From the NCBI GenBank assembly GCA_017437785.1, contig JAFRXH010000046.1:1-64000 (forward strand): 64,000 nucleotides of DNA. Reading direction: 5' to 3'. The notes below the pieces were generated by a model. That model was not told where the DNA came from. It searched no databases and saw only the letters and a program-made list of their open reading frames with translations. Positions 1 to 64,000 of the stretch are shown here, in pieces. This DNA comes from Lachnospiraceae bacterium. Lineage in GTDB: Bacteria; Bacillota; Clostridia; Lachnospirales; Lachnospiraceae. The translations under genes and the position numbers were made by a program. Positions within the stretch are counted from its first letter, which is position 1. Every line of letters begins with the position of its first letter.

Positions 1-31
1 CATCCTGAGCCAGGATCAAACTCTCTAAATA
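1..31 (-). rRNA. rrs: 16S rRNA gene, 5' end only
   Basis: The reverse complement reads AGAGTTTGATCCTGGCTCAG, the universal 5' end of 16S rRNA. By alignment with the E. coli numbering the mature 5' end falls near base 31. The rest of the gene lies outside the left edge. Transcription runs leftward from the promoter near 265-293. Confidence 0.97.
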
Positions 32-264
32 AGTTTGTATTCCCAGCCAGTTAAACTGGCTAAAAATCCATTGATTTACTAATTAAAATTGTTCTCGAAT
101 TATTCCTCATCGCATTTCGCAGAGATTCGAAAATGCTTCGCATTATTCCCGCTCTGCTCAATGCTCGTTGGAAATCTTCGGGGTTGGATAGCTGTTTATT
201 TATCAAGGTTCTTATCGCTTTGCAAGGGCTTTTTTAAGCTTGCCTTCTTGCGGGCGACTTGAAT
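32..264 (-). other. 16S rRNA leader region
   Basis: This is the transcribed leader between the rRNA promoter and the mature 16S end; it has no plausible gene. A perfect 7-bp inverted repeat, AGCCAGT-TAA-ACTGGCT, lies at 45-61, just upstream of the mature end, where rRNA processing stalks normally form. The function of that hairpin is an inference. Confidence 0.7.
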
Positions 265-293
265 ATACTACCACCTTTCAAAATCTGTGTCAA
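265..293 (-). promoter_or_regulatory. rRNA operon promoter
   Basis: On the minus strand a perfect -35 TTGACA (288-293) is followed after 17 bases by TAGTAT (265-270). It is the only strong promoter upstream of the 16S gene in view. More upstream promoters of the rRNA operon could exist but I see no clear second one. Confidence 0.8.
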
Positions 294-435
294 CACTTTT
301 TTTGTTTTTTTTGAAACTTTTTTTCAAGGCCATTTTCAAGCTCAAAAAAGCCCCGAAAAACGTGCGTTTGAAAATTACATAAAACTGTGTTACTCTTTAT
401 GATGGAGTTATATATGAGGAAAGGAGAAGCGCGTC

Positions 436-1545
436 TTGATCACTAACCCGTATTTGCAGGCACTCGTACAGATCAACTTCATCCCGGTGCTGATCACCGT
501 GTTTCTTTTATTTTTTCTTAATGTAAATATCAAGTTCGAACGCCACCTCGCAAAGCAGATGATCCCCTGCGTGATATTGCTGTTAGCTCTCATCATAGAC
601 GATAATCTCGATTATTATGCTTATGACGCCCATGTGCCGCAGATGCTGCACAGGCTGTATGCCATGCTGGGATATGATATACGTATCTTCCTTATGGTAT
701 GTCTGATCAACACCGCGTATGCAAGGCAGATCAAAAACAAACTCCTGACAAAAGTAACTTATATACCTGCGATCCTGAATGCACTGATCATCCTGCCCTG
801 TATGTTTACGGATGCCATCTTCTATTATAATGCGCAGGGCGATCTGGTTCACGAGCTGCCCGGTTTTGCTCCCCACATCATATCAGCGATGTACATCTTT
901 TTCCTGTTTTACCTTGCGATAAACAGTATGCGCCTGGACAGGAAAACAGAGGCCGGGATATTATTCCTGTGCGCGATCATGACGGTGCTGGCCGTCCTTG
1001 TGGAGATGTTCTTCTCTTTAAGAGGTATACTGATAGGTGTTATCGCGCTGGATATCACTTTCTATTATCTGTACCTTCATATAGAACACTTCCGCTTCGA
1101 TAATCTGACAAAGATATTTAACCGCGACAGCTTTTACGCAGATATAAGACAGTACGGCGAAGAAAAGATCACGCATGTTCTGAGTATAGATGTTAACGAT
1201 CTGAAAAAGACAAATGATACGATGGGCCACGATGCGGGTGATAAGCTCATCAAAGATGTGGCCGACATACTGCGTAACGAGCTGGATCCCTCCTGCTATC
1301 TCTACCGTGTAGGCGGTGATGAATTTGTGGTCCTGTGTCTGTTAAGATCGAATGACGAAGTAAAGAATATGGTAAGCCGCATGTATAAAAAGATAGAAGA
1401 AGCCCATTACTCCCTTGCGATAGGTTGGGATGCCGTTACTTCCGACGTGAGCGTAACCGAAGCATACAAGCAGGCTGACAGACAGATGTACGAGACAAAG
1501 ATGAAGATGAAGGCGTCACGCAGGGAAGAAACCGCGCAGCCATAA
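436..1545 (+). CDS. Membrane-bound diguanylate cyclase (GGDEF)
   Basis: This 369-residue protein should make cyclic di-GMP from two GTP. Residues 1-215 contain about six hydrophobic membrane segments with no recognisable sensor fold; residues 220-360 are a GGDEF domain with an intact RVGGDEF active site at 291-297. The inhibitory RxxD site expected just before GGDEF is absent, so product feedback through that site is unlikely. The start is TTG at 436 with AGGAG at 422-426, nine bases away; an upstream ATG at 414 is out of frame. Its last 30 bases overlap the convergent asparaginase gene. A weak TTGAAA/TACTCT promoter may lie at 368-396. Confidence 0.92.
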   Translation: MITNPYLQALVQINFIPVLITVFLLFFLNVNIKFERHLAKQMIPCVILLLALIIDDNLDYYAYDAHVPQMLHRLYAMLGYDIRIFLMVCLINTAYARQIKNKLLTKVTYIPAILNALIILPCMFTDAIFYYNAQGDLVHELPGFAPHIISAMYIFFLFYLAINSMRLDRKTEAGILFLCAIMTVLAVLVEMFFSLRGILIGVIALDITFYYLYLHIEHFRFDNLTKIFNRDSFYADIRQYGEEKITHVLSIDVNDLKKTNDTMGHDAGDKLIKDVADILRNELDPSCYLYRVGGDEFVVLCLLRSNDEVKNMVSRMYKKIEEAHYSLAIGWDAVTSDVSVTEAYKQADRQMYETKMKMKASRREETAQP

Positions 1546-2442
1546 CATGCAATACGCATACACCGGGGAAACATCATATACAGGATGGATCCCCATTTTT
1601 TTATAACTGCTGATGGTCTCGTATTCCGTACCTTCACGGGTGATCCCGCACAGCCATACCGCTATCCCGCGCTGATGCGCTTTATCTAAAAAGCTCTTTA
1701 ATCCGTCGTTAACAGCTATCGTTCCCGAATGGAAACTTCCAAGCAGCACAGCTTTTACGCCTTCGCCTATTTCCGGATAACTCATCCCGGGATACGGCTC
1801 TAACCTTAATATGCTTCCCGGCTTCTCATCAAGGCAGGGTATGCTTCCGTCGTATGCTTCTTTTTCTTCAATGTTTCCAAGCTGTATATATTCTGCAGTG
1901 GACTTATCTGTATCGTCTTTATAGTATCCATATATCTTATCGTTAACACTTTTTATCTTATCCGAAAAAGCCTCATGCGGCATGAGCTTTCCGCCGCAAT
2001 GGATCTTCACTGCTTCTTTAGGATTTTTATAACAGACAAATACCCCGCGCCCTCTTTTTTCTTTTATAAATCTCTGCGCAAAATACAGGTTTGCTTTTCC
2101 GTTCGAGCGCGGATCCGTCAAAACATAATTCGCTGCCACCAGTACGATCGGAATATCTGCTCCTCCGAAAATAATATCCAGTATCGCCGCCGTATACTGC
2201 AGTGTGTCACTGCCGTGCGTTATGATGATGCCTTCACTCTCTCCTTCTCTTATCACATCCGCAGTTTCCTTTATAAGAAGGTTAAGGTGCGCGGCATCGA
2301 GATTCTCACTAAGGATATTATACGGAATACGTATCGCCGCATCTTCACCGGCAAATACACTTATATCAGCATCGGGCCGCGCCACGCCGTCCGCGCCTAT
2401 GCTGCTGCCTATGGTCCCGCCTGTAAGTATATAAGTTATCAT
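1516..2442 (-). CDS. Type I L-asparaginase
   Basis: The 308-residue protein hydrolyses L-asparagine to aspartate and ammonia, or a related amide. The two family signatures are present: TGGTIGS at residues 8-14 with the catalytic threonine at 10, and HGSDT at 76-80 with the second catalytic threonine. No signal peptide is seen, so it should be cytosolic. Its start overlaps the uvrB stop as ATGA (2439-2442), indicating translational coupling with uvrB. The 3' end runs 30 bases into the convergent cyclase gene. Asparaginase versus a related amidase cannot be settled by reading. Confidence 0.88.
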
Positions 2443-4415
2443 GAATTCAGATACCTCTTAAGTTCTATGAGTCTGTCTCTTAATTCTGCGGCAACCTCAA
2501 AATTCAGCTCCGCAGCAGCCTTGCGCATCTGCTTCTCCGTATCGGCTATCACTTTCTTAAGCTCTTTCTCATCCATGGATTCGGGATCTTTTTCCAGAGC
2601 TTTCTGGGTACTTGCGATCGACTTGCTTATCGCGATCACATCACGCACCGCTTTTTTGATAGTGGTAGGCGTTATGCCATGTTCCTCATTATACTTCATC
2701 TGTATGCCGCGGCGGCGGTTCGTTTCATCGATACATATCTTCATCGAATCCGTCATGGTGTCTGCGTACATTATCACATGTCCGTCGCTGTTACGCGCAG
2801 CGCGTCCTACAGTCTGTATTAGTGCCGTGGCGCTCCTGAGGAAGCCTTCTTTATCGGCATCCAGTATCGCGACCAGTGTGACCTCAGGAATATCCAGGCC
2901 TTCACGCAAAAGGTTTATACCGACCAGTACGTCAAATACATCAAGACGCAGATCACGTATTATCTCTGCACGTTCCAGTGTATCTATATCGGAATGCAGA
3001 TACTTTACCCTTATCCCCACGTTGGTAAGATAATCCGTAAGGTCTTCCGCCATACGCTTTGTAAGAGTGGTGATCATCACCTTATTCTTTTTAGCAGTCT
3101 CTTTCTTTATCTCCGCTAAAAGATCGTCGATCTGTCCTTCCACGGGGCGCACGCTTATCTCCGGATCCAGCAGTCCCGTAGGACGTATTATCTGCTCCGC
3201 ACGCAAAAGCTCATGCTCTTCCTCATACTGCGCGGGCGTTGCGGAAACAAACATCATCTGATCGATATAGCCTTCGAACTCGGAAAAATTAAGCGGCCTG
3301 TTATCAAGTGCCGACGGCAGACGAAAGCCGTAATCAACAAGCGTGGTCTTTCTTGATCTGTCACCGTTATACATGCCGCGCACCTGCGGGATGGTCATGT
3401 GTGACTCATCAACTATCATAAGGAAATCATCTTTAAAGAAATCCAGCAAACAAAAAGGATGCTGACCTGCCGGCAGTCCCGTAAGATGTCTGGAATAATT
3501 CTCTATGCCCGAACACACTCCCGTCTCGCGAAGCATCTCCACATCAAAGCTTGTGCGTTCAAAAATACGCTGCGCTTCTATCAGCTTGTCTTCACTTTTA
3601 AAATATGCAACTCTTTCACGCGCTTCCTCTTCGATGGCGTCACAGGCCTTAAGAAGCTTATCCTGAGCCACAACATAATGAGACGCAGGAAATATGCTTA
3701 CATGCTCGAGCGTGCACACAGGGCGCATGGTCACGTTATCGATCTGCGTGATACGGTCTATCTCATCCCCGAAGAATTCCACGCGGTATATCTTATCACC
3801 CTGCTCTGCAGGATTTATCTCCAGCACATCCCCCCTTACGCGAAAGCACCCGCGGTTAAGGTCCATATCATTCCTGTCGTACTGTATGGCTACCAGCTCG
3901 CGGATCACATCATCCCTGTCCTTCTGCTGGCCCGGCCTTAAGGATACGGTCAGATCGGTGAATTCCTCCGGGCTGCCCAGACCGTAAATACAGGATACCG
4001 ATGCGACAACGATAACATCCCGCCGCTCCGTTAACGACGCCGTCGCCGACAGCCGCAACTTGTCTATCTCATCATTAACATCGGAATCCTTCTCAATGTA
4101 GGTATCCGTTGACGGCACGTATGCTTCCGGCTGGTAATAATCGTAGTAACTGACGAAATATTCTACTGCATTCTCCGGAAAGAATTCTTTAAACTCACTG
4201 TAGAGCTGTGCCGCCAAGGTTTTATTATGCGCCAGGACCAGTGTCGGCTTGTTGAGCTGCTCGATCACGTTGGCCATGGTAAAGGTCTTACCGGAGCCCG
4301 TAACCCCCAGTAAAGTCTGGAATTGATTGCCTTTTTTGAATCCGTCTACTAACTGTTTTATCGCCTGCGGCTGGTCGCCGGTAGGCTTATATTCGGAGTG
4401 TAATTTGAAATCCAT
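2439..4415 (-). CDS. uvrB: UvrB, excinuclease ABC subunit B
   Basis: UvrB is the damage-verifying helicase-like subunit of nucleotide excision repair; it is loaded by UvrA and recruits UvrC. Walker A GVTGSGKT is near residue 37, the beta-hairpin [20 protein letters not shown] near 90-110, the DESH Walker B box mid-protein, and the C-terminal UVR motif that contacts UvrC ends the protein. I place the start at ATG 4415 (MDFKLHSEY...), giving 658 residues, the usual UvrB length, with GAGGA upstream. A longer frame to 4493 would add 26 non-homologous residues. It is coupled to the asparaginase gene downstream. Confidence 0.96.
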
Positions 4416-4473
4416 AGGGCTAAAATCCTCAAAAAGTTGTAGTAAAAAAGTGATACTATAGGCCCGATTTTCG

Positions 4474-4638
4474 TCACCAAAACCATTGTGCAATTTTCAC
4501 AAAAGGGCTAAAAGACGAATAAAAGTCCCCAAATCGTATTTTCCAAACCAGCCATAACAGAACAGCACAAGCCAGTATTATCCGTAACACGTTCCATTCT
4601 GTTCCGGCTAAGGAAGTCCCCAAAACATATATCAGCAT
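4474..4638 (-). CDS. Small membrane protein, 54 residues, unrecognised
   Basis: This is a candidate short gene, not one I recognise. An ATG at 4638 is preceded at six bases by a purine-rich AGAGGGGGG ribosome site. The product has one hydrophobic segment (about residues 18-35) and an aromatic C-terminus ending AQWFW. It lies between a terminator (4661-4694) and uvrB, so it would use its own promoter or run into uvrB. The frame can be extended to 4722 but only by crossing the terminator hairpin. The ribosome site is the main support, so confidence is moderate. Confidence 0.45.
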
Positions 4639-4660
4639 ATCACACCCCCCTCTAAAAGTA

Positions 4661-4694
4661 CATAAAAAAAGAGCTGTCATCATGGCAGCTCTTT
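4661..4694 (-). terminator. Rho-independent terminator after brnTA
   Basis: On the minus strand an AAAGAGCTGCC/TGACAGCTCTTT-type stem (4668-4694) runs into an uninterrupted T tract. It lies downstream of the brnA stop and ends the toxin-antitoxin message. Confidence 0.8.
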
Positions 4695-4747
4695 CAATCA
4701 TCCATATACTATTTAACGTCATGAATTAGAATTATACATCTACCTTT

Positions 4748-5059
4748 TCATACCAACTGACTTATCGGGCATCCATTGAGCCGCGCCCACCGGATCACCA
4801 GATTCAGGCGTTTCTGATATCCGGCCCCATCTTTTTTTAACCATTCCAGATTATCCTTATCAATCTTGGTATGTATGTCTTTCTGCGGCAATTTCAAAGA
4901 AGACAGATAAAAAAACTGTCCTTCACCGTTCTGCTCCGGAATATCACTGTAATCGATGTCTTCATCCGGCATTTCTTCCAAGGCCTGAAGTTCTTTTTTC
5001 TGTTCTTCCGTCAATGGCGGAAAGTTAATTGTCTGATAAGTTTTTTGCATTCTTTTCAT
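4748..5059 (-). CDS. brnA: BrnA-family antitoxin
   Basis: BrnA antitoxins neutralise the BrnT ribonuclease and bind the operon promoter. The C-terminal stretch DGAGYQKRLNLVIRWARLNG matches the ribbon-helix-helix-like end of the family, and the N-terminal half is acidic, as expected for a toxin-binding tail. ATG at 5059 is chosen because AGGAG sits five bases upstream; an earlier in-frame start at 5080 lacks a site. The gene overlaps the 3' end of brnT by 35 bases, so the two are translationally linked, with the toxin first as is usual for brnTA. Confidence 0.85.
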   Translation of the reverse strand: MKRMQKTYQTINFPPLTEEQKKELQALEEMPDEDIDYSDIPEQNGEGQFFYLSSLKLPQKDIHTKIDKDNLEWLKKDGAGYQKRLNLVIRWARLNGCPISQLV

Positions 5060-5348
5060 AATTTCTCCTTTCCGTCTCATTTGATTTTCTTGCAGAAATG
5101 ATACGAATGTACTCTTCTCTTTCTGTCATGGTTACCGTCAGGATTGTGAGATAACCATCTACTGCACCGACACAATTATATCTGGTTTCTTCCGCTGTGC
5201 TGTTTTTGTCATCATAATATACATATAAAGCAGGATCATTAAATATCCGGCATGCCGTTTCGAAACTGATATGATGTGTCTCTATATTATACTGCGCCTT
5301 TTCTATATCCCATATAAACTGGTTTAAGTATATGTAATCCTTCTTCAT
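5025..5348 (-). CDS. brnT: BrnT-family toxin ribonuclease
   Basis: The 107-residue product matches BrnT, a type II toxin with an RNase fold. The N-terminal F-x-WDxEKA box (residues 11-18), HHISFETA, and the C-terminal RIISARKSNETERRNYE segment carry the conserved arginine and glutamate positions. It is cytosolic. It is the first gene of the operon; the -10 box of its promoter ends only six bases before the ATG, so the message may be nearly leaderless. No in-frame alternative start is present downstream in a sensible position. Confidence 0.87.
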   Translation of the reverse strand: MKKDYIYLNQFIWDIEKAQYNIETHHISFETACRIFNDPALYVYYDDKNSTAEETRYNCVGAVDGYLTILTVTMTEREEYIRIISARKSNETERRNYEKNAKNLSDN

Positions 5349-5354
5349 GATCCT

Positions 5355-5413
5355 ATTCTACACCAATTATGTACACTTTTCAAGTACATTTTTAATGTAC
5401 ATATATTATGTAC
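5355..5413 (-). promoter_or_regulatory. brnTA promoter with four-site operator
   Basis: The promoter is TTGAAA (5378-5383), 17 bases, TAGAAT (5355-5360). Four GTAC cores start at 5371, 5384, 5397 and 5410, exactly 13 bases apart, and form nested inverted repeats such as GTACATT-TTT-AATGTAC (5384-5400). The array covers the spacer, the -35 and upstream DNA, as expected for autorepression by the BrnA/BrnT complex. Confidence 0.75.
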
Positions 5414-5434
5414 ACATCCAATACTATCCTCTTA

Positions 5435-5779
5435 TTATCGTTCATAATAAAACACATCTCCCTTCGCCCTAAAAGGCAACCTGCAGCCTCGCGGAAGCAA
5501 ATAAGCATGCTCTCTCCTGACCACAAGATCATCTTCTATCATACCGTCTGTTATCAGCAGGATCGGTGCATCCTTGGGAAAGTCCTTTGCCTGCATAAGC
5601 ATATCCACTCCGGGCTGTAATCGTGTACCTCCACGGCCTTTAACTTCTATCCTTCCTGCTATCGCTTCAGGAGAGATGTATCCGGCATCATATGCATCGG
5701 CATCACAGAATATCACACGGGCATAGGGTACTTCTCTGTCATATAACTGTGTCATAATATCTACTACCTCCTTCCTCAT
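5435..5779 (-). pseudogene. C-terminal fragment of a VWA-like metal-dependent peptidase family protein
   Basis: The 114-residue frame looks like the last quarter of a COG3864/DUF2201-type protein, a VWA-like family usually paired with a MoxR AAA ATPase. It keeps the VWA core strands (ARVIFCDADAYDAG, KGRGGTRLQPGVDML, APILLITDG) but lacks the DxSxS metal-site strand and the whole N-terminal domain. A ribosome site (AAGGAGG) precedes an internal ATG at 5755, so a short product is possible. No partner ATPase is next to it. I read it as a deletion remnant; a stand-alone small protein is the alternative. Confidence 0.6.
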
Positions 5780-5807
5780 CCTCCCTTTTAAAGGTCAAAA
5801 AATAAAA

Positions 5808-7226
5808 TTATTTCTGAAAGCTCACGCTAAAGCAGTTCATGCCATCCTTTCTGGCATATTTCAGCGTCCCATGGTGTTTTTCCATGATCTTTCTTGCAAT
5901 AGCCAGGCCAAGCCCCGTTCCTCCATCCGTTTTGCGGGTTTCATCGCCGCGAGAGAATTCTTCAAACATTCTGGGGACAAACTCCGCGTCAATAGCCGTC
6001 CCGTCATCCAAAACCTCGATGAGCGTTTGTCCTTCTTTCCTCATAAGCCTTAATTCTATATTTTTGCCCGTTTCATTGTATTTATTTGCATTTGAAAGAA
6101 GATTTCCGATCACCCTCCCGAAGAGTTTTTCATCAATTCTCTCCATGCATGGCTTCTCCGGAATCTCTATCTCAAATTCCTTCCCAGTCGCCGTGATCTC
6201 CTCGTAAAACTCAGCGCAAATCCTCCGTACGGTTTCGCAAACGTCGCGCTCCTCCAGATTCAGCTGATAGCTGTCGCTTTCGAGCTTTAGGCTTGTACTC
6301 ATGTCCTCTGTCAATGCTTTGATCCGCTCAGCCTTCGCGTCAATTGTGCCATAATAATCGGAAATCTTTTCCTGTGCAACCAAGCCCTCCTTCAACGCAC
6401 CTATGCTACTCTTGATGGAAGCCACGGGATTTTTTATGTCATGAGCCAATTCTAACAGCATCTGGTTCCTGCGCTGTTCCATCCTTCGTTTCTCGTCTTC
6501 ACTCTCCTTTAATTTCTTCGCCATTCGGTTAAACTTGTCACAGATCTCTGCAAATTCCTTGTCCACGTTGTCATCCAAAACTATGTCCCGCTCACCCTTA
6601 CTCACCTCATCCATGCCTTCCGTAAGGTGACGAAGCGGTTTCTCAATATGTCCTTTAAGATAAAAACTGATCGCAAGCACCTCAATGAAAAATAGCGCAA
6701 GCAAAGCAAAAAAGATCCAGCTTCCACCGGCCTTGTCCACATCTATCGTAAATTGATACGTAGGAATCCCAGCCGGATAAATGACTAAAAAAATCCTCTG
6801 CGGTTCCCCGGCACACCGCACGCAGGCCACGTACTCTTTCTGCTCACCCAAGTCGTTGGTCCGAAACATCACACCATACTGATCATAATCCATCATCCCC
6901 AACTCGAGGAACTTTGCAAGTTCTTTCAAGGAATACTGATTTCTCTCCTGCTTACGTTCCCCATAAACCTTGATCACGGTACCGTCTTCATTTAACTCCT
7001 CAATCCAGCCTCCAACGTTTTTTAAGGCTTCCAGATTCTTTATACTTCCATCCTTCTCCACGATCGCCTTCGGATATATATTTCTTGCGTTCCCATTGCC
7101 CACAAGCGTCAAAAATAAAACGACCACGCCCAGATAAAGCACGACAGACAGCGTAAGGAAAAGCACGTAGCTCTTTACCAGTCTGGAAAAGATGCTCTTT
7201 TTTCGTTTTTTTCTCTCTTTCATCAC
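5808..7226 (-). CDS. Sensor histidine kinase (HisKA/HATPase)
   Basis: This is the membrane kinase of a two-component system. Transmembrane segments lie at about 18-41 and 170-190, bracketing a roughly 125-residue extracytoplasmic sensor. HAMP follows, then the H-box ELAHDIKNPVASI with phospho-acceptor His262, and N, G1 and G2 boxes (NKYNETG, DDGTAI, GGTGLGLAIA). It lies four bases after the response-regulator stop and is the second gene of that operon. The start is GTG 7226 or ATG 7223; both share one weak ribosome site. The signal sensed is not evident, although neighbours suggest an envelope role. Confidence 0.93.
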   Translation of the reverse strand: MMKERKKRKKSIFSRLVKSYVLFLTLSVVLYLGVVVLFLTLVGNGNARNIYPKAIVEKDGSIKNLEALKNVGGWIEELNEDGTVIKVYGERKQERNQYSLKELAKFLELGMMDYDQYGVMFRTNDLGEQKEYVACVRCAGEPQRIFLVIYPAGIPTYQFTIDVDKAGGSWIFFALLALFFIEVLAISFYLKGHIEKPLRHLTEGMDEVSKGERDIVLDDNVDKEFAEICDKFNRMAKKLKESEDEKRRMEQRRNQMLLELAHDIKNPVASIKSSIGALKEGLVAQEKISDYYGTIDAKAERIKALTEDMSTSLKLESDSYQLNLEERDVCETVRRICAEFYEEITATGKEFEIEIPEKPCMERIDEKLFGRVIGNLLSNANKYNETGKNIELRLMRKEGQTLIEVLDDGTAIDAEFVPRMFEEFSRGDETRKTDGGTGLGLAIARKIMEKHHGTLKYARKDGMNCFSVSFQK

Positions 7227-7229
7227 TTT

Positions 7230-7916
7230 CTATTCCTTCTCAAAACGATATCCCAGCCCTTTGACCGTTTTGATGACCGTTGCGCCCCCGGCCACGTTTT
7301 TGAGCTTATTTCTAAGGTTACTGATATGTACCATTATGGTGCTGTCATCCGCTATGTAATCATTCTCCCACGCATATTCAAAGATCTGTTGCTTCGTAAA
7401 TATCCTTCCGGGATGCTTCATCAAAAGCTCCAAAATCCGATACTCCGTCCCCGTGAGTTCAATGGGTTCACCATTTCCTGTGACGGATCTTGCCGATAGA
7501 TCAAGCTCAATGCCAAATGCCCGGTAGGTTCTTCCCCGTTCTTCCTGATAATCATAATTCCGTCGAAGCTGCGCTTTTATTCTGGCTACAACCTCCATGG
7601 GATTAAAAGGCTTTGTTATGTAATCATCCGCCCCAAGCTCTAATCCCAGGATCTTGTCATAATCCTCGCTCCTTGCCGTGATCATGATTGCAGGGACGTG
7701 ACTGGTTTCCCGTATCTTCCGCAGTACGCTAAAACCATCCAGTCCAGGCATCATGACATCCAGAAGTACCATGTGCGGTTTCTCCGTTTTAAACAGATCT
7801 ACGGCTGCCATTCCGTTATCAGCCTTGATCAGCCGGATCCCCTCTTTGTTCAAAAACAGCTCAAGGGAATCCAAAATTTCCATTTCGTCATCTGCGCCCA
7901 ACACAACATATTCCAT
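7230..7916 (-). CDS. OmpR/PhoB-family response regulator
   Basis: The 228-residue protein has a receiver domain with acidic pocket DDE (9-11), phospho-acceptor Asp53 in LLDVMMPG and the conserved lysine in DYITKPF, followed by a winged-helix DNA-binding domain (residues about 130-227, ending VKGLGYRFEKE). It should bind direct repeats near promoters; the three-unit 11-bp repeat at 8815-8847, upstream of the adjacent CPBP gene, is the obvious candidate. It is encoded directly before its kinase. GAGG before ATG 7916 supports the start. Confidence 0.95.
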   Translation of the reverse strand: MEYVVLGADDEMEILDSLELFLNKEGIRLIKADNGMAAVDLFKTEKPHMVLLDVMMPGLDGFSVLRKIRETSHVPAIMITARSEDYDKILGLELGADDYITKPFNPMEVVARIKAQLRRNYDYQEERGRTYRAFGIELDLSARSVTGNGEPIELTGTEYRILELLMKHPGRIFTKQQIFEYAWENDYIADDSTIMVHISNLRNKLKNVAGGATVIKTVKGLGYRFEKE

Positions 7917-7920
7917 GTAT

Positions 7921-8027
7921 TTACCTCACGTAATCTGCAAGCACTTCTGCCAAAGGCCGTTCAAAATCATCAGACAAAAGCGCATCTCTGTTCTACATCG
8001 CCATGATATATTCTAGCGCAATTCCTC
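7921..8027 (-). pseudogene. Decayed reading-frame remnant
   Basis: Two coding-like stretches share one frame, split by a TAG at 7993-7995. One reads DFRGIALEYIMAM, the other NRDALLSDDFERPLAEVLAD and ends at TAA 7921-7923. Neither has a proper ribosome site. The composition is protein-like, but I recognise no family. It lies between the CPBP gene and the response regulator and is best read as the tail of a lost gene. Confidence 0.35.
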
Positions 8028-8035
8028 GAAAATCA

Positions 8036-8068
8036 CTATACATTCTTCAATCTGATCATTTCTTCCAT
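8036..8068 (-). pseudogene. Ten-residue stub with strong ribosome site
   Basis: AAGGAGGAGCGATATA precedes an ATG at 8068 and the frame MEEMIRLKNV stops at TAG. That opening is typical of ABC-transporter ATPase N-termini (MIRLKNVTK...), so a truncated ATPase gene is plausible; a translated leader peptide of the response-regulator operon is the alternative. Confidence 0.35.
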
Positions 8069-8098
8069 TATATCGCTCCTCCTTACGTTCATTTCTCT

Positions 8099-8707
8099 TT
8101 AGAAGATCAGGAAAGCTGCGCATACACCTGAGAAAATGTTAGCGATCATATGAATGATCCAGCTCGGAAGGATGGAGCCGTCTGCAATCTTCTCATTGAT
8201 ATATCCCATGAACCATGCAATTACGGTAGTAAATGCCAGAATGATCACTGCCTTAACAGCGCCTACAAGGTTAAAAAACATCACTGCATGAAGCAATCCG
8301 AACAGGAGTGCCTGAATACCATTGGCAGCCGGAAACCTAAGCTTATTTTGCATTCTCTTTAATAAAAATCCTCTGAACAGGATTTCTTCCGGCAAAGCCG
8401 TGTTAAATGCCGCATAAACAAGGATTGCAGGGATTGCCGCAAATCCAAGCCCGGAAAAATCTGACGTAGCCGTTTCAATTCCTTTCACGATCCATAAAGA
8501 ATAGGCACCCAGAAGAAGAAAAGCTACATTAACGACAATGGTCATTACAACGATTTTCATGCCGCCCGCAGGTTTTTTCAGACCAATCCACTTACCGAAG
8601 CCCTGCTTTTTCCTTGCAGTAATCAGCCACCAAATAAAAGGAATTGCACTGAACAACAAAATTTCCACCACGCTGCTTACAACCTTGCTCACAAAAAGTT
8701 CCATCAT
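8099..8707 (-). CDS. CPBP-family intramembrane metalloprotease
   Basis: The 202-residue protein has about six hydrophobic segments and the CPBP (Abi/CAAX protease) motifs: EEILFRGFLLKRMQ with the glutamate pair and arginine, then a histidine in LLFGLLHAVMFF and the last in SWIIHMIANIF. Such proteins act in the membrane as proteases, often in bacteriocin self-immunity or peptide processing. GGAGG precedes ATG 8707. Its promoter carries a tandem-repeat operator probably bound by the response regulator encoded downstream, so it is likely a target of that system. Confidence 0.88.
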   Translation of the reverse strand: MMELFVSKVVSSVVEILLFSAIPFIWWLITARKKQGFGKWIGLKKPAGGMKIVVMTIVVNVAFLLLGAYSLWIVKGIETATSDFSGLGFAAIPAILVYAAFNTALPEEILFRGFLLKRMQNKLRFPAANGIQALLFGLLHAVMFFNLVGAVKAVIILAFTTVIAWFMGYINEKIADGSILPSWIIHMIANIFSGVCAAFLIF

Positions 8708-8782
8708 AACATACCTCCGACTTATATCTTTCTTCCCTTACGGGTCTTTTTATTTTTTGAAGCTTTGCGCTTCCTCGTTTCT

Positions 8783-8847
8783 ATGATATGAGTGTAATCC
8801 TCGCAGTTTCAGATAACTTAAATCCAACCTAAAGATAACCTAAAGAA
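8783..8847 (-). promoter_or_regulatory. Activator-type promoter with three 11-bp direct repeats
   Basis: Reading the plus strand, AACTTAAATCC (8815-8825), AACCTAAAGAT (8826-8836) and AACCTAAAGAA (8837-8847) are tandem 11-bp units, one helical turn each. On the minus strand they lie just upstream of a poor -35 (TGAAAC, 8806-8811) and a -10 TATCAT (8783-8788) reading into the CPBP gene. This is the classic layout of an OmpR/PhoB-activated promoter. Confidence 0.65.
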
Positions 8848-8997
8848 ATCGTTTTTTTGAGCGCAACAATGGCGTGCCTATTTTATACACCTAAAACAGC
8901 AATCCCCTCTTTGTTATACACCATATGATACAGTGACGAATCCGGATACCCAATTCGTCTGTTTTAGTTACGTTTTAACAACGTCCTCAAAAAGTAC
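8848..8997. other. Intergenic stretch, no gene seen
   Basis: Between the operator (8815-8847) and the terminator (8998-9033) I see no convincing gene or RNA element. Several AT-rich -10-like hexamers occur without a matching -35. Confidence 0.5.
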
Positions 8998-9033
8998 ATG
9001 AAAAGAGCCGCCCCGGGAAAACCCGGGGCGGCT
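8998..9033 (-). terminator. Terminator of the secreted repeat protein gene
   Basis: A 12-bp perfect GC stem, AGCCGCCCCGGG (9006-9017) with its complement at 9022-9033 and an AAAA loop, is followed on the minus strand by CTTTT. It ends the transcript of the 9069-12629 gene. Confidence 0.88.
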
Positions 9034-9068
9034 GTGTTACTGTGTTACTTCTTTGATCTGCTCAGAAC

Positions 9069-12000
9069 TTATTCTGCCTTAGCATCCAGGTTCTTAGCTA
9101 CGATCTTGACCTTGAAGGTCTTGGTGCCGCTGAACGTTCCGCGCTCGGTCTCCACGCCGGTACCTTCGATGGTAACGATCATGTTGCCCTTCTTCACGTT
9201 GTTCGTGTAGCCTACTACCTTGTAGTCTTCATCGGCTACCAGAGTCTTCTTCTCCTTACCAACCTTCACGGTTACGATCACGCTATCCAACTGTTCCTTG
9301 GTCAGTTCGATGGGTGCACCGGTGTAGGTTACGGTAAGCTTCTTGGCATCTACCTTAGCCTTGCCGATGTTTGCACCAACGGTGATCTCTTTCTCCACAC
9401 CATCGCCTTCGATCGTCACATTGGAGTTTTTGCTCGTTACGACTACGGTGTAATTGCCTGCTGCGAGCTTCGTCTTCTTCTCCACTACGTTACCTTCTGC
9501 ATCCTTAACGGCTACAGTCAGTGCCTTAGCGGGAAGTGCTACGCCCTGGCCATCCAGTACGGTGACCTTTACAGCCGACGCCTTTACACCTTCGAACGCT
9601 GCTACGCCCGCGATATCATCTGCACTATCAATTACCAGTGCATTGATCTTGAACGTGCCGCTCTCGTTCTTCTTAGCAAAGTTACCCTTACCCTTGAGGA
9701 TGAGCTTGCCGGTTCCGACTGCCTTGTTGTCCTTAAGACTTACGGTAAAGTCTTGACCCTCTACAAGTTCTACTTCCTCATCATCGCCGTTCTTCCAAAG
9801 TACGGTGATGTGACCAGGTCTGGTTCCCTTCACTGCGAAGGTAGCTTCCATATTGTCTGCTACGGTTGCGGTGCTGATATCTGCTGCATTGATCTTGAAG
9901 GAAGCGGTCTTCACCGTTCCGTCTCCTGCTGCTACTGCAACAATTGCGGAGCCCTTATTCACGTTGTTGGTCACGGTCACTACCAGCTGTTTTGCAGTTG
10001 CATCTTCGCTGGCGTTCACATACACACCGTCTCCCTCGTGCTTCATAGTAACAGTGCTCTTGTCCTTCATCGTTACTACGATCTGCTCAGGATACTGTGC
10101 CAGTCCGTTGTAGGTTACAGCAGCGATCTTATCGATCTTCTTGACAGTTCCGTCGATCAGCTCTACGCCATCTTCCTTAGCCTTTGCTACCGGATCATAG
10201 ATCTCGAAGGTAGCGCTGGTGCTCTTACCCTGATAGTTACCCTTACCGGTTACTTCGACGATAGCTGCGTCGGTCACGGCCTTGTTGTTCTTGTACTTCA
10301 CGCTGTAGTCCGTGCCCAGAGCCAGAGTCACATCGCCATCCATTACGGTAAATGCAGGAGTGATGGCCTTCTTGTTGGAGAAAGGATATCCATCCTCGTT
10401 CAGGCCTACGATCACGATGTCGCCGCCCTCTACAAGAGGCTGTCCTGCAGGGCCGTCCTTAACATTACCATCTTTGTCGATGTTCTTCCTGGAAGTCCAT
10501 ACCTTGCCGTTAGGATCGGTTGCGCTAGCGGTGTACTCGATCTTGGAGCCGATGGTCTTGTCAGTTACAGTAACAACAAGATCCTTCTTCTCACCACCGT
10601 TCTTGCAGGTTGCTTCAGCAGTAACCTGGGTCTCTACCTTGTTGATAGATACGCTTACCCAAGTGAATACTACGGTCCAATCATGCTCGGTGTGGCTGTA
10701 GAATACTTCTTCGTAAGATACAGCCTGCTTGTCGCTTGCGGTACCTTCGTACTTGTAGGTCTTCTGAGTGTCGTTAGAGCTTACCAGGCTGATGCTGGTT
10801 GCGCTTACAGTTTCGGTATGAGTTGCATCATTTGCACACTCGATGGTCATGGTAGCTTCAGTAGGAGCAATCTCAAAGGAACCATTGGAGCTTACTGATG
10901 TTACAACCCAGTTGTGGCTTACAGTATTACCTGCAACTTCCTTCCGGAAAGAGAATGCTTCCTTGATATCCGGATCGACCGAGCTGTCGAAGGTTGCGGT
11001 GTAGTATTTGATACTTACTTCGCCGCACTTAGCACCATTGTCGCTTACTGTTGTATTAACACTTACGCTGACCTCAGTCGGGCCATCGACCGCCTCATTG
11101 TGGCTTATACTCAGGCACTTCTTGGTGATGATAGCTGCGGTATAGCCCTCATCATCATTACCTATCCAGACCACGTTTTCACTTGCAGTATCAAATTCCC
11201 AGATATGTCCGTATGCAGGAGTCTTTTCAGCAGCTTCCTTCACATTCGTATATACTGCATCACCCCAGTTTGCTGTTGCTGTCCAGATCTTGCCTGCATC
11301 CTTTGTACAGCTTGCTCCGCTCTCTTTTACAGTAGCGGGAAGAACCTTTTTACCGTGATCAGGATCCATGCAGGCTTCATTTGTACAATATACGGTAACC
11401 TCTGCACTGTAGCCTTCCTCATCGCTTCCACTCCAATTCCACTCTACCTGCCCGGGTATGTTTTCACCGGTGCTTGTGTGGTAACGATGATAGACAGGTG
11501 TAGCTATTACGGGAGATGTATCCGTATATGTATTGCCTTCATACTCTGCCGTTGCCTTATAGACCTTATGGATACTGTAGCAGACATTATCGTAGGGTAC
11601 GATCTCTTCCTCCGAAGTAACTCCGGCTTCAAGCGTCAAAGGTGCATGGTTTTCTGAAACGCAATTCTCAGATATACAGTACAGTGTCACCTTTGCCGTA
11701 TATCCGCTGCTCTCATTTCCGTCCCAGCTCCATACCACCTGCCCGGGAATACTCCCGTTGGTACTTCCGGGATATCTGTGGGTATGCTCCGGTGCGACTC
11801 CCCATACAGGACCTACACAGATAAAATTCTGACTGATCGTAGTATCCAGAGTGATCACACGTTGCTCCTCCCCCAGATCAGCCATTTCTACCCATGCCAA
11901 AACCACCTTATTGCTATTACTGTTATGTACTTCCGGAAAAGCAGATATGGCTGTATTCAGTTTTTCTCCGTATTTCACATAGGTACAGGGTATTTCCTGA

Positions 12001-12629
12001 GAGCTCACGCTGTCTTTTATAAACCACGCTTCTTCCCCCTCCTCCAAAATACCGGGGACCCATTCTACAGTACTGAAAAAAGTAAAGTGCAGAGCAGAGA
12101 ACATAGTCTCATCCGCTCCGCTTACTTCCAGCGTATATTCGGCCTGTGTGATATCAGCATCCGGATAACTATGTGCTTCTGCAAAAGTTATGTCAGAGAT
12201 ATCATTACCTGCTTCAAACAAATGATGTCCCTCGGTGTAGAAATTAAAGACAAGGTCAGTCGTGCCGGGGATATCCGGAACAACTCCAACAACCTCCGGA
12301 ACTTCAAAAGCGATCACAGGATTAACATCAAAACAAGCAATACCTTCACCTTCACCTGACCACTTCACATAAGGAATCATGCTATTGCTGCTCAGGGTGC
12401 GGTAAAGCTTCTGCGCGTTTTCCTGCTCAATGCGGAAGTATTCTTCTGCAAAGCATTTTACAGTGCATGAAAACACATTTTCCCCATCCCCGTCGAGCAC
12501 CTCTGTTGCCGGCACAGGATCTTCATCCCCTGCCAGCGCCGGGATACAGTTTCCGCCAAATGTCCCGAAAAGCATGGTAAGCGTTAAGACCCAGCTTAAC
12601 AAACTTCGCAATTTCCTTCCTTTTCTCAT
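9069..12629 (-). CDS. Large secreted repeat protein, Ig-like domains
   Basis: This 1186-residue protein starts with a classical signal peptide (positively charged MRKGRKLR, hydrophobic core, likely cleavage after IPALA near residue 33). About residues 270-680 hold five diverged units with a pattern of His/Trp, a W-x-W pair, GYTA/GYSA, a pair of cysteines and a His (for example EEGYSAEVTVYC). Residues about 720-1180 hold Ig-like repeats with the GTDY-x-V-x-YKNN ... GKGNY signature common in Lachnospiraceae surface proteins. No LPXTG motif, C-terminal membrane anchor or S-layer homology domain is visible, so retention is unclear. A strong ribosome site (AAGGAGGG) precedes ATG 12629. An adhesin or matrix role is inferred only. 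Confidence 0.85.
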   Translation of the reverse strand: MRKGRKLRSLLSWVLTLTMLFGTFGGNCIPALAGDEDPVPATEVLDGDGENVFSCTVKCFAEEYFRIEQENAQKLYRTLSSNSMIPYVKWSGEGEGIACFDVNPVIAFEVPEVVGVVPDIPGTTDLVFNFYTEGHHLFEAGNDISDITFAEAHSYPDADITQAEYTLEVSGADETMFSALHFTFFSTVEWVPGILEEGEEAWFIKDSVSSQEIPCTYVKYGEKLNTAISAFPEVHNSNSNKVVLAWVEMADLGEEQRVITLDTTISQNFICVGPVWGVAPEHTHRYPGSTNGSIPGQVVWSWDGNESSGYTAKVTLYCISENCVSENHAPLTLEAGVTSEEEIVPYDNVCYSIHKVYKATAEYEGNTYTDTSPVIATPVYHRYHTSTGENIPGQVEWNWSGSDEEGYSAEVTVYCTNEACMDPDHGKKVLPATVKESGASCTKDAGKIWTATANWGDAVYTNVKEAAEKTPAYGHIWEFDTASENVVWIGNDDEGYTAAIITKKCLSISHNEAVDGPTEVSVSVNTTVSDNGAKCGEVSIKYYTATFDSSVDPDIKEAFSFRKEVAGNTVSHNWVVTSVSSNGSFEIAPTEATMTIECANDATHTETVSATSISLVSSNDTQKTYKYEGTASDKQAVSYEEVFYSHTEHDWTVVFTWVSVSINKVETQVTAEATCKNGGEKKDLVVTVTDKTIGSKIEYTASATDPNGKVWTSRKNIDKDGNVKDGPAGQPLVEGGDIVIVGLNEDGYPFSNKKAITPAFTVMDGDVTLALGTDYSVKYKNNKAVTDAAIVEVTGKGNYQGKSTSATFEIYDPVAKAKEDGVELIDGTVKKIDKIAAVTYNGLAQYPEQIVVTMKDKSTVTMKHEGDGVYVNASEDATAKQLVVTVTNNVNKGSAIVAVAAGDGTVKTASFKINAADISTATVADNMEATFAVKGTRPGHITVLWKNGDDEEVELVEGQDFTVSLKDNKAVGTGKLILKGKGNFAKKNESGTFKINALVIDSADDIAGVAAFEGVKASAVKVTVLDGQGVALPAKALTVAVKDAEGNVVEKKTKLAAGNYTVVVTSKNSNVTIEGDGVEKEITVGANIGKAKVDAKKLTVTYTGAPIELTKEQLDSVIVTVKVGKEKKTLVADEDYKVVGYTNNVKKGNMIVTIEGTGVETERGTFSGTKTFKVKIVAKNLDAKAE

Positions 12630-12648
12630 TCTTTTCCCTCCTTAGTTA

Positions 12649-12676
12649 AATATAGTAATATACTTGCATACTACAA
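12649..12676 (-). promoter_or_regulatory. Promoter of the secreted repeat protein gene
   Basis: On the minus strand TTGTAG (12671-12676), 16 bases, TATATT (12649-12654), about 20 bases before the ATG. The -35 is imperfect, so an extra activator or alternative sigma factor is possible. Confidence 0.45.
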
Positions 12677-12775
12677 GAACATTATGCTATTTCCGGCCGG
12701 TAAACGCAATATCCTTAAGTACCAAAAAAAGAGCTGCCATTATGTAGAGCCATAAGCAAACGGCTGATAATATGA

Positions 12776-12781
12776 TATAAT
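12776..12781 (+). promoter_or_regulatory. Probable -10 box for the sigma-factor operon
   Basis: A perfect TATAAT lies about 100 bases before the sigma-factor ATG. No good -35 is found 16-18 bases upstream, so the element is tentative. Confidence 0.35.
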
Positions 12782-12878
12782 GCGGTATGCAAAAAAATAT
12801 TTTATCCGATGTCACCTTTCGACAGCCTCCGGCGTTCTTAATAATACAGGCGCCTGAAGAAAGGATAAGGAGGCAGAT

Positions 12879-13397
12879 ATGGCTGCAAAGTTAAAAAACG
12901 AAGACATAGAGCCGGTTGTAAGGCAATACAGTAACATGCTTTACCGTGTATGTTTTCTCATACTTAAAAACGAACAGGACGTAAAGGATGTCCTGCAGGA
13001 AACCTTTATAAAGTATATTGAGAAGCGACCGGTCTTTGAGTCGGAAGAGCAAAGGAAGTTATGGCTTATCAAGGTATCCCAGAATAAATGTAAAGAATTC
13101 CTGAGATTTCATAAAAGGCACAGCTACGTCCCTCTTGATGAGGTGGAGAATAGCGTGATGATCACGGACGGTCTGGATTTTGATACTAAGGAAACCATAG
13201 CTTTTATTTGGGATCTGGATTATAAGCTTAAGAGTGCTGTTATCCTTTATTATGTTGAAGGCTACTCCGTAAAAGAAGTAGCTTTGATGCTTTCCGTAAC
13301 GGAGGCTGCGGTCAAGAAGAGACTGCAGCGTGCCAGGGAAAAGATGAAAGAAATGGATAAAGAATACTCAGGAGGAATGATCTATGAAACGAAATGA
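12879..13397 (+). CDS. ECF-type RNA polymerase sigma factor
   Basis: The 172-residue protein has sigma region 2 (residues about 10-80, with DVKDVLQETFIKYIEK) and region 4 (about 110-165, helix-turn-helix YSVKEVALMLSVTEAAVKKR), with no regions 1 or 3, as in ECF factors. It should direct polymerase to a small regulon. GGAGG lies seven bases before ATG 12879. Its 3' end overlaps the next gene, a membrane anti-sigma-like protein, by 14 bases. The divergent secreted repeat protein is a possible target, inferred from position only. Confidence 0.93.
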   Translation: MAAKLKNEDIEPVVRQYSNMLYRVCFLILKNEQDVKDVLQETFIKYIEKRPVFESEEQRKLWLIKVSQNKCKEFLRFHKRHSYVPLDEVENSVMITDGLDFDTKETIAFIWDLDYKLKSAVILYYVEGYSVKEVALMLSVTEAAVKKRLQRAREKMKEMDKEYSGGMIYETK

Positions 13398-14589
13398 TTT
13401 TAGTCAGGATGTATATACCAATATTAATATTCCGGATGAAATGGTTGAAGGTCTGGTATCGGATCTGAAAAAAGGCAGGAGACGCGCAGACATACGTTTC
13501 AGGTATTCAACCGCTATCATGGCATTGATAATACTGGGGGTTGTGGGCCTGGGCAGCTTTGGCGCCAGCGCAGCTTATATGACTTATAAAAACCGTATAC
13601 AGGAAATGAGCGAAGATGAAAAGGCTGATTACGCGCAGGAGCTTTCAAACGACGAATATAACACGTCAAGCGAGGCAAGAGTCAGGGATCTGACACAGTC
13701 CGAATACGAAAGATACCTTGAACTGGAGGATGCTTACTATAAGGAAGGTGTATTCCCCAAAAACATCTTAAAACATGTAGAGACTATGGATGAGATATCA
13801 CCGGATGAACTGGCGTTTGTTGAAGAGCTTAATAAGATAAACATGCCCGCGGGAGAGCTTACGGATGAGCAGCTGCTTCAGCTTATCGATCATGAGGCAA
13901 AATATATCTATACCATAGAGCAGAATGCAGAAAAAGAGACCGTGGCTGCCCAAAACGAAGATCTAAGCGTGGAAGACGATACGGAATGGCCTGAAGACTG
14001 GGGTGAGCCTTTCATGGATGACATCATATTTGAAGTAACTCCCGAAGAAGAGGCTTCAGCTAAGGAACTTGCATTTGGTCTTCTTAAGGATATGTATGGC
14101 GAGACCATCACCGACAGCTGGAACTGCAGTGTGACCGGTAACGATTTTTCTTCCTTCTACGGCGGCGATGAAGCCTGGATAGGTTATGATGTTGAGATAT
14201 ATGAAAGCGATGCTCCGAATGCAACCACCTATCAGATAACCATCCCCAGGAAGGAATCGGGTGTAATGATGGTCAACTGCAGCGGTAAGAAGTATTATTC
14301 GGATCTTACCGAATATACAAGACAGGAAGCTGAGGCGTATGTGGACGAAGGCAAAAAAGCGGTATGCGGATTCTTAAAGGAATGGTTTGGTATGGGAGAG
14401 CCTGACCGTTACGAGATAGACGGCTTTAAGAACGGGCTTGACGAAGATATCACATCTTCGACGATATGCTTCATCCTGACCTATGGCGATGAAAACATAA
14501 GCGTGGACTGGAATATCAACTCCAAACAGGTAATCTCATTTGCAGGACGGGGTCTGCTGGAAAACATAGCAAAAAAAGTCGAGAAATAA
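13384..14589 (+). CDS. Membrane anti-sigma-like protein
   Basis: This 401-residue protein has a cytoplasmic N-terminus of about 40 residues, one transmembrane helix (about 41-65, IMALIILGVVGLGSFGASAAYM) and a large acidic extracytoplasmic part rich in Glu and Asp. That topology, and a start overlapping the sigma-factor stop, are typical of Firmicutes anti-sigma factors that hold an ECF factor at the membrane. No zinc-binding HxxxCxxC (ZAS) motif is visible, so binding would use another N-terminal fold. The signal detected outside is unknown. Confidence 0.75.
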   Translation: MKRNDFSQDVYTNINIPDEMVEGLVSDLKKGRRRADIRFRYSTAIMALIILGVVGLGSFGASAAYMTYKNRIQEMSEDEKADYAQELSNDEYNTSSEARVRDLTQSEYERYLELEDAYYKEGVFPKNILKHVETMDEISPDELAFVEELNKINMPAGELTDEQLLQLIDHEAKYIYTIEQNAEKETVAAQNEDLSVEDDTEWPEDWGEPFMDDIIFEVTPEEEASAKELAFGLLKDMYGETITDSWNCSVTGNDFSSFYGGDEAWIGYDVEIYESDAPNATTYQITIPRKESGVMMVNCSGKKYYSDLTEYTRQEAEAYVDEGKKAVCGFLKEWFGMGEPDRYEIDGFKNGLDEDITSSTICFILTYGDENISVDWNINSKQVISFAGRGLLENIAKKVEK

Positions 14590-14632
14590 AACCCTGTGAC
14601 AGAGTATTATAGGCTCACAAGGAGTTAAGCGG

Positions 14633-15523
14633 ATGGACGAACAAAGAGAAGCGGTCAGAAAAATGCAGGACTATATACGCGAACATATTCAGGAGGATAT
14701 CACGATCGAAGACCTTGCGGAAGTATCGGCTTTTTCAACATGGCATGCAAGACGATTGTTCCAAAAGTATCTGAATATGTCACCGGCAGTTTATATAAGG
14801 CGCCTTAAACTGTCAAAATCAGCGTTGAGACTGCGTGATGAACAAGTGACCGTTCTGGATGTCGCCATGGACCTGGGTTTTGGAAGTGTGGATGGATACC
14901 AGAGGGCGTTCCGGAGAGAATTCGGCTGCAACCCGAAAGAATATTCATCAAGTCCGGTCCCGGTCTGGCTGTTTACTCCTTACCTGATCGAAAACAAGTC
15001 AGCCAAAGAAAGGAATGTGAGCAAAATGAGCGAAAACAAAGAGATACGAAATGTCTTTATCCAGGTGATCGAAAAACCGGCAAGAAAGGTGATCATCAAA
15101 AGAGGTATCAAGGCAGACGAATACTTCAGTTACTGCGAAGAAGTCGGCTGTGATGTGTGGGGTCTGCTGACGAGCATAAGATCCATCAGCGGCGAGCCGG
15201 TCTGCATGTGGCTGCCCAAGCATTTAAGAAAGCCTGTGACAAATGAGTATGTACAGGGCGTGGAAGTTGAGAGTGATTTCAGCGGAAGCATACCGGAAGG
15301 CTTTGAGATCATAGATCTGCCGGCAGCAAAGTATCTTTTGTTCCGGGGAGAGCCGTTTGCAGATGAAGATTATGAACAGGCGATCGTAGAGATCTGGGAA
15401 GCCGAAAAGAAGTATGATCCTGCATTTATCGGCTATGAATGGGATAAAGATAACCCTCGGATCCAGCTGGAGCCCAGAGGAAAACGCGGATATATAGAAC
15501 TTGTCCCCGTGAAAGAAAAATGA
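14633..15523 (+). CDS. AraC-family regulator with GyrI-like domain
   Basis: The protein (296 residues) starts with two AraC helix-turn-helix motifs (residues 8-105, including ITIEDLAEVSAFSTWHARRLF and the C-terminal signature GFGSVDGYQRAFRREFGCNP), followed by a GyrI-like/SoxS-Rob type effector-binding domain (about 135-295). This order, DNA-binding first, matches Rob-like regulators that sense small hydrophobic molecules. GGAG precedes ATG 14633. It lies 43 bases after the anti-sigma gene on the same strand and may be co-transcribed with it; a terminator follows. Confidence 0.9.
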   Translation: MDEQREAVRKMQDYIREHIQEDITIEDLAEVSAFSTWHARRLFQKYLNMSPAVYIRRLKLSKSALRLRDEQVTVLDVAMDLGFGSVDGYQRAFRREFGCNPKEYSSSPVPVWLFTPYLIENKSAKERNVSKMSENKEIRNVFIQVIEKPARKVIIKRGIKADEYFSYCEEVGCDVWGLLTSIRSISGEPVCMWLPKHLRKPVTNEYVQGVEVESDFSGSIPEGFEIIDLPAAKYLLFRGEPFADEDYEQAIVEIWEAEKKYDPAFIGYEWDKDNPRIQLEPRGKRGYIELVPVKEK

Positions 15524-15534
15524 TCGAAAACACA

Positions 15535-15570
15535 GAGCAGGGCTGTTTAGCCCTGCTCCTTCTGTTTCAG
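15535..15570. terminator. Bidirectional terminator
   Basis: A perfect 10-bp stem GAGCAGGGCT/AGCCCTGCTC (15535-15558, loop GTTT) is followed by a T-rich tail on both strands. It separates the convergent AraC and TetR genes. Confidence 0.8.
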
Positions 15571-15584
15571 TATAAAATGCCGTA

Positions 15585-16166
15585 TCACTTTAACAGTTCA
15601 TCTCCTTTAAGCATCTTCTCCCAGTCAAAGGAAGGGACCACACCCGACATACAGGCTATCGCGGCCAGTCCATGAGCAGATGCCCAGATCTTCAAAAGAC
15701 CTGTCTCCTGCTTTTTCTTATTCATTTTGATCCCGCTTTCTTTCAGATATTTCAGATATGTCTTTTTCAGCAGGATGAAAGGCGGATAATCGTCATCCCG
15801 GCTCTCATCGATCTTTAAATGGGCTACAATATTCTGTCTCCCGAAAAGAAACTTATAATAATCGGGATTTTTCAAAAAGAAGGAAACATAACTCTTTCCC
15901 ATATTGATGATCGCCTTTTCAGGATCCGGGGCAGCAGAAACGGCAGCTTCAAGTTCTTTCATAAACTGCTCCGTAACACTCGCCTTGATCGCATCGATCA
16001 GTTCTGTTTTGTCCTTAAAATGAGCATAGGGAGCTGCATGGGAAACACCGCAGGCGGCAGCCACTTTGCGCAGTGAAAGGGCATCCTCTCCGATATCGTT
16101 TATGATCTTTATACCCGCTTCGATCAATGCCTGTCTTAGATTTCCATGATGATAAGTATCACTCAT
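15585..16166 (-). CDS. TetR/AcrR-family repressor
   Basis: The 193-residue protein has the N-terminal TetR helix-turn-helix (residues about 8-55; LSLRKVAAACGVSHAAPYAHFKDK is split over the recognition helix) and a WHG-type C-terminal ligand domain. It is the second gene of an operon with the hydrolase; their ATG/stop overlap by four bases (16163-16166). A near-perfect 15-bp inverted repeat covering the operon promoter (17273-17318) is the likely operator, giving autorepression and induction by a hydrolase substrate or related compound. Confidence 0.92.
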   Translation of the reverse strand: MSDTYHHGNLRQALIEAGIKIINDIGEDALSLRKVAAACGVSHAAPYAHFKDKTELIDAIKASVTEQFMKELEAAVSAAPDPEKAIINMGKSYVSFFLKNPDYYKFLFGRQNIVAHLKIDESRDDDYPPFILLKKTYLKYLKESGIKMNKKKQETGLLKIWASAHGLAAIACMSGVVPSFDWEKMLKGDELLK

Positions 16167-17272
16167 TTTAATACCCTCTCCTTAACGCGCCTTAACACAT
16201 CGCAGGTATATTCCGGATTCTCCCACAGAGGACTGTGTGCTGCATCCGGAATAAGGAAAAACTCTTTATCCGGTGCGTCAATTATATCACAGTATTCTTT
16301 AACCAGCTCCCAAGGACAGTTGTAATCCATATCACCGCTTATAAAATAAACCGGTATCTCGAAAGATACAGCACCGGTCCTGTAATCAAATCCATCAAGC
16401 TCTTTGGCAAGAGGCGTTTCTCTATACATCTTCATTGCAGGAACATATTGCAGTTTTTCTTTAACAGTATAACAATTGCAAAGCAGTATCGGCATAACGA
16501 TCCCTTCAAATTCAGATCTGTCCTTTATCGTTCCCCCGCCTGCTTTATGTACAAGAGCAACATAATTATACCAGTCCTTACATACTACGCTGCCATCTTC
16601 CGCCTTCTCAACAGATGCCTCAAGTTTTTTAAGTGCCGCATTGTCATTTCTTTTCGTGAAAACCTCCTTCATAAAAGAGTACATAAGGGTATCGCTATCC
16701 GCCCCGTCGGTAACGCATTGAGCCATATTGATCAGGGCATGATAGTTCTGAGGATACTCCTGCGCAGCATGCAGCGCAATATGACTTCCACCGGAAAAGC
16801 CCATGATAAAAATCTTTTCCTGCCCAAATCTTTTCTTTAGATACTCCGTAACTGCTTCCGTATCCTTAAGGATATTTTCAAGAGTTATCTTCTCAGTATC
16901 ATAGTTTTTGTCGTAAGCGATGCCCATATCCCTGTAATCCCAATAGACGACAGTAAAATCTTCCTCCAGATGCATATCCTTATATCTGTCGGTAAAAACA
17001 TAATCATCGGTACCCGGCCCGCTGGATACAAATAATAAAACAGGATTGTCCGTATTCCTGCTATTGATAAAAAAACCGTTCGGACTGTCATTGATATCCA
17101 TAACAAACTTTTCAGACAGACTCTTTTCGTCGTTATAAGTCCGTATCCTGCCGGAACTGATAAAGCACCATATCACAAAAAGAAGCAGCAGGACCAATAT
17201 CATACAGATTACAATTATCATTATCTTCTTACCGGATTTTTTCGTACCGTGTATCTTCATCGGCTCCCCCAT
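16163..17272 (-). CDS. Membrane-anchored alpha/beta hydrolase
   Basis: The 369-residue protein has one N-terminal transmembrane helix (about residues 17-40) and then an alpha/beta-hydrolase domain. The nucleophile elbow is GFSGGS near residue 158; an oxyanion-type SSGPG is near 80 and the C-terminal histidine is in PDAAHSPLW. Topology suggests a domain outside the membrane. The substrate is unknown. The start may be ATG 17272, which has no ribosome site, or ATG 17260 (MKIHGTKKS) preceded by GGGGGAG. The gene leads a TetR-controlled operon. Confidence 0.85.
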   Translation of the reverse strand: MGEPMKIHGTKKSGKKIMIIVICMILVLLLLFVIWCFISSGRIRTYNDEKSLSEKFVMDINDSPNGFFINSRNTDNPVLLFVSSGPGTDDYVFTDRYKDMHLEEDFTVVYWDYRDMGIAYDKNYDTEKITLENILKDTEAVTEYLKKRFGQEKIFIMGFSGGSHIALHAAQEYPQNYHALINMAQCVTDGADSDTLMYSFMKEVFTKRNDNAALKKLEASVEKAEDGSVVCKDWYNYVALVHKAGGGTIKDRSEFEGIVMPILLCNCYTVKEKLQYVPAMKMYRETPLAKELDGFDYRTGAVSFEIPVYFISGDMDYNCPWELVKEYCDIIDAPDKEFFLIPDAAHSPLWENPEYTCDVLRRVKERVLK

Positions 17273-17318
17273 CTTGACAGTGTAAAGTTATTATAGCAGC
17301 AATCTTTACATTGTCAAG
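17273..17318 (-). promoter_or_regulatory. TetR operator and promoter of the hydrolase operon
   Basis: CTTGACAGTGTAAAG (17273-17287) and CTTTACATTGTCAAG (17304-17318) form an inverted repeat matching at 14 of 15 positions. On the minus strand TTGACA (17312-17317) and TATAAT (17290-17295), 16 bases apart, make a near-consensus promoter: one arm covers the -35, the other lies just after the -10. A bound repressor would block polymerase. Confidence 0.82.
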
Positions 17319-17374
17319 TTGCTCTGTGTTCCAAACCTAAGATCGCAGTCACTGAACGGATAACGCGCCAGAAA

Positions 17375-17402
17375 AAAACCACGAGGTCCGTCCCGTGGTT
17401 TT
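17375..17402 (-). terminator. Terminator with REP-like sequence
   Basis: AAACCACG (17376-17383) pairs with CGTGGTTT (17394-17401), and the minus strand continues with seven Ts. It ends the operon of the genes at 17472-19479. The loop contains GGTCCGTCCC, shared with 20791-20808. Confidence 0.65.
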
Positions 17403-17471
17403 ACTATTCCCCTTATAGTTATCAACAGGTAATTTGACCTGTTGATAACACCGGTCTGCTGCCCGGAGAAT

Positions 17472-18908
17472 TTAATCAAATCCGAGGAATGTTTTTAGCT
17501 TCTCGTCAGCGATAAGATCCTCTTTGTTGATCCCGAAGGATCCACCCGGAACTATCTCCAGGTAACGGTCCAAAAACTCATCATAAGACTCCACCTCAAA
17601 GCAGTAAGGAGTGATGAAAAACTCCCTGCTGGCTCCTGCAGTACGGTCACCGGCAGTAACATTTACCTTATAGTCACCTGATTTCAGTTTCGAAAAAGCA
17701 TATTTCTCCAGCCCCCATCCGTTCAGATCAACCGGCTTTAGCGGAGCGGAATACGTATCTACAACCGGATTGGCTCTAAGCGCAGCATCCTGATAATCTC
17801 TTATCAGTTTTTTTATAAAATCTTCCGCCGAGCTAACACTGTAAACAGAAAAATCATCATTCTCATCATATCTTTTTACAAATTCCCATTCACCGTCAAC
17901 CTCTTTTATCGAATATTGGCAATAATTCTCAAGCATGTTTTTTTCAAGCCAACGGTAATCTTTTTTGACATTTTCGTATGCCTTATCCAGATATATCTGA
18001 ATGTCCATGCCGAATTTAAATTTTTCTTCTGGATTGTAATTCTTAACTGTATCTTTCGTATAGTCACACAGGAAATCAACAAACTCGTCTGCCGTACTGC
18101 CGCCGGTCCACTCCCTGACCTCTTTCTCTCCCCTGAATGTTCCGCAATCCATACCAAAGATATACTGTCCGTGACGGGGTACGATAACATAGGGCATCCT
18201 TCTTTTCATCTGTGTCACTGTAGCCCATGGATAAAGCTCTCTTAATTTTTCCATCGCTTTTTCGTAGTACACACTGATATCTGTACCGTATTTAAATTTC
18301 TCCGGATCTGCAACAGGATTCATGTTAAGTTCCTCTTCGTGCCTTTTCTCTCTCAAACGTTCTGCTTCCCGTTCGTATACTTCATCGGAACTTAAGGCTG
18401 TCCATGCCCACACTTTGTCCATGCTGTAACTGGCCAGGGCCGATGCATAAATAAAAAGACCTTTTTTACCATCGGGAAACTGATCCCATCGCCCGGACGC
18501 CAGCCTTCCGTCAGTCAGTATCAGAAGACAATACTGCTCGCTTTCAGGCAGATGTCCTTCCTTTAAAGGCTTAAAATCCCAGATCTTTACACTGTATACG
18601 CCGTCTTCTTCGGGCCCCAGATTTATCTGCCGGACATTTTCATCTTCCAGGCATTCTGTCAGATCGTAGCTCTTCAGCAAATGCCATTTTGCTACTTCGT
18701 TTACATCAACCGAATCTGCTGTTCCCCGGCCGAAATGCCCGGCTAAAGTCTCAGCATCACCACTGTTCGGATACCATTGTCCAGCGGTATAACGCCCGTC
18801 TTTTAATTCGAGAAGACAAAACTCTCCATACTCCGGCATATCATCTGTTTTAACATCATGAAATTCATTAAATGATAAACTTAGCTTTGTAAGATCGCAT
18901 TTATACAT
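17472..18908 (-). CDS. Unrecognised 478-residue protein with two internal duplications
   Basis: I do not recognise the family. Two internal duplications are visible. The first pairs MPEYGEFCLLELKDGRYTAG with LPESEQYCLLILTDGRLASG, a short strand-rich unit reminiscent of DUF551-like domains. The second pairs PEKFKYGTDISVYYEKAMEK with PEEKFKFGMDIQIYLDKAYE. There is no signal peptide or membrane segment. I choose ATG 18908 because GGAGG lies eight bases upstream; an earlier ATG at 18968 has no spaced site. It is downstream of another unknown gene in the same operon. It may be a cytoplasmic or exported effector-like protein; this is unproven. Confidence 0.7.
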   Translation of the reverse strand: MYKCDLTKLSLSFNEFHDVKTDDMPEYGEFCLLELKDGRYTAGQWYPNSGDAETLAGHFGRGTADSVDVNEVAKWHLLKSYDLTECLEDENVRQINLGPEEDGVYSVKIWDFKPLKEGHLPESEQYCLLILTDGRLASGRWDQFPDGKKGLFIYASALASYSMDKVWAWTALSSDEVYEREAERLREKRHEEELNMNPVADPEKFKYGTDISVYYEKAMEKLRELYPWATVTQMKRRMPYVIVPRHGQYIFGMDCGTFRGEKEVREWTGGSTADEFVDFLCDYTKDTVKNYNPEEKFKFGMDIQIYLDKAYENVKKDYRWLEKNMLENYCQYSIKEVDGEWEFVKRYDENDDFSVYSVSSAEDFIKKLIRDYQDAALRANPVVDTYSAPLKPVDLNGWGLEKYAFSKLKSGDYKVNVTAGDRTAGASREFFITPYCFEVESYDEFLDRYLEIVPGGSFGINKEDLIADEKLKTFLGFD

Positions 18909-18954
18909 GATCTGCTCCTCCGCCTCTTTCGCTGTTCTTAACCGGGTATCGATC

Positions 18955-19479
18955 TCATACGGTACCATCCTGATGCATCTTTTGAAGACGCTTCACCCAA
19001 TAAGGATTCTCCTTATCAAATATCTCCTTCTGCCCGGTAGTGAGTTTATCCGGGTAGTCCGTCATAAGATTAAAAACATTTTCTTTATCAAAAGAAAATT
19101 TATGTTCATCTCCGCTCTCCTTTAGCCACCAGATAGTATCGCTTCGTTTTTTCTTATAAAAATACCGGTCACCTCCGGATGTCAGCATTCGCTCCTGATC
19201 TTCCCGCGCGATCCTTTCACGTTCAAGGGCTTCTTCTTTCTTCCTTTGTTCCCTTTCAGCTGCTATCTTCTCAAAATACTCTGCCTCGCTTTTTTCCAGA
19301 GCATAATAAACATCAACATAATCATATGCAGATCCGATATGATATTCTTCAGATTCTACAAGATAATATTCACCTGCTTCATTCTTATAAACAGATCTTG
19401 TGGTTCTGTTATAACCCTCATTTACTTCGATACAGAATTGAAATTCTACTTTCCCATTAGGGGCGTCGACCTTTTTCAT
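18955..19479 (-). CDS. Unrecognised 174-residue protein with charged coiled coil
   Basis: I do not recognise this protein. Residues 1-62 are strand-like and mention no motif; residues 63-100 form a strongly charged helix (EKIAAEREQRKKEEALERE), probably a coiled coil; the C-terminus is basic and mixed. No signal peptide or membrane helix is seen. GGAGG nine bases before ATG 19479 supports the start. It lies 46 bases upstream of the duplicated-domain protein, and both share the terminator at 17375-17402, so they probably work together. Confidence 0.7.
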   Translation of the reverse strand: MKKVDAPNGKVEFQFCIEVNEGYNRTTRSVYKNEAGEYYLVESEEYHIGSAYDYVDVYYALEKSEAEYFEKIAAEREQRKKEEALERERIAREDQERMLTSGGDRYFYKKKRSDTIWWLKESGDEHKFSFDKENVFNLMTDYPDKLTTGQKEIFDKENPYWVKRLQKMHQDGTV

Positions 19480-19562
19480 TCATATATTCCTCCGCAATCT
19501 GAAACATCCGCAGAGACGCAGCCCTGCGGATGAACAGAAAAACCTTCATTTACAACAGCGTC

Positions 19563-20468
19563 TCAATCCGAAACACTTACAAAGACCATATCCTGATGTG
19601 AAGGATCCTCATGATCAGCCCAGACTATACCGCCATTATCAAAGTAGAAATTAACCGAGCCATCGCCGTATTCCGAATGCTTTGAGCTGACTTCACCGTT
19701 TTCCATTTCAAGAACGATAAGCTCGCCATCATCACTGAACAGGAATTCATACTCTTCATCAAACACACATTTATATTCCCATACCCTGACTTCATTATTT
19801 ATCTCAGGGCTTTCTATCGATACAAAGTAACTGTTGTTTCCGTTATCGAAGATCTCCATTACGTACCCATCACACTCCCAGGTCCCTACAAAGAAATATC
19901 CGTATACATCACCCATGCCTTCTCCCGTATACTGTGCTTCGGAAGCGGAACGCATGAAATGCATGGCCCCGTCCTGTTCGGAATAAATGTCGTTAGGATA
20001 GGGATCATCCTCATTAACAGCAAAAGATGTCCACTCATTTCCGTCTTCATCTACGAATCTGTACCAGAGGGATACGTCGCCGTTCGGATGTTCCTCGCTG
20101 AACAGGTCAACCGTACCCTTTGAAGAGCCAAGGATCGTCATGTCCTCCAGTTCGTAGTAATACATACCATTCTCAGAATAAACCGTAAGGTACATGGGAT
20201 CCATGTCATCATCCGCATATACCCATTCTCCAAGAAGCGGTGCAAAAACCGCATCGTAATCCTCTCCGTCAACTTCAATGGGTTCATCCACATCAGGATC
20301 TTCAGGTTCCTCTTCCTTATTTTCTTTGTTTTCTTCTTTCGCGTCCCCGTCTGTCTCCTTTTCCTGCTTTTCCTTAGCAGGTGAAGGTTCATCCGCTTTC
20401 CCACAGGCGGTAAGTGCAGTGCATCCCAGTGCACCGATCAGTGTGAGCATTAAAAGTCTCTTTTTCAT
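19563..20468 (-). CDS. Secreted lipoprotein, unrecognised
   Basis: A lipoprotein signal peptide ends in the lipobox LTAC, with Cys22 as the lipidated residue. A highly charged Lys/Glu linker (about 25-65) follows, then an acidic strand-rich domain of about 230 residues with repeated aromatic motifs (GEWVYADDD, GTWECDGY). It should be anchored on the outer face of the membrane. GGGGGG before ATG 20468 supports the start. The two GEW/GTW units, about 120 residues apart, suggest a duplicated lipocalin-like or calycin-type fold, which is an inference. No operon partner is clear. Confidence 0.75.
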   Translation of the reverse strand: MKKRLLMLTLIGALGCTALTACGKADEPSPAKEKQEKETDGDAKEENKENKEEEPEDPDVDEPIEVDGEDYDAVFAPLLGEWVYADDDMDPMYLTVYSENGMYYYELEDMTILGSSKGTVDLFSEEHPNGDVSLWYRFVDEDGNEWTSFAVNEDDPYPNDIYSEQDGAMHFMRSASEAQYTGEGMGDVYGYFFVGTWECDGYVMEIFDNGNNSYFVSIESPEINNEVRVWEYKCVFDEEYEFLFSDDGELIVLEMENGEVSSKHSEYGDGSVNFYFDNGGIVWADHEDPSHQDMVFVSVSD

Positions 20469-20576
20469 AATCTTCCCCCCGCAAACTTTCTTTTTACTAA
20501 AACATTATCAGCAAAACTACGACAGATATTTTACCATATCTGCACAAAATATCAATTTTTTTATCAACTGCTGACA

Positions 20577-20693
20577 TCACTCCTCCCACTGATCCTCAAG
20601 AAACTGTTTGGATATCCCGCAAATCTGACAGGTATAATCATCACGTTGATCAAGTAATGAATCAATAGTTGATAAAAAAGTTTGCCTGATTTG
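20577..20693 (-). pseudogene. Possible remnant of an HNH-type zinc-finger protein
   Basis: A 38-codon open stretch with no start codon ends at TGA 20577-20579 and contains RDDYTCQICGISK, closely resembling the first zinc-binding CxxC strand of HNH endonucleases. The rest of the domain is absent. It lies in an intergenic region of about 346 bases. It is probably a decayed fragment; chance similarity is possible. Confidence 0.3.
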
Positions 20694-20713
20694 TCAAGCT
20701 TTTTGCAATAAAA

Positions 20714-20739
20714 AAACAGAGAATATTTCATCTCTGTTT
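20714..20739 (-). terminator. Terminator after the second sigma/anti-sigma operon
   Basis: AAACAGAGA (20714-20722) pairs with TCTCTGTTT (20731-20739), followed on the minus strand by TTTT. It is about 75 bases after the anti-sigma stop. Confidence 0.75.
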
Positions 20740-20790
20740 TGGAAAATATTAGAACTATGTGAGGCCGAAATGCTTATCTAAATGACATTG

Positions 20791-20808
20791 GGTCCGTCCC
20801 CGTGGTTT
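20791..20808. repeat. REP-like motif
   Basis: GGTCCGTCCCCGTGGTTT matches the terminator loop and arm at 17385-17401 apart from one extra C. The complement AACCACGGGGACGG resembles short palindromic repeats common in Clostridia. Only these two copies are seen here. Confidence 0.45.
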
Positions 20809-20814
20809 CTCTGC

Positions 20815-21993
20815 TTACTTATATGGAATGCCGTTCACTGTAATGCTTTCGATAGCACCGGTATCCACCAGTCTGTTAAAGAGTATGACGAAATCCCCGT
20901 CGATACCTCCTGCAATATACTGGTAATTGGCTGTTTCAACCGCGCATCTGTTTGCAAGAGCCGGATCATTAGGGACGTTTTCATCCAATACCGTATAACT
21001 GCTGCCGTCCTTATAGTTAATGCTCACATGATAAATGAACAGATCATCCTCAAAAACCGTACCGCCGGCATATGCCACAGGTGTCTTCAATGATATGGGT
21101 GATACTTCGATCACTTCTCCGTTTTCATTCCTAAAGCTGCTGATCTGAACCTTTTCCTTAAGAGGAATGCTTATTTCCCTGCTGTCCGTTAAGTATTTTT
21201 CATAATCCTCATCCTTATCTATAAAGTTTGATAAAGGTTCAGAGAACTCTTCAATGCAAAGGCTAATGTGATCCGTTATCGGCGCATAGCCCATTTCCGC
21301 AGCAGCAGAGCCCAGCATGGTATGTTCATCAACCATATATTCATAGCAGTACAGTCTTTCATCATCCGAACGCGCCAGGTCAACATATATCTTTCCGCTG
21401 CCTTCCTTAAAGTGGAAGCGGAATGGAATATCTTCACGCAACAGAGCGCCTTTGCATTCATTCCGGATCTGACTGTAATCAAAACAGTTAACTCCGCCTT
21501 TCCGGGATATGGTGTATTCTGCCACGATCGCATTGCCGTCATACACTACAGAAAGTACATCTATCGTGGTATCGCCCATCGTCTCACTCACTGTCGTAAA
21601 TGATACATTTTTTCCTATCAGTTCTTCAGCCCTGATCTCATCTATATCTTCATACTCTACTTTAGGGAAAGCAGTTTCTATCTCCGTTCCCTTTGATTCC
21701 TCTAACATTGTTTCCACATGAGGCTCTATATCTTCCTTGCCCTGCGTACCCCATATCCTCTTAAACAGTTCCCCGTTCATTGCCGCATTTACACCTAAGG
21801 GCAGTACTATCAGCGTTATCAGTACAGCAGCGGCCGCCTTGATAACACCCGCACTTTGCTTATTCAGTTTTCTGTCTTTGTAGCTCTTTAGTATTGCGGC
21901 TTTTCTTTTATTATAGCCGTTTGAAAAGACATGCTCCTCATTGATCGCATCAAATTCTTCCACACTTATATCAAATGACTTTATATTCTGCAT
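20815..21993 (-). CDS. Membrane anti-sigma-like protein, DUF4179-type
   Basis: A soluble N-terminus (about 50 residues), one transmembrane helix (about 52-72, VIKAAAAVLITLIVLPLGVNAA) and a large extracytoplasmic domain resemble the DUF4179-type partners of Firmicutes sigma factors. The cytosolic segment should bind the sigma factor encoded just upstream. I use ATG 21993 (MQNIKSFD...), preceded by AAAGGAG; the earlier ATG at 22011 overlaps that site. The gene overlaps the sigma-factor 3' end by 23 bases. The outer domain's signal is unknown. Confidence 0.78.
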   Translation of the reverse strand: MQNIKSFDISVEEFDAINEEHVFSNGYNKRKAAILKSYKDRKLNKQSAGVIKAAAAVLITLIVLPLGVNAAMNGELFKRIWGTQGKEDIEPHVETMLEESKGTEIETAFPKVEYEDIDEIRAEELIGKNVSFTTVSETMGDTTIDVLSVVYDGNAIVAEYTISRKGGVNCFDYSQIRNECKGALLREDIPFRFHFKEGSGKIYVDLARSDDERLYCYEYMVDEHTMLGSAAAEMGYAPITDHISLCIEEFSEPLSNFIDKDEDYEKYLTDSREISIPLKEKVQISSFRNENGEVIEVSPISLKTPVAYAGGTVFEDDLFIYHVSINYKDGSSYTVLDENVPNDPALANRCAVETANYQYIAGGIDGDFVILFNRLVDTGAIESITVNGIPYK

Positions 21994-22504
21994 TTTTGTT
22001 TCTCCTTTCATACATTTCTCTCAGCATCTTACGGGCCCTGGAATATCTTTTACGAACATTTTCTTCGGTGATCCGAAGTCGTAGTCCCGTTTCCTTTACG
22101 GAGTAACCTTCCACGGCTATACTCTTAAACACCTCATAATACTTTTCCGGAAGCTCCTCCATCATCTCTTCCACTTCGGAAGATACATAAGGATCACAGG
22201 TATCGCTATTCTCCATCTCCTCGTTACTGTCCGTAAAATACAGGATCTCATTTGACCTTTGGTTCCTTTTATAGGCATCTATCGCGGCATTCTTTATCAC
22301 CGTTATGATGTATTTTTTGCACTCTGTGGATTCCGCATCATCAAAATGTGTCTTTGCTTTCATCAGCCTGATAAATGCCTCCTGCACTGCATCTTCTGCC
22401 TGCATCTCGTCATTCAGTATCCGATAGGCCACATAATACATCTTCTGTTCGTATAGTCTGTAGCAGGTTTCTATGAAGCGAACCTGCCTTTTTGCTTCAA
22501 ACAT
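21971..22504 (-). CDS. ECF-type RNA polymerase sigma factor
   Basis: The 177-residue protein has sigma region 2 (residues about 12-85; RILNDEMQAEDAVQEAFIRL) and region 4 (about 118-165; YSVKETGLRLRITEENVRKR) without region 3. It should be held by the membrane protein encoded next in the operon and released by an envelope signal. GAGG precedes ATG 22504. It is a second, independent ECF pair; its sequence is only distantly like the one at 12879, so recent duplication is unlikely. Confidence 0.92.
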   Translation of the reverse strand: MFEAKRQVRFIETCYRLYEQKMYYVAYRILNDEMQAEDAVQEAFIRLMKAKTHFDDAESTECKKYIITVIKNAAIDAYKRNQRSNEILYFTDSNEEMENSDTCDPYVSSEVEEMMEELPEKYYEVFKSIAVEGYSVKETGLRLRITEENVRKRYSRARKMLREMYERRNKNAEYKVI

Positions 22505-22614
22505 TCCCTCACCTCACTGTATTATTCTTTTGTAATTTCAATCCGTACGTTTTGTCCTTACACCCTATATAACTGTTTAGAACATCCATATGTGACAAAT
22601 ATCCCCCAAAAAAT

Positions 22615-22639
22615 AAATAGTCCCTTTGCGGGACTATTT
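22615..22639 (-). terminator. Terminator of the ABC-exporter operon
   Basis: AAATAGTCCC (22615-22624) pairs with GGGACTATTT (22630-22639) across a five-base loop; a T-rich tract follows on the minus strand. It begins directly at the permease stop codon. Confidence 0.82.
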
Positions 22640-23449
22640 TCAATTCCCGGAGCTCTTATAGTACTTTATGCTAACCCTCCAGAACAGATAAGCCAGTAAA
22701 TACATCACTATCCCGACAAGCGGGGTTATATACATAAATATTTCAGGATACATGGCCATATCATCCTTCCGCAGCAAAAACTGTGAAGGGAAATAATTTA
22801 CAAAAGCAAAGGGCACCACAAAAGTCATACAAAACTGTATGGCCTTATGGAATATACTGATCGGATATCCCGCAAACTTCCTGCCGTTCCAGTAAAACAC
22901 TTCCTTAAGGGCATTCGTTTCAAAAAGATATATATTCAGAGCTGCCAGGAAAAGAAAGATCGCTCCCTGTATCAAAACTCCTCCTGCGATCGAAAATATA
23001 TAATAGATAACTCTTGCCGGCGTCCATACAACACCTATCTTTGCAGCCGAAAGAACAAAGAGCAATATCCCCAGACACCCGTGACCTACAGCGGCAAACC
23101 AGTCTGCATTCGCAAATATCAGCTGGAACAAAAGCCCCCTGGGTCTTAAGATATAACGGTCGAAGCCGCCTGTCCTTACCGTCTTTCCGAAATCTCGCAG
23201 TCCCGTAAAGAATATGATCATTATCCCGTAAGTAACATATACCAGACTGAACAGAAATAGCATTTCATATATATTCCATCCGTTTAAGCTGTCAAACTTA
23301 AGGAGCGTGAAGTATATCACTATGATACTCGTAGCCTCCCTCATGAATACCGCAAGCGATCTCAATATTGCATCCACCCTGTACTGAAACCACGACCGGA
23401 ATATCATCTTTGTATATACCGCAGACAGTTTTAATGCGTCCGACCTCAT
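22640..23449 (-). CDS. ABC-2 type exporter permease (COG3694-like)
   Basis: This integral membrane protein of about 269 residues has six hydrophobic segments and belongs to the ABC-2 permease family, resembling COG3694 proteins, which pair with COG4587 permeases and COG4586 ATPases. Together they form an exporter of unknown substrate. ATG 23449 follows GGGAGG and lies two bases after the upstream permease stop; a frame to 23470 has no better site. Last gene of the operon. Confidence 0.85.
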   Translation of the reverse strand: MRSDALKLSAVYTKMIFRSWFQYRVDAILRSLAVFMREATSIIVIYFTLLKFDSLNGWNIYEMLFLFSLVYVTYGIMIIFFTGLRDFGKTVRTGGFDRYILRPRGLLFQLIFANADWFAAVGHGCLGILLFVLSAAKIGVVWTPARVIYYIFSIAGGVLIQGAIFLFLAALNIYLFETNALKEVFYWNGRKFAGYPISIFHKAIQFCMTFVVPFAFVNYFPSQFLLRKDDMAMYPEIFMYITPLVGIVMYLLAYLFWRVSIKYYKSSGN

Positions 23450-23450
23450 A

Positions 23451-24245
23451 TCAACCTCCCTGTACCACAAGTTTTTTCTGTCCCTTATGCCATAATATCA
23501 TCCCGATACCAAGCAGGCAGACTATCCATATTATCTGTTTAATGAACCCGCCGGCTATCTCGGCCCCCGTTATCTTCCCCAGATAAATCTGTACCGGAGT
23601 AAAATAGATCGATTCAAAAGGCGTAAACTTTATCACGTTCTTCATGCTTTCCGGCATGAACCATAAAGGTATCATTGCTCCCGATAATACATTGATAAAT
23701 ACATTTTTTATCGTCATGATCGCCCATACATTTATCAGCCAGAAGGAAAACATCTGGAACATAAAGCTGATACTCCACAGCACTCCGTAACCGAACAATA
23801 CGCTCAGTACAAACAATCCCATCGAAGCGGCTCCGGCCGGAGCGGAAATACCTATAAACAATACCGCCACCAGCATAGCCGGGATAAAATGAAAGATAAG
23901 CTTAAACGCAGCCGTCCCCAGATTGTCGGCCAGCATTCTTCCGTGAAAGCTTACAGGCAAAAGCATTTCCGAAGCTATACTTCCGTTACCTATCCTGTAT
24001 GACAGATAAAAATCATCCACCACAAAGAATGATTCCATTCCGAGTGATAAGATGAAATTAGTGGTCACCATACTCATCGTGATCCCGTCAACAGCTTCAC
24101 GAGCGCCATACAATGCCCTGTATATCTCCACATAGATCACAAGTCTTATCAGCGTGTTCAGTATTCCCATCCAGTGTTCCATGCGGTATGCGCTCTTTTG
24201 CAAAAAACTCTTTTTGGCAAATGCCATATAGGCCTTCATCTTCAT
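23451..24245 (-). CDS. ABC-2 type exporter permease (COG4587-like)
   Basis: The 264-residue protein has six predicted membrane segments and matches the second permease of the COG4586/4587/3694 exporter set. Its ATG overlaps the ATPase stop as ATGA (24242-24245), so translation is coupled. It should form a heterodimeric membrane pore with the permease encoded next. The substrate is not shown by the sequence; antimicrobial or toxic compounds are common for such sets. Confidence 0.87.
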   Translation of the reverse strand: MKMKAYMAFAKKSFLQKSAYRMEHWMGILNTLIRLVIYVEIYRALYGAREAVDGITMSMVTTNFILSLGMESFFVVDDFYLSYRIGNGSIASEMLLPVSFHGRMLADNLGTAAFKLIFHFIPAMLVAVLFIGISAPAGAASMGLFVLSVLFGYGVLWSISFMFQMFSFWLINVWAIMTIKNVFINVLSGAMIPLWFMPESMKNVIKFTPFESIYFTPVQIYLGKITGAEIAGGFIKQIIWIVCLLGIGMILWHKGQKKLVVQGG

Positions 24246-25228
24246 GCAAATACCTCTTTATTATATATTTTCCTGATGATAGTCTCTATCTCCGGTTCCG
24301 TAACGGTAATATCACGTATACTGTATTTACCCAGGATCTCATGCATCAGGGCGTTCACATCAACCACACTGTTATCAAAAGTAAAACTCCTTTTTCTGTC
24401 TTTTGGATCACCTATCATAACGTTCTCTATAGGCGTCACTTCCGTATCTTCGTTAAACTCCGCTATCAGCTGTCTTGTAGTCCCGTATTTATTCCTTATT
24501 TCCTGCAATGAACCGTCATATAAAAGCGATCCCTTATCAATGATCAGTATCCTTTTACACGTCTGCTCAATGTCCTGCATATCATGTGTGGTAAAGATCA
24601 TCGTGATCTTGTCCTTTTCATTAAGCTCCCTGATAAATGAGCGTATCGTTTCTTTACCTATAACATCCACTCCAATGGTGGGCTCATCAAAAAATACGAT
24701 CTTTGGTGAATGTAGCAGCGATGCCACTATATCCGAACGCATCCTCTGCCCAAGCGAAAGCTGTCTTACAGGCTGGTTGATAAAACCACCCATATCCAGC
24801 ATATCCGTATAACGCTTAAGATTCTTTTTATACATCTCTTCCGGTATCCTGTATATCGCCTTAAGCAGTTCGAAACTGTCTATCACGGGAAGATCCCACT
24901 GCAGCTGGGATTTCTGGCCGAAAACCACTCCTATTCCCGCCACATATTCCTTTCTCTGCCTGTATGGAACATAAGAATTTACGCTTATTGAACCGCTGTC
25001 GGGGCAGAGGATCCCGGAAAGCATTTTTATGGTTGTGGATTTACCGGCCCCGTTAGGTCCTATGAATCCGACCATCTCTCCGCTTTCTATATCAAAGCTT
25101 ATCCCGTCCACCGCTTTTTTATTTTCAAATTTAGGTACGAACATATTGGCTATCATTCCCGGTATGCCCGCGCTTCTCTTATTGACTTTAAAGGTTTTGG
25201 AAACTTCTTTCACCTCGATAAAACTCAC
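24242..25228 (-). CDS. ABC exporter ATPase (COG4586-like)
   Basis: The 328-residue protein is an ABC ATPase with Walker A GPNGAGKST near residue 56, signature LSLGQRMRSDI, Walker B IVFFDEP and switch histidine in TTHDMQD. The C-terminal 90 residues after the ATPase core are typical for this exporter subfamily. It energises export through the two downstream permeases. It starts two bases after the stop of another ABC ATPase, so the operon encodes two different ATPases. Confidence 0.92.
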   Translation of the reverse strand: MSFIEVKEVSKTFKVNKRSAGIPGMIANMFVPKFENKKAVDGISFDIESGEMVGFIGPNGAGKSTTIKMLSGILCPDSGSISVNSYVPYRQRKEYVAGIGVVFGQKSQLQWDLPVIDSFELLKAIYRIPEEMYKKNLKRYTDMLDMGGFINQPVRQLSLGQRMRSDIVASLLHSPKIVFFDEPTIGVDVIGKETIRSFIRELNEKDKITMIFTTHDMQDIEQTCKRILIIDKGSLLYDGSLQEIRNKYGTTRQLIAEFNEDTEVTPIENVMIGDPKDRKRSFTFDNSVVDVNALMHEILGKYSIRDITVTEPEIETIIRKIYNKEVFA

Positions 25229-25230
25229 TT

Positions 25231-26124
25231 TTACACCCTCCCAAAATGAGATATTTTTATACTTTCTCCCAGACCCGATCTGCGGAAATTAAGAGACTTG
25301 ACCATGGTACCGGCGCATATCCGCTCTATCACTTCTTTTGAAGATACATGATTTGAATTGTAGTATATCTTCATCATGTCGTTATCTATGATCAGCTTCT
25401 CTACTTCCAGATCCGATATATCAGGGATAGCGCCATCAAGCTTTATGCTGCACTCTTCCATCGGGATCAGCTTTTTTACAAGCTCATCTTTTGAACCGTA
25501 GAACACTGCCTCTCCGTCATCAAGAAGGAGTACACGCTCAGCCACCTCCGAAATATCCTCCATATCATGAGAACTGATCAGAATCGTAGCACCTTCCTGC
25601 TTCTTTTCTTTTACAAGAGTGTAAAAAGCTGCCTTCGCATTCTGATCCAGCCCTATACATGGTTCATCAAAAATATAGAGCCCGGCATCCCTTATAAAGC
25701 ACATGCCCAGTTCGGCTCTCCTTTTCTGTCCAAGAGATAACGCCCTTACGCGTGTATCAAGTATATCCTTAAATCCAAGGATATCCGCCACATACTCTGT
25801 CCTTTCGGTAAAACGCTCTTTCTCTATGCCGTATATCGTCTTCATCTCATTTAAACTGTCTCTCACAGACAGCTCATCATTAAAGACCGGGATATCGGCA
25901 AACAATACCGCAATATCCTTAAGTATCTCTCTTCTCTTTCCTACCGGATCTTTTCTGAACGTATATATACTTCCGCGCCCGGGAGACAGAAGTCCGCTGA
26001 TAAGCTTCAGGAAAGTAGTCTTTCCTGCTCCCGATGCTCCTATCACGCCAAGCGTGACACCCTTCGGGACATGCAGTTCGATCCCTTTTAATATGAACTT
26101 GTTAACGTCTTTGCAGATGATCAT
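25231..26124 (-). CDS. ABC transporter ATPase
   Basis: The 297-residue protein has Walker A GASGAGKTT near residue 31, signature LSLGQKRRAELG, Walker B LYIFDEP and H-loop SSHDMED. It is the first gene of the exporter operon and resembles resistance-type ATPases (CcmA-like). With the COG4586-like ATPase it could form a heterodimer, or it could serve as a separate pump subunit; no third permease is present. GGAGGAG precedes ATG 26124. Confidence 0.9.
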   Translation of the reverse strand: MIICKDVNKFILKGIELHVPKGVTLGVIGASGAGKTTFLKLISGLLSPGRGSIYTFRKDPVGKRREILKDIAVLFADIPVFNDELSVRDSLNEMKTIYGIEKERFTERTEYVADILGFKDILDTRVRALSLGQKRRAELGMCFIRDAGLYIFDEPCIGLDQNAKAAFYTLVKEKKQEGATILISSHDMEDISEVAERVLLLDDGEAVFYGSKDELVKKLIPMEECSIKLDGAIPDISDLEVEKLIIDNDMMKIYYNSNHVSSKEVIERICAGTMVKSLNFRRSGLGESIKISHFGRV

Positions 26125-26177
26125 ATTTCTCCTCCGGATAAAAAGGCCTCTCTCTTCGGCGGTTCTGCGATACTAAA

Positions 26178-26210
26178 ATACCCCCTGCACTTTAACGGTG
26201 CAAGGGGTAT
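26178..26210 (-). terminator. Terminator after the LytTR/GHKL genes
   Basis: ATACCCCCTGCAC (26178-26190) pairs with GTGCAAGGGGTAT (26198-26210), with one mismatch; the minus strand continues with TTTT. It separates the two-component genes from the exporter, perhaps leakily. Confidence 0.65.
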
Positions 26211-26244
26211 GGGATAAACGACCCCATATCAGGGATGAACTGTC

Positions 26245-26961
26245 CTATGCGGGGATAAAAATACTGACGATAAAGAAGTCATCCTCTTCATAAAAATCAG
26301 TCATCCCTTCATAAGAAGCAACGATATCTTTTATCTGCTTTACTCCAAGGCCATGTTTTTCATTATCATCTTTCGTTGATATCAGATCGGGATTTTCCGA
26401 AAGGACGGATCCGCTGATCCTGTTTTTTACCGTGATAACATCATATCCCTTTTTTTCACTGACATTTATTACTATCTCTTTCCTTTCTTCTTTTCTTTCA
26501 TGCTCTATTGCATTATCCATGGCATTGGCAAAGACGGCCGAAAAATCTATACCTTTCATACGTTCAAAATCCGCCCTGCCTATCTGCACTTTTACATCTA
26601 TCCCCTCATCGGTACATATACGGAGCTTATCATTCAATATATGGTTAAGCAGCGGGTTTCCGGTCTCAACGTAGCTTCTTACCGCATTAAGTTTTTCAAG
26701 TATCTCCGATATATAATCCTTTGCACTGTCCGGATCGCCGCTGTTTAAATAAGATGCCATCACCATCAGATGATTACGCATATCATGCTTCAGTTTCCTC
26801 GTATTCTGATGCAGCCTTCGTATTTCCTCTTCCTGTTTATTGATCTCTTCCATCTGCCATTTGTACGAATCGAGTTCATACTTAAGATCCATGTTGGCTG
26901 CCTCCAGTTCAAGGATCCTGTCAGTCAGTTCTTCGATTTTCTTTTTATCGGAACGCATCAT
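26245..26961 (-). CDS. Soluble GHKL-type sensor kinase, AgrC-like
   Basis: The 238-residue protein has a coiled-coil N-terminus (residues about 5-55), the H-box LKHDMRNHLM with phospho-acceptor histidine near 59, and a GHKL ATPase domain (NAMDNAIEH, GLGVKQIKDI). AgrC-type kinases normally have six membrane helices before this part; here none is present, so any signal must be cytosolic or relayed by a partner. The start overlaps the regulator stop by four bases. It probably controls the exporter encoded downstream. Confidence 0.87.
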   Translation of the reverse strand: MMRSDKKKIEELTDRILELEAANMDLKYELDSYKWQMEEINKQEEEIRRLHQNTRKLKHDMRNHLMVMASYLNSGDPDSAKDYISEILEKLNAVRSYVETGNPLLNHILNDKLRICTDEGIDVKVQIGRADFERMKGIDFSAVFANAMDNAIEHERKEERKEIVINVSEKKGYDVITVKNRISGSVLSENPDLISTKDDNEKHGLGVKQIKDIVASYEGMTDFYEEDDFFIVSIFIPA

Positions 26962-27641
26962 TTTCTCATAAACCTTAATATCTGTTTTTTAGCTTCATCA
27001 GAGTATGCCTTTCCTATTGGCAGCACTTCTTCATTATCAAGCGTAAGCTCATCACTCCTCATGGTCCTTATATGTTCCATATTAACAAGAAAACCTTTGT
27101 GTATCCTCAGAAAATCGCTGTTTTTAAGATCGCTTTCCACGCCTGATATTGTTGAGCGTATCTTAAACTCTTTAGTCTGTGTATGGATCAGAAGATAATT
27201 CGCAAGGCTTTCAAAATACAGGATATCGTCCATAGGAATACTTAGTGTCTCGTTGGCAGATCTGAAAGTAAAATGCCGCTCCCTGCTCCCGGTCTTTTTT
27301 TCACAATCCTTCAGTACGCTTAACAATTCTCCCTCAAGAAATTTCTTTCTGACGAAAGCAAACGGATGGTATTTAAAGCTGTCATAAACCAGTTCATCAT
27401 GAGCGGTAACAAAAACTATCAGTATCTTAGCGTCCATGTCAGCCAGACGCTCTGCAACATCCATCCCGCTTAGGCCCGGCATGTCTATATCCAAAAGCAA
27501 CACATCCGTATCGCCGGTCTCTTTAAGGAGCTCTTCCCCACTTAAAAACTTCCTGACTACGCTGTCAGGATACTCCATGCAGATTATCCTTTCTATATCA
27601 TCCAGTATCTTCGGTTCATCATCACATACAGATATTTTCAT
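26958..27641 (-). CDS. LytTR response regulator
   Basis: The protein (about 227 residues from ATG 27641, MKISVCDDEP) has a receiver domain with acidic residues CDDE and phospho-acceptor Asp in LLLDIDMPG, then a LytTR DNA-binding domain (about 130-225; SDFLRIHKGFLVNMEHI). An upstream in-frame extension to 27683 crosses the end of the tnpB element and is not native-looking. The gene is followed by its soluble kinase. The element has been inserted into its upstream region, so expression may now depend on promoters inside or beyond it. Confidence 0.9.
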   Translation of the reverse strand: MKISVCDDEPKILDDIERIICMEYPDSVVRKFLSGEELLKETGDTDVLLLDIDMPGLSGMDVAERLADMDAKILIVFVTAHDELVYDSFKYHPFAFVRKKFLEGELLSVLKDCEKKTGSRERHFTFRSANETLSIPMDDILYFESLANYLLIHTQTKEFKIRSTISGVESDLKNSDFLRIHKGFLVNMEHIRTMRSDELTLDNEEVLPIGKAYSDEAKKQILRFMRK

Positions 27642-27666
27642 GCTCAAATTCCGTATCTTTCTCCTA

Positions 27667-27860
27667 TGTGAACTACCACGCACCTAAAGGTACGTGGCTT
27701 CCTGCTTCGACCACCACTGCGTTGACTACGTTAGAGCTGTAACCAAACGTCTTACACGATGTCCACAGGCGTTAAGTTTGGCCGGTTCCATGCCTACTGT
27801 ATGTATGTTGTCAAGCCGAACGGAGTAGCCGTAGTCCTTCGTTCCGGATGTTGATAGCAG
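27667..27860 (-). ncRNA. Candidate omega RNA (reRNA) of TnpB
   Basis: TnpB guide RNAs arise from the 3' end of tnpB and the right end of the element. This span covers that area, ends with the CCACG hairpin and has several GC-rich complementary segments. The guide would continue into host DNA beyond 27667. Boundaries are inferred from the known family, not visible in the sequence. Confidence 0.45.
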
Positions 27861-28920
27861 CGTTTAAGTCGCGGTCAAGTATCAGTCCGCAGCTACAACG
27901 ATAGATCCTTTGCGAAAGTGTAAGTTTCATTTTCTTTCCACAGCAGCTGCATAATTGAGTTGACGGATACCATTGATCGACCTTGATAAAACATTTACCA
28001 CGGTCTGAAAGTTTGTACTCCAGCATATTAAGGAACATACCGTAGCCGTTGTCCATTGTCGCCTTGCCGTTACCGAAACATCTATTGGACATGGCGCGCA
28101 TGTTAAGATTTTCTACACAGACTACATCATACCGATTGGCTATCTCAGTAGAGAGTTTGTGAAGATTATCAAGACGCTGGTTGGCTATATGCTTATGGAT
28201 ACGGTTTATCTTCAGTCGTTGCTTTTTATAGTTGTTACTGCCAATAGCTTTACTTTTTAACTTACGCTGTGTCTTGGCAAGTTTTTTCTGATTCTTTCGG
28301 AAATATTTATGTTGAGGCCCCACATTACCGTTGGAGTCCATATATAAACCATCAGACTTATAATCAAGTCCGATGATGCTTTGGGGAGAGCTGATCGTTC
28401 TGGTATTCTGCGCGTATTCAAAGAGAACAGACACGTAAAAACGGCCGTCACACTCTTTTGAAACGGTAGCAGATTTCAGCATCCAACCTGTCATCGGCTG
28501 TCTATGTATCTTAGCTTTAACGACACCAACTTTGGGTAGCTTAATAGCGTTATCGAGAAGAGAAACCGTGCCATTCTGGTTGATAGTAGAATAAGATGAA
28601 CATCCATTCTTTTTAGATTTAAATTTTGGAAAGCCGGATCTGGTATCACTGAAAAAGTTTTTAAAAGCAGCATCAAGGTGACGCAATGCTTGCTGTAAGG
28701 CAATAGAGTCGGCTTCCTTAAGCCATGGATAATATTTTTTGATCGTGGTAAGTCCGTACGCAGTATCGTTATAATTCAAACTTGTTTTATCCGCGTTATA
28801 GGCAAGGATACGCCAATTCAGTGCCTGGTTATAGACAAAACGGCAGCAACCAAAACACTTGTTGAAGAAATCAGTTTGATCTTTGTTAGGATATATACGA
28901 TACTTTATGGCTTTATTCAT
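27811..28920 (-). CDS. tnpB: TnpB RNA-guided nuclease
   Basis: The 369-residue protein is the OrfB/TnpB family of RNA-guided DNA nucleases, ancestors of Cas12. All RuvC residues are present: Asp in GLDYKSDGLY, Glu in VVCVENLNM and Asp in LDRDLNAAINI. The zinc finger CSCC...CSC (about 315-330) is intact, and the N-terminal domain with KYRIYPNKDQ is complete, so it should be active. The start ATG lies six bases after a TATAAT box, so its message may be leaderless. It cleaves DNA at a target-adjacent motif next to sequence matching the guide. Confidence 0.95.
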   Translation of the reverse strand: MNKAIKYRIYPNKDQTDFFNKCFGCCRFVYNQALNWRILAYNADKTSLNYNDTAYGLTTIKKYYPWLKEADSIALQQALRHLDAAFKNFFSDTRSGFPKFKSKKNGCSSYSTINQNGTVSLLDNAIKLPKVGVVKAKIHRQPMTGWMLKSATVSKECDGRFYVSVLFEYAQNTRTISSPQSIIGLDYKSDGLYMDSNGNVGPQHKYFRKNQKKLAKTQRKLKSKAIGSNNYKKQRLKINRIHKHIANQRLDNLHKLSTEIANRYDVVCVENLNMRAMSNRCFGNGKATMDNGYGMFLNMLEYKLSDRGKCFIKVDQWYPSTQLCSCCGKKMKLTLSQRIYRCSCGLILDRDLNAAINIRNEGLRLLRSA

Positions 28921-28926
28921 AAATAT

Positions 28927-28955
28927 ATTATATCAAACATATGTTCTTTTGTAAA
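28927..28955 (-). promoter_or_regulatory. tnpB promoter
   Basis: On the minus strand TTTACA (28950-28955), 17 bases, TATAAT (28927-28932). The initiating ATG is six bases after the -10, so transcription should start at or next to the start codon. Confidence 0.7.
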
Positions 28956-29010
28956 GTATAATATAAATTTAAAAGCCTCATCCCATCACCTAAAGGTAAT
29001 GGGGTTTCGG

Positions 29011-29601
29011 CTACGGAAACGAAAGGTTGATATTTACAAACGATAGCTGTTCGTTCTCTATGTGCACGTTTAATTCCGGCATCTTCATAAGCATCAGTTC
29101 GCGAAAAGAATCTCCGATCCACGATAGTATATCTTCTTCCCTGATAAGTAAGGGCATGCGCTCGTGTATCATTTTCACCGAATCATTAGCCTGCGTAGTG
29201 ATCACAGTAAAATGCTCAGCATCTTTACACTGCCTGTATATCCCCGCCATATAGCATATCTCATGCCCCGGCAGATCGAACGTTGCCTTCTGCTTATACC
29301 TGTCCCACTCATAAAAATGTGAAGCCGGTATCACACACCTCCGGAACAGCACATCATTCTTAAACATAGGCTTATCCTCTATAGTTTCAACCCTTGCATT
29401 TATCACAGGGCTGCTGCTGTGCACAGAAGGATATCCCCATATCATCCCCTCCAGTGATACCAGTCCATTTTTCCTGCATATTACCGGAGCTTCATCACAG
29501 GGGTGTATGTCTCCGTGAATATTAAATAAACTCACCGATTCCCCAAGTATCCGCCCCAGCTCACCGTATGTTTCATTTTTTATATGATATCTTCCACACA
29601 T
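29011..29601 (-). CDS. SRAP-family abasic-site protein (YedK/HMCES-like)
   Basis: SRAP proteins form a stable thiazolidine crosslink with abasic sites in single-stranded DNA, shielding them. The 196-residue protein retains Cys2, Asn68 (in INARVET), Glu98 (in FYEW) and His146 (in HERMP), so it should be functional. The C-terminus is short and odd (EQLSFVNINLSFP) and its stop at 29011 is within a few bases of the tnpB element end, so insertion may have altered the tail. It is cytosolic. It lies on the same strand, upstream of the element. Confidence 0.9.
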   Translation of the reverse strand: MCGRYHIKNETYGELGRILGESVSLFNIHGDIHPCDEAPVICRKNGLVSLEGMIWGYPSVHSSSPVINARVETIEDKPMFKNDVLFRRCVIPASHFYEWDRYKQKATFDLPGHEICYMAGIYRQCKDAEHFTVITTQANDSVKMIHERMPLLIREEDILSWIGDSFRELMLMKMPELNVHIENEQLSFVNINLSFP

Positions 29602-29675
29602 ATGACCGTACGCTATTTAAAAGAGCTCTCCGTTTGGATCATGATCAAAAATAATATTGATTTTATCACATTAAC

Positions 29676-31535
29676 TTAAGACAATATGGCTGCCTGCGCC
29701 GAAAAGTCGCAGGCAGCATCTCCATATGAATCTGTAACTTTATACCCGCTCAGATCCACGTTATTCTTACTGCAGAATTCCTCAAAGCTGCACGAATCCT
29801 CAAAACGATGATAAACATAAAGTATCTTATCTTCAAAGCATCGCGTAACAAGCTGGGAGCCTTTTGGTGAATTGTAGCTCCCCACATTGTTTATTATCCT
29901 GTCCGTAAAACCGTTTTTGATGATGGGCGCAGCCTTCCTGTAAAATAAAATGGCCCTGTCCAAAAGCTCCCACTGTTCATCATCCAGATCGTATATATCA
30001 CCGCTCAGTCCCATGCGCCCAAGGAAGGTAGCACACAGAGAATAAAAGATCCTCTCACGCGTATCCTTTGCGCGCAGCACCGCCCAGATCTGACTCTGCT
30101 GAGGCTTTATCACACGCTGTACATTTGCCGCTATAACCGGCAGTGATGCTATCTCATGAGCATCCGAAAAGCTTGCCTGTGAAGCCAGCTGCATAAATGA
30201 AGGTTCCAGACGGTGTCCGCCGCTTGAACAGTTCTCGATCACAAGCTCCGGGATCTCCCTTCTCATCCTGTGGAAGAACTCCTGCGTAGCCAGTACCTTT
30301 TTCCTTAAGTTTTCGCCTAATGATCCGTCACCGTCACAGCCTATGCCTAAAGTATCATTGTAATCAACTTTTATATATCCGAAGCCGTCTTCCTTTAATC
30401 TGTCGATAACGCTTTTTTTCAGATAGTCCTGCACATAAGGATCTTCCATGTCCCAGAAACGTGCACCGCCTATTGTCAGGGGGACACCGTCTTTTTTGAT
30501 CAGATGATCTGTATCCTCAAACTGCTTTGCTTTATAACCTACAGTCTCAAACTCAAACCATATACCGGGTATCATTCCTTTTGATCTTACATGATCCGCC
30601 AGTTCCTTTAAGCCGTTCGGAAAACGCTTTCTGTTTATGCTCCAGTCACCGCGGTATTCCCACCAGTTACCGCATTCGGAATACCAGCCGGAATCCATCA
30701 CCAGGTATTTAATGCCTTTTCCCTCTATCTTATCAGCAAGCCTCTTAAGCTTGTCTATATCGGGATTGCCCCAGGTCGTGCAATACTCATTGAAGGTGAT
30801 GCCCATATCTTCATCAACAGGACTGATATCGCTCTGCTGCGCTTTGACCAGCTTATCACATACTTCTTCCAGCGTGCTTCCCTGTGCTACCACTGCCATG
30901 GGCGCTTCAAATCTTTCACCGGGAAGTATCTTCTTAGTCCATGCGCCGAAGTCCCTGTCCGCTATTCCACCGGAGAGAGTCACCACATCTCCCGCCCTTA
31001 CAACGAGCTCGATCTGCCATGACGCAGGTGAATACAGCTGAAGTGCTGTAAAAACATGCTCCTTGCTGTCTTCCAATGCAATAAAGGGAAAATACTTTCT
31101 TACGGGCATAGTTCCCACATTACCGAATTTTTCTACACGGTATGCCATATTGTTCCATGAATGCTCCATGTTAAGGCTTACTATATCATCCGTTTTTACC
31201 CTTCCTTCCGCACTCCAGAAAGAAAGTATGCGGTGTATCCTGTCTGCTTTGATATCAGGTAAAAGAAAAGATGTGATCATCTCAAGCTCAAGCTCCTGAG
31301 GGGAAGCATTCTCAAAAAAAGTTCTTACTTCATACGCATCGCTCACAGCGCTCTTAACAGTACTTACAGACAGTTTAAGGCCGTCATCCGACAGTGCTTC
31401 ATACAGCTCATCTGTTTCGTTCACTTTTGTAAAACGCCGCATCGTTGAGCTTCCCAGCATCGTTAAACCGCAGGAATAAAAACCTGCGTATTCGTCTCCG
31501 GTCAGTTTTATTTCTGCTTTGCTCTTCATCATCAT
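29676..31535 (-). CDS. GH36-type alpha-galactosidase
   Basis: The 619-residue glycosidase belongs to clan GH-D, family 36: N-terminal beta-sandwich, then a barrel with the nucleophile Asp391 in YIKVDYND and the acid/base Asp458 in FSDAHE, and the substrate-site WYSECGNWW and GIWFEFE motifs. It should release terminal alpha-galactose from plant oligosaccharides such as raffinose; there is no signal peptide, so it acts on imported sugars. Ten bases separate it from the DUF4132-type gene upstream. Other GH36 specificities (alpha-N-acetylgalactosaminidase) cannot be excluded. Confidence 0.87.
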   Translation of the reverse strand: MMMKSKAEIKLTGDEYAGFYSCGLTMLGSSTMRRFTKVNETDELYEALSDDGLKLSVSTVKSAVSDAYEVRTFFENASPQELELEMITSFLLPDIKADRIHRILSFWSAEGRVKTDDIVSLNMEHSWNNMAYRVEKFGNVGTMPVRKYFPFIALEDSKEHVFTALQLYSPASWQIELVVRAGDVVTLSGGIADRDFGAWTKKILPGERFEAPMAVVAQGSTLEEVCDKLVKAQQSDISPVDEDMGITFNEYCTTWGNPDIDKLKRLADKIEGKGIKYLVMDSGWYSECGNWWEYRGDWSINRKRFPNGLKELADHVRSKGMIPGIWFEFETVGYKAKQFEDTDHLIKKDGVPLTIGGARFWDMEDPYVQDYLKKSVIDRLKEDGFGYIKVDYNDTLGIGCDGDGSLGENLRKKVLATQEFFHRMRREIPELVIENCSSGGHRLEPSFMQLASQASFSDAHEIASLPVIAANVQRVIKPQQSQIWAVLRAKDTRERIFYSLCATFLGRMGLSGDIYDLDDEQWELLDRAILFYRKAAPIIKNGFTDRIINNVGSYNSPKGSQLVTRCFEDKILYVYHRFEDSCSFEEFCSKNNVDLSGYKVTDSYGDAACDFSAQAAILS

Positions 31536-31545
31536 AAATCTCCCC

Positions 31546-34500
31546 TTATACCAGCTGCTGCAGGATATACGGATCCTTTATCTTCTGATCCTCTGCAAAG
31601 AATATGATCTTTGAGAGTACTTCCGCGGTCTTGGGATCATCATCCACAAAAGGCAGGAAGATACGCCCGCGGTGCTGCGAATGTACCGGAAGCACATTGA
31701 TCATCGGGCCGCCTTCCTGATGGATCACGCCGCTGCCCAGATGAACGCTGTAGTTTGCGCGCTCTCCTTTGATCAGTGCATGCGAATCCGTAAACGTCAC
31801 ATTCTTAAGCTTAAACATCGGGATCACGAATTCCGCGATAGCCTTTCTCATCTCGATAGTTGAATGTGACATCTCAGGATCGATCCCGCCGGCATGAGCC
31901 ACGCTGACGGCCAGATCCACATCACGCATTACTTCAGAGAAGATGATATCCGGTATCTCGCTGATCGGCTTATCCTTAAAGGTCTTGCGGTCATAGAAAG
32001 CCACCCACTCCAGTGTAGGCGCTTCGATATCGCTGGGTGAGAACCAGTCTGCCAGCGCATATATCGTTGCGATCAGGTTTTCTTTATAATATACCTTCTG
32101 CAGTCCTTCATCCGCATCCGCAACCCATCTGCGGTTTCGAAGCGTTCCCACAGTGATCTTCGGATTGATCTGGTTACCCGCATAGCGTTCGCTCCTTACC
32201 TGCTGCATCTCATCCTCCGTCTTGATATACAGCTCACGGAAGATCTGCTTAAACGGCTGACGGATCTGTTTTTCAAAGCAGATCTTCTGGAATTCATGCC
32301 ATCTTCCGGCCTTCCACAGATGATACGGGTGTGCCACCAGAAGTCTTTCCTGCGCCTTCAGTCCCGCATCTTTGATATCCGCAGCAAAGCCGAAGAAATC
32401 GCTGTCCGCGCTCTTATAGAGCAGACTCTTTACTATCGCACCGGATACCGGATCTTCGCTCAGATCCAGGATCTCCTCTGCCAGATACTGTGTCTCATTC
32501 TCCATCGCCTCTTCCAGCATCTTTTTGGTCCTGCGGTATTGCTCGGTGAAAGTCTTCTTTGCTTCCTGTATATCCAGTACATATTCATCCTTCTTGATAG
32601 CGGCAGGCAGGGATTTAAGCTTCTTGCCTGCTTTCTCTGCAGCCACGCTCACCTTGCCGTCTTCGTCCGCTTCCAGATACAGCGTATATTCGCCCACTTC
32701 GTGCGGCGTAAAGAAGCCCAGCAGCTCCGAAGCGATCTCCCTCTCCATTTTGAGGATAAATCTCGTATCATCGTCGTAACCGGACGCTTTGGCCAGATTC
32801 TTGACAGCCATTTCCGATGCCGCTTTTTCACTGGCTCTTCTCTGTGCGCCGAACTGTTTTGATCCCTTTAAGAATTTCTGTATGAAAGCATAGCGGTTTT
32901 TGATCTCTTTACTCTCTGCCGGGATCAGCGCATAGGCCATCAGCAGGTCTTTATTCCTTTTATCTTCAATCTGTTTCTCGGTTTCTTTTGCATCCATCTT
33001 GCCGACAGCCGCATCGGAATATTTTCTGGCTCTGGTATGCTTCGCTCCGTCGGATATGTACTTGGCTGCTTTGTAGATCTCATTAAAGCGTTTATCTCCG
33101 AGCAATTTATATACTTCCTTAAACCAGTCGATATCAAAAGCTCCGATATTTAATTCTTCTTCCGTAAGCGGCGTGTACTTCGCGATCATCGCTGCTTTCT
33201 TGTCATCGAACTTTTCGTTCATATGCGCCATGAAATAATAGCAACCGGAGGTAAAGCCGTCCCATCCCAGATACTCATTGATCACCGGCAGCCACTCCGG
33301 CGAATACAGGCCCGCTTCGATCAGGCGCGATTCTTTGATATCTGTTCCCTTTACCAGCTTCTTAAGTTCCTTTGCCTGTTCTTTCACATCTCCGTCCTTT
33401 GGATCCGGGATACATATACACAGCAGGTGGGACAGGCTTTCTTTTTTGGAGACCGTGCGGTTTCCATATCCATAATAATAATAGATGGAGCGGTCCAGTG
33501 CATCGTTTCCCAGTGCGAGCAGGATCCGAACAAAATACTTCAGCCCATAGATCCGTTTCATGGAAAGCAATGCTTTGGAGTATTCCGTTTCCGTATCCCC
33601 GCGCACCAGTTCACGGTCCAGTACCAGAGACGCGATATTGTCATAGCATTCTCCGGCAATTTCCAGCTTTTTGCTGTCTGTTTCCGAAAGATTATTCAGA
33701 TCGATCTCGTCGTATTTTCTCTTAAACAGATTCTCCAGAGCAGCCCGCTGTTTGTACGCCGTATTGCCTGCCCGGCCCCTGGTCGATATACTTTTATCCG
33801 CTTCCCGCACACAGCATATCAACGAAGATATCCTTTCCAGTGTATCTTCCAGAAGATCTGCATCCAGGATCTTTTTGTACATAAAATCTTTGGAGATATA
33901 TCCTGCGACTACCGCGCTGATATAGTCTCCGAGAAGCGGCGTATAGTAAAGCCTCTTGTTCCTCACATAATATGCCGCTTCCTTCGTCTGAAGCGTAAGC
34001 ATTTTTTTGTAGATCTTCTCTCTGAATTCATACATGACAGGAAAGTTTCGCACATCGGAAGACAGACCTGTCAGAAGACTGCTGACAAAAGGCAGATCCG
34101 TAAACGGGACGGAGTAGGTCTTATCCTTATCCATATTCCTTCTGGTCCACTCCTGCGTCTCTTTATCAGACTTATATTCATAAACCAGGCTGTCCTTACA
34201 GTTGCAGATATAATATGCAAAAAACGCAGCTGTTTTCGCTCTTGTCCCGGCTCCTGCTTTTCTTGCATTACCGCAAAGATGTGACAATATCTTTCGTATA
34301 TGATCGGGGTATTTAAGTTTCAGTGTGCGATATTTAGGATCCGCTCCTCCAAGCACTTTGGACATCAGCGGCTGAAAATGTTCTGCCAGCCCCGTCACCG
34401 TAGGTCTGTATGCGTAATAAGACGTATACATCAGATCGATACGAATAGCCTGTTCCGGAGACATATTCTTCTCATAGAAATCGTCCCACAGATCACTGCA

Positions 34501-36867
34501 GGCCAGATCCCCTACTTTTCCGTCTTTCCACTCGCTGCCCAGTCCGTTTTTAAGAAGTACCGGTCCGTTATAATTCTGATATTCCCGTTCCTTATTTGCC
34601 TCGATCAGATCATCCAGTTTTTTGATCACTTCCACGTCTGACTTTTCCGTGGCTCCGCCTGCGATCGCTTTCTTTACTCCTTCAGCAAGAGCTTTAAGTC
34701 CTTTCTTTGCCCCCGGCAGAACATCCGTTACTTTCGCCTCCGGGAATATCTGCAGATAGGCTTCGGCACATTCACGCAGATATTCTTCATCAAACACCGG
34801 CGCATACTCTGCGCTCTCGTCATAAAAATCTTTTGCTTCCGTCTTTGCCTCTGCTGCAGTCCCGCAGATCTCGTGGATCAATATCGTTTCTTTGGAAGTC
34901 GGATCCTTCACCAGGCTCACCAGTTCCTTTGCCCGGTCAAACTGCGCATCCTTTTCTTCCCTCATCTGCAAAATGATATCCAGCGCGGCAGTTACCTTCT
35001 CCTCTTTACTGTCCGATAAAAGTCTCTCTAACATCTCCTGCTTTTTACCGGCTTCCCTGGTCTTCAAAAAGCCGATCACATTATTGCGAAGATCTTCTTT
35101 CTTAAGGCGCAGCATATCTTCCAGCCGCATGTAGCAGCGCTCCGGAAGCTGTCCTGCGCCGGACGCGATCTCTGAGGGCAGCTCACTCCGGTCCGCCTCC
35201 AGTTCCTGCTTAAGCAATCCATATGCTTCCTCTCTGGTGATCGTTTCGGCATCTGCTATCTCATCCGTCAGCGCATCTAAAAGTTCCGGCGTATCCGGCT
35301 CACGAAGGAGCAGTTCCAGGGAATTCACACGATAACTGTTATAACCGGCTACAGATATCTCTTTAAGCATGCCTGCAGCTTCCGCCATCAGCTTTGCATC
35401 TCGCAGTGCGCTCGCGCAGTAGACGATCCTGCAGACGATATCCGATCGTGTAAGTACCTCTGTATTCCAGGGAAAGACACAGGGACTGAACTCGAAGCCC
35501 TTCTTAGGTGTTTCAGCGAGCAGCTCTTTCAGCAGATCATGATACTCCCTGCACTCCTCTGCACTCGTAAAGTAATCTTTCCATTCCACATGGCCTTTCT
35601 TACGGTACTTATCCTTACTGTTGTAGCGGCTGCTTTTTCCGGGATAGATCACTGCCCGCTCTTTCTCCGCAAAGCCGCGCATGAAGATATGCATGAGCAG
35701 TGCAAGGATCTCTTTGTCATCCTTATATTCCTTAAACATGCGGTTCACAAGCACGTTTTTGTTTTCGTAGGGCACATTGGTATATGCCAGGAAATAACAC
35801 GCCGTAAGCCGCTGATGATGACCGCCTTCCAGACACAGTCTTTCGGCGCGGTCCAGCGCCGGATCGATATCATGCAGTCCGATCGCCCACAGCGCCAGAT
35901 ATATCTGCATACTGTCTTCAGTCGCGAGCATCTCTTCGATCTTTTTATCATCCGAAAGTGCCTGCCTTATCAGTTCCAGATGCTTTCCCGATATCCTGTC
36001 CATATCTTTATCTTCCGCATAGCCCAGGCCGGTAAATACATAGAATGCACGCTTTACGGAAGAGAAGCGGATCAGATCATTTTCCACTACCACATTTAAC
36101 ATATAACGGAAGGCTTCTTCCGTTCCGTAATCCATGTTTTCACAGATGGACTGCCTAAGGCCCTCGGAAAGCCTGGCCGCTACCAGTGTCTTTCCTACCA
36201 TCTCAAACATCTTTTCGTTATGGCTCATCATGATGGCACGGATATACTCTGTCTTCATCATGCCCTCATCACGATAAAAGATGCCTTCCAATACATCTTC
36301 CACTTTTGCATCGCCTTCATCGAGCTTTGCCGCCAGATAGTATTCTCCTTCAAAGGCCGCATACTGCCTTCCCAGATATGCCTGCAGCCGCTCATCCATC
36401 CCGTTAAATGTGATCAGCGTACAGAGATCGCAGCCATAATCCGATAGTTTCCGGTACTGCAACATGATCTCTCCGATACGGTTAAACCCGCGCATGAGAT
36501 TACTCCTGCTGCGGTAAGAGCGGCGGGCGTAACTGTTATGGTCTGACTGCCATTCACATATGCTGTCGATACTTTTATAAAAATACGGGATCAGTTCTTT
36601 TGAAATATAATCTTTGAACCTTTTGATATGCTCTTTGAAATACAAAGACGGTTTTTCATTTTCCTGTAAATGTCTGATCAGTCCGTTACGGAATGCATTG
36701 TTTGCGATATCCACATCCGGATATTTCGGCGTATAACGGGTGGCATCCTCAGATGTCAGTATATAATCGCGGATCTCGCCATCCAGCGACATGATGCATT
36801 TTTCGTCTGTCTCCTCAAGTTGTCTGCATACATCGCCTGCTATCCTGCTGCGTTCCCGTTCGTCCAT
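31546..36867 (-). CDS. DUF4132/DUF5724-type giant protein
   Basis: The 1773-residue protein is related to the DUF4132 family (MolR/YehI-like), whose function is unknown. Residues 1-1350 are helical repeat-rich without obvious catalytic motifs. The C-terminal 450 residues hold the family hallmarks: QPFKQIFRELY, RNRRWVADADEG, SHSTIEMRKAIAEF, HLGSGVIHQEGG, VLPVHSQHRGRIFLPFVDDD and DPKTAEVLSKII. Family members often occur with MoxR ATPases and VWA proteins; none is adjacent here, although a VWA-like remnant lies at 5435-5779. GGGGGG precedes ATG 36867. No signal or membrane helix is seen. Confidence 0.8.
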   Translation of the reverse strand: MDERERSRIAGDVCRQLEETDEKCIMSLDGEIRDYILTSEDATRYTPKYPDVDIANNAFRNGLIRHLQENEKPSLYFKEHIKRFKDYISKELIPYFYKSIDSICEWQSDHNSYARRSYRSRSNLMRGFNRIGEIMLQYRKLSDYGCDLCTLITFNGMDERLQAYLGRQYAAFEGEYYLAAKLDEGDAKVEDVLEGIFYRDEGMMKTEYIRAIMMSHNEKMFEMVGKTLVAARLSEGLRQSICENMDYGTEEAFRYMLNVVVENDLIRFSSVKRAFYVFTGLGYAEDKDMDRISGKHLELIRQALSDDKKIEEMLATEDSMQIYLALWAIGLHDIDPALDRAERLCLEGGHHQRLTACYFLAYTNVPYENKNVLVNRMFKEYKDDKEILALLMHIFMRGFAEKERAVIYPGKSSRYNSKDKYRKKGHVEWKDYFTSAEECREYHDLLKELLAETPKKGFEFSPCVFPWNTEVLTRSDIVCRIVYCASALRDAKLMAEAAGMLKEISVAGYNSYRVNSLELLLREPDTPELLDALTDEIADAETITREEAYGLLKQELEADRSELPSEIASGAGQLPERCYMRLEDMLRLKKEDLRNNVIGFLKTREAGKKQEMLERLLSDSKEEKVTAALDIILQMREEKDAQFDRAKELVSLVKDPTSKETILIHEICGTAAEAKTEAKDFYDESAEYAPVFDEEYLRECAEAYLQIFPEAKVTDVLPGAKKGLKALAEGVKKAIAGGATEKSDVEVIKKLDDLIEANKEREYQNYNGPVLLKNGLGSEWKDGKVGDLACSDLWDDFYEKNMSPEQAIRIDLMYTSYYAYRPTVTGLAEHFQPLMSKVLGGADPKYRTLKLKYPDHIRKILSHLCGNARKAGAGTRAKTAAFFAYYICNCKDSLVYEYKSDKETQEWTRRNMDKDKTYSVPFTDLPFVSSLLTGLSSDVRNFPVMYEFREKIYKKMLTLQTKEAAYYVRNKRLYYTPLLGDYISAVVAGYISKDFMYKKILDADLLEDTLERISSLICCVREADKSISTRGRAGNTAYKQRAALENLFKRKYDEIDLNNLSETDSKKLEIAGECYDNIASLVLDRELVRGDTETEYSKALLSMKRIYGLKYFVRILLALGNDALDRSIYYYYGYGNRTVSKKESLSHLLCICIPDPKDGDVKEQAKELKKLVKGTDIKESRLIEAGLYSPEWLPVINEYLGWDGFTSGCYYFMAHMNEKFDDKKAAMIAKYTPLTEEELNIGAFDIDWFKEVYKLLGDKRFNEIYKAAKYISDGAKHTRARKYSDAAVGKMDAKETEKQIEDKRNKDLLMAYALIPAESKEIKNRYAFIQKFLKGSKQFGAQRRASEKAASEMAVKNLAKASGYDDDTRFILKMEREIASELLGFFTPHEVGEYTLYLEADEDGKVSVAAEKAGKKLKSLPAAIKKDEYVLDIQEAKKTFTEQYRRTKKMLEEAMENETQYLAEEILDLSEDPVSGAIVKSLLYKSADSDFFGFAADIKDAGLKAQERLLVAHPYHLWKAGRWHEFQKICFEKQIRQPFKQIFRELYIKTEDEMQQVRSERYAGNQINPKITVGTLRNRRWVADADEGLQKVYYKENLIATIYALADWFSPSDIEAPTLEWVAFYDRKTFKDKPISEIPDIIFSEVMRDVDLAVSVAHAGGIDPEMSHSTIEMRKAIAEFVIPMFKLKNVTFTDSHALIKGERANYSVHLGSGVIHQEGGPMINVLPVHSQHRGRIFLPFVDDDPKTAEVLSKIIFFAEDQKIKDPYILQQLV

Positions 36868-36944
36868 AGCTTACCCCCCTTATACTATTGTTATTCTCCT
36901 GTTTTTCCCGACTGTTTTATTTCTCTTTAGTGATTTAATATCCG

Positions 36945-37379
36945 TCAGAACATCCTGCCGGCCAGCATCGCCAGCCGTACAAAGGTGACCTCGTCCCCTT
37001 CTTTTAATGCAAGCTGTGTACCGTTTTCGTTATACTCCGCTTCTTCTCCTCCGATAAACACACGGACGATACCGTCCGCATAAGCCTGCCACGCACTCTG
37101 CACCGCTTTCTCTTCATCAGGTTCCTTATCGTTATAGATATCGCCAAAGGCGATCTTTCCGACCTCTGCCATAGTCTGCATATTATCTTCCGACAGTGCC
37201 TCGGGTATATGCCCTTCCTTCGCCTCCTGCTGACGGCGTATAAAATCCGCCACCATCATGCGCACCGTTTCTTCAATGAGCTGCTGCGCCGTTTCCGGGC
37301 ATTTCGAATACTCCATCGCCAGCGGCTTTATATGTCGCCCTTTCTTGCCCATCTGTTTAACCTGTATATTTAAGACCAT
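36945..37379 (-). CDS. Small partner of the DUF4132-type protein, unrecognised
   Basis: I know no named family with certainty. The 144-residue protein ends with a compact strand-rich stretch (VRVFIGGEEAEYNENGTQLA, ... VTFVRLAMLAGRMF) reminiscent of a beta-grasp (ubiquitin-like) fold, and similar small proteins occur beside DUF4132 genes; both statements are inference. I use ATG 37379, with AAGGAG upstream and two bases after the DUF3021 stop; a GTG at 37385 would overlap that stop. It should act in the cytoplasm with the giant protein encoded next. Confidence 0.6.
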   Translation of the reverse strand: MVLNIQVKQMGKKGRHIKPLAMEYSKCPETAQQLIEETVRMMVADFIRRQQEAKEGHIPEALSEDNMQTMAEVGKIAFGDIYNDKEPDEEKAVQSAWQAYADGIVRVFIGGEEAEYNENGTQLALKEGDEVTFVRLAMLAGRMF

Positions 37380-37381
37380 GA

Positions 37382-37825
37382 TCACTCCTTATTTCTGTTA
37401 CGGTATTCCTCAAGATACCCATTCATTTCTTTTGCCTGTGTAAGCTCAAAGATATACTCAACCGCAATTGCAAGGATAAAAACCACCAGCACGCCCACAG
37501 CTATGCCGATCACTACTTCTATCCGCTCAGACGGGATATTGGGCGCGTTAAAAACTATCAGGAGTATCAGTGCTTCTACGCTCAGTTCCTGTATAATACG
37601 TCTGATGACCAGCTTTTTCATGCTTATCTCTTTATCCGGATTAAAAAAGGAAACAGGTATCACACCTACCGCCGCATAGATCAGCGGCGAAACAAAGGCT
37701 TCATAACCAAAGGTCCTGTCACTGTCGAACAAAAGGCCCAAAACCATCAGAAGAACGGTGATAAGTGTCACAAGAATAAAGTATAAGCGGAATGCTTCCC
37801 CTAATTTCTCTTTTATCCTCATCAT
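37382..37825 (-). CDS. DUF3021-family membrane protein
   Basis: The 147-residue protein has four hydrophobic segments and matches DUF3021 proteins, which are nearly always paired with a LytTR regulator and are thought to keep it inactive at the membrane. Its start overlaps the LytTR stop by four bases (37822-37825). The last 20 residues are charged and cytosolic. The partner relation is known from family context; direct inhibition here is an inference. Confidence 0.85.
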   Translation of the reverse strand: MMRIKEKLGEAFRLYFILVTLITVLLMVLGLLFDSDRTFGYEAFVSPLIYAAVGVIPVSFFNPDKEISMKKLVIRRIIQELSVEALILLIVFNAPNIPSERIEVVIGIAVGVLVVFILAIAVEYIFELTQAKEMNGYLEEYRNRNKE

Positions 37826-38268
37826 GACTCACCGCCTTTCAATGCTTTCTTCAGATCTGCAACATATTTCCTGGATATCACGACCTCTTCCTCATTCCTA
37901 AGAAGCGCAGTATATCTCCCTCCCAGAGCCGGCCGGATCGAGCGTATCTTCATCAGGTTTAGCAGCACACCTTTCTGCACTCTCAGAAAGGTCCTGCCCC
38001 TCAGCATCTCTTCCAGCTCATACAGCCTGAGCCGCACTTCATAGCTTTCCTTTGCGGTATAGATGAACAGCCTGTTATCAACCGATTCGGCATAATAAAC
38101 ATCCACGATCGGTATTTCCCTTTTCCGGCCGTCACATTCCGTGCTCAGCCGTCCCTGTCTTGACTTCACAAAAGAAATGATCTCCGTCACATCATCCGTC
38201 AGTTTATGGCAGCGGATCTCTAAAACTTCCGGCTCTTCTGCTGGTATCTTTTTTACACTTATTTCCAC
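37822..38268 (-). CDS. LytTR-family DNA-binding regulator
   Basis: The protein (about 148 residues from GTG 38268, MEISVKKIPAEEPE) lacks a receiver domain and ends in a LytTR DNA-binding domain (residues about 55-145; RTFLRVQKGVLLNLMKI). The GTG start has GGAG nine bases upstream, and a strong promoter at 38306-38334 would begin transcription near 38299; the ATG at 38298 would then be leaderless and lacks a ribosome site. It pairs with the DUF3021 protein. It may bind the direct repeats at 39202-39230. Confidence 0.83.
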   Translation of the reverse strand: MEISVKKIPAEEPEVLEIRCHKLTDDVTEIISFVKSRQGRLSTECDGRKREIPIVDVYYAESVDNRLFIYTAKESYEVRLRLYELEEMLRGRTFLRVQKGVLLNLMKIRSIRPALGGRYTALLRNEEEVVISRKYVADLKKALKGGES

Positions 38269-38305
38269 ACCTGTTCTCTCCTGCCTGACGACACCCATAA
38301 TCCAA

Positions 38306-38334
38306 AGTATACCAAGCAGACTGCTATTTTACAA
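38306..38334 (-). promoter_or_regulatory. Promoter of the LytTR/DUF3021 operon
   Basis: On the minus strand TTGTAA (38329-38334), 17 bases, TATACT (38306-38311). The -35 overlaps the stop codon of the upstream CPBP gene. The operon can therefore be transcribed separately through to the DUF4132 and GH36 genes. Confidence 0.6.
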
Positions 38335-39090
38335 GCGTGCGGTATCCGTCCCCTTTTCCGCATTCAGACTCTTCCACATAGCAAGACTGTATATGACACA
38401 TATCACGAGCGAAAAAACAAGAGAGAACAGCATTTCCCGTTCAGCGCTTCCGAATAATCCCAGCGACGCCTCTTCATCGCTTACGGCCGAGCAGGCATTG
38501 TTGATCCCGTGAAATATGATGCACGGCATAAGACTCTTCCCCTTATAAAAGAGCGTCACGAGCATAAAGCCCACGGCAGTCGCAAATACGATCTGCAAAG
38601 CCGTTTCCGCAAGGTCCTGCCCGTTCAGCAGATTAACGATATGTCCTATCCCAAAAGTAAGTGAAGACACAATGACAGCGCTTTTCACATTTCTCTTCGC
38701 CATCCCCACAAAGAGGAAGCCACGGAAAATGACCTCTTCCAGGAAACCTACGCAGAGCATGCTTATGATATAAAAAGCCGTCTCCGCTGCTGAGTATTTC
38801 AGTGTCACTCCAAAGAATATGCCTGAAAAACCTATGAGTATAAGCGGTATATAAAACCAGACCCTGTATATCCTGTATGACGGCTTTATGAGTCCGTATT
38901 TTTCATACAGGCCATTCTTCCCTATCCAGAACAGTATCAGCACCGTAAGCGCAAGGTGAAATATCATCGACGGCAGCTTGATGATCCCCATGCTCTGCGC
39001 CAGCGCTTCGCACAGGCTTGTTCCCACTACATAGATCACGATGCAGATGATCGCAAATGTCACTTCATTTTTCCGATAGATATTATTCAT
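38329..39090 (-). CDS. CPBP-family intramembrane metalloprotease
   Basis: The 253-residue protein has about eight hydrophobic segments and the CPBP motifs EEVIFRGFLF (glutamate pair plus arginine), then FGIGHIVNLL and IIFHGINNACS carrying the remaining metal-binding histidines. Members cleave within the membrane and often serve bacteriocin immunity. ATG 39090 follows GGAGG; a TTG at 39105 would put that site inside the gene. Its promoter has a LytTR-like direct repeat upstream, and it lies directly before the LytTR/DUF3021 genes, so it is a likely target of that pair. Confidence 0.87.
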   Translation of the reverse strand: MNNIYRKNEVTFAIICIVIYVVGTSLCEALAQSMGIIKLPSMIFHLALTVLILFWIGKNGLYEKYGLIKPSYRIYRVWFYIPLILIGFSGIFFGVTLKYSAAETAFYIISMLCVGFLEEVIFRGFLFVGMAKRNVKSAVIVSSLTFGIGHIVNLLNGQDLAETALQIVFATAVGFMLVTLFYKGKSLMPCIIFHGINNACSAVSDEEASLGLFGSAEREMLFSLVFSLVICVIYSLAMWKSLNAEKGTDTARL

Positions 39091-39160
39091 TTCACTTTCC
39101 TCCAATTCTGCGGATAATACCTGTGATAAAAAAACATGCAGTTATTCCGCTTCTGAAATG

Positions 39161-39230
39161 ACTATAAGCGTGTTTCCCCATCGGTACAATATTCCGGAAG
39201 GTAAGATGCATTTTTATGCGCTAAGATGCA
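39161..39230 (-). promoter_or_regulatory. CPBP promoter with LytTR-type direct repeat
   Basis: On the minus strand TTGTAC (39184-39189), 17 bases, TATAGT (39161-39166). Upstream, TAAGATGCA (plus-strand reading) occurs at 39202-39210 and 39222-39230, exactly 20 bases apart. LytTR regulators bind pairs of short direct repeats about two helical turns apart just upstream of the -35, as here. Confidence 0.6.
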
Positions 39231-39330
39231 CTGTGCAAAAAATAATCCCCAAAAGTCAAATAATAAGTAGCTGATGATCCTGAAAAGATATAGATTATAA
39301 AAGTAACCGTTGACCAATGAGGGAAAGATC

Positions 39331-41325
39331 ATGATCTATTATGTAGATATCAATGCCGCTGCAGGCGGCGACGGAAGCAGCGAAAATCCTTTTAAAAAAA
39401 TAGGTGATGCGGCAGCCATTGCCATGCCCGGAGATGAAGTGGCAGTCCTTCCCGGCATATACCGCGAAGATGTCAGTCCTTTATATGCGGGAACAGAAAA
39501 ACAGCGTATAGTATACCGTTCCGTAAACAGACGTGAAGCCATCATCTGCGGCGCAGATGTATTCAAAAGCTGGGAACACTATGAAGGTGATGTGTGGAAA
39601 CTGACGATCGAAAACTCTTATTTCGGATCCTACAACCCTTATAAAACCTATGTAAGCGGAGACTGGCTTAACATCCAGGTACCCGTCCATACCGGTGAAG
39701 TATATTTAAACGGCAGATCGCTTTACGAATGCGACAGCCTTGATAAGGTATTAAATCCCGGATATTATGAACAGTCCTGGGACGTTGAATTTACCAAGCA
39801 CACCTGGTATACACGTCAGGATGCCGAAAAAGATACCACCGAGATCTACGCGAATTTCCAAGGCAAAGATCCCAATAAGGAATGCGTGGAGATAAATGTG
39901 CGTCCTCACTGCTTCTGGCCTGTCGCCGAGCATGTTGACTATATTACCTTATCCGGCTTTGTGGTCACAAAGGCCGCAACACAATGGGCTCCCCCCACTG
40001 CTCTGCAGGAAGGGATGATAGGCCCCCACTGGTCAAAGGGCTGGATAATAGAGGACTGCGAAGTATCCCATTCAAAATGCGGCGGAATATCTCTCGGAAA
40101 ATACATGCAGCAGCATAACGATAACAAATGGCTTAAGTATAAATACAAAGACGGTGCGCAGACGCAGAGAGACTGCGCTCTTATCGCGCAGCTTGATGGC
40201 TGGAGCAAAGAAACAATCGGTTCACACATCATCCGTAACTGTGATATACACGACTGCGGACAGACAGGCATCGTAGGCAATCTGGGCTGTGTATTCTCGA
40301 TCATAGAAAACAATCATATACATCACATCAATAACAAACGTAATCTTGCAGGTGCAGAGATAGGCGGCATCAAACTGCATGCAGCCATAGACGTGATCAT
40401 CCGAAACAATCACTTCCATGACTGCACAAGGGGAATATGGCTTGACTGGCAGTGCCAGGGCACCAGGGTAAGTTCCAATCTTTTTCACGATAACTGTCTC
40501 TCAAGGGATCATCTGCTGAAAGCTGAGTGTGCGCAGGGCCTGGGACTTGGGGAAGATCTGTGGATAGAGATAGCGCACGGCCCCACTCTTGTCGATAATA
40601 ATATTATGCTTTCCGAGCGCTGTGTCAGACTCGCAGCGCAGGGCGTAGCTTTTGTACACAATCTGTTTAACGGCGCGATCACCGGAGTGGGACGCGGCGT
40701 ATGCAACGGTACCAACACCTATGCCTCTCCCAGATATACTCCAATACACAGAGCCCATGATACAGCCATTACAGGCTTCATGAGCGTACTCCATGGTGAT
40801 GTTCGTTTCTACAACAACATCTTCATCCAGCCCGAAGTAAGAAAGGGTCTTATCGATATATGTGAGCCTCTTAAGAGCGACGAATGGGACGACTATAATC
40901 TTACGGCCGGCACCGTACCCTACAGCGGATACATGAAAGAAGAGGAATGGAAAGAATGCTTTGCCGGATATTGCGGGGAAGGCGCAACTGAATCCAGGGA
41001 CAGATATTATATGCCGCTGCCCGTATGGACCGGAGGCAATGTATTCTTTAACGGAGCTAAACCCTGCGACATAGAAGAAGGCGCTACCATCGATAACGCA
41101 CACAAAGTAAGCGTGGAACTGAAAGAAGAAAACGGCTGCTTTACGGTGATCACTGATATCCGCGACTATCTGCCGGATACAGGGCTCATCGATTCGGATA
41201 TGCTCGGTGAAGCGTTTGAACCCGAAGAGCGCTTTGAGACCCCCGATGGAAGCGACATCATTTTCGATACCGACTACTATGGCAAAAAAAGACCGGCAAG
41301 CACTGTCGCCGGTCCCTTTGCCTGA
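39331..41325 (+). CDS. GH120-type beta-xylosidase
   Basis: The 664-residue protein is a right-handed beta-helix glycosidase resembling family 120 beta-xylosidases. Candidate catalytic residues are Asp372 in GIWLDWQCQGTR and Glu413 in LWIEIAHGPTL, about 40 residues apart, with an insertion of about 16 residues between them relative to the described T. saccharolyticum enzyme. No signal peptide is present, so it should act on imported xylo-oligosaccharides. ATG 39331 has GAGGGA upstream; a TTG at 39310 has no site. It is transcribed divergently from the CPBP gene and ends in a strong terminator. Confidence 0.83.
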   Translation: MIYYVDINAAAGGDGSSENPFKKIGDAAAIAMPGDEVAVLPGIYREDVSPLYAGTEKQRIVYRSVNRREAIICGADVFKSWEHYEGDVWKLTIENSYFGSYNPYKTYVSGDWLNIQVPVHTGEVYLNGRSLYECDSLDKVLNPGYYEQSWDVEFTKHTWYTRQDAEKDTTEIYANFQGKDPNKECVEINVRPHCFWPVAEHVDYITLSGFVVTKAATQWAPPTALQEGMIGPHWSKGWIIEDCEVSHSKCGGISLGKYMQQHNDNKWLKYKYKDGAQTQRDCALIAQLDGWSKETIGSHIIRNCDIHDCGQTGIVGNLGCVFSIIENNHIHHINNKRNLAGAEIGGIKLHAAIDVIIRNNHFHDCTRGIWLDWQCQGTRVSSNLFHDNCLSRDHLLKAECAQGLGLGEDLWIEIAHGPTLVDNNIMLSERCVRLAAQGVAFVHNLFNGAITGVGRGVCNGTNTYASPRYTPIHRAHDTAITGFMSVLHGDVRFYNNIFIQPEVRKGLIDICEPLKSDEWDDYNLTAGTVPYSGYMKEEEWKECFAGYCGEGATESRDRYYMPLPVWTGGNVFFNGAKPCDIEEGATIDNAHKVSVELKEENGCFTVITDIRDYLPDTGLIDSDMLGEAFEPEERFETPDGSDIIFDTDYYGKKRPASTVAGPFA

Positions 41326-41329
41326 TCTT

Positions 41330-41363
41330 AAGAAACCGGAGTTTTCTCCGGTTTCTTTTTTAT
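41330..41363. terminator. Strong terminator after the GH120 gene
   Basis: A perfect 12-bp stem AAGAAACCGGAG (41330-41341) with complement at 41346-41357, a TTTT loop, and TTTTTT after it. The A run at its other side lets it also act on the convergent MATE transcript. Confidence 0.92.
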
Positions 41364-41406
41364 TTGCATTTTAGATCTTCCCATGAAATAATCTAGCGGC
41401 AACAGA

Positions 41407-42780
41407 TCAGATCCTGATCTTCACCCATTTACCCATTCTGTATCTTATACTTGCAAATGCAAATCTCGAGATCTGGTCCGCAAGCACACCAAGCCATATG
41501 CCCACGATACCAAATCCGAAAACAAAGCCGCCCAGCCAGGATACCAACGTACGGATCACCGTAACCGACATAGTGGCCGCAAACGCCGTATAGAGCGTAT
41601 CTCCTGCGCCCCTTAAACAGCCCATGTAGATAACCTGTATTATCTGGAACAGCACTATAAAGATGATGACGCGCATTATCGATACACCTATATCTATAAT
41701 GTGCTCTTCTTCAAAGAACATCGACATAAGCCACCTTGCACCAAAGAAATAGAAAGCGATCAGCACTGCAGCTATCATCATCCCCAGCGCCTTGCAGGTT
41801 CGTCCGTAATCCTTTGCCAGCTCAGGCTTTCCCTGCCCAAGTGACCTTCCTATCAGCGCAACTGCCGCCGCCTGCAGACCGTCGCCGAAACTGAATGTAA
41901 GTCCCATCAGGTTCATTCCCACCTGGTGCGCTGCCATCGAATCCATCCCTTTTTTCGCAGCCATCACAGCCGTTGCCATAAAGCCTATACGCATCAGGAT
42001 CTGCTCAAAGAATATCCCGTAGCCTATAGTGATAAGGCTCTTTAATGCTTTAAAGGATGCCCTTATCTTTTCAGAAAAAATAAATGGTATGCTGATAAAA
42101 CTATCCGCCTTCGATATCGAGACGATACTCATCACGGATGATACCACCGTACCAAGCACAGTAGCCAGGGCCGCTCCCACTATACCAAGTGCAGGGAAAC
42201 CGAAGTGTCCTTCTATCAAGAGATAATTAAGTATTATATTTACAAGGTTGGAGGTCACATTCGTTCTCATGGTGATCCTGGTATTTCCCGCACCTCTCTG
42301 CGCCGAATTGACTGCCATCTGGATGCAGTTGAATATCATGCCTCCCATGATGATCCTGAAATAGGTCACGGCAGCATTATGGGTAGCTATATCCTCAGCC
42401 GTCGCATCGGACGAGCCGCACAAACGTATTATCGTATCGGCTCCCGCAACAAATAATATGCTTAAGACTATCGCTGCCGTTATCACGAAATACATTGCTG
42501 TAGCAAATATGCCGTTGGCTTCCTTTCGCTTTCCTCCGCCAAAGCGTCTTGCTACCAGTGCGGAGATGGATACATTGACCGCAAAAAACAGCGACAGGCC
42601 CATAAATTTGGGCTGCGTTGTCAGGCCTACGGCTGCCACGGCATAAGACCCCATGTGGCTGACCATAAGTGAATCCACCAGTCCCGCAAAAGCCACGAAA
42701 AAAGACTCTACTATCGCAGGCCATGCCATATCAAATACTGTTTTAAAGTTTTCTTTGCTGTATCCCTTTAAGCCAAACAT
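41407..42780 (-). CDS. MATE-family efflux pump
   Basis: The 457-residue protein has about 12 hydrophobic helices in two related halves, with MATE-typical motifs (ARRFGGGKRKEANG, QRGAGNTRITMRTN, GCLRGAGDTLYTAF). It should export cationic drugs or metabolites using sodium or protons. It is a single gene with convergent GH120 on one side and a divergent lipoprotein on the other. Its ribosome site is weak (GAG seven bases from ATG 42780). Distinct from the MATE at 50594. Confidence 0.93.
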   Translation of the reverse strand: MFGLKGYSKENFKTVFDMAWPAIVESFFVAFAGLVDSLMVSHMGSYAVAAVGLTTQPKFMGLSLFFAVNVSISALVARRFGGGKRKEANGIFATAMYFVITAAIVLSILFVAGADTIIRLCGSSDATAEDIATHNAAVTYFRIIMGGMIFNCIQMAVNSAQRGAGNTRITMRTNVTSNLVNIILNYLLIEGHFGFPALGIVGAALATVLGTVVSSVMSIVSISKADSFISIPFIFSEKIRASFKALKSLITIGYGIFFEQILMRIGFMATAVMAAKKGMDSMAAHQVGMNLMGLTFSFGDGLQAAAVALIGRSLGQGKPELAKDYGRTCKALGMMIAAVLIAFYFFGARWLMSMFFEEEHIIDIGVSIMRVIIFIVLFQIIQVIYMGCLRGAGDTLYTAFAATMSVTVIRTLVSWLGGFVFGFGIVGIWLGVLADQISRFAFASIRYRMGKWVKIRI

Positions 42781-43046
42781 ATCATCACTCTTTTACCGGC
42801 TCTGTGCGATCGCCAGCTTCGATCCGTTTTCGTGATCCGAAAACATGCTTTCGCCAAAGAAATTCTTACCGATCGGCAGAATACAAATTCTCCCGCATTG
42901 ATCTGTATTACAGTATGATTATATATCCCTGTCCACATACAGGCTACTTATAATTTGTCGTCTCCTTATCAGCTTTAGGTATAGTCATTTAGACATTTTC
43001 CACTAATTTGTTCACTATTTTTTGGATAATTCGTAAAGAAAGCATA
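42781..43046. other. Intergenic region between divergent genes
   Basis: About 340 bases separate the MATE and lipoprotein starts. Apart from the promoter of the lipoprotein gene (43047-43075) I see no gene, RNA or repeat in it; a direct repeat of GATCCG at 42823-42828 and 42836-42841 is too short to interpret. Confidence 0.5.
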
Positions 43047-43075
43047 TTGTTTTGCGCGGATAAGGGTTTTATACT
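43047..43075 (+). promoter_or_regulatory. Promoter of the 43122 lipoprotein gene
   Basis: TTGTTT (43047-43052), 17 bases, TATACT (43070-43075), followed by an A/T-rich leader of about 40 bases and AAGGAGG before the ATG. Confidence 0.7.
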
Positions 43076-43121
43076 TTGTCAAGAAATCAGATAACAGGAA
43101 CCTATCAATAAGGAGGACAAT

Positions 43122-44132
43122 ATGAAAAAGAGATTTGTTTTAGCATTGACCGGCGCCATGATCCTATCTATGGCAGCATGTACTTCCACTACCGCTGACA
43201 CAGCTCCCACAGAGCCTGCAGTTACCGAGGCAGCTCCCACAGAAGCTCCCGAGAGCACTCCGGAAGATACTCCTCAGACCACTCCCGAAGACAGCCAGCC
43301 GGAAGAGGTCGTTGACGATGTGATCGATAAACCCGACTTTACCGGAACCTATACAGAGCCCATGTCCGGAAGATGCACCATTGATATAGAGCACTTAAGC
43401 GGAGATGATCATAAGGTCAACATCCGCTGGTCAGGCAGTGCATTTGAATCCGCTAACTGGGAAATGACCGCTACCTACTATGTTTCCACAGGCTTACTTG
43501 AATATACCAATGCAAAGTACTATGTACGTACCTATACCGATGAAACCACCTATACCGATGATGTAAAATATACCGACGGTGCCGGAGAGTTCTGGTTTGA
43601 GCCGGACGGAATGCTCGGCTGGAGAAGCGCCAACAGCGATGTTGACGGCGTGACCGGCGAGACCTTCTTTGAGAGACTGCCGGGAAACACCGGAATGGCT
43701 AATCCCTGGACTGATGTTACTTCAGCGGACGAAGCAGCTGCGGGAGCAGATGTAGGCTACTTCATGGTACCTGAGAATAATACAGACTACAACGGTCATC
43801 AGGTTTATATAACAGAGTTCAGATGCATGGAACACCTGGCTGAGGCAAGAGGTTCCATCGGTGCAGCAGAGCTCACCATCCGCAAGGGATTAAAGCAGGA
43901 AAGCGATGATGTTTCCGGCGACTACAATGAATATGCACACAGCTGGTCTTTTAAGACAGATGACGGCATCACCGTTAACTGCTATGGAAACGAAGAAGGA
44001 AAGACCATGAAGGCTATCTGGTTATCCGATAACTTCAGCTACAGCATCAACGTAATGGGACAGGGTGATGAGTCCGATACTTACGGTCTTGACGATACTA
44101 CATTAAAGCAGCTTATCGAAGTAACCCAGTAA
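43122..44132 (+). CDS. Secreted lipoprotein, unrecognised
   Basis: The 336-residue protein has a lipoprotein signal with lipobox MAAC (Cys20), then a low-complexity Thr/Pro/Glu linker (about 21-65) and an extracellular domain of about 265 residues with repeated Y/T-rich strands (YYVRTYTDETTYTDDVKYTD) . It is not assigned to a named family; the central part resembles small ligand- or polymer-binding lipoproteins. AAGGAGG lies before ATG 43122. It is a single gene with its own promoter and terminator. The short linker would hold the domain off the membrane. Confidence 0.78.
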   Translation: MKKRFVLALTGAMILSMAACTSTTADTAPTEPAVTEAAPTEAPESTPEDTPQTTPEDSQPEEVVDDVIDKPDFTGTYTEPMSGRCTIDIEHLSGDDHKVNIRWSGSAFESANWEMTATYYVSTGLLEYTNAKYYVRTYTDETTYTDDVKYTDGAGEFWFEPDGMLGWRSANSDVDGVTGETFFERLPGNTGMANPWTDVTSADEAAAGADVGYFMVPENNTDYNGHQVYITEFRCMEHLAEARGSIGAAELTIRKGLKQESDDVSGDYNEYAHSWSFKTDDGITVNCYGNEEGKTMKAIWLSDNFSYSINVMGQGDESDTYGLDDTTLKQLIEVTQ

Positions 44133-44151
44133 TACTTAATACACCTCCAAA

Positions 44152-44200
44152 AAAAACATGGCGCAGAGTAAGGATAATGATCCGCTCTGCGCCTTTTTAA
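44152..44200. terminator. Bidirectional terminator
   Basis: GGCGCAGAG (44160-44168) pairs with CTCTGCGCC (44185-44193); TTTTT follows on the plus strand and a run of eight Ts on the minus strand. It ends both the lipoprotein gene and the zinc-ribbon operon. Confidence 0.85.
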
Positions 44201-44211
44201 ATGTTCCTTTA

Positions 44212-44634
44212 TTAATACAGAGATATCACCGCATCGATCTCTTCTGCCGTATAAGCATAATCTCCAAGCTCTGCGCGTATGCCATTAAGTTTATCCAGGC
44301 AGGCTTTCTCATGCTGTGTATCATTCTTTTCGGTAAAAATGCGCCGCATAAAAGCAGTGTTGGCATACTCCGCTACAAGATATGTTTTTTCCAGCCCTTC
44401 CTCTGCAGTCATGGAATACATCCTGTCCGTAAAATAATGATCCACGACTTCACCGTATGCCTTATGCTTAAGCTTGTAATCAAAGACATCCATTGTCGTT
44501 CCGGTATCATCTGTCTCCTGTTCTTTAGCATAGTCAAAAGATGCTTTCATATCTATAAAGAACATCAGGCATAACAGAGCCGCTATCACGATAGCAATAT
44601 TAAAAACTGTCTTTAATATCTTATTCAGCTTCAT
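44212..44634 (-). CDS. Single-helix membrane protein B', duplicated-module member
   Basis: Unrecognised protein of 140 residues with an N-terminal transmembrane helix (about 8-28) and an acidic helical extracytoplasmic part. Its C-terminal half aligns with the product of 45764-46189 (141 residues): AEYANTAFMRRIFTEKND beside GEYADMLFYGKIYEESGM. It follows zinc-ribbon protein A' with a 14-base overlap. ATG 44634 has GGAGG nine bases upstream; a TTG at 44640 is less likely. Role unknown; the fixed order with A' suggests a complex. Confidence 0.7.
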   Translation of the reverse strand: MKLNKILKTVFNIAIVIAALLCLMFFIDMKASFDYAKEQETDDTGTTMDVFDYKLKHKAYGEVVDHYFTDRMYSMTAEEGLEKTYLVAEYANTAFMRRIFTEKNDTQHEKACLDKLNGIRAELGDYAYTAEEIDAVISLY

Positions 44635-45376
44635 CTGCAAACACCTCCTCCAGCCTTACCGCCATCTTTGCATCCGATAATTCCAGAAATTCATCAACTC
44701 CAGCATCGTCCAGCTTCACATATGCTTTTAACAGAGATCTCAGATCCTGATACATATCTTCGATATAAGCCTTATATGTACTGTTCTTTTCCGCTTCTGC
44801 CTGAACTTTATAAGTCTCCATAAACCCTTCAAGATACATGCTGAAGGAAGATATCTGCTGCTCCATTGAATTCCAGTAATCCTTATCGGTAGTCTGATAG
44901 ACGATCCCCTGCATATGACGTATACATTCGTAATAATCCGACGCCACATAATTTATGTGCTTAAAATCTTCATAGCCTGCACTTGAAAGATATATACCGT
45001 GAGCATGTATAAAGGCGATATAATCCAGGTATTCGCCGCGCTTAAGATACCCTTCCATCTCCTCTTTATACTCCTCACAATGTGTCTGCGCATCACGGCT
45101 CCTGATCGCATCCTCATCAGGCCCCACGTAATTACGCCTGCTGACAAAATGCATTACCAGCATGGCTGCTACCAGGATGGCGAGGATCAGTGCACGTTTC
45201 CCTATTCCCTCCAGATTCTTTGCCGAGCCGGCTACTTCTTTCTGTGTCTTTGTAAACTCCTTATCAAACTCTTTGATATTTCTTTCGTGCGCAGCTGCCA
45301 GATCATTTACTGTCCCGCAGTAAGGGCATAGCTTATCTTCCACCCCTATGGTCCTGCCGCATTTTTTACACTTCAT
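44621..45376 (-). CDS. Zinc-ribbon membrane protein A'
   Basis: Unrecognised as a family beyond its zinc ribbon. The 251-residue protein starts with CKKCGRT...LCPYCGT (residues 3-20), a four-cysteine zinc ribbon in the cytosol, then a membrane helix (about 62-81) and a helical acidic extracytoplasmic domain. It is similar in length and order to the 246-residue protein at 46182-46922. The next gene overlaps its 3' end. The pair may sense cell-surface state; this is inferred from topology only. Confidence 0.72.
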   Translation of the reverse strand: MKCKKCGRTIGVEDKLCPYCGTVNDLAAAHERNIKEFDKEFTKTQKEVAGSAKNLEGIGKRALILAILVAAMLVMHFVSRRNYVGPDEDAIRSRDAQTHCEEYKEEMEGYLKRGEYLDYIAFIHAHGIYLSSAGYEDFKHINYVASDYYECIRHMQGIVYQTTDKDYWNSMEQQISSFSMYLEGFMETYKVQAEAEKNSTYKAYIEDMYQDLRSLLKAYVKLDDAGVDEFLELSDAKMAVRLEEVFADEAE

Positions 45377-45398
45377 CTGTTCTTACTCCTCTGTATTA

Positions 45399-45764
45399 TT
45401 ATTCTTCTTCCTCTTTGCTCTCATCATCGTCCTGACCGCTCACGGAAATACTCTGCAGATAATCCGCGCGTTCCTTATCCTGCCTGTTCTTATGTCTCAT
45501 GCTTGGCAGAACAAAGATACATATTCCTATCGCGAGCAAAACTGCGGCCGCGATAACAAATATAAGTATCGTCTTTGTGACAGCTTTTCCCGCGCTGTTT
45601 GGCGCATCATTCCGATGTGACTTTAATTCCTTATGCACATCATCAAGCTTTCCCATGTACTCTTCTTCTGCGGCCGGTTCATACGCCGTGCCGCAATACG
45701 GACACCTTACCAGCTTGGCATCAAACTCCGCTCCGCAGGACGGACACTTAACCATCTCACTCAT
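45399..45764 (-). CDS. Zinc-ribbon membrane protein C
   Basis: The 121-residue protein has a cytosolic zinc ribbon (VKCPSCGAEF...VRCPYCGTAY, residues 5-28), a charged linker, one membrane helix (about 65-88) and a short acidic tail. It is shorter than A and A' and has no domain outside the membrane. Its ATG overlaps the previous stop as TGATG (45762-45766). It sits between the two copies of the A-B module, so it may belong to the same complex. Function unknown. Confidence 0.7.
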   Translation of the reverse strand: MSEMVKCPSCGAEFDAKLVRCPYCGTAYEPAAEEEYMGKLDDVHKELKSHRNDAPNSAGKAVTKTILIFVIAAAVLLAIGICIFVLPSMRHKNRQDKERADYLQSISVSGQDDDESKEEEE

Positions 45765-46189
45765 CAGTTCACTCTCCCTATCGCATTTTCCAGACTCTCA
45801 TCCATCTTATCCAGCAATGCTGCATAATCTGCCATGTCTTTTCTTATCTCCGAACGTCTTGCGTCACAATCCTGTGCGCGCTGCTGCATACCGCTTTCTT
45901 CATAGATCTTTCCGTAAAAAAGCATATCGGCATATTCTCCCAGCTTAAACAGATCTTCATCCGCCTCATCTACTTCTGCCCCGATACGGTAAGATCTTGA
46001 CAGCATAGCTGCCGTCCCGAAATCTTCCCACTCCAGATAATCCAATACCGATGAAGTTTTTACATCATCAGACTCATAATAAGCCCAGCTTAATTTCTCC
46101 GAAGCTGCCATCAGCTTCGATACAAATATAACGCCCAGCACGATATCAGCCGCCAGCACTATCAGAAAGATCAGCTTCTTTTTACTCAT
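45764..46189 (-). CDS. Single-helix membrane protein B, duplicated-module member
   Basis: The 141-residue protein has an N-terminal membrane helix (about 5-25) and an acidic helical outer part, and resembles B' at 44212-44634 in length, topology and the C-terminal segment around residues 90-130. I place the start at ATG 46189 (MSKKKLIF...), with GGAGG upstream and eight bases of overlap with the zinc-ribbon gene; the frame extends to 46273 only through coding sequence of that gene. Unknown role. Confidence 0.72.
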   Translation of the reverse strand: MSKKKLIFLIVLAADIVLGVIFVSKLMAASEKLSWAYYESDDVKTSSVLDYLEWEDFGTAAMLSRSYRIGAEVDEADEDLFKLGEYADMLFYGKIYEESGMQQRAQDCDARRSEIRKDMADYAALLDKMDESLENAIGRVN

Positions 46190-46922
46190 TACCAAGCACC
46201 TCCTCCAGATATGCCTCCTGTTGATTGCTTGATGATGCCAGATACTCTTCCAGTTCACCGCCATCCAGTCCAAGGTATATCTTCATTGCAGCATCCATCT
46301 TTTTCTTCATATCGATAGCATTGTCCATGTACGGGTCTCCTTCCATATCGGGAAGCTTTCTTTCATACTCATAATAAAAGTTTTCTATACCCATCTGACA
46401 GGAAGATATATCCGAATCCAGACCGTAACGCGGTGAATCAGCTCCGTATAAAACGCATTCCTCGATCCCGTTCATCGCCCTGCAATATATCCCGACCATA
46501 TCACAGACCTTTTCGAATTCCTTATACTCCTCCTCGTATTCGGGTATCACATGATATCCCTTAAATGATGAAAACGCTGCATAATCCCCATCCTTAAGAT
46601 ACTGCCTTAATATCTGCGAATACTCCTCATGCTTTTTTATTGCTTCAGCGCGGCTTGAGCGGTGTCTGAATAAAGACGCATTTTCAGCCACATAAGAGCT
46701 CACGCCTGTTCCTATAACAAGCAATACCAGGATAAGCGCACTTACCAGTATCGGTATATTTGCGGCGATGCTTTCCTTTACCTTCCCCTTGGTCTTTTTA
46801 CTTTTGTCCTTATACTGCTCCATCTCTTTAAGATGGGCAGCCGACTGTGTATTAACGGCTCCGCAATAGGGGCAGACCTCGTCTGTCAGCCCTATCTCGG
46901 CTCCGCAGGTGTTACATTTCAT
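46182..46922 (-). CDS. Zinc-ribbon membrane protein A
   Basis: The 246-residue protein starts with a zinc ribbon (CNTCGAE...VCPYCGA, residues 3-20), followed by a membrane helix (about 57-77) and a helical extracytoplasmic domain with spaced tyrosines. It is the upstream copy of A' (44621-45376): same order of ribbon, helix and domain, similar length, and both are followed by a B-type gene. It lies 19 bases after the GH13 stop, so it may be read from the GH13 promoter at 48525-48553. Confidence 0.72.
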   Translation of the reverse strand: MKCNTCGAEIGLTDEVCPYCGAVNTQSAAHLKEMEQYKDKSKKTKGKVKESIAANIPILVSALILVLLVIGTGVSSYVAENASLFRHRSSRAEAIKKHEEYSQILRQYLKDGDYAAFSSFKGYHVIPEYEEEYKEFEKVCDMVGIYCRAMNGIEECVLYGADSPRYGLDSDISSCQMGIENFYYEYERKLPDMEGDPYMDNAIDMKKKMDAAMKIYLGLDGGELEEYLASSSNQQEAYLEEVLGNE

Positions 46923-46941
46923 CTGTTAACTCCTCCCCGTA

Positions 46942-48480
46942 TCATACTATTGCATAAAACGCCGAACGCGGCTTTATGATGCACTTATCCTCTCCGGCGT
47001 CAGGTTTCTCTCCCAGAAGATAAATGATCTCTTTTATTTTTGTGTCCGATAAACGGTACTCATTATCTGCAGGATTAAATGCTGCCAGTATCTTCTCATC
47101 TCCATAATTACGACAATATATCAATGGTTCACCACAGCGGCCATTGCATATAAATTCTATCCCGCCCGGATTCATAAGCGCCTTATGCGAACGTCTTATT
47201 GCGATCAGTCTTTTGACCTCGTTTAAAAGCGAATCCTCATCTTTTAACTGCGTCTCAACATCCGGCCTCTCAGGCGCTGGATCTGCCGGTATATATAAAC
47301 TGCCGCTCTGCGCATCCGAAAATCCTGCGTTCTTTTCCTTATTCCACTGCATGGGGGATCTGGATCCCGTACGGTTATAACCGCCTTCTACGGAAGCAAG
47401 CCCCTCCACATATCTCATGCCTATCTCGTCACCGTAATAGATATAAGGCGCTCCCGGCATTGACAGAAGAAAGGCAAATGCCATTTTGGCACGCTCGCCC
47501 TTTATATATTTTGCAAGCCTGTCCATATCATGATTGCCGGACGGTATACAGATAAAGCCTCTCCCTGCAGCTTTATCATAGCTTTCAAGATATCTGGATA
47601 CAAATTCCGAAGCATCGCCTTCCCCGCCGAAGAAGGGTTTCTCGCAGCGGAACAGATCGTTGTAATGCGACGGTCCGAAGTGCAAAAGGAAATCCATATG
47701 GAAGCCGGCCTCTATGCTCTTATCCGGCTCTCCCCATTCCGATACCAGCACGGCTTCGGGAAACTCTTTATCAAGATAAGCCCTTATATCCTGCCACAGC
47801 GCTATAGTGCCCTTACCGTCCTCATCATTCTTAACAAGCGATCCTGCCATATCCACCCTGAATCCGTCACAGCCCTTTGACAGCCAAAATCTCATGATAT
47901 TCTTTATCTCTTCACGCGTGGCCAGAGCCGCTTTTGAATCCATGCTCTGCTGCCAGGGGCGTTCAGGTCTGTAAAAGCCGTAGTTAAGCGCCGGCTGGTG
48001 CGTAAAGAAATTCACCAGACAGCTTCCGTCACGGTCGGATATACCCCTCAATGAACCGTAGCCTTCCGGCGATTCCCATACACTGTCTGTCCAGATATAA
48101 CGGTCGGAATACTCATTTTTTTCTGCTTTCATGCTTTCCTTAAACCACGGATGTTCCCAGGAAGTATGCCCGGGTACCAGATCCAGGAGTATGTGTATCC
48201 CTCTTTTATGCGCCTCTTTAAAGAGTTCCTCCATATCTTCATTGGTACCGTATCTGGGAGCTATCCTGTAATAATCCGAGACATCATATCCCGCATCCAG
48301 AAAAGGCGATTCAAAACAGGGATTGATCCAGATGGCATTACAGCCCAGTTCCCGGATGTAATCCAGCTTCATAGTGATGCCGTTTATATTGCCGATCCCA
48401 TCTGAATCGGTATCCATAAATGACTGCGGATATATCTCATAAAAAACCGCGTCGTTAAGCCAGTCCGCTCTTTTCATCAT
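46942..48480 (-). CDS. GH13 alpha-glucosidase
   Basis: The 512-residue GH13 enzyme resembles oligo-1,6-glucosidases and related alpha-glucosidases. The barrel motifs are intact: DLVPGHTSWEHPW, nucleophile Asp210 in FRVDMAG, acid/base Glu248 in VSEWGEP and Asp318 in SGNHDMDR. There is no signal peptide, so it works on imported malto- or isomalto-oligosaccharides. ATG 48480 has GGGAGG upstream; a longer frame to 48504 adds a ribosome site within the gene. A strong promoter lies directly upstream. Exact bond preference cannot be read from sequence. Confidence 0.9.
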   Translation of the reverse strand: MMKRADWLNDAVFYEIYPQSFMDTDSDGIGNINGITMKLDYIRELGCNAIWINPCFESPFLDAGYDVSDYYRIAPRYGTNEDMEELFKEAHKRGIHILLDLVPGHTSWEHPWFKESMKAEKNEYSDRYIWTDSVWESPEGYGSLRGISDRDGSCLVNFFTHQPALNYGFYRPERPWQQSMDSKAALATREEIKNIMRFWLSKGCDGFRVDMAGSLVKNDEDGKGTIALWQDIRAYLDKEFPEAVLVSEWGEPDKSIEAGFHMDFLLHFGPSHYNDLFRCEKPFFGGEGDASEFVSRYLESYDKAAGRGFICIPSGNHDMDRLAKYIKGERAKMAFAFLLSMPGAPYIYYGDEIGMRYVEGLASVEGGYNRTGSRSPMQWNKEKNAGFSDAQSGSLYIPADPAPERPDVETQLKDEDSLLNEVKRLIAIRRSHKALMNPGGIEFICNGRCGEPLIYCRNYGDEKILAAFNPADNEYRLSDTKIKEIIYLLGEKPDAGEDKCIIKPRSAFYAIV

Positions 48481-48524
48481 ACCTGCCTCCCTTTCCACAT
48501 TCATCCGGCCAAAGCCATTTCGCT

Positions 48525-48553
48525 ATTATACAGCGTTTGATGCCATTAAACAA
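48525..48553 (-). promoter_or_regulatory. GH13 gene promoter
   Basis: On the minus strand TTGTTT (48548-48553), 17 bases, TATAAT (48525-48530). It is back to back with the DUF3810 promoter; their -35 boxes are nine bases apart, so one regulator could affect both. Confidence 0.78.
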
Positions 48554-48562
48554 CGTAATTCT

Positions 48563-48591
48563 TTGTATGTCATCCCATAATATGTTATAAT
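48563..48591 (+). promoter_or_regulatory. DUF3810 gene promoter, leaderless arrangement
   Basis: TTGTAT (48563-48568), 17 bases, TATAAT (48586-48591), and the ATG at 48601, nine bases later. Transcription should start one to four bases from the start codon and no ribosome site fits. Confidence 0.72.
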
Positions 48592-48600
48592 CCTTATATT

Positions 48601-49824
48601 ATGGATGAGAAAAAGGCTCCTAAAAAGATTTCACGTTATCTGAAGACCATACTGATAATGACGGCCTGCATCATAGTGTTGTCGCTGCCTGCGCTTTCAC
48701 CGGCTCTCTGCGACCGGTATAATGATCATATCTACGGTATCTTATGCGACGCCATCAGTCATGTTACCGCGCTGTTTCCTTTTGCCGTGGGCGAGATACT
48801 TATGTTTACCGGCGCACTGCTGATCGTGGCCGCCGTATTCATATTGCTTTTGCTGATCTTTCTTCATAAAAAAGCCGGATACCGCAGATTCTGCAGCGGC
48901 TATTTCAAAACACTTTCCGTCATCCTCTTATGTGTGGTCCTCGTTTATATCCCCACCTGGTTCGTACCTTTCTGCGGCAGTGTTTTGGGACAGGGCGATC
49001 CGAAACTGCGCACCGAATTTACATTTGAAGAGATCAGATCACTGCTCGTTTATTTTGCCGATCAGGCCAACGCTGCAGCCGAAGAGATATACATTGCCGA
49101 AGACGGAAGCGTGGAGTTTTATCCTCCCGAAAAGATATCAGCCATGGCTGCAGAAGCAATGCAGGATCTGGGAGACGAATTCGGCCGCCTGCGTGGTTAT
49201 TATCCGCCGGTCAAGCCCGCTATCTGCTCGGATATACTGGACCGCATGGGCATAGGCGGATATAATTATCCCTATACTATGGAACCCACACATAACCGCT
49301 ATATATCTCCTTTCTATCAGCCGACACTGGATGCACATGAATATGCACATCATAAAGGCTACTATAAAGAAAATGAGGCCAACCTCTTAAGCTACGTGGC
49401 ACTGAGCAAGAGCAGCGATCCATACTTACGGCTGTCCGGCTTTTATGAAATGTATGACTATATGTATTTTGAGTATATAGAGGCCGAGGACAAGATCCTG
49501 GACCAAAAGATAGCCGCAGGAGAGATAAGCCCGGTCGGAAAGATAAATACAAAGGAAGATTTTATCCGCGCTGTAGCTCAAAGGGTAGCCATCTTCGGTG
49601 AGGTGCCGGAACTGAGCGAGCGTGTCTATCACATATACGAACGTGGAATGCAGATAGAACAGGAGCTGTATGACGCCGATGAGCATGTGATCGACGATAT
49701 GCCAGCTGTAGATGAGGTGATCTCAGATACCGCAACCCAGGGCTGGAGGATACAGGGCGAGATACTTCAGGAAAACTCCTACGACGGCGTTGTGCTGCTG
49801 ATGCTGCAATATTATTATAAGTAA
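48601..49824 (+). CDS. DUF3810 membrane metallopeptidase-like protein
   Basis: The 407-residue protein has three N-terminal membrane helices (about 18-36, 62-88, 104-122) and an outer domain with the zinc-peptidase motif HEYAHH (246-251) and a downstream ENEAN (257-261), which supply two histidines and a glutamate ligand. This matches DUF3810, whose substrate is unknown. It has no ribosome site; the -10 box is nine bases upstream, so the message is probably leaderless. Start ATG 48601 fits the N-terminus of the family. It is divergent from GH13. Confidence 0.87.
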   Translation: MDEKKAPKKISRYLKTILIMTACIIVLSLPALSPALCDRYNDHIYGILCDAISHVTALFPFAVGEILMFTGALLIVAAVFILLLLIFLHKKAGYRRFCSGYFKTLSVILLCVVLVYIPTWFVPFCGSVLGQGDPKLRTEFTFEEIRSLLVYFADQANAAAEEIYIAEDGSVEFYPPEKISAMAAEAMQDLGDEFGRLRGYYPPVKPAICSDILDRMGIGGYNYPYTMEPTHNRYISPFYQPTLDAHEYAHHKGYYKENEANLLSYVALSKSSDPYLRLSGFYEMYDYMYFEYIEAEDKILDQKIAAGEISPVGKINTKEDFIRAVAQRVAIFGEVPELSERVYHIYERGMQIEQELYDADEHVIDDMPAVDEVISDTATQGWRIQGEILQENSYDGVVLLMLQYYYK

Positions 49825-49912
49825 TATATTTAGTCATGCTGATAATCATCACTATCTGCATGGCCGCAAATTCCGCAAATTCAAACTGATACTATATAAG
49901 CGATAATGCCAA

Positions 49913-49938
49913 GCGCCCGGGGAGATCCCCGGGCGTTT
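49913..49938. terminator. GC-rich hairpin, likely terminator
   Basis: CGCCCGGGGA (49914-49923) pairs with TCCCCGGGCG (49926-49935) around GA; the trailing Ts are few on both strands. It lies between the convergent DUF3810 and macrodomain genes. Confidence 0.55.
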
Positions 49939-49944
49939 ATCATC

Positions 49945-50454
49945 TCAGCCTCTTACGAGTTTCTCGTATACCTTATAATCTTCTTTGCTGTAGGCTACTA
50001 TATTGACCTGCATACCGTATTCTTTGTGTTCGTCCAGCCAGTTTACCACAGCCTTTACGGCGATCTGTGCCGCTTCAGCCTTGGGATAGCCGTACACACC
50101 GGTGGAGATACCGGGAAATGCTATGCTGTGTATGTCATTTTCCGCAGCCAGATCCAGGGATCCGTAGTAACAGCTGTAGAGCTCGGCTGCATCACGGCTG
50201 CTTCCCGTATATATCGGTCCCACGGTATGGATCACGTATTTTGCGGGCAGATCATAAGCCTTTGTTATCTTTGAATGTCCGGTCTCGCATCCGCCCAGCT
50301 TTTTGCATTCTTCCAAAAGCTCAGGTCCTGCTGCGGCATGTATGGCTCCATCCACCCCGCCGCCGCCCAGCAGGCTCTTATTTGCGGCATTTACTATAGC
50401 ATCTACTTCAAGAGTGGTGATATCCGCCACCATGAACTTTATCTCATTCTTCAT
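49945..50454 (-). CDS. Macrodomain ADP-ribose hydrolase
   Basis: The 169-residue protein is a complete macrodomain of the YmdB/MacroD type, with DITTLEVDAIVNAANKSLLG, the loop GGGGVDGAIHAAAG, and GISTGVYGYP that contact ADP-ribose. It should hydrolyse O-acetyl-ADP-ribose or remove ADP-ribose from proteins. It is cytosolic and stands alone. GGAGGAGG before ATG 50454 supports the start. No DarT toxin or other ADP-ribosyltransferase is adjacent, so a housekeeping role is more likely than antitoxin. Confidence 0.93.
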   Translation of the reverse strand: MKNEIKFMVADITTLEVDAIVNAANKSLLGGGGVDGAIHAAAGPELLEECKKLGGCETGHSKITKAYDLPAKYVIHTVGPIYTGSSRDAAELYSCYYGSLDLAAENDIHSIAFPGISTGVYGYPKAEAAQIAVKAVVNWLDEHKEYGMQVNIVAYSKEDYKVYEKLVRG

Positions 50455-50593
50455 CCGAATCCTCCTCCTTGACTTTTATCTGTATATTTTATCGTTCAAG
50501 AACTGTCGGGTCAAGGGCAAGGTTTTTTCGGGTAGTAAAAATCGATTATTATGTTATAATGGGTAGGTTGTGATAAAAAGGCAGGTAACGAAT

Positions 50594-51967
50594 ATGTTCA
50601 AAGGAAGTCTGATAGCAAAAGATAAACAATTCTATAAGGCGGTGGCTGCGATAAGCATACCTATAACCCTGCAGTCGCTCATAACCACCGGCGTTAACAT
50701 GATGGATACCATCATGATAGGTAAGATAGGCCAGACTCAGCTTTCGGCAGTCTCCCTTGCCAATCAGTTCATATCGGTATTCCAGATATTCTGCATGGGT
50801 ATAGGAATGGGGGCATCTGTGCTGGTTTCCAGATATTACGGTATGCAGGATAAAAAATCCCTTAAAAACACTGTAGTGATAATGGTAAGGCTCTGTCTTG
50901 CATTATCATCCGTATTCTGTCTGGCCACACTGCTCCTGCCTGAACAGATAATGCGTATATATACCGAAGAAGCTCCTATCATCAAATGCGGTATCAATTA
51001 CTTAGACTGGTCCGTTGTGACCTACTTCCTGCTGTCGCTCTCGCTTACCTGTACCATAATACTGCGTAACGTGGGAATGGTGCAGATCCCGCTGATAACA
51101 TCGATCGCAGCTTTCTTTATCAATGTCGGGGCCAACTACATATTCATCTTCGGTAAATTCGGTGCACCCAGGATGGAGGAAGCCGGCGCGGCACTGGGTA
51201 CGCTGATAGCCAGGATCTTTGAATTCTGCGTTATCTGCGGTTATCTGTTCCTTCGTGATACGCGAATAAATATACGGATCAGGGATCTGTTTGCCAAGGT
51301 CGGAAGACTATGGAATGAATATATCAGGATAAGCATCCCCGTGCTCATAAGCGACGGTATACTGGCTCTTGGAAACAACTCCGTAGCCATGGTAGTAGGA
51401 CGTCTGGGTGAAAACTTCGTTGCCGCAAATGCCGTAACTACCGTAACGCAGATGCTCGCATCAGTTGTGATACAGGGCTTTTCACAGGCCGGCTGCATTA
51501 TCACCGGAAAGACACTTGGTGAAGGTGATAAAGAAAAAGCCCAGGAACAGGGTTATGCTTTCCTGGGGCTGGGTCTGTTCTTTGGCTTACTGGCAGGCGG
51601 TATAGTACTGCTCATCTCACAGCCCATGATCAATGCCTATAATCTTCTGGAAGAGACCAGGCATATCGCTTCCCAGCTGATGCTCTCCATAAGCATGATA
51701 ATCGTATTCCAGGCTACCAACAGCATAATGACAAAAGGCGTGCTGCGCGGCGGCGGAGATACAAAGATACTGATGCTGGCAGACAATCTCTTCCTGTGGG
51801 TAGTATCCCTGCCTCTGGGTATACTGGCCGGTCTGGTATTCCACTTACCCGCTTTCTGGATCTACTTCTGCTTAAAGTCCGATCAGGTATTAAAGACCAT
51901 ATGGTGCGTTATCAGATTAAACAGCGGTAAATGGATCAAGAAGATAAAGAGCGATAAAGAACTTTAA
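50594..51967 (+). CDS. MATE-family efflux pump
   Basis: The 457-residue protein has 12 hydrophobic helices in two halves, with MATE motifs (MMDTIMIGKIGQTQLSAVSL, RYYGMQDKKS, KGVLRGGGDTKIL). It should export drugs or metabolites. I use ATG 50594 (MFKGSLIAKD...), as GGCAGG sits upstream; the GTG at 50570 lies nine bases after a TATAAT (50555-50560) and is less likely. Its last bases overlap the convergent lipoprotein gene by four. It differs from the MATE at 41407. Confidence 0.92.
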   Translation: MFKGSLIAKDKQFYKAVAAISIPITLQSLITTGVNMMDTIMIGKIGQTQLSAVSLANQFISVFQIFCMGIGMGASVLVSRYYGMQDKKSLKNTVVIMVRLCLALSSVFCLATLLLPEQIMRIYTEEAPIIKCGINYLDWSVVTYFLLSLSLTCTIILRNVGMVQIPLITSIAAFFINVGANYIFIFGKFGAPRMEEAGAALGTLIARIFEFCVICGYLFLRDTRINIRIRDLFAKVGRLWNEYIRISIPVLISDGILALGNNSVAMVVGRLGENFVAANAVTTVTQMLASVVIQGFSQAGCIITGKTLGEGDKEKAQEQGYAFLGLGLFFGLLAGGIVLLISQPMINAYNLLEETRHIASQLMLSISMIIVFQATNSIMTKGVLRGGGDTKILMLADNLFLWVVSLPLGILAGLVFHLPAFWIYFCLKSDQVLKTIWCVIRLNSGKWIKKIKSDKEL

Positions 51968-53022
51968 GGCATATCTTCGGAAAGTGTATAAGCATCATCA
52001 TATACCGGATCTATCACATTGTTTTTAACCATGTTACGCATGGCATCGTAACGCTCGCCTTCCCTCCAGCCCTGATCGACCGAGCCGTAACCGCTCGTGA
52101 TCACTTTACAGTCGGGATACAGCTGTTTAAGCTCATCTATCTCTTCCTGTGGTATCGATGTGTAATACACCCAAAGCTTCTTAAGCTGCGGCAGATCCCT
52201 TATCCCGTCTATACTCTTTACAGGATTATGACAGATATTAAGATCCTCCAGCTCTTTTAAGTCCTTCAGTGCGCTTACATCCTCTATGCTGTTTGCGAAC
52301 AATTCAAGATAACGCAGCTTCTTACAATAGCTTATCGGCGTGATATCCTTAAGCCTTACTCCGCTGCCGGCATATGAAAAATTATCTACCAGTATAAGTA
52401 TCTTAAGCTCCGGCATGTACTTAAGAAAACTAAGATCCGAGATATAATTATGCCCAAGGTCCAACGCCACCATATCCGTACAGTAACGCAGATACTGTGC
52501 CTCATCGTTATCTATCCTGGGATCGGCTTCACTCGCACGCAGTGTCGAAAAACCTACCGTATCAGTAGGTATCGTCCACTTTTTGATCTTCAGATCCCAT
52601 ATGATACGTATACCGGGATGGGTATCCTGAAGATCTGCATAGTCTGCATTGCCCAGGCCGTTATCCTTCATCCTGACCTGTTTCAGATCAGTCAAAGAAT
52701 CAAAAAACGCTCCCACATCAAGACCGCTTAAGTCAATCCCGGACAGATCAAGCGTCTTTACATCGCTCAGCACACACAGATCCCCCAGATACACTTCATG
52801 CGGCGGGATATCGGTAGGGGTGGCAGTCGGGATACTGATATATCCTGTAACGCCTTTATCTTCCGATACACCGTCTTTATTTACTTCATCGGCAGAAACT
52901 GCTTGCATAGCGCTCTGCGCCGCTTCGGAAGGATCTTTCGCAGGCGCAGCTGTATCATTGCGCGTACACGCGCACAGTGCAGCGGTCATAACGATCAAAT
53001 ATATCAAATGTTTAAGCTTCAT
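51964..53022 (-). CDS. Leucine-rich-repeat lipoprotein
   Basis: A lipoprotein signal (lipobox LCAC, Cys19) is followed by a Thr/Ala/Pro-rich linker (about 20-75) and leucine-rich repeats (about 80-300; CTDMVALDLGHNYISDLSFL, KKLRYLELFANSIEDVSALK, KELEDLNICHNPVKSIDGIR). It should stand on the outer face and bind a protein or polymer. It is the last gene of the radical SAM operon, overlapping the preceding acyltransferase stop by 11 bases. In the operon it may present, or bind, the product. Confidence 0.85.
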   Translation of the reverse strand: MKLKHLIYLIVMTAALCACTRNDTAAPAKDPSEAAQSAMQAVSADEVNKDGVSEDKGVTGYISIPTATPTDIPPHEVYLGDLCVLSDVKTLDLSGIDLSGLDVGAFFDSLTDLKQVRMKDNGLGNADYADLQDTHPGIRIIWDLKIKKWTIPTDTVGFSTLRASEADPRIDNDEAQYLRYCTDMVALDLGHNYISDLSFLKYMPELKILILVDNFSYAGSGVRLKDITPISYCKKLRYLELFANSIEDVSALKDLKELEDLNICHNPVKSIDGIRDLPQLKKLWVYYTSIPQEEIDELKQLYPDCKVITSGYGSVDQGWREGERYDAMRNMVKNNVIDPVYDDAYTLSEDMP

Positions 53023-54049
53023 CTTTAAATACCCTGTATTCGGGGAACGAATACTTATACTCCAATACAGATTTAAAAGCCATAGCCAGAAAGTTTATCA
53101 CTGGATTTGAATGGTGCGCATAAAAATAACGTTTTTCCAGCAGCGCACCGAATTTAAGCTTGGTCTTTTCGGAAGTCTGTCCAAAGTCTATCTGTTTACA
53201 CCCGTGCTCTATGGCATAAGCGACGATATTGTATAGCATAAACCAGTACAGATCGGCATTGCATTCAGAGTCTTTATACTCCATACCGCAGAGCATGAAT
53301 ACCAGTTCATCACCGTTCACCTTAAGCAGTACAAATCCCAGAGGCTTGTCATCTCTTAAAAATACGATCTTTTCACCTTCTGTTTTATCGAAGAATCCCT
53401 TCGAAAGGCATTCAAGCTTATACTCCGATCTTTCATAAGTCTGCAGATACAAAGGATGTACATCGATACTGTCATCACTTATCCTTCGCATGCTGATATC
53501 ACTGCAGTTTTTGACAGCAAGATTGATACGCCGTCTGTAAGGGCTTCTTAATGCACGCATGTATGCACAAACAGTATCCATATCATCTCTGAACTTCAGC
53601 CTGCAGGTCGGAAGAGTTTCCCCGAACACCATTCCCTTCATGCGAAACGGCATGTCTGCATTAAGCACCAGCTTACAGCCCTTTATAGTCTTTATGTATT
53701 CCAGCATCCACTCAGGATCGTTTGTTATATATCCGCTGCAGCTCAGTGAACAAGGAAAAGCGATAGTCTGCAGATTGATAAACAGCCTCGCCTTTCCGAA
53801 AGTAAACAGATTCATCCTGTTAAGATACGACGTGAAGAACGCATATCTGTCATCGTCCTCTATATAATAGTAACTCTGCTTTAACGGATTGGCATATCTT
53901 AAGAGTTTAAGCATCCCGGCGTTAAAAGGAAATGCCGCATCCATATCATCCGTAAATACTTCCGCGGCAAACCGGCTTTTTTTTATGTATTCATATATCT
54001 GTCCGGGATCATCGGTATGGTATTGGATTAATCTCTTATCATTCTTCAT
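53012..54049 (-). CDS. FemAB/BioF2-like GNAT-fold acyltransferase
   Basis: This 345-residue protein resembles BioF2-like/FemAB-type transferases, which move an acyl or aminoacyl group to an amine or hydroxyl. The middle half carries the family pattern (RSPYRRRINLAVKNC, PLGFVLLKVNGDELVFMLCG) and the C-terminal QIDFGQTSEKTKLKFGA with the conserved DFG. It is cytosolic or peripheral. I use ATG 54049 (MKNDKRLIQ...); an ATG at 54058 also exists. Its start overlaps the last radical SAM gene. As it is co-encoded with five radical SAM proteins, it probably acylates their product. Confidence 0.75.
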   Translation of the reverse strand: MKNDKRLIQYHTDDPGQIYEYIKKSRFAAEVFTDDMDAAFPFNAGMLKLLRYANPLKQSYYYIEDDDRYAFFTSYLNRMNLFTFGKARLFINLQTIAFPCSLSCSGYITNDPEWMLEYIKTIKGCKLVLNADMPFRMKGMVFGETLPTCRLKFRDDMDTVCAYMRALRSPYRRRINLAVKNCSDISMRRISDDSIDVHPLYLQTYERSEYKLECLSKGFFDKTEGEKIVFLRDDKPLGFVLLKVNGDELVFMLCGMEYKDSECNADLYWFMLYNIVAYAIEHGCKQIDFGQTSEKTKLKFGALLEKRYFYAHHSNPVINFLAMAFKSVLEYKYSFPEYRVFKDEA

Positions 54050-54054
54050 ACAGA

Positions 54055-55416
54055 TCACAGTACTATGGCTCTTCGTAATTTGATAAGCAGTACTTTAAGT
54101 ATGTAGAGCACTCCCTTCGCATATTCATTATCCGCATACAAAGATGATCTGCGGTTCTTCCATCCAAGCTTTAAGGACAGTTTATAGTACTCGATCGTAA
54201 AGCGCCATACACTCATATGATCGGGTTTTAACAGACAGTGAAACAGATCCTGCTTCGTCACATCCTTAGTGATCATATCCTTTTCATATTCCCTGTATAT
54301 CGCAGTTCCCTGCATAGGCGTAAATATCGATACCGTCGGGATTATATCCCTTGCCGCTATCCATTTATACAGATCCTTAAAATCCTGCTTTGTCATCTTC
54401 TGGTGAACGATAAAGAGCCCTGCGCAATAGATCCTGTTTTCCGAAAGTATACGGATACATTCCTCGTTTTCCGAAAGAGTGGTGTGTTTATTATATGAGT
54501 CAAGCTCATCATCCTTATTTGCTTCAAGCCCCACCATAACAAGAGCGAGTCCCACTTCTGCCAGTTCCTTTATCAGCTCTTCGTTATGTGCGATAAAATC
54601 GGCTCTCCCGTATATCAGATATTTCTTATGAACGCCGCGTTCTTTAAGCAGGCGTATAAACTCCCTAAGATACCTTGCATCAGTAAGGAAATTATCATCC
54701 GTGATATGTACCGCCGGAACATCAAGCGATGCTATCTCGTCAACAAGACTCTGTGCGCTGCGGCAGGAGTATTTGCCGCTGTTTCTGTTGGTGCAGAAAC
54801 AGAAATTGCAGTTCCCCGGACAGCTGAAAGAATTCTTAACCAATGCCAGCGGTTTAAAACAGAGATATCTGAACCTGTTCTTATTCCTGTAAAAATACGA
54901 TCTGTCGGGAATGGGCAGATCCTCCGGACTCTCTATAACCTTGGGCGTTACCTTCCATTCACCGTCTTCTCTGTAACATATACCTTTTATATCTTTTAAT
55001 TCCGGCGCTCCTTCTTTGCCGTCGATATGATCGATGAGTCTTAACATGTTTTCCAGGCCGCTTAAGTGATATAAGAAATCTGCCTTCGAATCAAAATAAT
55101 TAGCGTAATTGATCTCTACATTGGATCCGCCCAGTATGATCTTTATGGCCGGATCGTATTTTTTGATGATATCGCAATACCTTATCATCAGCTTCTGTTG
55201 TGTGATATAACCTGTAATGCATACTGCATCCGGCTTTTCCCGTTTAAGTTTTTTCTTAAGCGGCATCAGATCGTATCTTCTGTCGTATATCACCGCTTCA
55301 TGCCCATGAGAAGTAAAAAGTGTATAAAGATATTCCATCTCAAGAGCTTCATGCTCTACAAGATAGGTAAAACTGAATATGCCGACCGTCTCGGGTTTTA
55401 TCAGCAGTATCTTCAT
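54055..55416 (-). CDS. B12-binding-type radical SAM protein 5
   Basis: The 453-residue protein has an N-terminal Rossmann-like cobalamin-binding domain (about 1-135) and a radical SAM barrel with the cluster motif C199-PGN-C203-NF-C206, followed by another cysteine. It should cleave S-adenosylmethionine and methylate or couple an unreactive carbon. The C-terminal 90 residues are basic and amphipathic, suggesting membrane contact. It is a paralogue of proteins 1, 2 and 4 (shared FSCP-xx-C, Y-x-RADFI, VGLEA, DSYNKHT). Its start overlaps the previous stop. Confidence 0.85.
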   Translation of the reverse strand: MKILLIKPETVGIFSFTYLVEHEALEMEYLYTLFTSHGHEAVIYDRRYDLMPLKKKLKREKPDAVCITGYITQQKLMIRYCDIIKKYDPAIKIILGGSNVEINYANYFDSKADFLYHLSGLENMLRLIDHIDGKEGAPELKDIKGICYREDGEWKVTPKVIESPEDLPIPDRSYFYRNKNRFRYLCFKPLALVKNSFSCPGNCNFCFCTNRNSGKYSCRSAQSLVDEIASLDVPAVHITDDNFLTDARYLREFIRLLKERGVHKKYLIYGRADFIAHNEELIKELAEVGLALVMVGLEANKDDELDSYNKHTTLSENEECIRILSENRIYCAGLFIVHQKMTKQDFKDLYKWIAARDIIPTVSIFTPMQGTAIYREYEKDMITKDVTKQDLFHCLLKPDHMSVWRFTIEYYKLSLKLGWKNRRSSLYADNEYAKGVLYILKVLLIKLRRAIVL

Positions 55417-56726
55417 CGGTTCTTATATTTCCTGTTAAACATACCCGTCAGCCCCGCCCAGTAGATACGCGGATAATTCACATAATAGAGGAAACGGAAT
55501 TCCATCTCGAACAGCCACATAGGCAGCTTCGAAGGCCTCATCAGGACATGGGTACCGTCGGTTCTTCTGTATTTATAACGATACAGTCTGTCCTTATTCT
55601 CCTCGTATACGGCAGTTCCTTTGAAGGGTATCAGTATACTGAACAATACCCAGATAAGCCCCTCTCTCTTTATGAAGCGGTTTATCTTCATGAAGTCTTC
55701 ATGAGCGAAATCATAATTAATGACAAAAAGTCCCACGCAGAGCATCCTGTATCTGCGCAGTATGGATATCGCTTTTTTGTTGAGTTCAACACTGGAATGC
55801 TTATTATATTTATCGAGAGTACTGTCTTCAACAGCCTCCAGTCCCACAAGGAAATCCCTGAAACCCGCCTTGTATATGAGCGGCATTATATCTTCACACC
55901 TTACTATACTGTCCGCTCTGGAGAATACCATAAAGGTTTTCTTGCAGCCGGCTTTTAGGAGTCTTTTGCAGATCTCCTTAACGCGTTCACGGTTTAAAAG
56001 GAAATCATCATCTATGATAAAGATCTTATCATTATCAAGCTTTATTATCTCATCCACCACATCATCGATGGGGCGCTCTTTATACGTACAGGAATTGAAC
56101 TGTCTGGATATGCAGAATTTGCACTGCTGCGGGCAGGAAAAGCTCGTCTTAAGCACCGAAAAGCAGCCCTTGGCTATAACGCGGTATTTGCTTTTGTTTT
56201 TGAAAAACTGTGTACGATCGGGCCTGATACCGTAATTGCTTATGGGAGTACCCTTTTCATTTATAACCCACTTACCTTTATACTTAAATGCAAAACCCGT
56301 ACATTCCTTTAAAGTCTCTGCATCAAATTCGTTTCTTACAGCCTTACGGAAAGAATCGAGACCGTTATCGTAGCTGACATAATCTATCTCATCCAGGCAA
56401 AAATCCTTATAATTGATATTGACTTCGGGTCCGCCTACGATCACTTTTATCCATGGTCTGGCTTTTTTTAACTTATGTATCAGTTCAATTATATACCACG
56501 CCATATTGGACATCACCGTAAAGCCGACTATTGTGACCCCGTTTTTGTCTACTTTGTTTAACAGCTGCTTAAAGCGCATAAAGGGGCTCACGATACTCTC
56601 ATCAAAGATAAAAGCCCTGTGTTTTTCTGCTTTGACGCAAGCCACCAGATATTCAAGTCCCAGCGGTTCAAGGCTTGCCACACGTTTATCATAATGTACA
56701 CGGACGAACATATATCTGTTTTTCAA
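55413..56726 (-). CDS. B12-binding-type radical SAM protein 4
   Basis: The 437-residue protein follows the layout of its paralogues: cobalamin-type N-terminal domain with LEPLGLEYL, a GGPEVNINYKDF segment, then radical SAM motif C198-PQQ-C202-KF-C205, the FSRADS and VGLEAVEDSTLDKYNKHSS strands, and an amphipathic C-terminus. I place the start at TTG 56726 because AGGAG lies seven bases upstream; the frame upstream to 56789 would include non-homologous residues. It differs from the others by CIS rather than C-x-C after the third cluster cysteine. Confidence 0.82.
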   Translation of the reverse strand: MKNRYMFVRVHYDKRVASLEPLGLEYLVACVKAEKHRAFIFDESIVSPFMRFKQLLNKVDKNGVTIVGFTVMSNMAWYIIELIHKLKKARPWIKVIVGGPEVNINYKDFCLDEIDYVSYDNGLDSFRKAVRNEFDAETLKECTGFAFKYKGKWVINEKGTPISNYGIRPDRTQFFKNKSKYRVIAKGCFSVLKTSFSCPQQCKFCISRQFNSCTYKERPIDDVVDEIIKLDNDKIFIIDDDFLLNRERVKEICKRLLKAGCKKTFMVFSRADSIVRCEDIMPLIYKAGFRDFLVGLEAVEDSTLDKYNKHSSVELNKKAISILRRYRMLCVGLFVINYDFAHEDFMKINRFIKREGLIWVLFSILIPFKGTAVYEENKDRLYRYKYRRTDGTHVLMRPSKLPMWLFEMEFRFLYYVNYPRIYWAGLTGMFNRKYKNR

Positions 56727-56816
56727 TTTGTTTCTCCTTATCGCCGGGATCCTTCTTCTTTGCTTTGACATACACGCTAAATATATCATTCCGCGGAGTG
56801 CAGCAGCTAAGGACAG

Positions 56817-58136
56817 TTAAATGATATTAGGTACTATGCCATGTTTTATATGATACCTGTAGAAAAGATTAACCCCAAGATAAAATATCGCATTAACCGG
56901 TCTTTTAAGAAAGCCCGTGCTGAATATGGTACGCTTAAGTATAGAACGGTATGAGTACACTTTATTGTACAGATCCCAGTATGCCTTCGTCAGTTCCTCC
57001 GGTGTCATATTCTTCGGATAATGCACGGCTTCACAGGAATTATAGGAATACATATCGGTATTATAGATGCGGTCCTGCTGCTTCATCTCCTCATAATACT
57101 GTGTGCCCGGTATAGGCGTTAGAATATAGAAACGCGGGACCACTATCTTGTTATCTTCAATAAACTTAGCCGTATCCCTTATGGATTCAAGGGTATCTCC
57201 CTCTGCACCCACCACCATCTCGGTCGAAATATCGATCCCGTGTTTACGTATGATGGCAAGCTGTTTACTGTATTCGTCGGGATGCGCCCAGCCTTTCTGC
57301 ATTCCGAGCAGGCTTTCACGGCTGATGCTCTCAAGTCCGAAGCTCATTACATAACAGCCGCTCTGCGCCACTGCGGTAAGCAGTTCTTCATCCTTTGCTA
57401 TATCCACGGAGCACTGTGTCATCCAGTGCATCTTAAGCTTCTTTATCTCCCTGCACAGCTCAAGCGAATAATCCCTGTTTGAAAAAAGATTATCGTCCAA
57501 TAAAAGGAACTGTTTAAATCCCAGTTCTTTTACCCTTTTAATATCCCTTATAACATCAGGGATACTGCGTTTTAGATACTGCCCTTTATACAGACAGTAT
57601 ATCGAACAGAAGCTGCAGGTCTTTGTGCAGCCGCGCCCCGCCTGCACGGGAAGGAAATTGCCTATCTTTTTATTGAGTATCAGCTCGTACCTTGGAAGAG
57701 GCGTTTCAAGTTTTGTGAGTTTCTTTTTGTAGAAATCCTTCATGGTGCCGTTAAGATAATCATTTATCATCTCGCCCCAGGTTTCTTCCGAATCACCTAT
57801 CATTACGCTGTCGCAGTATTTCTTTGCTTCTTCCGGCATCAGCGATACCATATAGCCGCCAAGGATCACCGTCTTTCCCTGTTCCTTAAATTTCTTTGCT
57901 ATATCTATCGTGCGCATAACGGCATGCCCCATGCTGCTTATTCCTATAAGCTCCGCATCGGTATCAAAATCAACATCCTCTATGGTCTCGTAACAGATCT
58001 CCACTTCAAAATCAGGCGGTGTAAGTGCTGCCAGAAGCGGCAGTGCAAGCCCCACAAAATAGAGTCTTTTTTTCTTTACCAGCTTGCCGTACTGATCATA
58101 AGGCGTGGGCTGTATCAGCAGTATCTTTTTCTTCAT
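56817..58136 (-). CDS. B12-binding-type radical SAM protein 3, distinct subtype
   Basis: This 439-residue protein is the divergent member of the five. The cobalamin-type N-terminus ends in GYMVSLMPEEAKKYCDSVMI, the radical SAM motif is C170-TKT-C174-SF-C177 inside GRGC, and the barrel strands read LLLDDNLFSNRDY and MSFGLESISRESL. The C-terminal part resembles the DUF4070 region of hopanoid-type B12 radical SAM methylases. It lacks the FSCP motif of its neighbours, so it probably performs a different step. It starts three bases after the preceding stop. Confidence 0.85.
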   Translation of the reverse strand: MKKKILLIQPTPYDQYGKLVKKKRLYFVGLALPLLAALTPPDFEVEICYETIEDVDFDTDAELIGISSMGHAVMRTIDIAKKFKEQGKTVILGGYMVSLMPEEAKKYCDSVMIGDSEETWGEMINDYLNGTMKDFYKKKLTKLETPLPRYELILNKKIGNFLPVQAGRGCTKTCSFCSIYCLYKGQYLKRSIPDVIRDIKRVKELGFKQFLLLDDNLFSNRDYSLELCREIKKLKMHWMTQCSVDIAKDEELLTAVAQSGCYVMSFGLESISRESLLGMQKGWAHPDEYSKQLAIIRKHGIDISTEMVVGAEGDTLESIRDTAKFIEDNKIVVPRFYILTPIPGTQYYEEMKQQDRIYNTDMYSYNSCEAVHYPKNMTPEELTKAYWDLYNKVYSYRSILKRTIFSTGFLKRPVNAIFYLGVNLFYRYHIKHGIVPNII

Positions 58137-58139
58137 GCG

Positions 58140-59471
58140 TCAGAACCAGCCCTTCTTTTTAGTATCATACGCGGTGCCCAGCATCGCTCTTACGATTATC
58201 TTCGGATAAGTAACGGCATGCAGCCAGTAATAGCGCAGCATGAATTCGACCGACGACATATTGGTAGGCTTAAGTGTAAGATGCGTACCGTCCAGTCTCC
58301 ATGATTTAAAATGTATCAGCTTATCCTTATACTCATCATATGCATCCGTGCCTTTATACGGCGTAAAAATACCAAACACTACCCATAAGAGATTGTTCCC
58401 CTTGACAAACTGAAGAAGCTTTCTAAAATCATCCCTCGTGGCCGTATAGTTTATAACAAACAATCCGTTGCATACCAGTCCTGCATCACGCAGGTTTTTT
58501 ATCGCCATTATATTTTCATTTCTTGAGGTCTGTTTATTGTACTCATCCAGAGTCTCATCGGATATAGCTTCCAGTCCCACCATGATATCGCGGAATCCGG
58601 CCTTGTACGCAAGCGGCAGTATATCGGGATTGGCTGCAAGAAAATCCGCCCTTGCATACGCCATGAACTGTTTCTTCAATCCGCGCCTCAATACTTCATT
58701 GCAGAACGCCCGCACTCTTTCCTTATCAAAAAAGAAAGTATCGTCAACAAACCATATCTTGTCGTGTTTAAGCTCCTCTATCTCATCCACCACTTCCATC
58801 AGATCGCGTTCCGTATACTCGCCGCTGTTCATCTTGGTACAATAGCAGAAGGTACAGTTATAAGGGCAGGAAAAAGAGGCTTTGCTCAGAGCAAACTTTC
58901 CCTTCATAAAGATATAGTTATTCTTAAGTCCTTTATAAAAAGCAGTCCTGTCGGGCTTGGTGATAAAGCCGCAGACAGGCGCTCCCTTTTCTTTTATGAT
59001 CCACTTTCCGTTTTCTTTATAGCATATGCCGCTCAGATCACGGAGTTTATCGCTCGTATAGCCCTCGCTCCACATCTTCTTAAGTGTCATAAGCCCGTTA
59101 TCGTAATAAACGATATCGATATCATCGGTACAGAATTCCTTATAATTAAGCTCCGCCTCGGGGCCTCCTACCATGATGGTGATGTTTGGAAATCTCTGCT
59201 TAAGCTGGCGCGCACGTTTGATTATGATATCAACCGTATTTGCATTTGCATTAAAACCGATAAAGTCAAACTTTCCGTGCTCTATGCGCCGCACCAGGCG
59301 ATAAAGACGCATAGCCCAGGGATACTGGAATTCATCATGTATCCTGCAATTGATCTTAAGCTCCTTTGCAAGTCCCGCAAGATACTCAAGTCCTAGCGGT
59401 TCCAGATTTGCCACTAAAGATGTGTACTTGGGTCTTATCAGTAATACTCTTGGTTTTTTACGTCCCATCAT
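58140..59471 (-). CDS. B12-binding-type radical SAM protein 2
   Basis: The 443-residue protein has an N-terminal cobalamin-type domain (LIRPKYTSLVANLEPLGLEY, VGGPEAELNYKEF) and radical SAM cluster cysteines 202, 206 and 209 in FSCPYNCTFCYC. Barrel strands (AYARADFLAANPDILPLAYK, MVGLEAISDETLDEYNKQTS) match those of protein 4 closely, suggesting recent duplication. Its ATG overlaps the previous stop (59468-59471), so translation is coupled. The C-terminus is hydrophobic with aromatic residues (YYWLHAVTYPKIIVRAML), perhaps membrane-facing. Substrate unknown. Confidence 0.86.
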   Translation of the reverse strand: MMGRKKPRVLLIRPKYTSLVANLEPLGLEYLAGLAKELKINCRIHDEFQYPWAMRLYRLVRRIEHGKFDFIGFNANANTVDIIIKRARQLKQRFPNITIMVGGPEAELNYKEFCTDDIDIVYYDNGLMTLKKMWSEGYTSDKLRDLSGICYKENGKWIIKEKGAPVCGFITKPDRTAFYKGLKNNYIFMKGKFALSKASFSCPYNCTFCYCTKMNSGEYTERDLMEVVDEIEELKHDKIWFVDDTFFFDKERVRAFCNEVLRRGLKKQFMAYARADFLAANPDILPLAYKAGFRDIMVGLEAISDETLDEYNKQTSRNENIMAIKNLRDAGLVCNGLFVINYTATRDDFRKLLQFVKGNNLLWVVFGIFTPYKGTDAYDEYKDKLIHFKSWRLDGTHLTLKPTNMSSVEFMLRYYWLHAVTYPKIIVRAMLGTAYDTKKKGWF

Positions 59472-60829
59472 CTGCCTCCGATCAGCTTTTTAAAATACTG
59501 CAGATTAACTTTGAACGCGCCCACGCTTAATTTAAGCGTATCATGCAGACCGTATTTTTTTATCATATACCATGCGCTCACGGGATTTACCGTAACCTTG
59601 TAGTAAAGCAGTATGGTATACCAGTAATACATCCTTACAGATATATTATCCGGCTTGACCACCAGGTGCGCCAGATCCCATTTCTCGTATTCGTCTTCCC
59701 TTACTATAAAACGCGGCCTGTACTTTTCGTATATGTCCGTGCCGCGGAGCGGAGTCAGCGGCTGGAGATTTACAAATATAAGTCCCAGCTTTTTGATCCA
59801 GCGGTAGAGCGCATCGAAATCTTTCTTTGTCCAGTCAAGTCCCAGTATGAAAGTCCCGTAACACTCCACATCGTATTTTTTAAGTATAGCTGCGGCCTTT
59901 TCGTTTATAGCCACATTGGTACGTTTGTTGTAATCATCCAGCTGCCTGCTGTCGCAGGATTCAAGCCCCACTATCACGGCCCGCAGCCCCACCTGCTTAA
60001 AGCGCTTTATCACGTCTTCATTTGCTGCTATAAAATCAGCCCTGCCGTAAATAAGATACTTTTTGTGAATGTGGTTTTCTTCCAGCATATCGCAGAACTT
60101 AAGTATGCGGTCGCGTCCCACAAGGAAATCATCATCAACTATATATATCTCTGATTCCTTTATCTGCTTAAGCTCGCAGATTATATCCTCAAGCGTTCTG
60201 GCAAAATACTGATCGTCCGTTATCTGCCTGCAGAAACAGAACTTGCAGTTATACGGACAGCCGAAGGAAGTTTTTATCAGGCTGCAGTTACGGTGGAACA
60301 TGTAGTAATACTTCGCCCTGTATCTTTTAACTTTGTTCCTGTCGGGATAGAGATATTTAAATGTGGTATCCTTTTTGGGCGGCTTGCTACCCGAATGATA
60401 GACACACTCCGGCTCGCTGTTTTCCTTTCCTTCAAGCTTGTTAAGTATCTCAATGAAAGTGCGGATACCGTTAGCGCGGATTATATAATCTATATACTTT
60501 GATTCAAAATCTCCGGGATTGACCTCCGCATGCACGCCGCCGACTATGGTCACTATCTTTTTATCAACGGCCTTTGCCTGCCTTGCGTAATCCTTTATTA
60601 TATTTACGTGTGAAATATAGCCTGTGATGCCCACGACATCAGGCTTAAGACGTTCTACAAACCATGAAACGCTGTGGCGCTCCAGTATCATATCGACAAT
60701 GATACACTTATGTCCCAGCGCCTCGATATTTGAAGATATATACTCAAGCTCGAGAGGCTCGCATATCATCACGTTCTGCAGGCCTATCGTTTCCTTATGT
60801 GGTTTTGGACGGAAGAGAAGTACTTTCAT
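59468..60829 (-). CDS. B12-binding-type radical SAM protein 1
   Basis: The 453-residue protein has a cobalamin-type N-terminal domain (residues 1-130) and a radical SAM barrel with motif C191-PYN-C195-KF-C198 plus C200. The pattern RADFIAANEDVIKRFKQVGL and VGLESCDSRQLDDYNKRTN marks it as a paralogue of 2, 4 and 5. I use ATG 60829 (MKVLLFRPKP...), with GGGTG upstream; a frame to 60889 adds 20 residues over an intergenic repeat. The first 63 bases upstream of its start hold a repeat-like sequence, so it is the most widely spaced gene of the operon. Confidence 0.84.
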   Translation of the reverse strand: MKVLLFRPKPHKETIGLQNVMICEPLELEYISSNIEALGHKCIIVDMILERHSVSWFVERLKPDVVGITGYISHVNIIKDYARQAKAVDKKIVTIVGGVHAEVNPGDFESKYIDYIIRANGIRTFIEILNKLEGKENSEPECVYHSGSKPPKKDTTFKYLYPDRNKVKRYRAKYYYMFHRNCSLIKTSFGCPYNCKFCFCRQITDDQYFARTLEDIICELKQIKESEIYIVDDDFLVGRDRILKFCDMLEENHIHKKYLIYGRADFIAANEDVIKRFKQVGLRAVIVGLESCDSRQLDDYNKRTNVAINEKAAAILKKYDVECYGTFILGLDWTKKDFDALYRWIKKLGLIFVNLQPLTPLRGTDIYEKYRPRFIVREDEYEKWDLAHLVVKPDNISVRMYYWYTILLYYKVTVNPVSAWYMIKKYGLHDTLKLSVGAFKVNLQYFKKLIGGR

Positions 60830-60860
60830 ATAAATTTCACCCGGGACGACGCCCCCTATA

Positions 60861-60890
60861 TCATTCCAGGGAGCGTAGCGACGAAGCATC
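60861..60890. repeat. Repetitive-element-like sequence
   Basis: TCATTCCAGGGAGCGTAGCG (continuing ACGAAGCATC) resembles the widely distributed TCATTC...GAGCGTAGCGACGAA repeat found between genes in many bacteria. It lies between the GNAT gene and the first radical SAM gene. Only one copy is seen in the window. Confidence 0.5.
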
Positions 60891-60892
60891 TT

Positions 60893-61978
60893 TTATAACT
60901 CTTTCTCAAATACTACATACTTCTTATACAATGAATCGCAGGCAGCGCGGCAGAAACTGTTGGAATCGTCATTATCCTCCAGCACCCATGACGTTTCTAT
61001 ACGTGTATATCCCTGCTCTCTGATAAGGTTAAACGCCTTATATATAAGGGCTGCGGGAAGTCCCCGTCCGCGGTAGCCCTTAAGTACGCCATATTCCATG
61101 ACCTTCGCAGTTCTTATCTTTCTGCCCGATATCAGATTCTTAAAAAAATGCTTAGTCCCGAATATGCTACCGCGTGCGGCCAGTTCATTAAAATCCGGAT
61201 ACCACATGATAAAGCCTACCGGTTCTTCATCCTTAAATGCAAAGATCAGGGAATCCTCCTTCATAAAAAGGAACAGCTCTTTAAGCATTTCCTTATCATC
61301 CTCATAATCCCTGCAGTAATAATACTTATGGCTGCTGAAACAGTAATTGTTCAGATCCGTATATATCTTTGAATAAGTATCAAATTGCTTTTTATCAAAG
61401 TAACGGAATTCATAGTTCTTATCTATGCGCTCAATGGCACGTCTGAATCTTTCCAGTCTGTCATCATAATGCTCTACAACATATGAATTAAGGCCTGTTT
61501 CTTCAAAGCCGGCTTTTCTGAAATGATCATTGTAAAACATGGGATTTCCAGGGGACGAAAAGGAATTGCGTTCTTCAAAATGAGAATCCAGAAGTCCCAG
61601 ACCGTAGTTAACATGGCCGTTGAGACCAACGACCATTCTTTTGCAGTTAAGGCGTCTGCCATACTCTTTCGTAAGATCCGTAAGCATGTCTATCGCCTTA
61701 TCCTGATGTGGAAGACTTTCAAAAAAGCATAACTGGATATATTCCGGCAGCTGCGGCGCATACACTATAATACCCTCGCAGAGGATATTGCCGCTGTCGG
61801 AAGAAACATAAACGGGATAATACTTAATATTTTTCGTGAAGTGCAGTTTATCTGAAAAGATCTCGCAGATCATGAAATAGTTATCATCTATATAGCGTCT
61901 GCATCCGCTGTACAGATCCCTTCTGAAACGCAGAAACTCCCTCCGTTCTTTTGCCGTTTTTGCTACAGTAAGCTTCAT
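60893..61978 (-). CDS. GNAT-family acetyltransferase, two-domain type
   Basis: The 361-residue protein belongs to a long GNAT family with an N-terminal pseudo-domain (FFESLPHQDKAIDMLTDLTK, YYPVYVSSDSGN) and a C-terminal GNAT fold with the acetyl-CoA loop YRGRGLPAAL (V-x-x-x-YRGRG). It transfers acyl groups to an amine. It is the first gene of the radical SAM operon, 63 bases ahead of protein 1, with no other gene between, so it probably primes or finishes the same product. No membrane segment is seen. Substrate not known. Confidence 0.8.
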   Translation of the reverse strand: MKLTVAKTAKERREFLRFRRDLYSGCRRYIDDNYFMICEIFSDKLHFTKNIKYYPVYVSSDSGNILCEGIIVYAPQLPEYIQLCFFESLPHQDKAIDMLTDLTKEYGRRLNCKRMVVGLNGHVNYGLGLLDSHFEERNSFSSPGNPMFYNDHFRKAGFEETGLNSYVVEHYDDRLERFRRAIERIDKNYEFRYFDKKQFDTYSKIYTDLNNYCFSSHKYYYCRDYEDDKEMLKELFLFMKEDSLIFAFKDEEPVGFIMWYPDFNELAARGSIFGTKHFFKNLISGRKIRTAKVMEYGVLKGYRGRGLPAALIYKAFNLIREQGYTRIETSWVLEDNDDSNSFCRAACDSLYKKYVVFEKEL

Positions 61979-62005
61979 AACCCCATCCCCATGTATTCAC
62001 CTTAA

Positions 62006-62034
62006 AATATACCAAAAAAAGGCCCAAAAAACAA
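62006..62034 (-). promoter_or_regulatory. Promoter of the radical SAM operon
   Basis: On the minus strand TTGTTT (62029-62034), 17 bases, TATATT (62006-62011), about 28 bases before ATG 61978. The -35 lies inside the T tract of the pta terminator, so a read-through or shared element is possible. No riboswitch fits in the space. Confidence 0.6.
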
Positions 62035-62060
62035 GTCAGCAGCCCATTTGGGCTGCTGAC
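62024..62060 (-). terminator. pta terminator
   Basis: A strong 12-bp stem GTCAGCAGCCCA (62035-62046) with complement at 62049-62060 is followed on the minus strand by a long T-rich stretch. It ends the pta message just before the radical SAM promoter. Confidence 0.9.
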
Positions 62061-62091
62061 ATAAAAGGCTTATAGAATTATCGATCTAAAG

Positions 62092-63075
62092 TCAGGTAAG
62101 AGCTGCGGTGATGATAGCCATGGAATATACTTCCAGGGCATTGCAGCCGCGTGAAAGGTCGTTTACCTGGGCATTAAGTCCCAAAAGTATGGGGCCGTAC
62201 GCTTCGAAATTACCCATGCGCTGTGCTATCTTATAGCCCAGATTACCGGCGTTGATATCGGGGAAGATAAAGGTATTGGCATAGCCGGCAACTTCGCTTC
62301 CCGGCGCTTTCTGCCTTGCCACCCTCGGTGATACGGCTGTATCAAACTGGAATTCGCCGTCGATAGGCACATCGGGAAATTCCTCCTGAGCCTTGAGCGC
62401 CGCATTTCTCATCTTGTCAACAGAATCGCCTTTACCTGAACCTCTGGTGGAATAGCTTAAAAATGCCACCTTGGGATCGATACCGAAAATACGCGCGCAC
62501 TTGATGGTCTCACCGCATATCTCTACCAGCTCATCCTCGGAAGGCTGGATATTTATGGCGCAGTCTGCCATAGCAAGCACCTCATTTTCACCGGTAGCAC
62601 CGGGGCGTACCAGTATGAAGCATGATGAAACGATCGAATTACCCGGCTTGGTCTTTATGATCTGAAGCGCAGGCCTTACCGTATCTGCCGTGGAATAAGT
62701 AGCCCCGCCAAGAAGGCAGTCTGCTATACCCATCTTTACCAGCATGGTACCAAAGTAGTTACGCTGCAGCATCATCTTCTGTGCCTTCTCCATCGTAACG
62801 CCTTTTTCCTTACGTATCTCATAGAACTCCCTGGTCACTTCCTCAAGGCGCTCGTAGTTGACGGGATTGATTATCGTTGCCCCACGGATATTGTATCCGG
62901 CTTCTTCTGCGGCATTGGCAACTTCCTTTTCGTCGCCAAGCAAGATCGGAGTAAGGAAATTACTGGCCAGCAGACGTGATGCCGCTTCCAGTACACGGGG
63001 ATCCTCGCCTTCGGTAAGTACTATGGTCTTTGGATTCTCCTTAAGTTTCTGGATCATTGCGCCAAATCCGAACAT
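62092..63075 (-). CDS. pta: Phosphate acetyltransferase
   Basis: Pta interconverts acetyl-CoA and acetyl phosphate, which feeds ATP formation through acetate kinase in fermenters. The 327-residue protein is the short, typical Pta without an N-terminal domain; conserved stretches include LTEGEDPRVLEAA, GGATYSTADTVRPALQ, STRGSGKG and ADFANTFIFPDINAGNLGYK-like GYANTFIFPDINAGN. It is cytosolic. AGGAGG precedes ATG 63075. A candidate CcpA site lies at 63121-63134. No ackA is seen; it may be beyond the window. Confidence 0.96.
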   Translation of the reverse strand: MFGFGAMIQKLKENPKTIVLTEGEDPRVLEAASRLLASNFLTPILLGDEKEVANAAEEAGYNIRGATIINPVNYERLEEVTREFYEIRKEKGVTMEKAQKMMLQRNYFGTMLVKMGIADCLLGGATYSTADTVRPALQIIKTKPGNSIVSSCFILVRPGATGENEVLAMADCAINIQPSEDELVEICGETIKCARIFGIDPKVAFLSYSTRGSGKGDSVDKMRNAALKAQEEFPDVPIDGEFQFDTAVSPRVARQKAPGSEVAGYANTFIFPDINAGNLGYKIAQRMGNFEAYGPILLGLNAQVNDLSRGCNALEVYSMAIITAALT

Positions 63076-63120
63076 CCTTTTATCCTCCTGTAATATCTCA
63101 ATAGTATAAACAAGGCTTTG

Positions 63121-63134
63121 TGTAAGCGCTTTCT
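63121..63134. promoter_or_regulatory. Candidate catabolite-response element (cre)
   Basis: TGTAAGCGCTTTCT matches the CcpA consensus TGWAANCGNTNWCA at 13 of 14 positions. It lies about 45 bases upstream of the pta start and overlaps the position expected for the -35 of a TATACT (63103-63108) promoter. CcpA control of pta is known in Bacillus; binding here is an inference. Confidence 0.55.
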
Positions 63135-63159
63135 TTAAATCTTACCACATTTGATGCCA

Positions 63160-64000
63160 TCAGGCAAGTGCCTGCTCTATATCCGCGATAAGATCGGCCT
63201 TATCCTCAAGACCGCAGGACATACGTACCAGACCTGCAGGGATACCGGCTGCCGCAAGCTGTTCATCACTCATCTGACGGTGGGTGGAACTTGCAGGGTT
63301 TAAGCAGCAGGTTCTTGCATCGGCTACATGCGTCTCTATAGCAGCCAGCTTAAGTTTCTTCATAAACGCCTCTGCAGCAGACCTTCCGCCTTCAAGCTCA
63401 AAGGATACCACGCCGCATCCGCCGTGTCCGAAATACTTCTGTGCCCTCTCATAATACTTATTGCTCTTTAATCCGGGGTAGCTTACCTTCTTTACCTTGG
63501 GATGCTTCTCAAGGAATTCTGCCACTGCCTGTCCGTTCTCTACGTGACGGGGCATACGCACATGCAGTGATTCCAGACCAAGATTTAAATAAAATGCATT
63601 CTGGGGCGACTGTATGCTTCCGAAATCCCTCATCAGCTGGGCTGTAGCCTTGGTAATGAACGCACCCTTTCCGAATTTCTCGGCATAGGTGATCCCGTGA
63701 TAGGATTCGTCGGGAGTGGTGAGTCCCGGGAACTTATCCGCATGCGCCATCCAGTCGAAATTGCCCGAATCCACGATCGCACCGCCGACTGCCACACCAT
63801 GTCCGTCCATATATTTGGTAGTGGAATGTGTTACGATATCGGCACCCCATTCGATGGGTCTGCATCCGACCGGTGTAGGGAAAGTATTATCCACGATAAG
63901 CGGCACACCATGTGCATGCGCGGCTTTTGCAAACTTTTCGATATCAAGTACCGTCAGCGCGGGATTGGCAATAGTCTCACCAAATACCGCACGGGTATTG
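63160..64000 (-). CDS. metY: O-acetylhomoserine sulfhydrylase, C-terminal part
   Basis: The gene runs off the right edge; about 280 C-terminal residues are present. It belongs to the Cys/Met PLP-dependent family and most resembles MetY (O-acetylhomoserine aminocarboxypropyltransferase), which makes homocysteine from O-acetylhomoserine and sulfide. RAVFGETIANPALTVLDI, the DNTFPTP motif, and the PLP-lysine motif THSTTKYMDGHG are clear. The frame continues cleanly from 63906 to base 64000, so the true start lies outside. It stops 85 bases before pta. Cystathionine gamma-synthase is less likely. Confidence 0.93.
   Translation of the reverse strand, partial: NTRAVFGETIANPALTVLDIEKFAKAAHAHGVPLIVDNTFPTPVGCRPIEWGADIVTHSTTKYMDGHGVAVGGAIVDSGNFDWMAHADKFPGLTTPDESYHGITYAEKFGKGAFITKATAQLMRDFGSIQSPQNAFYLNLGLESLHVRMPRHVENGQAVAEFLEKHPKVKKVSYPGLKSNKYYERAQKYFGHGGCGVVSFELEGGRSAAEAFMKKLKLAAIETHVADARTCCLNPASSTHRQMSDEQLAAAGIPAGLVRMSCGLEDKADLIADIEQALA

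Follow-up and report, generated by a model that had tools for sequence, protein, structure and literature searches.

What might five B12-type radical SAM proteins, encoded in a row between two putative acyltransferases, make together, and do these genes belong together at all? The question is raised by a minus-strand run of eight consecutive ORFs (51964-61978) in the ORF list of the window, the 64-kb stretch of Lachnospiraceae bacterium DNA that was analysed. The ORFs and their Pfam matches bear out the eight genes named in a preliminary description of this DNA. All on the minus strand, the run begins with a GNAT-type N-acyltransferase of 361 aa (60893..61978; PF00583, 6.3e-10), continues with the B12-binding radical SAM proteins SAM1 (59468..60889), SAM2 (58140..59471), SAM3 (56817..58136), SAM4 (55413..56789) and SAM5 (54055..55416), and ends with FemX, a FemAB-like/Acetyltransf_6 transferase (53012..54058; PF13480, 0.00022), and an LRR lipoprotein (51964..53022; LRR_4). 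ATG codons do overlap preceding stops, as was first noticed: from the coordinates, SAM1/SAM2, SAM4/SAM5 and SAM5/FemX each overlap by 4 nt and FemX/LRR by 11 nt.

The genes for the GNAT, FemX, SAM1 and SAM3 form a core, nearly always found with at least one further B12-type radical SAM protein, and together they make one packed unit. Among 245 genomes drawn evenly across the class, FemX, SAM1, SAM3 and strong GNAT matches are found in the identical nine genomes, within ∼9 kb on one contig; five weaker GNAT relatives in this sample (109–119 bits) stand alone. A second collection holds 80 related loci, the best 80 of 222 SAM1 relatives in genome contigs, with genes labelled by our own ORF caller and BLAST. 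In the 54 of these loci, all picked by SAM1, that are flanked on both sides, the GNAT is present in 52, FemX in 50 and SAM3 in all 54, and 45 carry four to six SAM genes. Neither GNAT nor FemX accompanies SAM1 and SAM3 in L138 and L144, and FemX is missing beside them in L086 and L123. The co-conservation of the GNAT, FemX and SAM genes that a neighbourhood check was to reveal is thus seen in both collections. Same-strand neighbouring core pairs (n = 460) have a median gap of -1 nt, and 85% of the gaps are ≤30 nt. The four core families have correlated protein distances (r 0.76–0.87 over 33 loci from beyond the main Lachnospiraceae group; none of 500 permutations was as high), and core dN/dS against two same-genus relatives is 0.015–0.075 (seven of 13 core comparisons were computable, with dS saturated in the rest). 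To our knowledge, co-conserved groups of at least four B12 radical SAM enzymes are rare. Carriers with no MAG label in their record titles include Acetivibrio mesophilus, Clostridium tunisiense, Geosporobacter, Alkaliphilus transvaalensis, Sedimentibacter hydroxybenzoicus and Lachnospiraceae AB2028 and G41, so a direct search for the product in cultures is feasible.

The LRR lipoprotein gene lies inside the operon here and outside the conserved system: the only other genome where it adjoins the cluster is G031 (one of the 80 loci), and we rejected it as part of the system. Its dN/dS against same-genus relatives is 0.095. The preliminary description had counted this gene as a member of the set, had given the lipoprotein a surface-handling step, and had staked its proposal on both the acyltransferases and the lipoprotein being co-conserved. 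The acyltransferases are; the lipoprotein is not, and the surface-handling step is therefore without basis.

By both domains and a CxxxCxxC motif, the five SAM proteins are predicted to be members of the cobalamin-dependent radical SAM superfamily. PF04055 (Radical_SAM) is above the cut-off in all five and PF02310 (B12-binding) in four, SAM3 scoring 31.7 versus 32.1 bits there and 34.3 bits, above the cut-off, in a six-frame genome search. They account for five of the seven B12-binding matches in the whole genome, and CxxxCxxC is kept in all 297 full-length SAM genes of the 80 related loci. The motifs said to be shared by four of the proteins hold with one correction: F[SG]CPxxCxFC, VGLE and YNK are present in SAM1, 2, 4 and 5, and RADF in three of these, SAM4 having RADS instead. 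SAM3 lacks this motif set; it is strongly conserved, with a mean column identity of 69% (18 rows).

From these motifs it had been proposed that the SAM genes arose by tandem duplication, which is not borne out by a tree of SAM proteins from 30 of the 80 loci, rooted on SAM3. Distant clusters contain separate counterparts of SAM1 (clade A), SAM3 (clade B, the far branch of the tree) and SAM5 (clade D), and SAM2 and SAM4 are the sole sister pair (clade E, a rumen Lachnospiraceae and Acetivibrio type); the pair is also present in A. mesophilus. Node support is 0.995 for SAM2/SAM4, 0.945 for clade D, 0.41 for the SAM1 clade (30 sequences) and 1.0 for its sister clade C; the SAM2-like gene of L137 groups in clade D. 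The SAM genes would mostly be old paralogues, and a single tandem duplication burst is rejected on this tree, to be read with caution given the support of the SAM1 clade and the root on SAM3. That the SAM enzymes each hold to a separate lineage, even in distantly related anaerobes, implies several distinct hard C–H steps on one product.

The GNAT alignment holds 47 of 71 GNATs (72 in all) and the FemX alignment 46 of 69 length-filtered FemX proteins (72 in all), each with the window protein added. PF00583 is found in 45 of the 48 aligned GNATs and PF13480 in 42 of the 47 aligned FemX proteins (E 0.1), the FemX of the window falling 0.1 bit below the cut-off (21.9 versus 22 bits); PF13480 suggests that the FemX family belongs to the FemAB/Acetyltransf_6 superfamily. 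The classical R/Q-x-x-G-x-G/A donor motif is present in 11 of 72 GNATs only, and the FeeM-type families PF21926 and PF13444 are absent among the 16 families matched by the 48 core GNATs (E 0.1).

Genes beside the core vary among relatives. Many loci have a BioC-like methyltransferase, the one in L159 being only weakly related (49 bits in the G208 copy; a Pfam methyltransferase), and others have an acyl-adenylate ligase (PF00501) and a free ACP (PF00550; the Ser pattern is found in 29 of 29 ACPs). Ligase and ACP are absent beside the window operon, and only weakly ligase-related genes, at C95 and C38, occur in the window genome (38.6 bits at best). In L142, L146 and L148, SAM3 is followed by a FeeM N-acyl amino acid synthase and then a phosphatidylserine-decarboxylase-like gene, with SAM5 next after the pair in L146 and L148; FeeM and the decarboxylases are limited to few loci. 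The commonest Pfam families among flanking and inserted proteins (126 scanned of 165, from 44 loci) are ABC_tran and FeeM, with four proteins each, and PS_Dcarbxylase, DUF4130 and HHH_3, with three each.

We tentatively read the operon, minus the LRR gene, as the rumen-Lachnospiraceae form of an undescribed anaerobe biosynthetic cluster, with an N-acylated product that is C-modified by cobalamin radical enzymes; we put this at a little under an even chance. No published description of the gene set was found in the open-licence literature, screened mainly by titles and abstract openings, and no named pathway was found to match it, in agreement with the earlier remark that no known pathway has this make-up. 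We infer the product and the order of steps as follows. An activated acyl group (from the ligase and ACP where present, from house carriers elsewhere) would be transferred to an amine by the GNAT, and FemX would follow with another transfer, of an acyl or aminoacyl group. The cobalamin-dependent radical SAM enzymes would then act sequentially on different unactivated carbons, most likely by C-methylation, with one or more of them perhaps forming a ring or a C–C bond; in loci with a class I methyltransferase, a heteroatom or ester methyl would be added. The product would most likely be an amide, lipid-like or amino-acid-derived, and intracellular or membrane-held, because the core was not seen to have a recurrent transporter, precursor peptide or resistance gene at its side. 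A bolder version, which we regard as possible though doubtful, is an unrecognised class of anaerobic amide lipids or lipo-amino acids, spread over several phyla, in which mostly four or five cobalamin radical enzymes methylate or link carbons of a scaffold built by the GNAT and the FemAB-like transferase, without ribosomal, NRPS or PKS machinery. Should the overall reading be true, it would add a biosynthetic logic, and perhaps an as yet unknown class of lipids or metabolites from anaerobes of gut and sediment.

The cluster could also make a small secreted specialised metabolite (a signal or antibiotic), i.e. an N-acylated amino acid or amine with heavy C-methylation, to which FemX would add an aminoacyl group from tRNA. 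The patchy presence would fit (counting its own, 16 of the 35 genomes of the genus match the GNAT, one of them weakly, and nine of 245 of the class match it strongly), as would the FeeM and decarboxylase neighbours; however, no transporter, regulator or resistance family is found in more than four of the 126 scanned neighbours (ABC_tran, four), and the column identity of SAM3 would be unusual for a fast-changing metabolite pathway, so that we consider this explanation rather unlikely. Less probable still is a membrane lipid pathway proper, in which the radical enzymes would methylate, cyclise or join the acyl chains of amide lipids (compare HpnR, GrsA/B and Tes/Mss). No exporter recurs, PS_Dcarbxylase is found in three of the 126 neighbours, and SAM1, 2, 4 and 5 each have the hopanoid C-3 methylase HpnR (TIGR04367) as their top NCBIfam model, alone or jointly (120–167 bits, top 166.6, cut-off 650); HpnR has the same B12-binding and radical SAM domains and aligns along most of the length. 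But BchE (TIGR02026), which acts on porphyrins, scores nearly as high, the recurrent neighbours include no glycerolipid or FAS family other than ACP and ligase, and the lipid-coupling Tes is not among the PDB matches of SAM1. The C-terminal stretches of the SAM proteins point weakly to membranes by their positive charge, but their hydrophobic moments are not above those of controls. With its domain order shared by the SAM proteins, BchE (the anaerobic Mg-protoporphyrin cyclase) could be taken as a sign of cofactor or tetrapyrrole modification of the BchE/BchQ/BchR kind, and its model does match all five (84–120 bits, top 120.3); the cut-off is 481.35, however, and no tetrapyrrole family is among the recurrent neighbours listed, which leaves this reading very improbable. 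We attach equally little weight to a RiPP-type pathway, in which the SAM enzymes would modify a ribosomal precursor peptide. Such pathways often contain B12 radical SAM enzymes, and SAM2–SAM5 match rSAM_ocin_1, a RiPP radical SAM C-methyltransferase (TIGR03975), weakly (29.5–44.9 bits, cut-off 281.85; SAM1 is not among the listed matches), but the genes overlap or abut, leaving little space for a precursor gene, and no family of median length ≤110 aa, ACP aside, is found in more than three of 92 sources (ORFs ≥70 aa).

Every SAM protein is far under the listed NCBIfam cut-offs. SAM3 is closest to the PhpK-type P-methylase (TIGR04479, 91.9 bits) and HpnJ (TIGR03471, 87.3 bits), with the highest such scores among the five proteins, yet the cut-offs are 600 and 577.6; the ladderane-associated B12 radical SAM model (TIGR04072, cut-off 360) gives at most 76.9 bits (SAM3). 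The thienamycin and bottromycin pathways each use several B12 radical SAM methylases on other scaffolds, whereas the present cluster has two GNAT-type transferases, and neither PKS/NRPS nor precursor genes were seen. Among solved structures, SAM3 is nearest in sequence to 6fd2 (apramycin oxidoreductase 4, also found for SAM1) and 9ccb, both matched by SAM3 over the radical SAM core only. We take 6fd2 to be AprD4, whose family is a radical diol-dehydratase going by the model name; 9ccb is MgmA (PMC11796369). The target of MgmA is a protein, in which it methylates a glutamine.

Membrane-spanning fatty acids, which the preliminary description had offered as one product class, find no support here, while the product may still be a lipid of some kind. 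According to PMC13274423 and PMC11868695, lipid chains are joined by Mss and by Tes, a radical SAM enzyme; the former paper describes Mss, the membrane-spanning lipid coupling enzyme, as having the catalytic architecture of archaeal Tes. Tes is not among the six PDB sequences matched by the SAM1 profile (E 0.01), and a membrane-spanning lipid synthase likewise has no support. N-glyceroyl alkylamine lipids, raised by a line in PMC13274423, were dropped as a product; the term otherwise leads mostly to Thermaceae genome papers.

Membrane-binding tails were considered and reduced to a weak clue. The C-terminal stretches of the SAM clades have median scores of 1.59–1.97, driven by charge and above seven of eight other radical SAM ORFs of the genome (the remaining control scores 1.81); these controls are the longest CxxxCxxC ORF per locus at the eight loci returned for the genome's 14 other radical SAM matches, with family membership presumed. 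The median hydrophobic moments (0.27–0.45) are inside the control range (0.11–0.48). The stretch of SAM5 is cationic and amphipathic, and the tail segments of SAM2 and SAM4 are not hydrophobic.

The single promoter first described upstream of the eight genes was not recovered: scanning for the consensus reveals no site immediately ahead of the GNAT. The upstream gene has a terminator-like hairpin (62035..62060, minus strand, read 62060-62035), 56 nt before the GNAT start codon, which sets the operon apart from that gene. No cobalamin riboswitch reached the gathering score, either in the window or in the 14 related loci searched (of 80). Recent transfer, judged from base composition, was rejected, the three 4-kb bins of the operon having 43–46% GC versus 42–48% in the other bins. 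The true start of SAM1 is probably at 60829 (453 aa), 20 codons past the start of the longest ORF: seven of the eight other rows of alignment A2 begin there or two residues earlier, the exception being L068, which also has a long SAM1 N-terminus.

Eight consecutive ORFs on the minus strand of the window (51964-61978) encode, in transcription order, a GNAT, five radical SAM proteins (SAM1, SAM2, SAM3, SAM4 and SAM5), a FemAB-like transferase (FemX) and an LRR lipoprotein; this ORF list confirmed the gene order of the preliminary description. In Pfam, each of the five SAM proteins matched the radical SAM domain, and four passed the cut-off of the B12-binding domain; SAM3 fell 0.4 bit under this cut-off and passed it in a six-frame search. 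The cobalamin-type N-termini ascribed to the five proteins are upheld. SAM2-SAM5 share 23-34% identity with SAM1, and the five proteins make up five out of 19 radical SAM matches and five out of seven B12-binding matches of the whole genome. By sequence, these enzymes belong to the cobalamin-dependent radical SAM superfamily. An ORF of 1773 a.a. is located elsewhere in the window, also on the minus strand (31546-36867).

None of the NCBIfam families listed reached its cut-off (481-650), the top score per SAM protein being 92-167 bits: HpnR is the best match of SAM1, SAM2 and SAM5, HpnR and BchE tie for SAM4, and PhpK is the best match of SAM3, all below cut-off. The GNATs have scattered weak NCBIfam matches only (rimI in five out of 48, best 2.2e-4), and for FemX the PEP-CTERM-associated FemAB family is matched by 11 out of 47 proteins (best 3.8e-7; 13 bits for the FemX of the window, against a cut-off of 260). 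Among solved structures, SAM1 scores best by sequence with 6fd2 and OxsB, and SAM3 with 6fd2 and 9ccb; 6fd2 is apramycin oxidoreductase 4, which we take to be AprD4. The data statement of PMC11796369 gives 9ccb as MgmA. Against solved structures, the matches of the GNAT profile were weak (best E 0.016), and FemX had none up to an E of 1. No description of the cluster or its product appeared among the papers listed by searches of the open-licence literature, in agreement with the earlier remark that no pathway of this make-up is known. We regard the cluster as a type of pathway not yet described, and do not assign it to HpnR, BchE, RiPP or Mss/Tes systems.

GNAT was matched in 19 out of 98 genomes searched as relatives (own genome included) and in 16 out of 35 same-genus genomes, 15 of them strongly and one (G028) weakly; in the strong genomes the SAM genes adjoin GNAT, or sit on other contigs where contigs end. 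A scan with the SAM1 alignment, using one genome per species, yielded related loci, of which the best 80 of 222 relatives were kept, their genes being called as ORFs and labelled with a custom script. GNAT and FemX are each found in 72 of these SAM1-selected loci. Among the 54 with more than 1.5 kb on either side of the labelled genes, 52 contain GNAT, 50 FemX and all 54 SAM3, with FemX missing from L086 and L123, and GNAT and FemX both missing from L138 and L144; two SAM genes are found in two loci, three in seven, four in 28, five in 16 and six in one. Since the 80 loci had been selected by SAM1, 245 genomes of the class, drawn independently of SAM1, were used as a control (FemX E <=1e-30, SAM1 1e-60, SAM3 1e-100, strong GNAT at least 326 bits). 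FemX, SAM1, SAM3 and strong GNAT were found in the identical nine genomes, own included, clustered within roughly 9 kb of a single contig, and the neighbourhood check does show a co-conserved set; the other five of the 14 GNAT matches (109-119 bits) are solitary genes.

A cluster copy on G332:C212 has stops within its GNAT, FemX and SAM1 matches, and may be degenerate or misassembled. SAM5, part of the operon in the window, sits among other genes on a different contig in G001, G025 and G031 (loci L070, L051 and L053), the three genomes with the GNATs nearest to that of the window.

By sequence comparison, the cluster behaves as one unit under selection. The median gap between adjacent same-strand core genes (460 pairs, 80 loci) is -1 nt, and 85% of the gaps are at most 30 nt. 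Protein distances of GNAT, FemX, SAM1 and SAM3 correlate at 0.88-0.95 (59 loci); with the main Lachnospiraceae group left out, the range is 0.76-0.87 (33 loci, none of 500 permutations as high). Common organism descent adds to these values. In comparisons of the window with two same-genus relatives, core genes give a dN/dS of 0.015-0.075 and the LRR gene one of 0.095 (computable in eight out of 14 comparisons, dS 1.1-3.2; dS is saturated in the remaining six). CxxxCxxC is kept in all 297 full-length SAM genes.

The 80 loci fall into 37 with a BioC-like methyltransferase (MT) without SAM2/SAM4, 30 with SAM2/SAM4 without the methyltransferase, five with both and eight with neither. Among the five, the label is probably wrong in L137, whose SAM2-like gene groups in tree clade D (the SAM5 type), and the methyltransferase of L159 is a weak relative only. 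An example of the methyltransferase form is Alkaliphilus transvaalensis (L136), with GNAT-FemX-SAM(D)-MT-SAM1-SAM3-SAM(C), where C is the sister clade of SAM1. The SAM2/SAM4 form, that of the window, is found in rumen Lachnospiraceae, and in many loci is adjoined by an acyl ligase (PF00501) and a free ACP (PF00550); 31 of the 80 loci carry ligase or ACP. Neither adjoins the operon of the window, and the ligase relatives found elsewhere in its genome are weak. At G000:C38:61513-67418 of that genome, two AMP-binding relatives and a PP-binding match are found near one another, apparently forming another carrier-protein locus. In Acetivibrio mesophilus (L159), SAM2, SAM4 and SAM5 form a divergent run next to SAM1, SAM3, GNAT and FemX. 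Between SAM4 and SAM5, L057 (2965-3738; genome G010) encodes a lipoprotein-like protein that contains a ribonuclease domain (PF00545); a protein of equal length without Pfam match is encoded in L065 (8205-8978).

We tentatively propose, at somewhat below even odds, that the product is amide-bearing and lipid-like or amino-acid-derived, with carbons that would be modified by successive cobalamin radical steps. GNAT and FemX fall in acyltransferase superfamilies. The ligase and the ACP, whose Ser pattern is retained in 29 out of 29 cases, point to an activated acid. FeeM (N-acyl amino acid synthase) and a phosphatidylserine-decarboxylase-like gene follow SAM3 in L142 (6248-7149), L146 (12983-14271) and L148 (14159-15393), SAM5 coming next in the latter two, and FeeM with an ornithine-type decarboxylase adjoins the cluster in L143 (10825-12541). 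In the Pfam scan of 126 flanking or inserted proteins (out of 165 from 44 loci), the commonest families are FeeM and ABC_tran (four each), then PS_Dcarbxylase, DUF4130 and HHH_3 (three each), a hint of possible N-acyl amide chemistry. Families of transporters, regulators or resistance proteins each recur in four of these 126 proteins at most. Against this proposal, the classical CoA-binding motif is found in only 11 out of 72 GNATs and the riboswitch search gave no cobalamin riboswitch in the window or in 14 of the 80 loci.

The SAM C-terminal stretches (median scores 1.59-1.97 among clades; 1.62-2.12 in the window; at most 1.15 in seven out of eight control ORFs and 1.81 in one) may at most hint weakly that the proteins act at a membrane, and could also suit a membrane lipid pathway proper. 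But their score is mostly positive charge, the controls have similar hydrophobic moments, and the segments of SAM2 and SAM4 lack hydrophobic character. This weakness slightly lowers the odds of the proposed product and of a membrane lipid pathway, the latter being considered improbable.

Three loci encode an ABC-type ATPase, a CobW/HypB/UreG-type GTPase and an Fe-S protein in the interval between SAM3 and another SAM gene: L110 (14125-16219; identified by Pfam), and L119 (7305-9435) and L128 (2460-4597), identified by likeness to L110. The three proteins may form a module that serves metals or corrinoids.

By record titles, Bacillota carriers include Clostridium tunisiense, Geosporobacter, Sedimentibacter, Anaerovirgula, Acetoanaerobium and Thermincola; titles outside Bacillota are Kiritimatiellia (L137), KSB1 (L138), Lentisphaerales (L141), Fibrobacteria (L143), Electrothrix (L144) and Gastranaerophilales (L161). 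Rooted on SAM3, a tree built from 125 SAM proteins (30 of the 80 loci plus the window) resolves SAM3, SAM1 with its sister clade C, clade D (SAM5) and the sister pair SAM2/SAM4, with high support for all but the SAM1 clade (0.41); of the 31 loci, 30 have SAM1 and 30 SAM3, 28 have D, 21 C, seven SAM2 and six SAM4. As the clades separate, most of the five types would have been distinct before the cluster spread; the tree thus speaks against a recent tandem burst, the origin by tandem duplication suggested earlier, albeit with that low SAM1 support. A different five-gene radical SAM array (29-34% to SAM3), with proteins of 234, 523 and 353 a.a. encoded among and after its SAM genes, is found at 4671-13656 of L073 (G084:C1:1484001-1503000) and may be another undescribed multi-SAM cluster.
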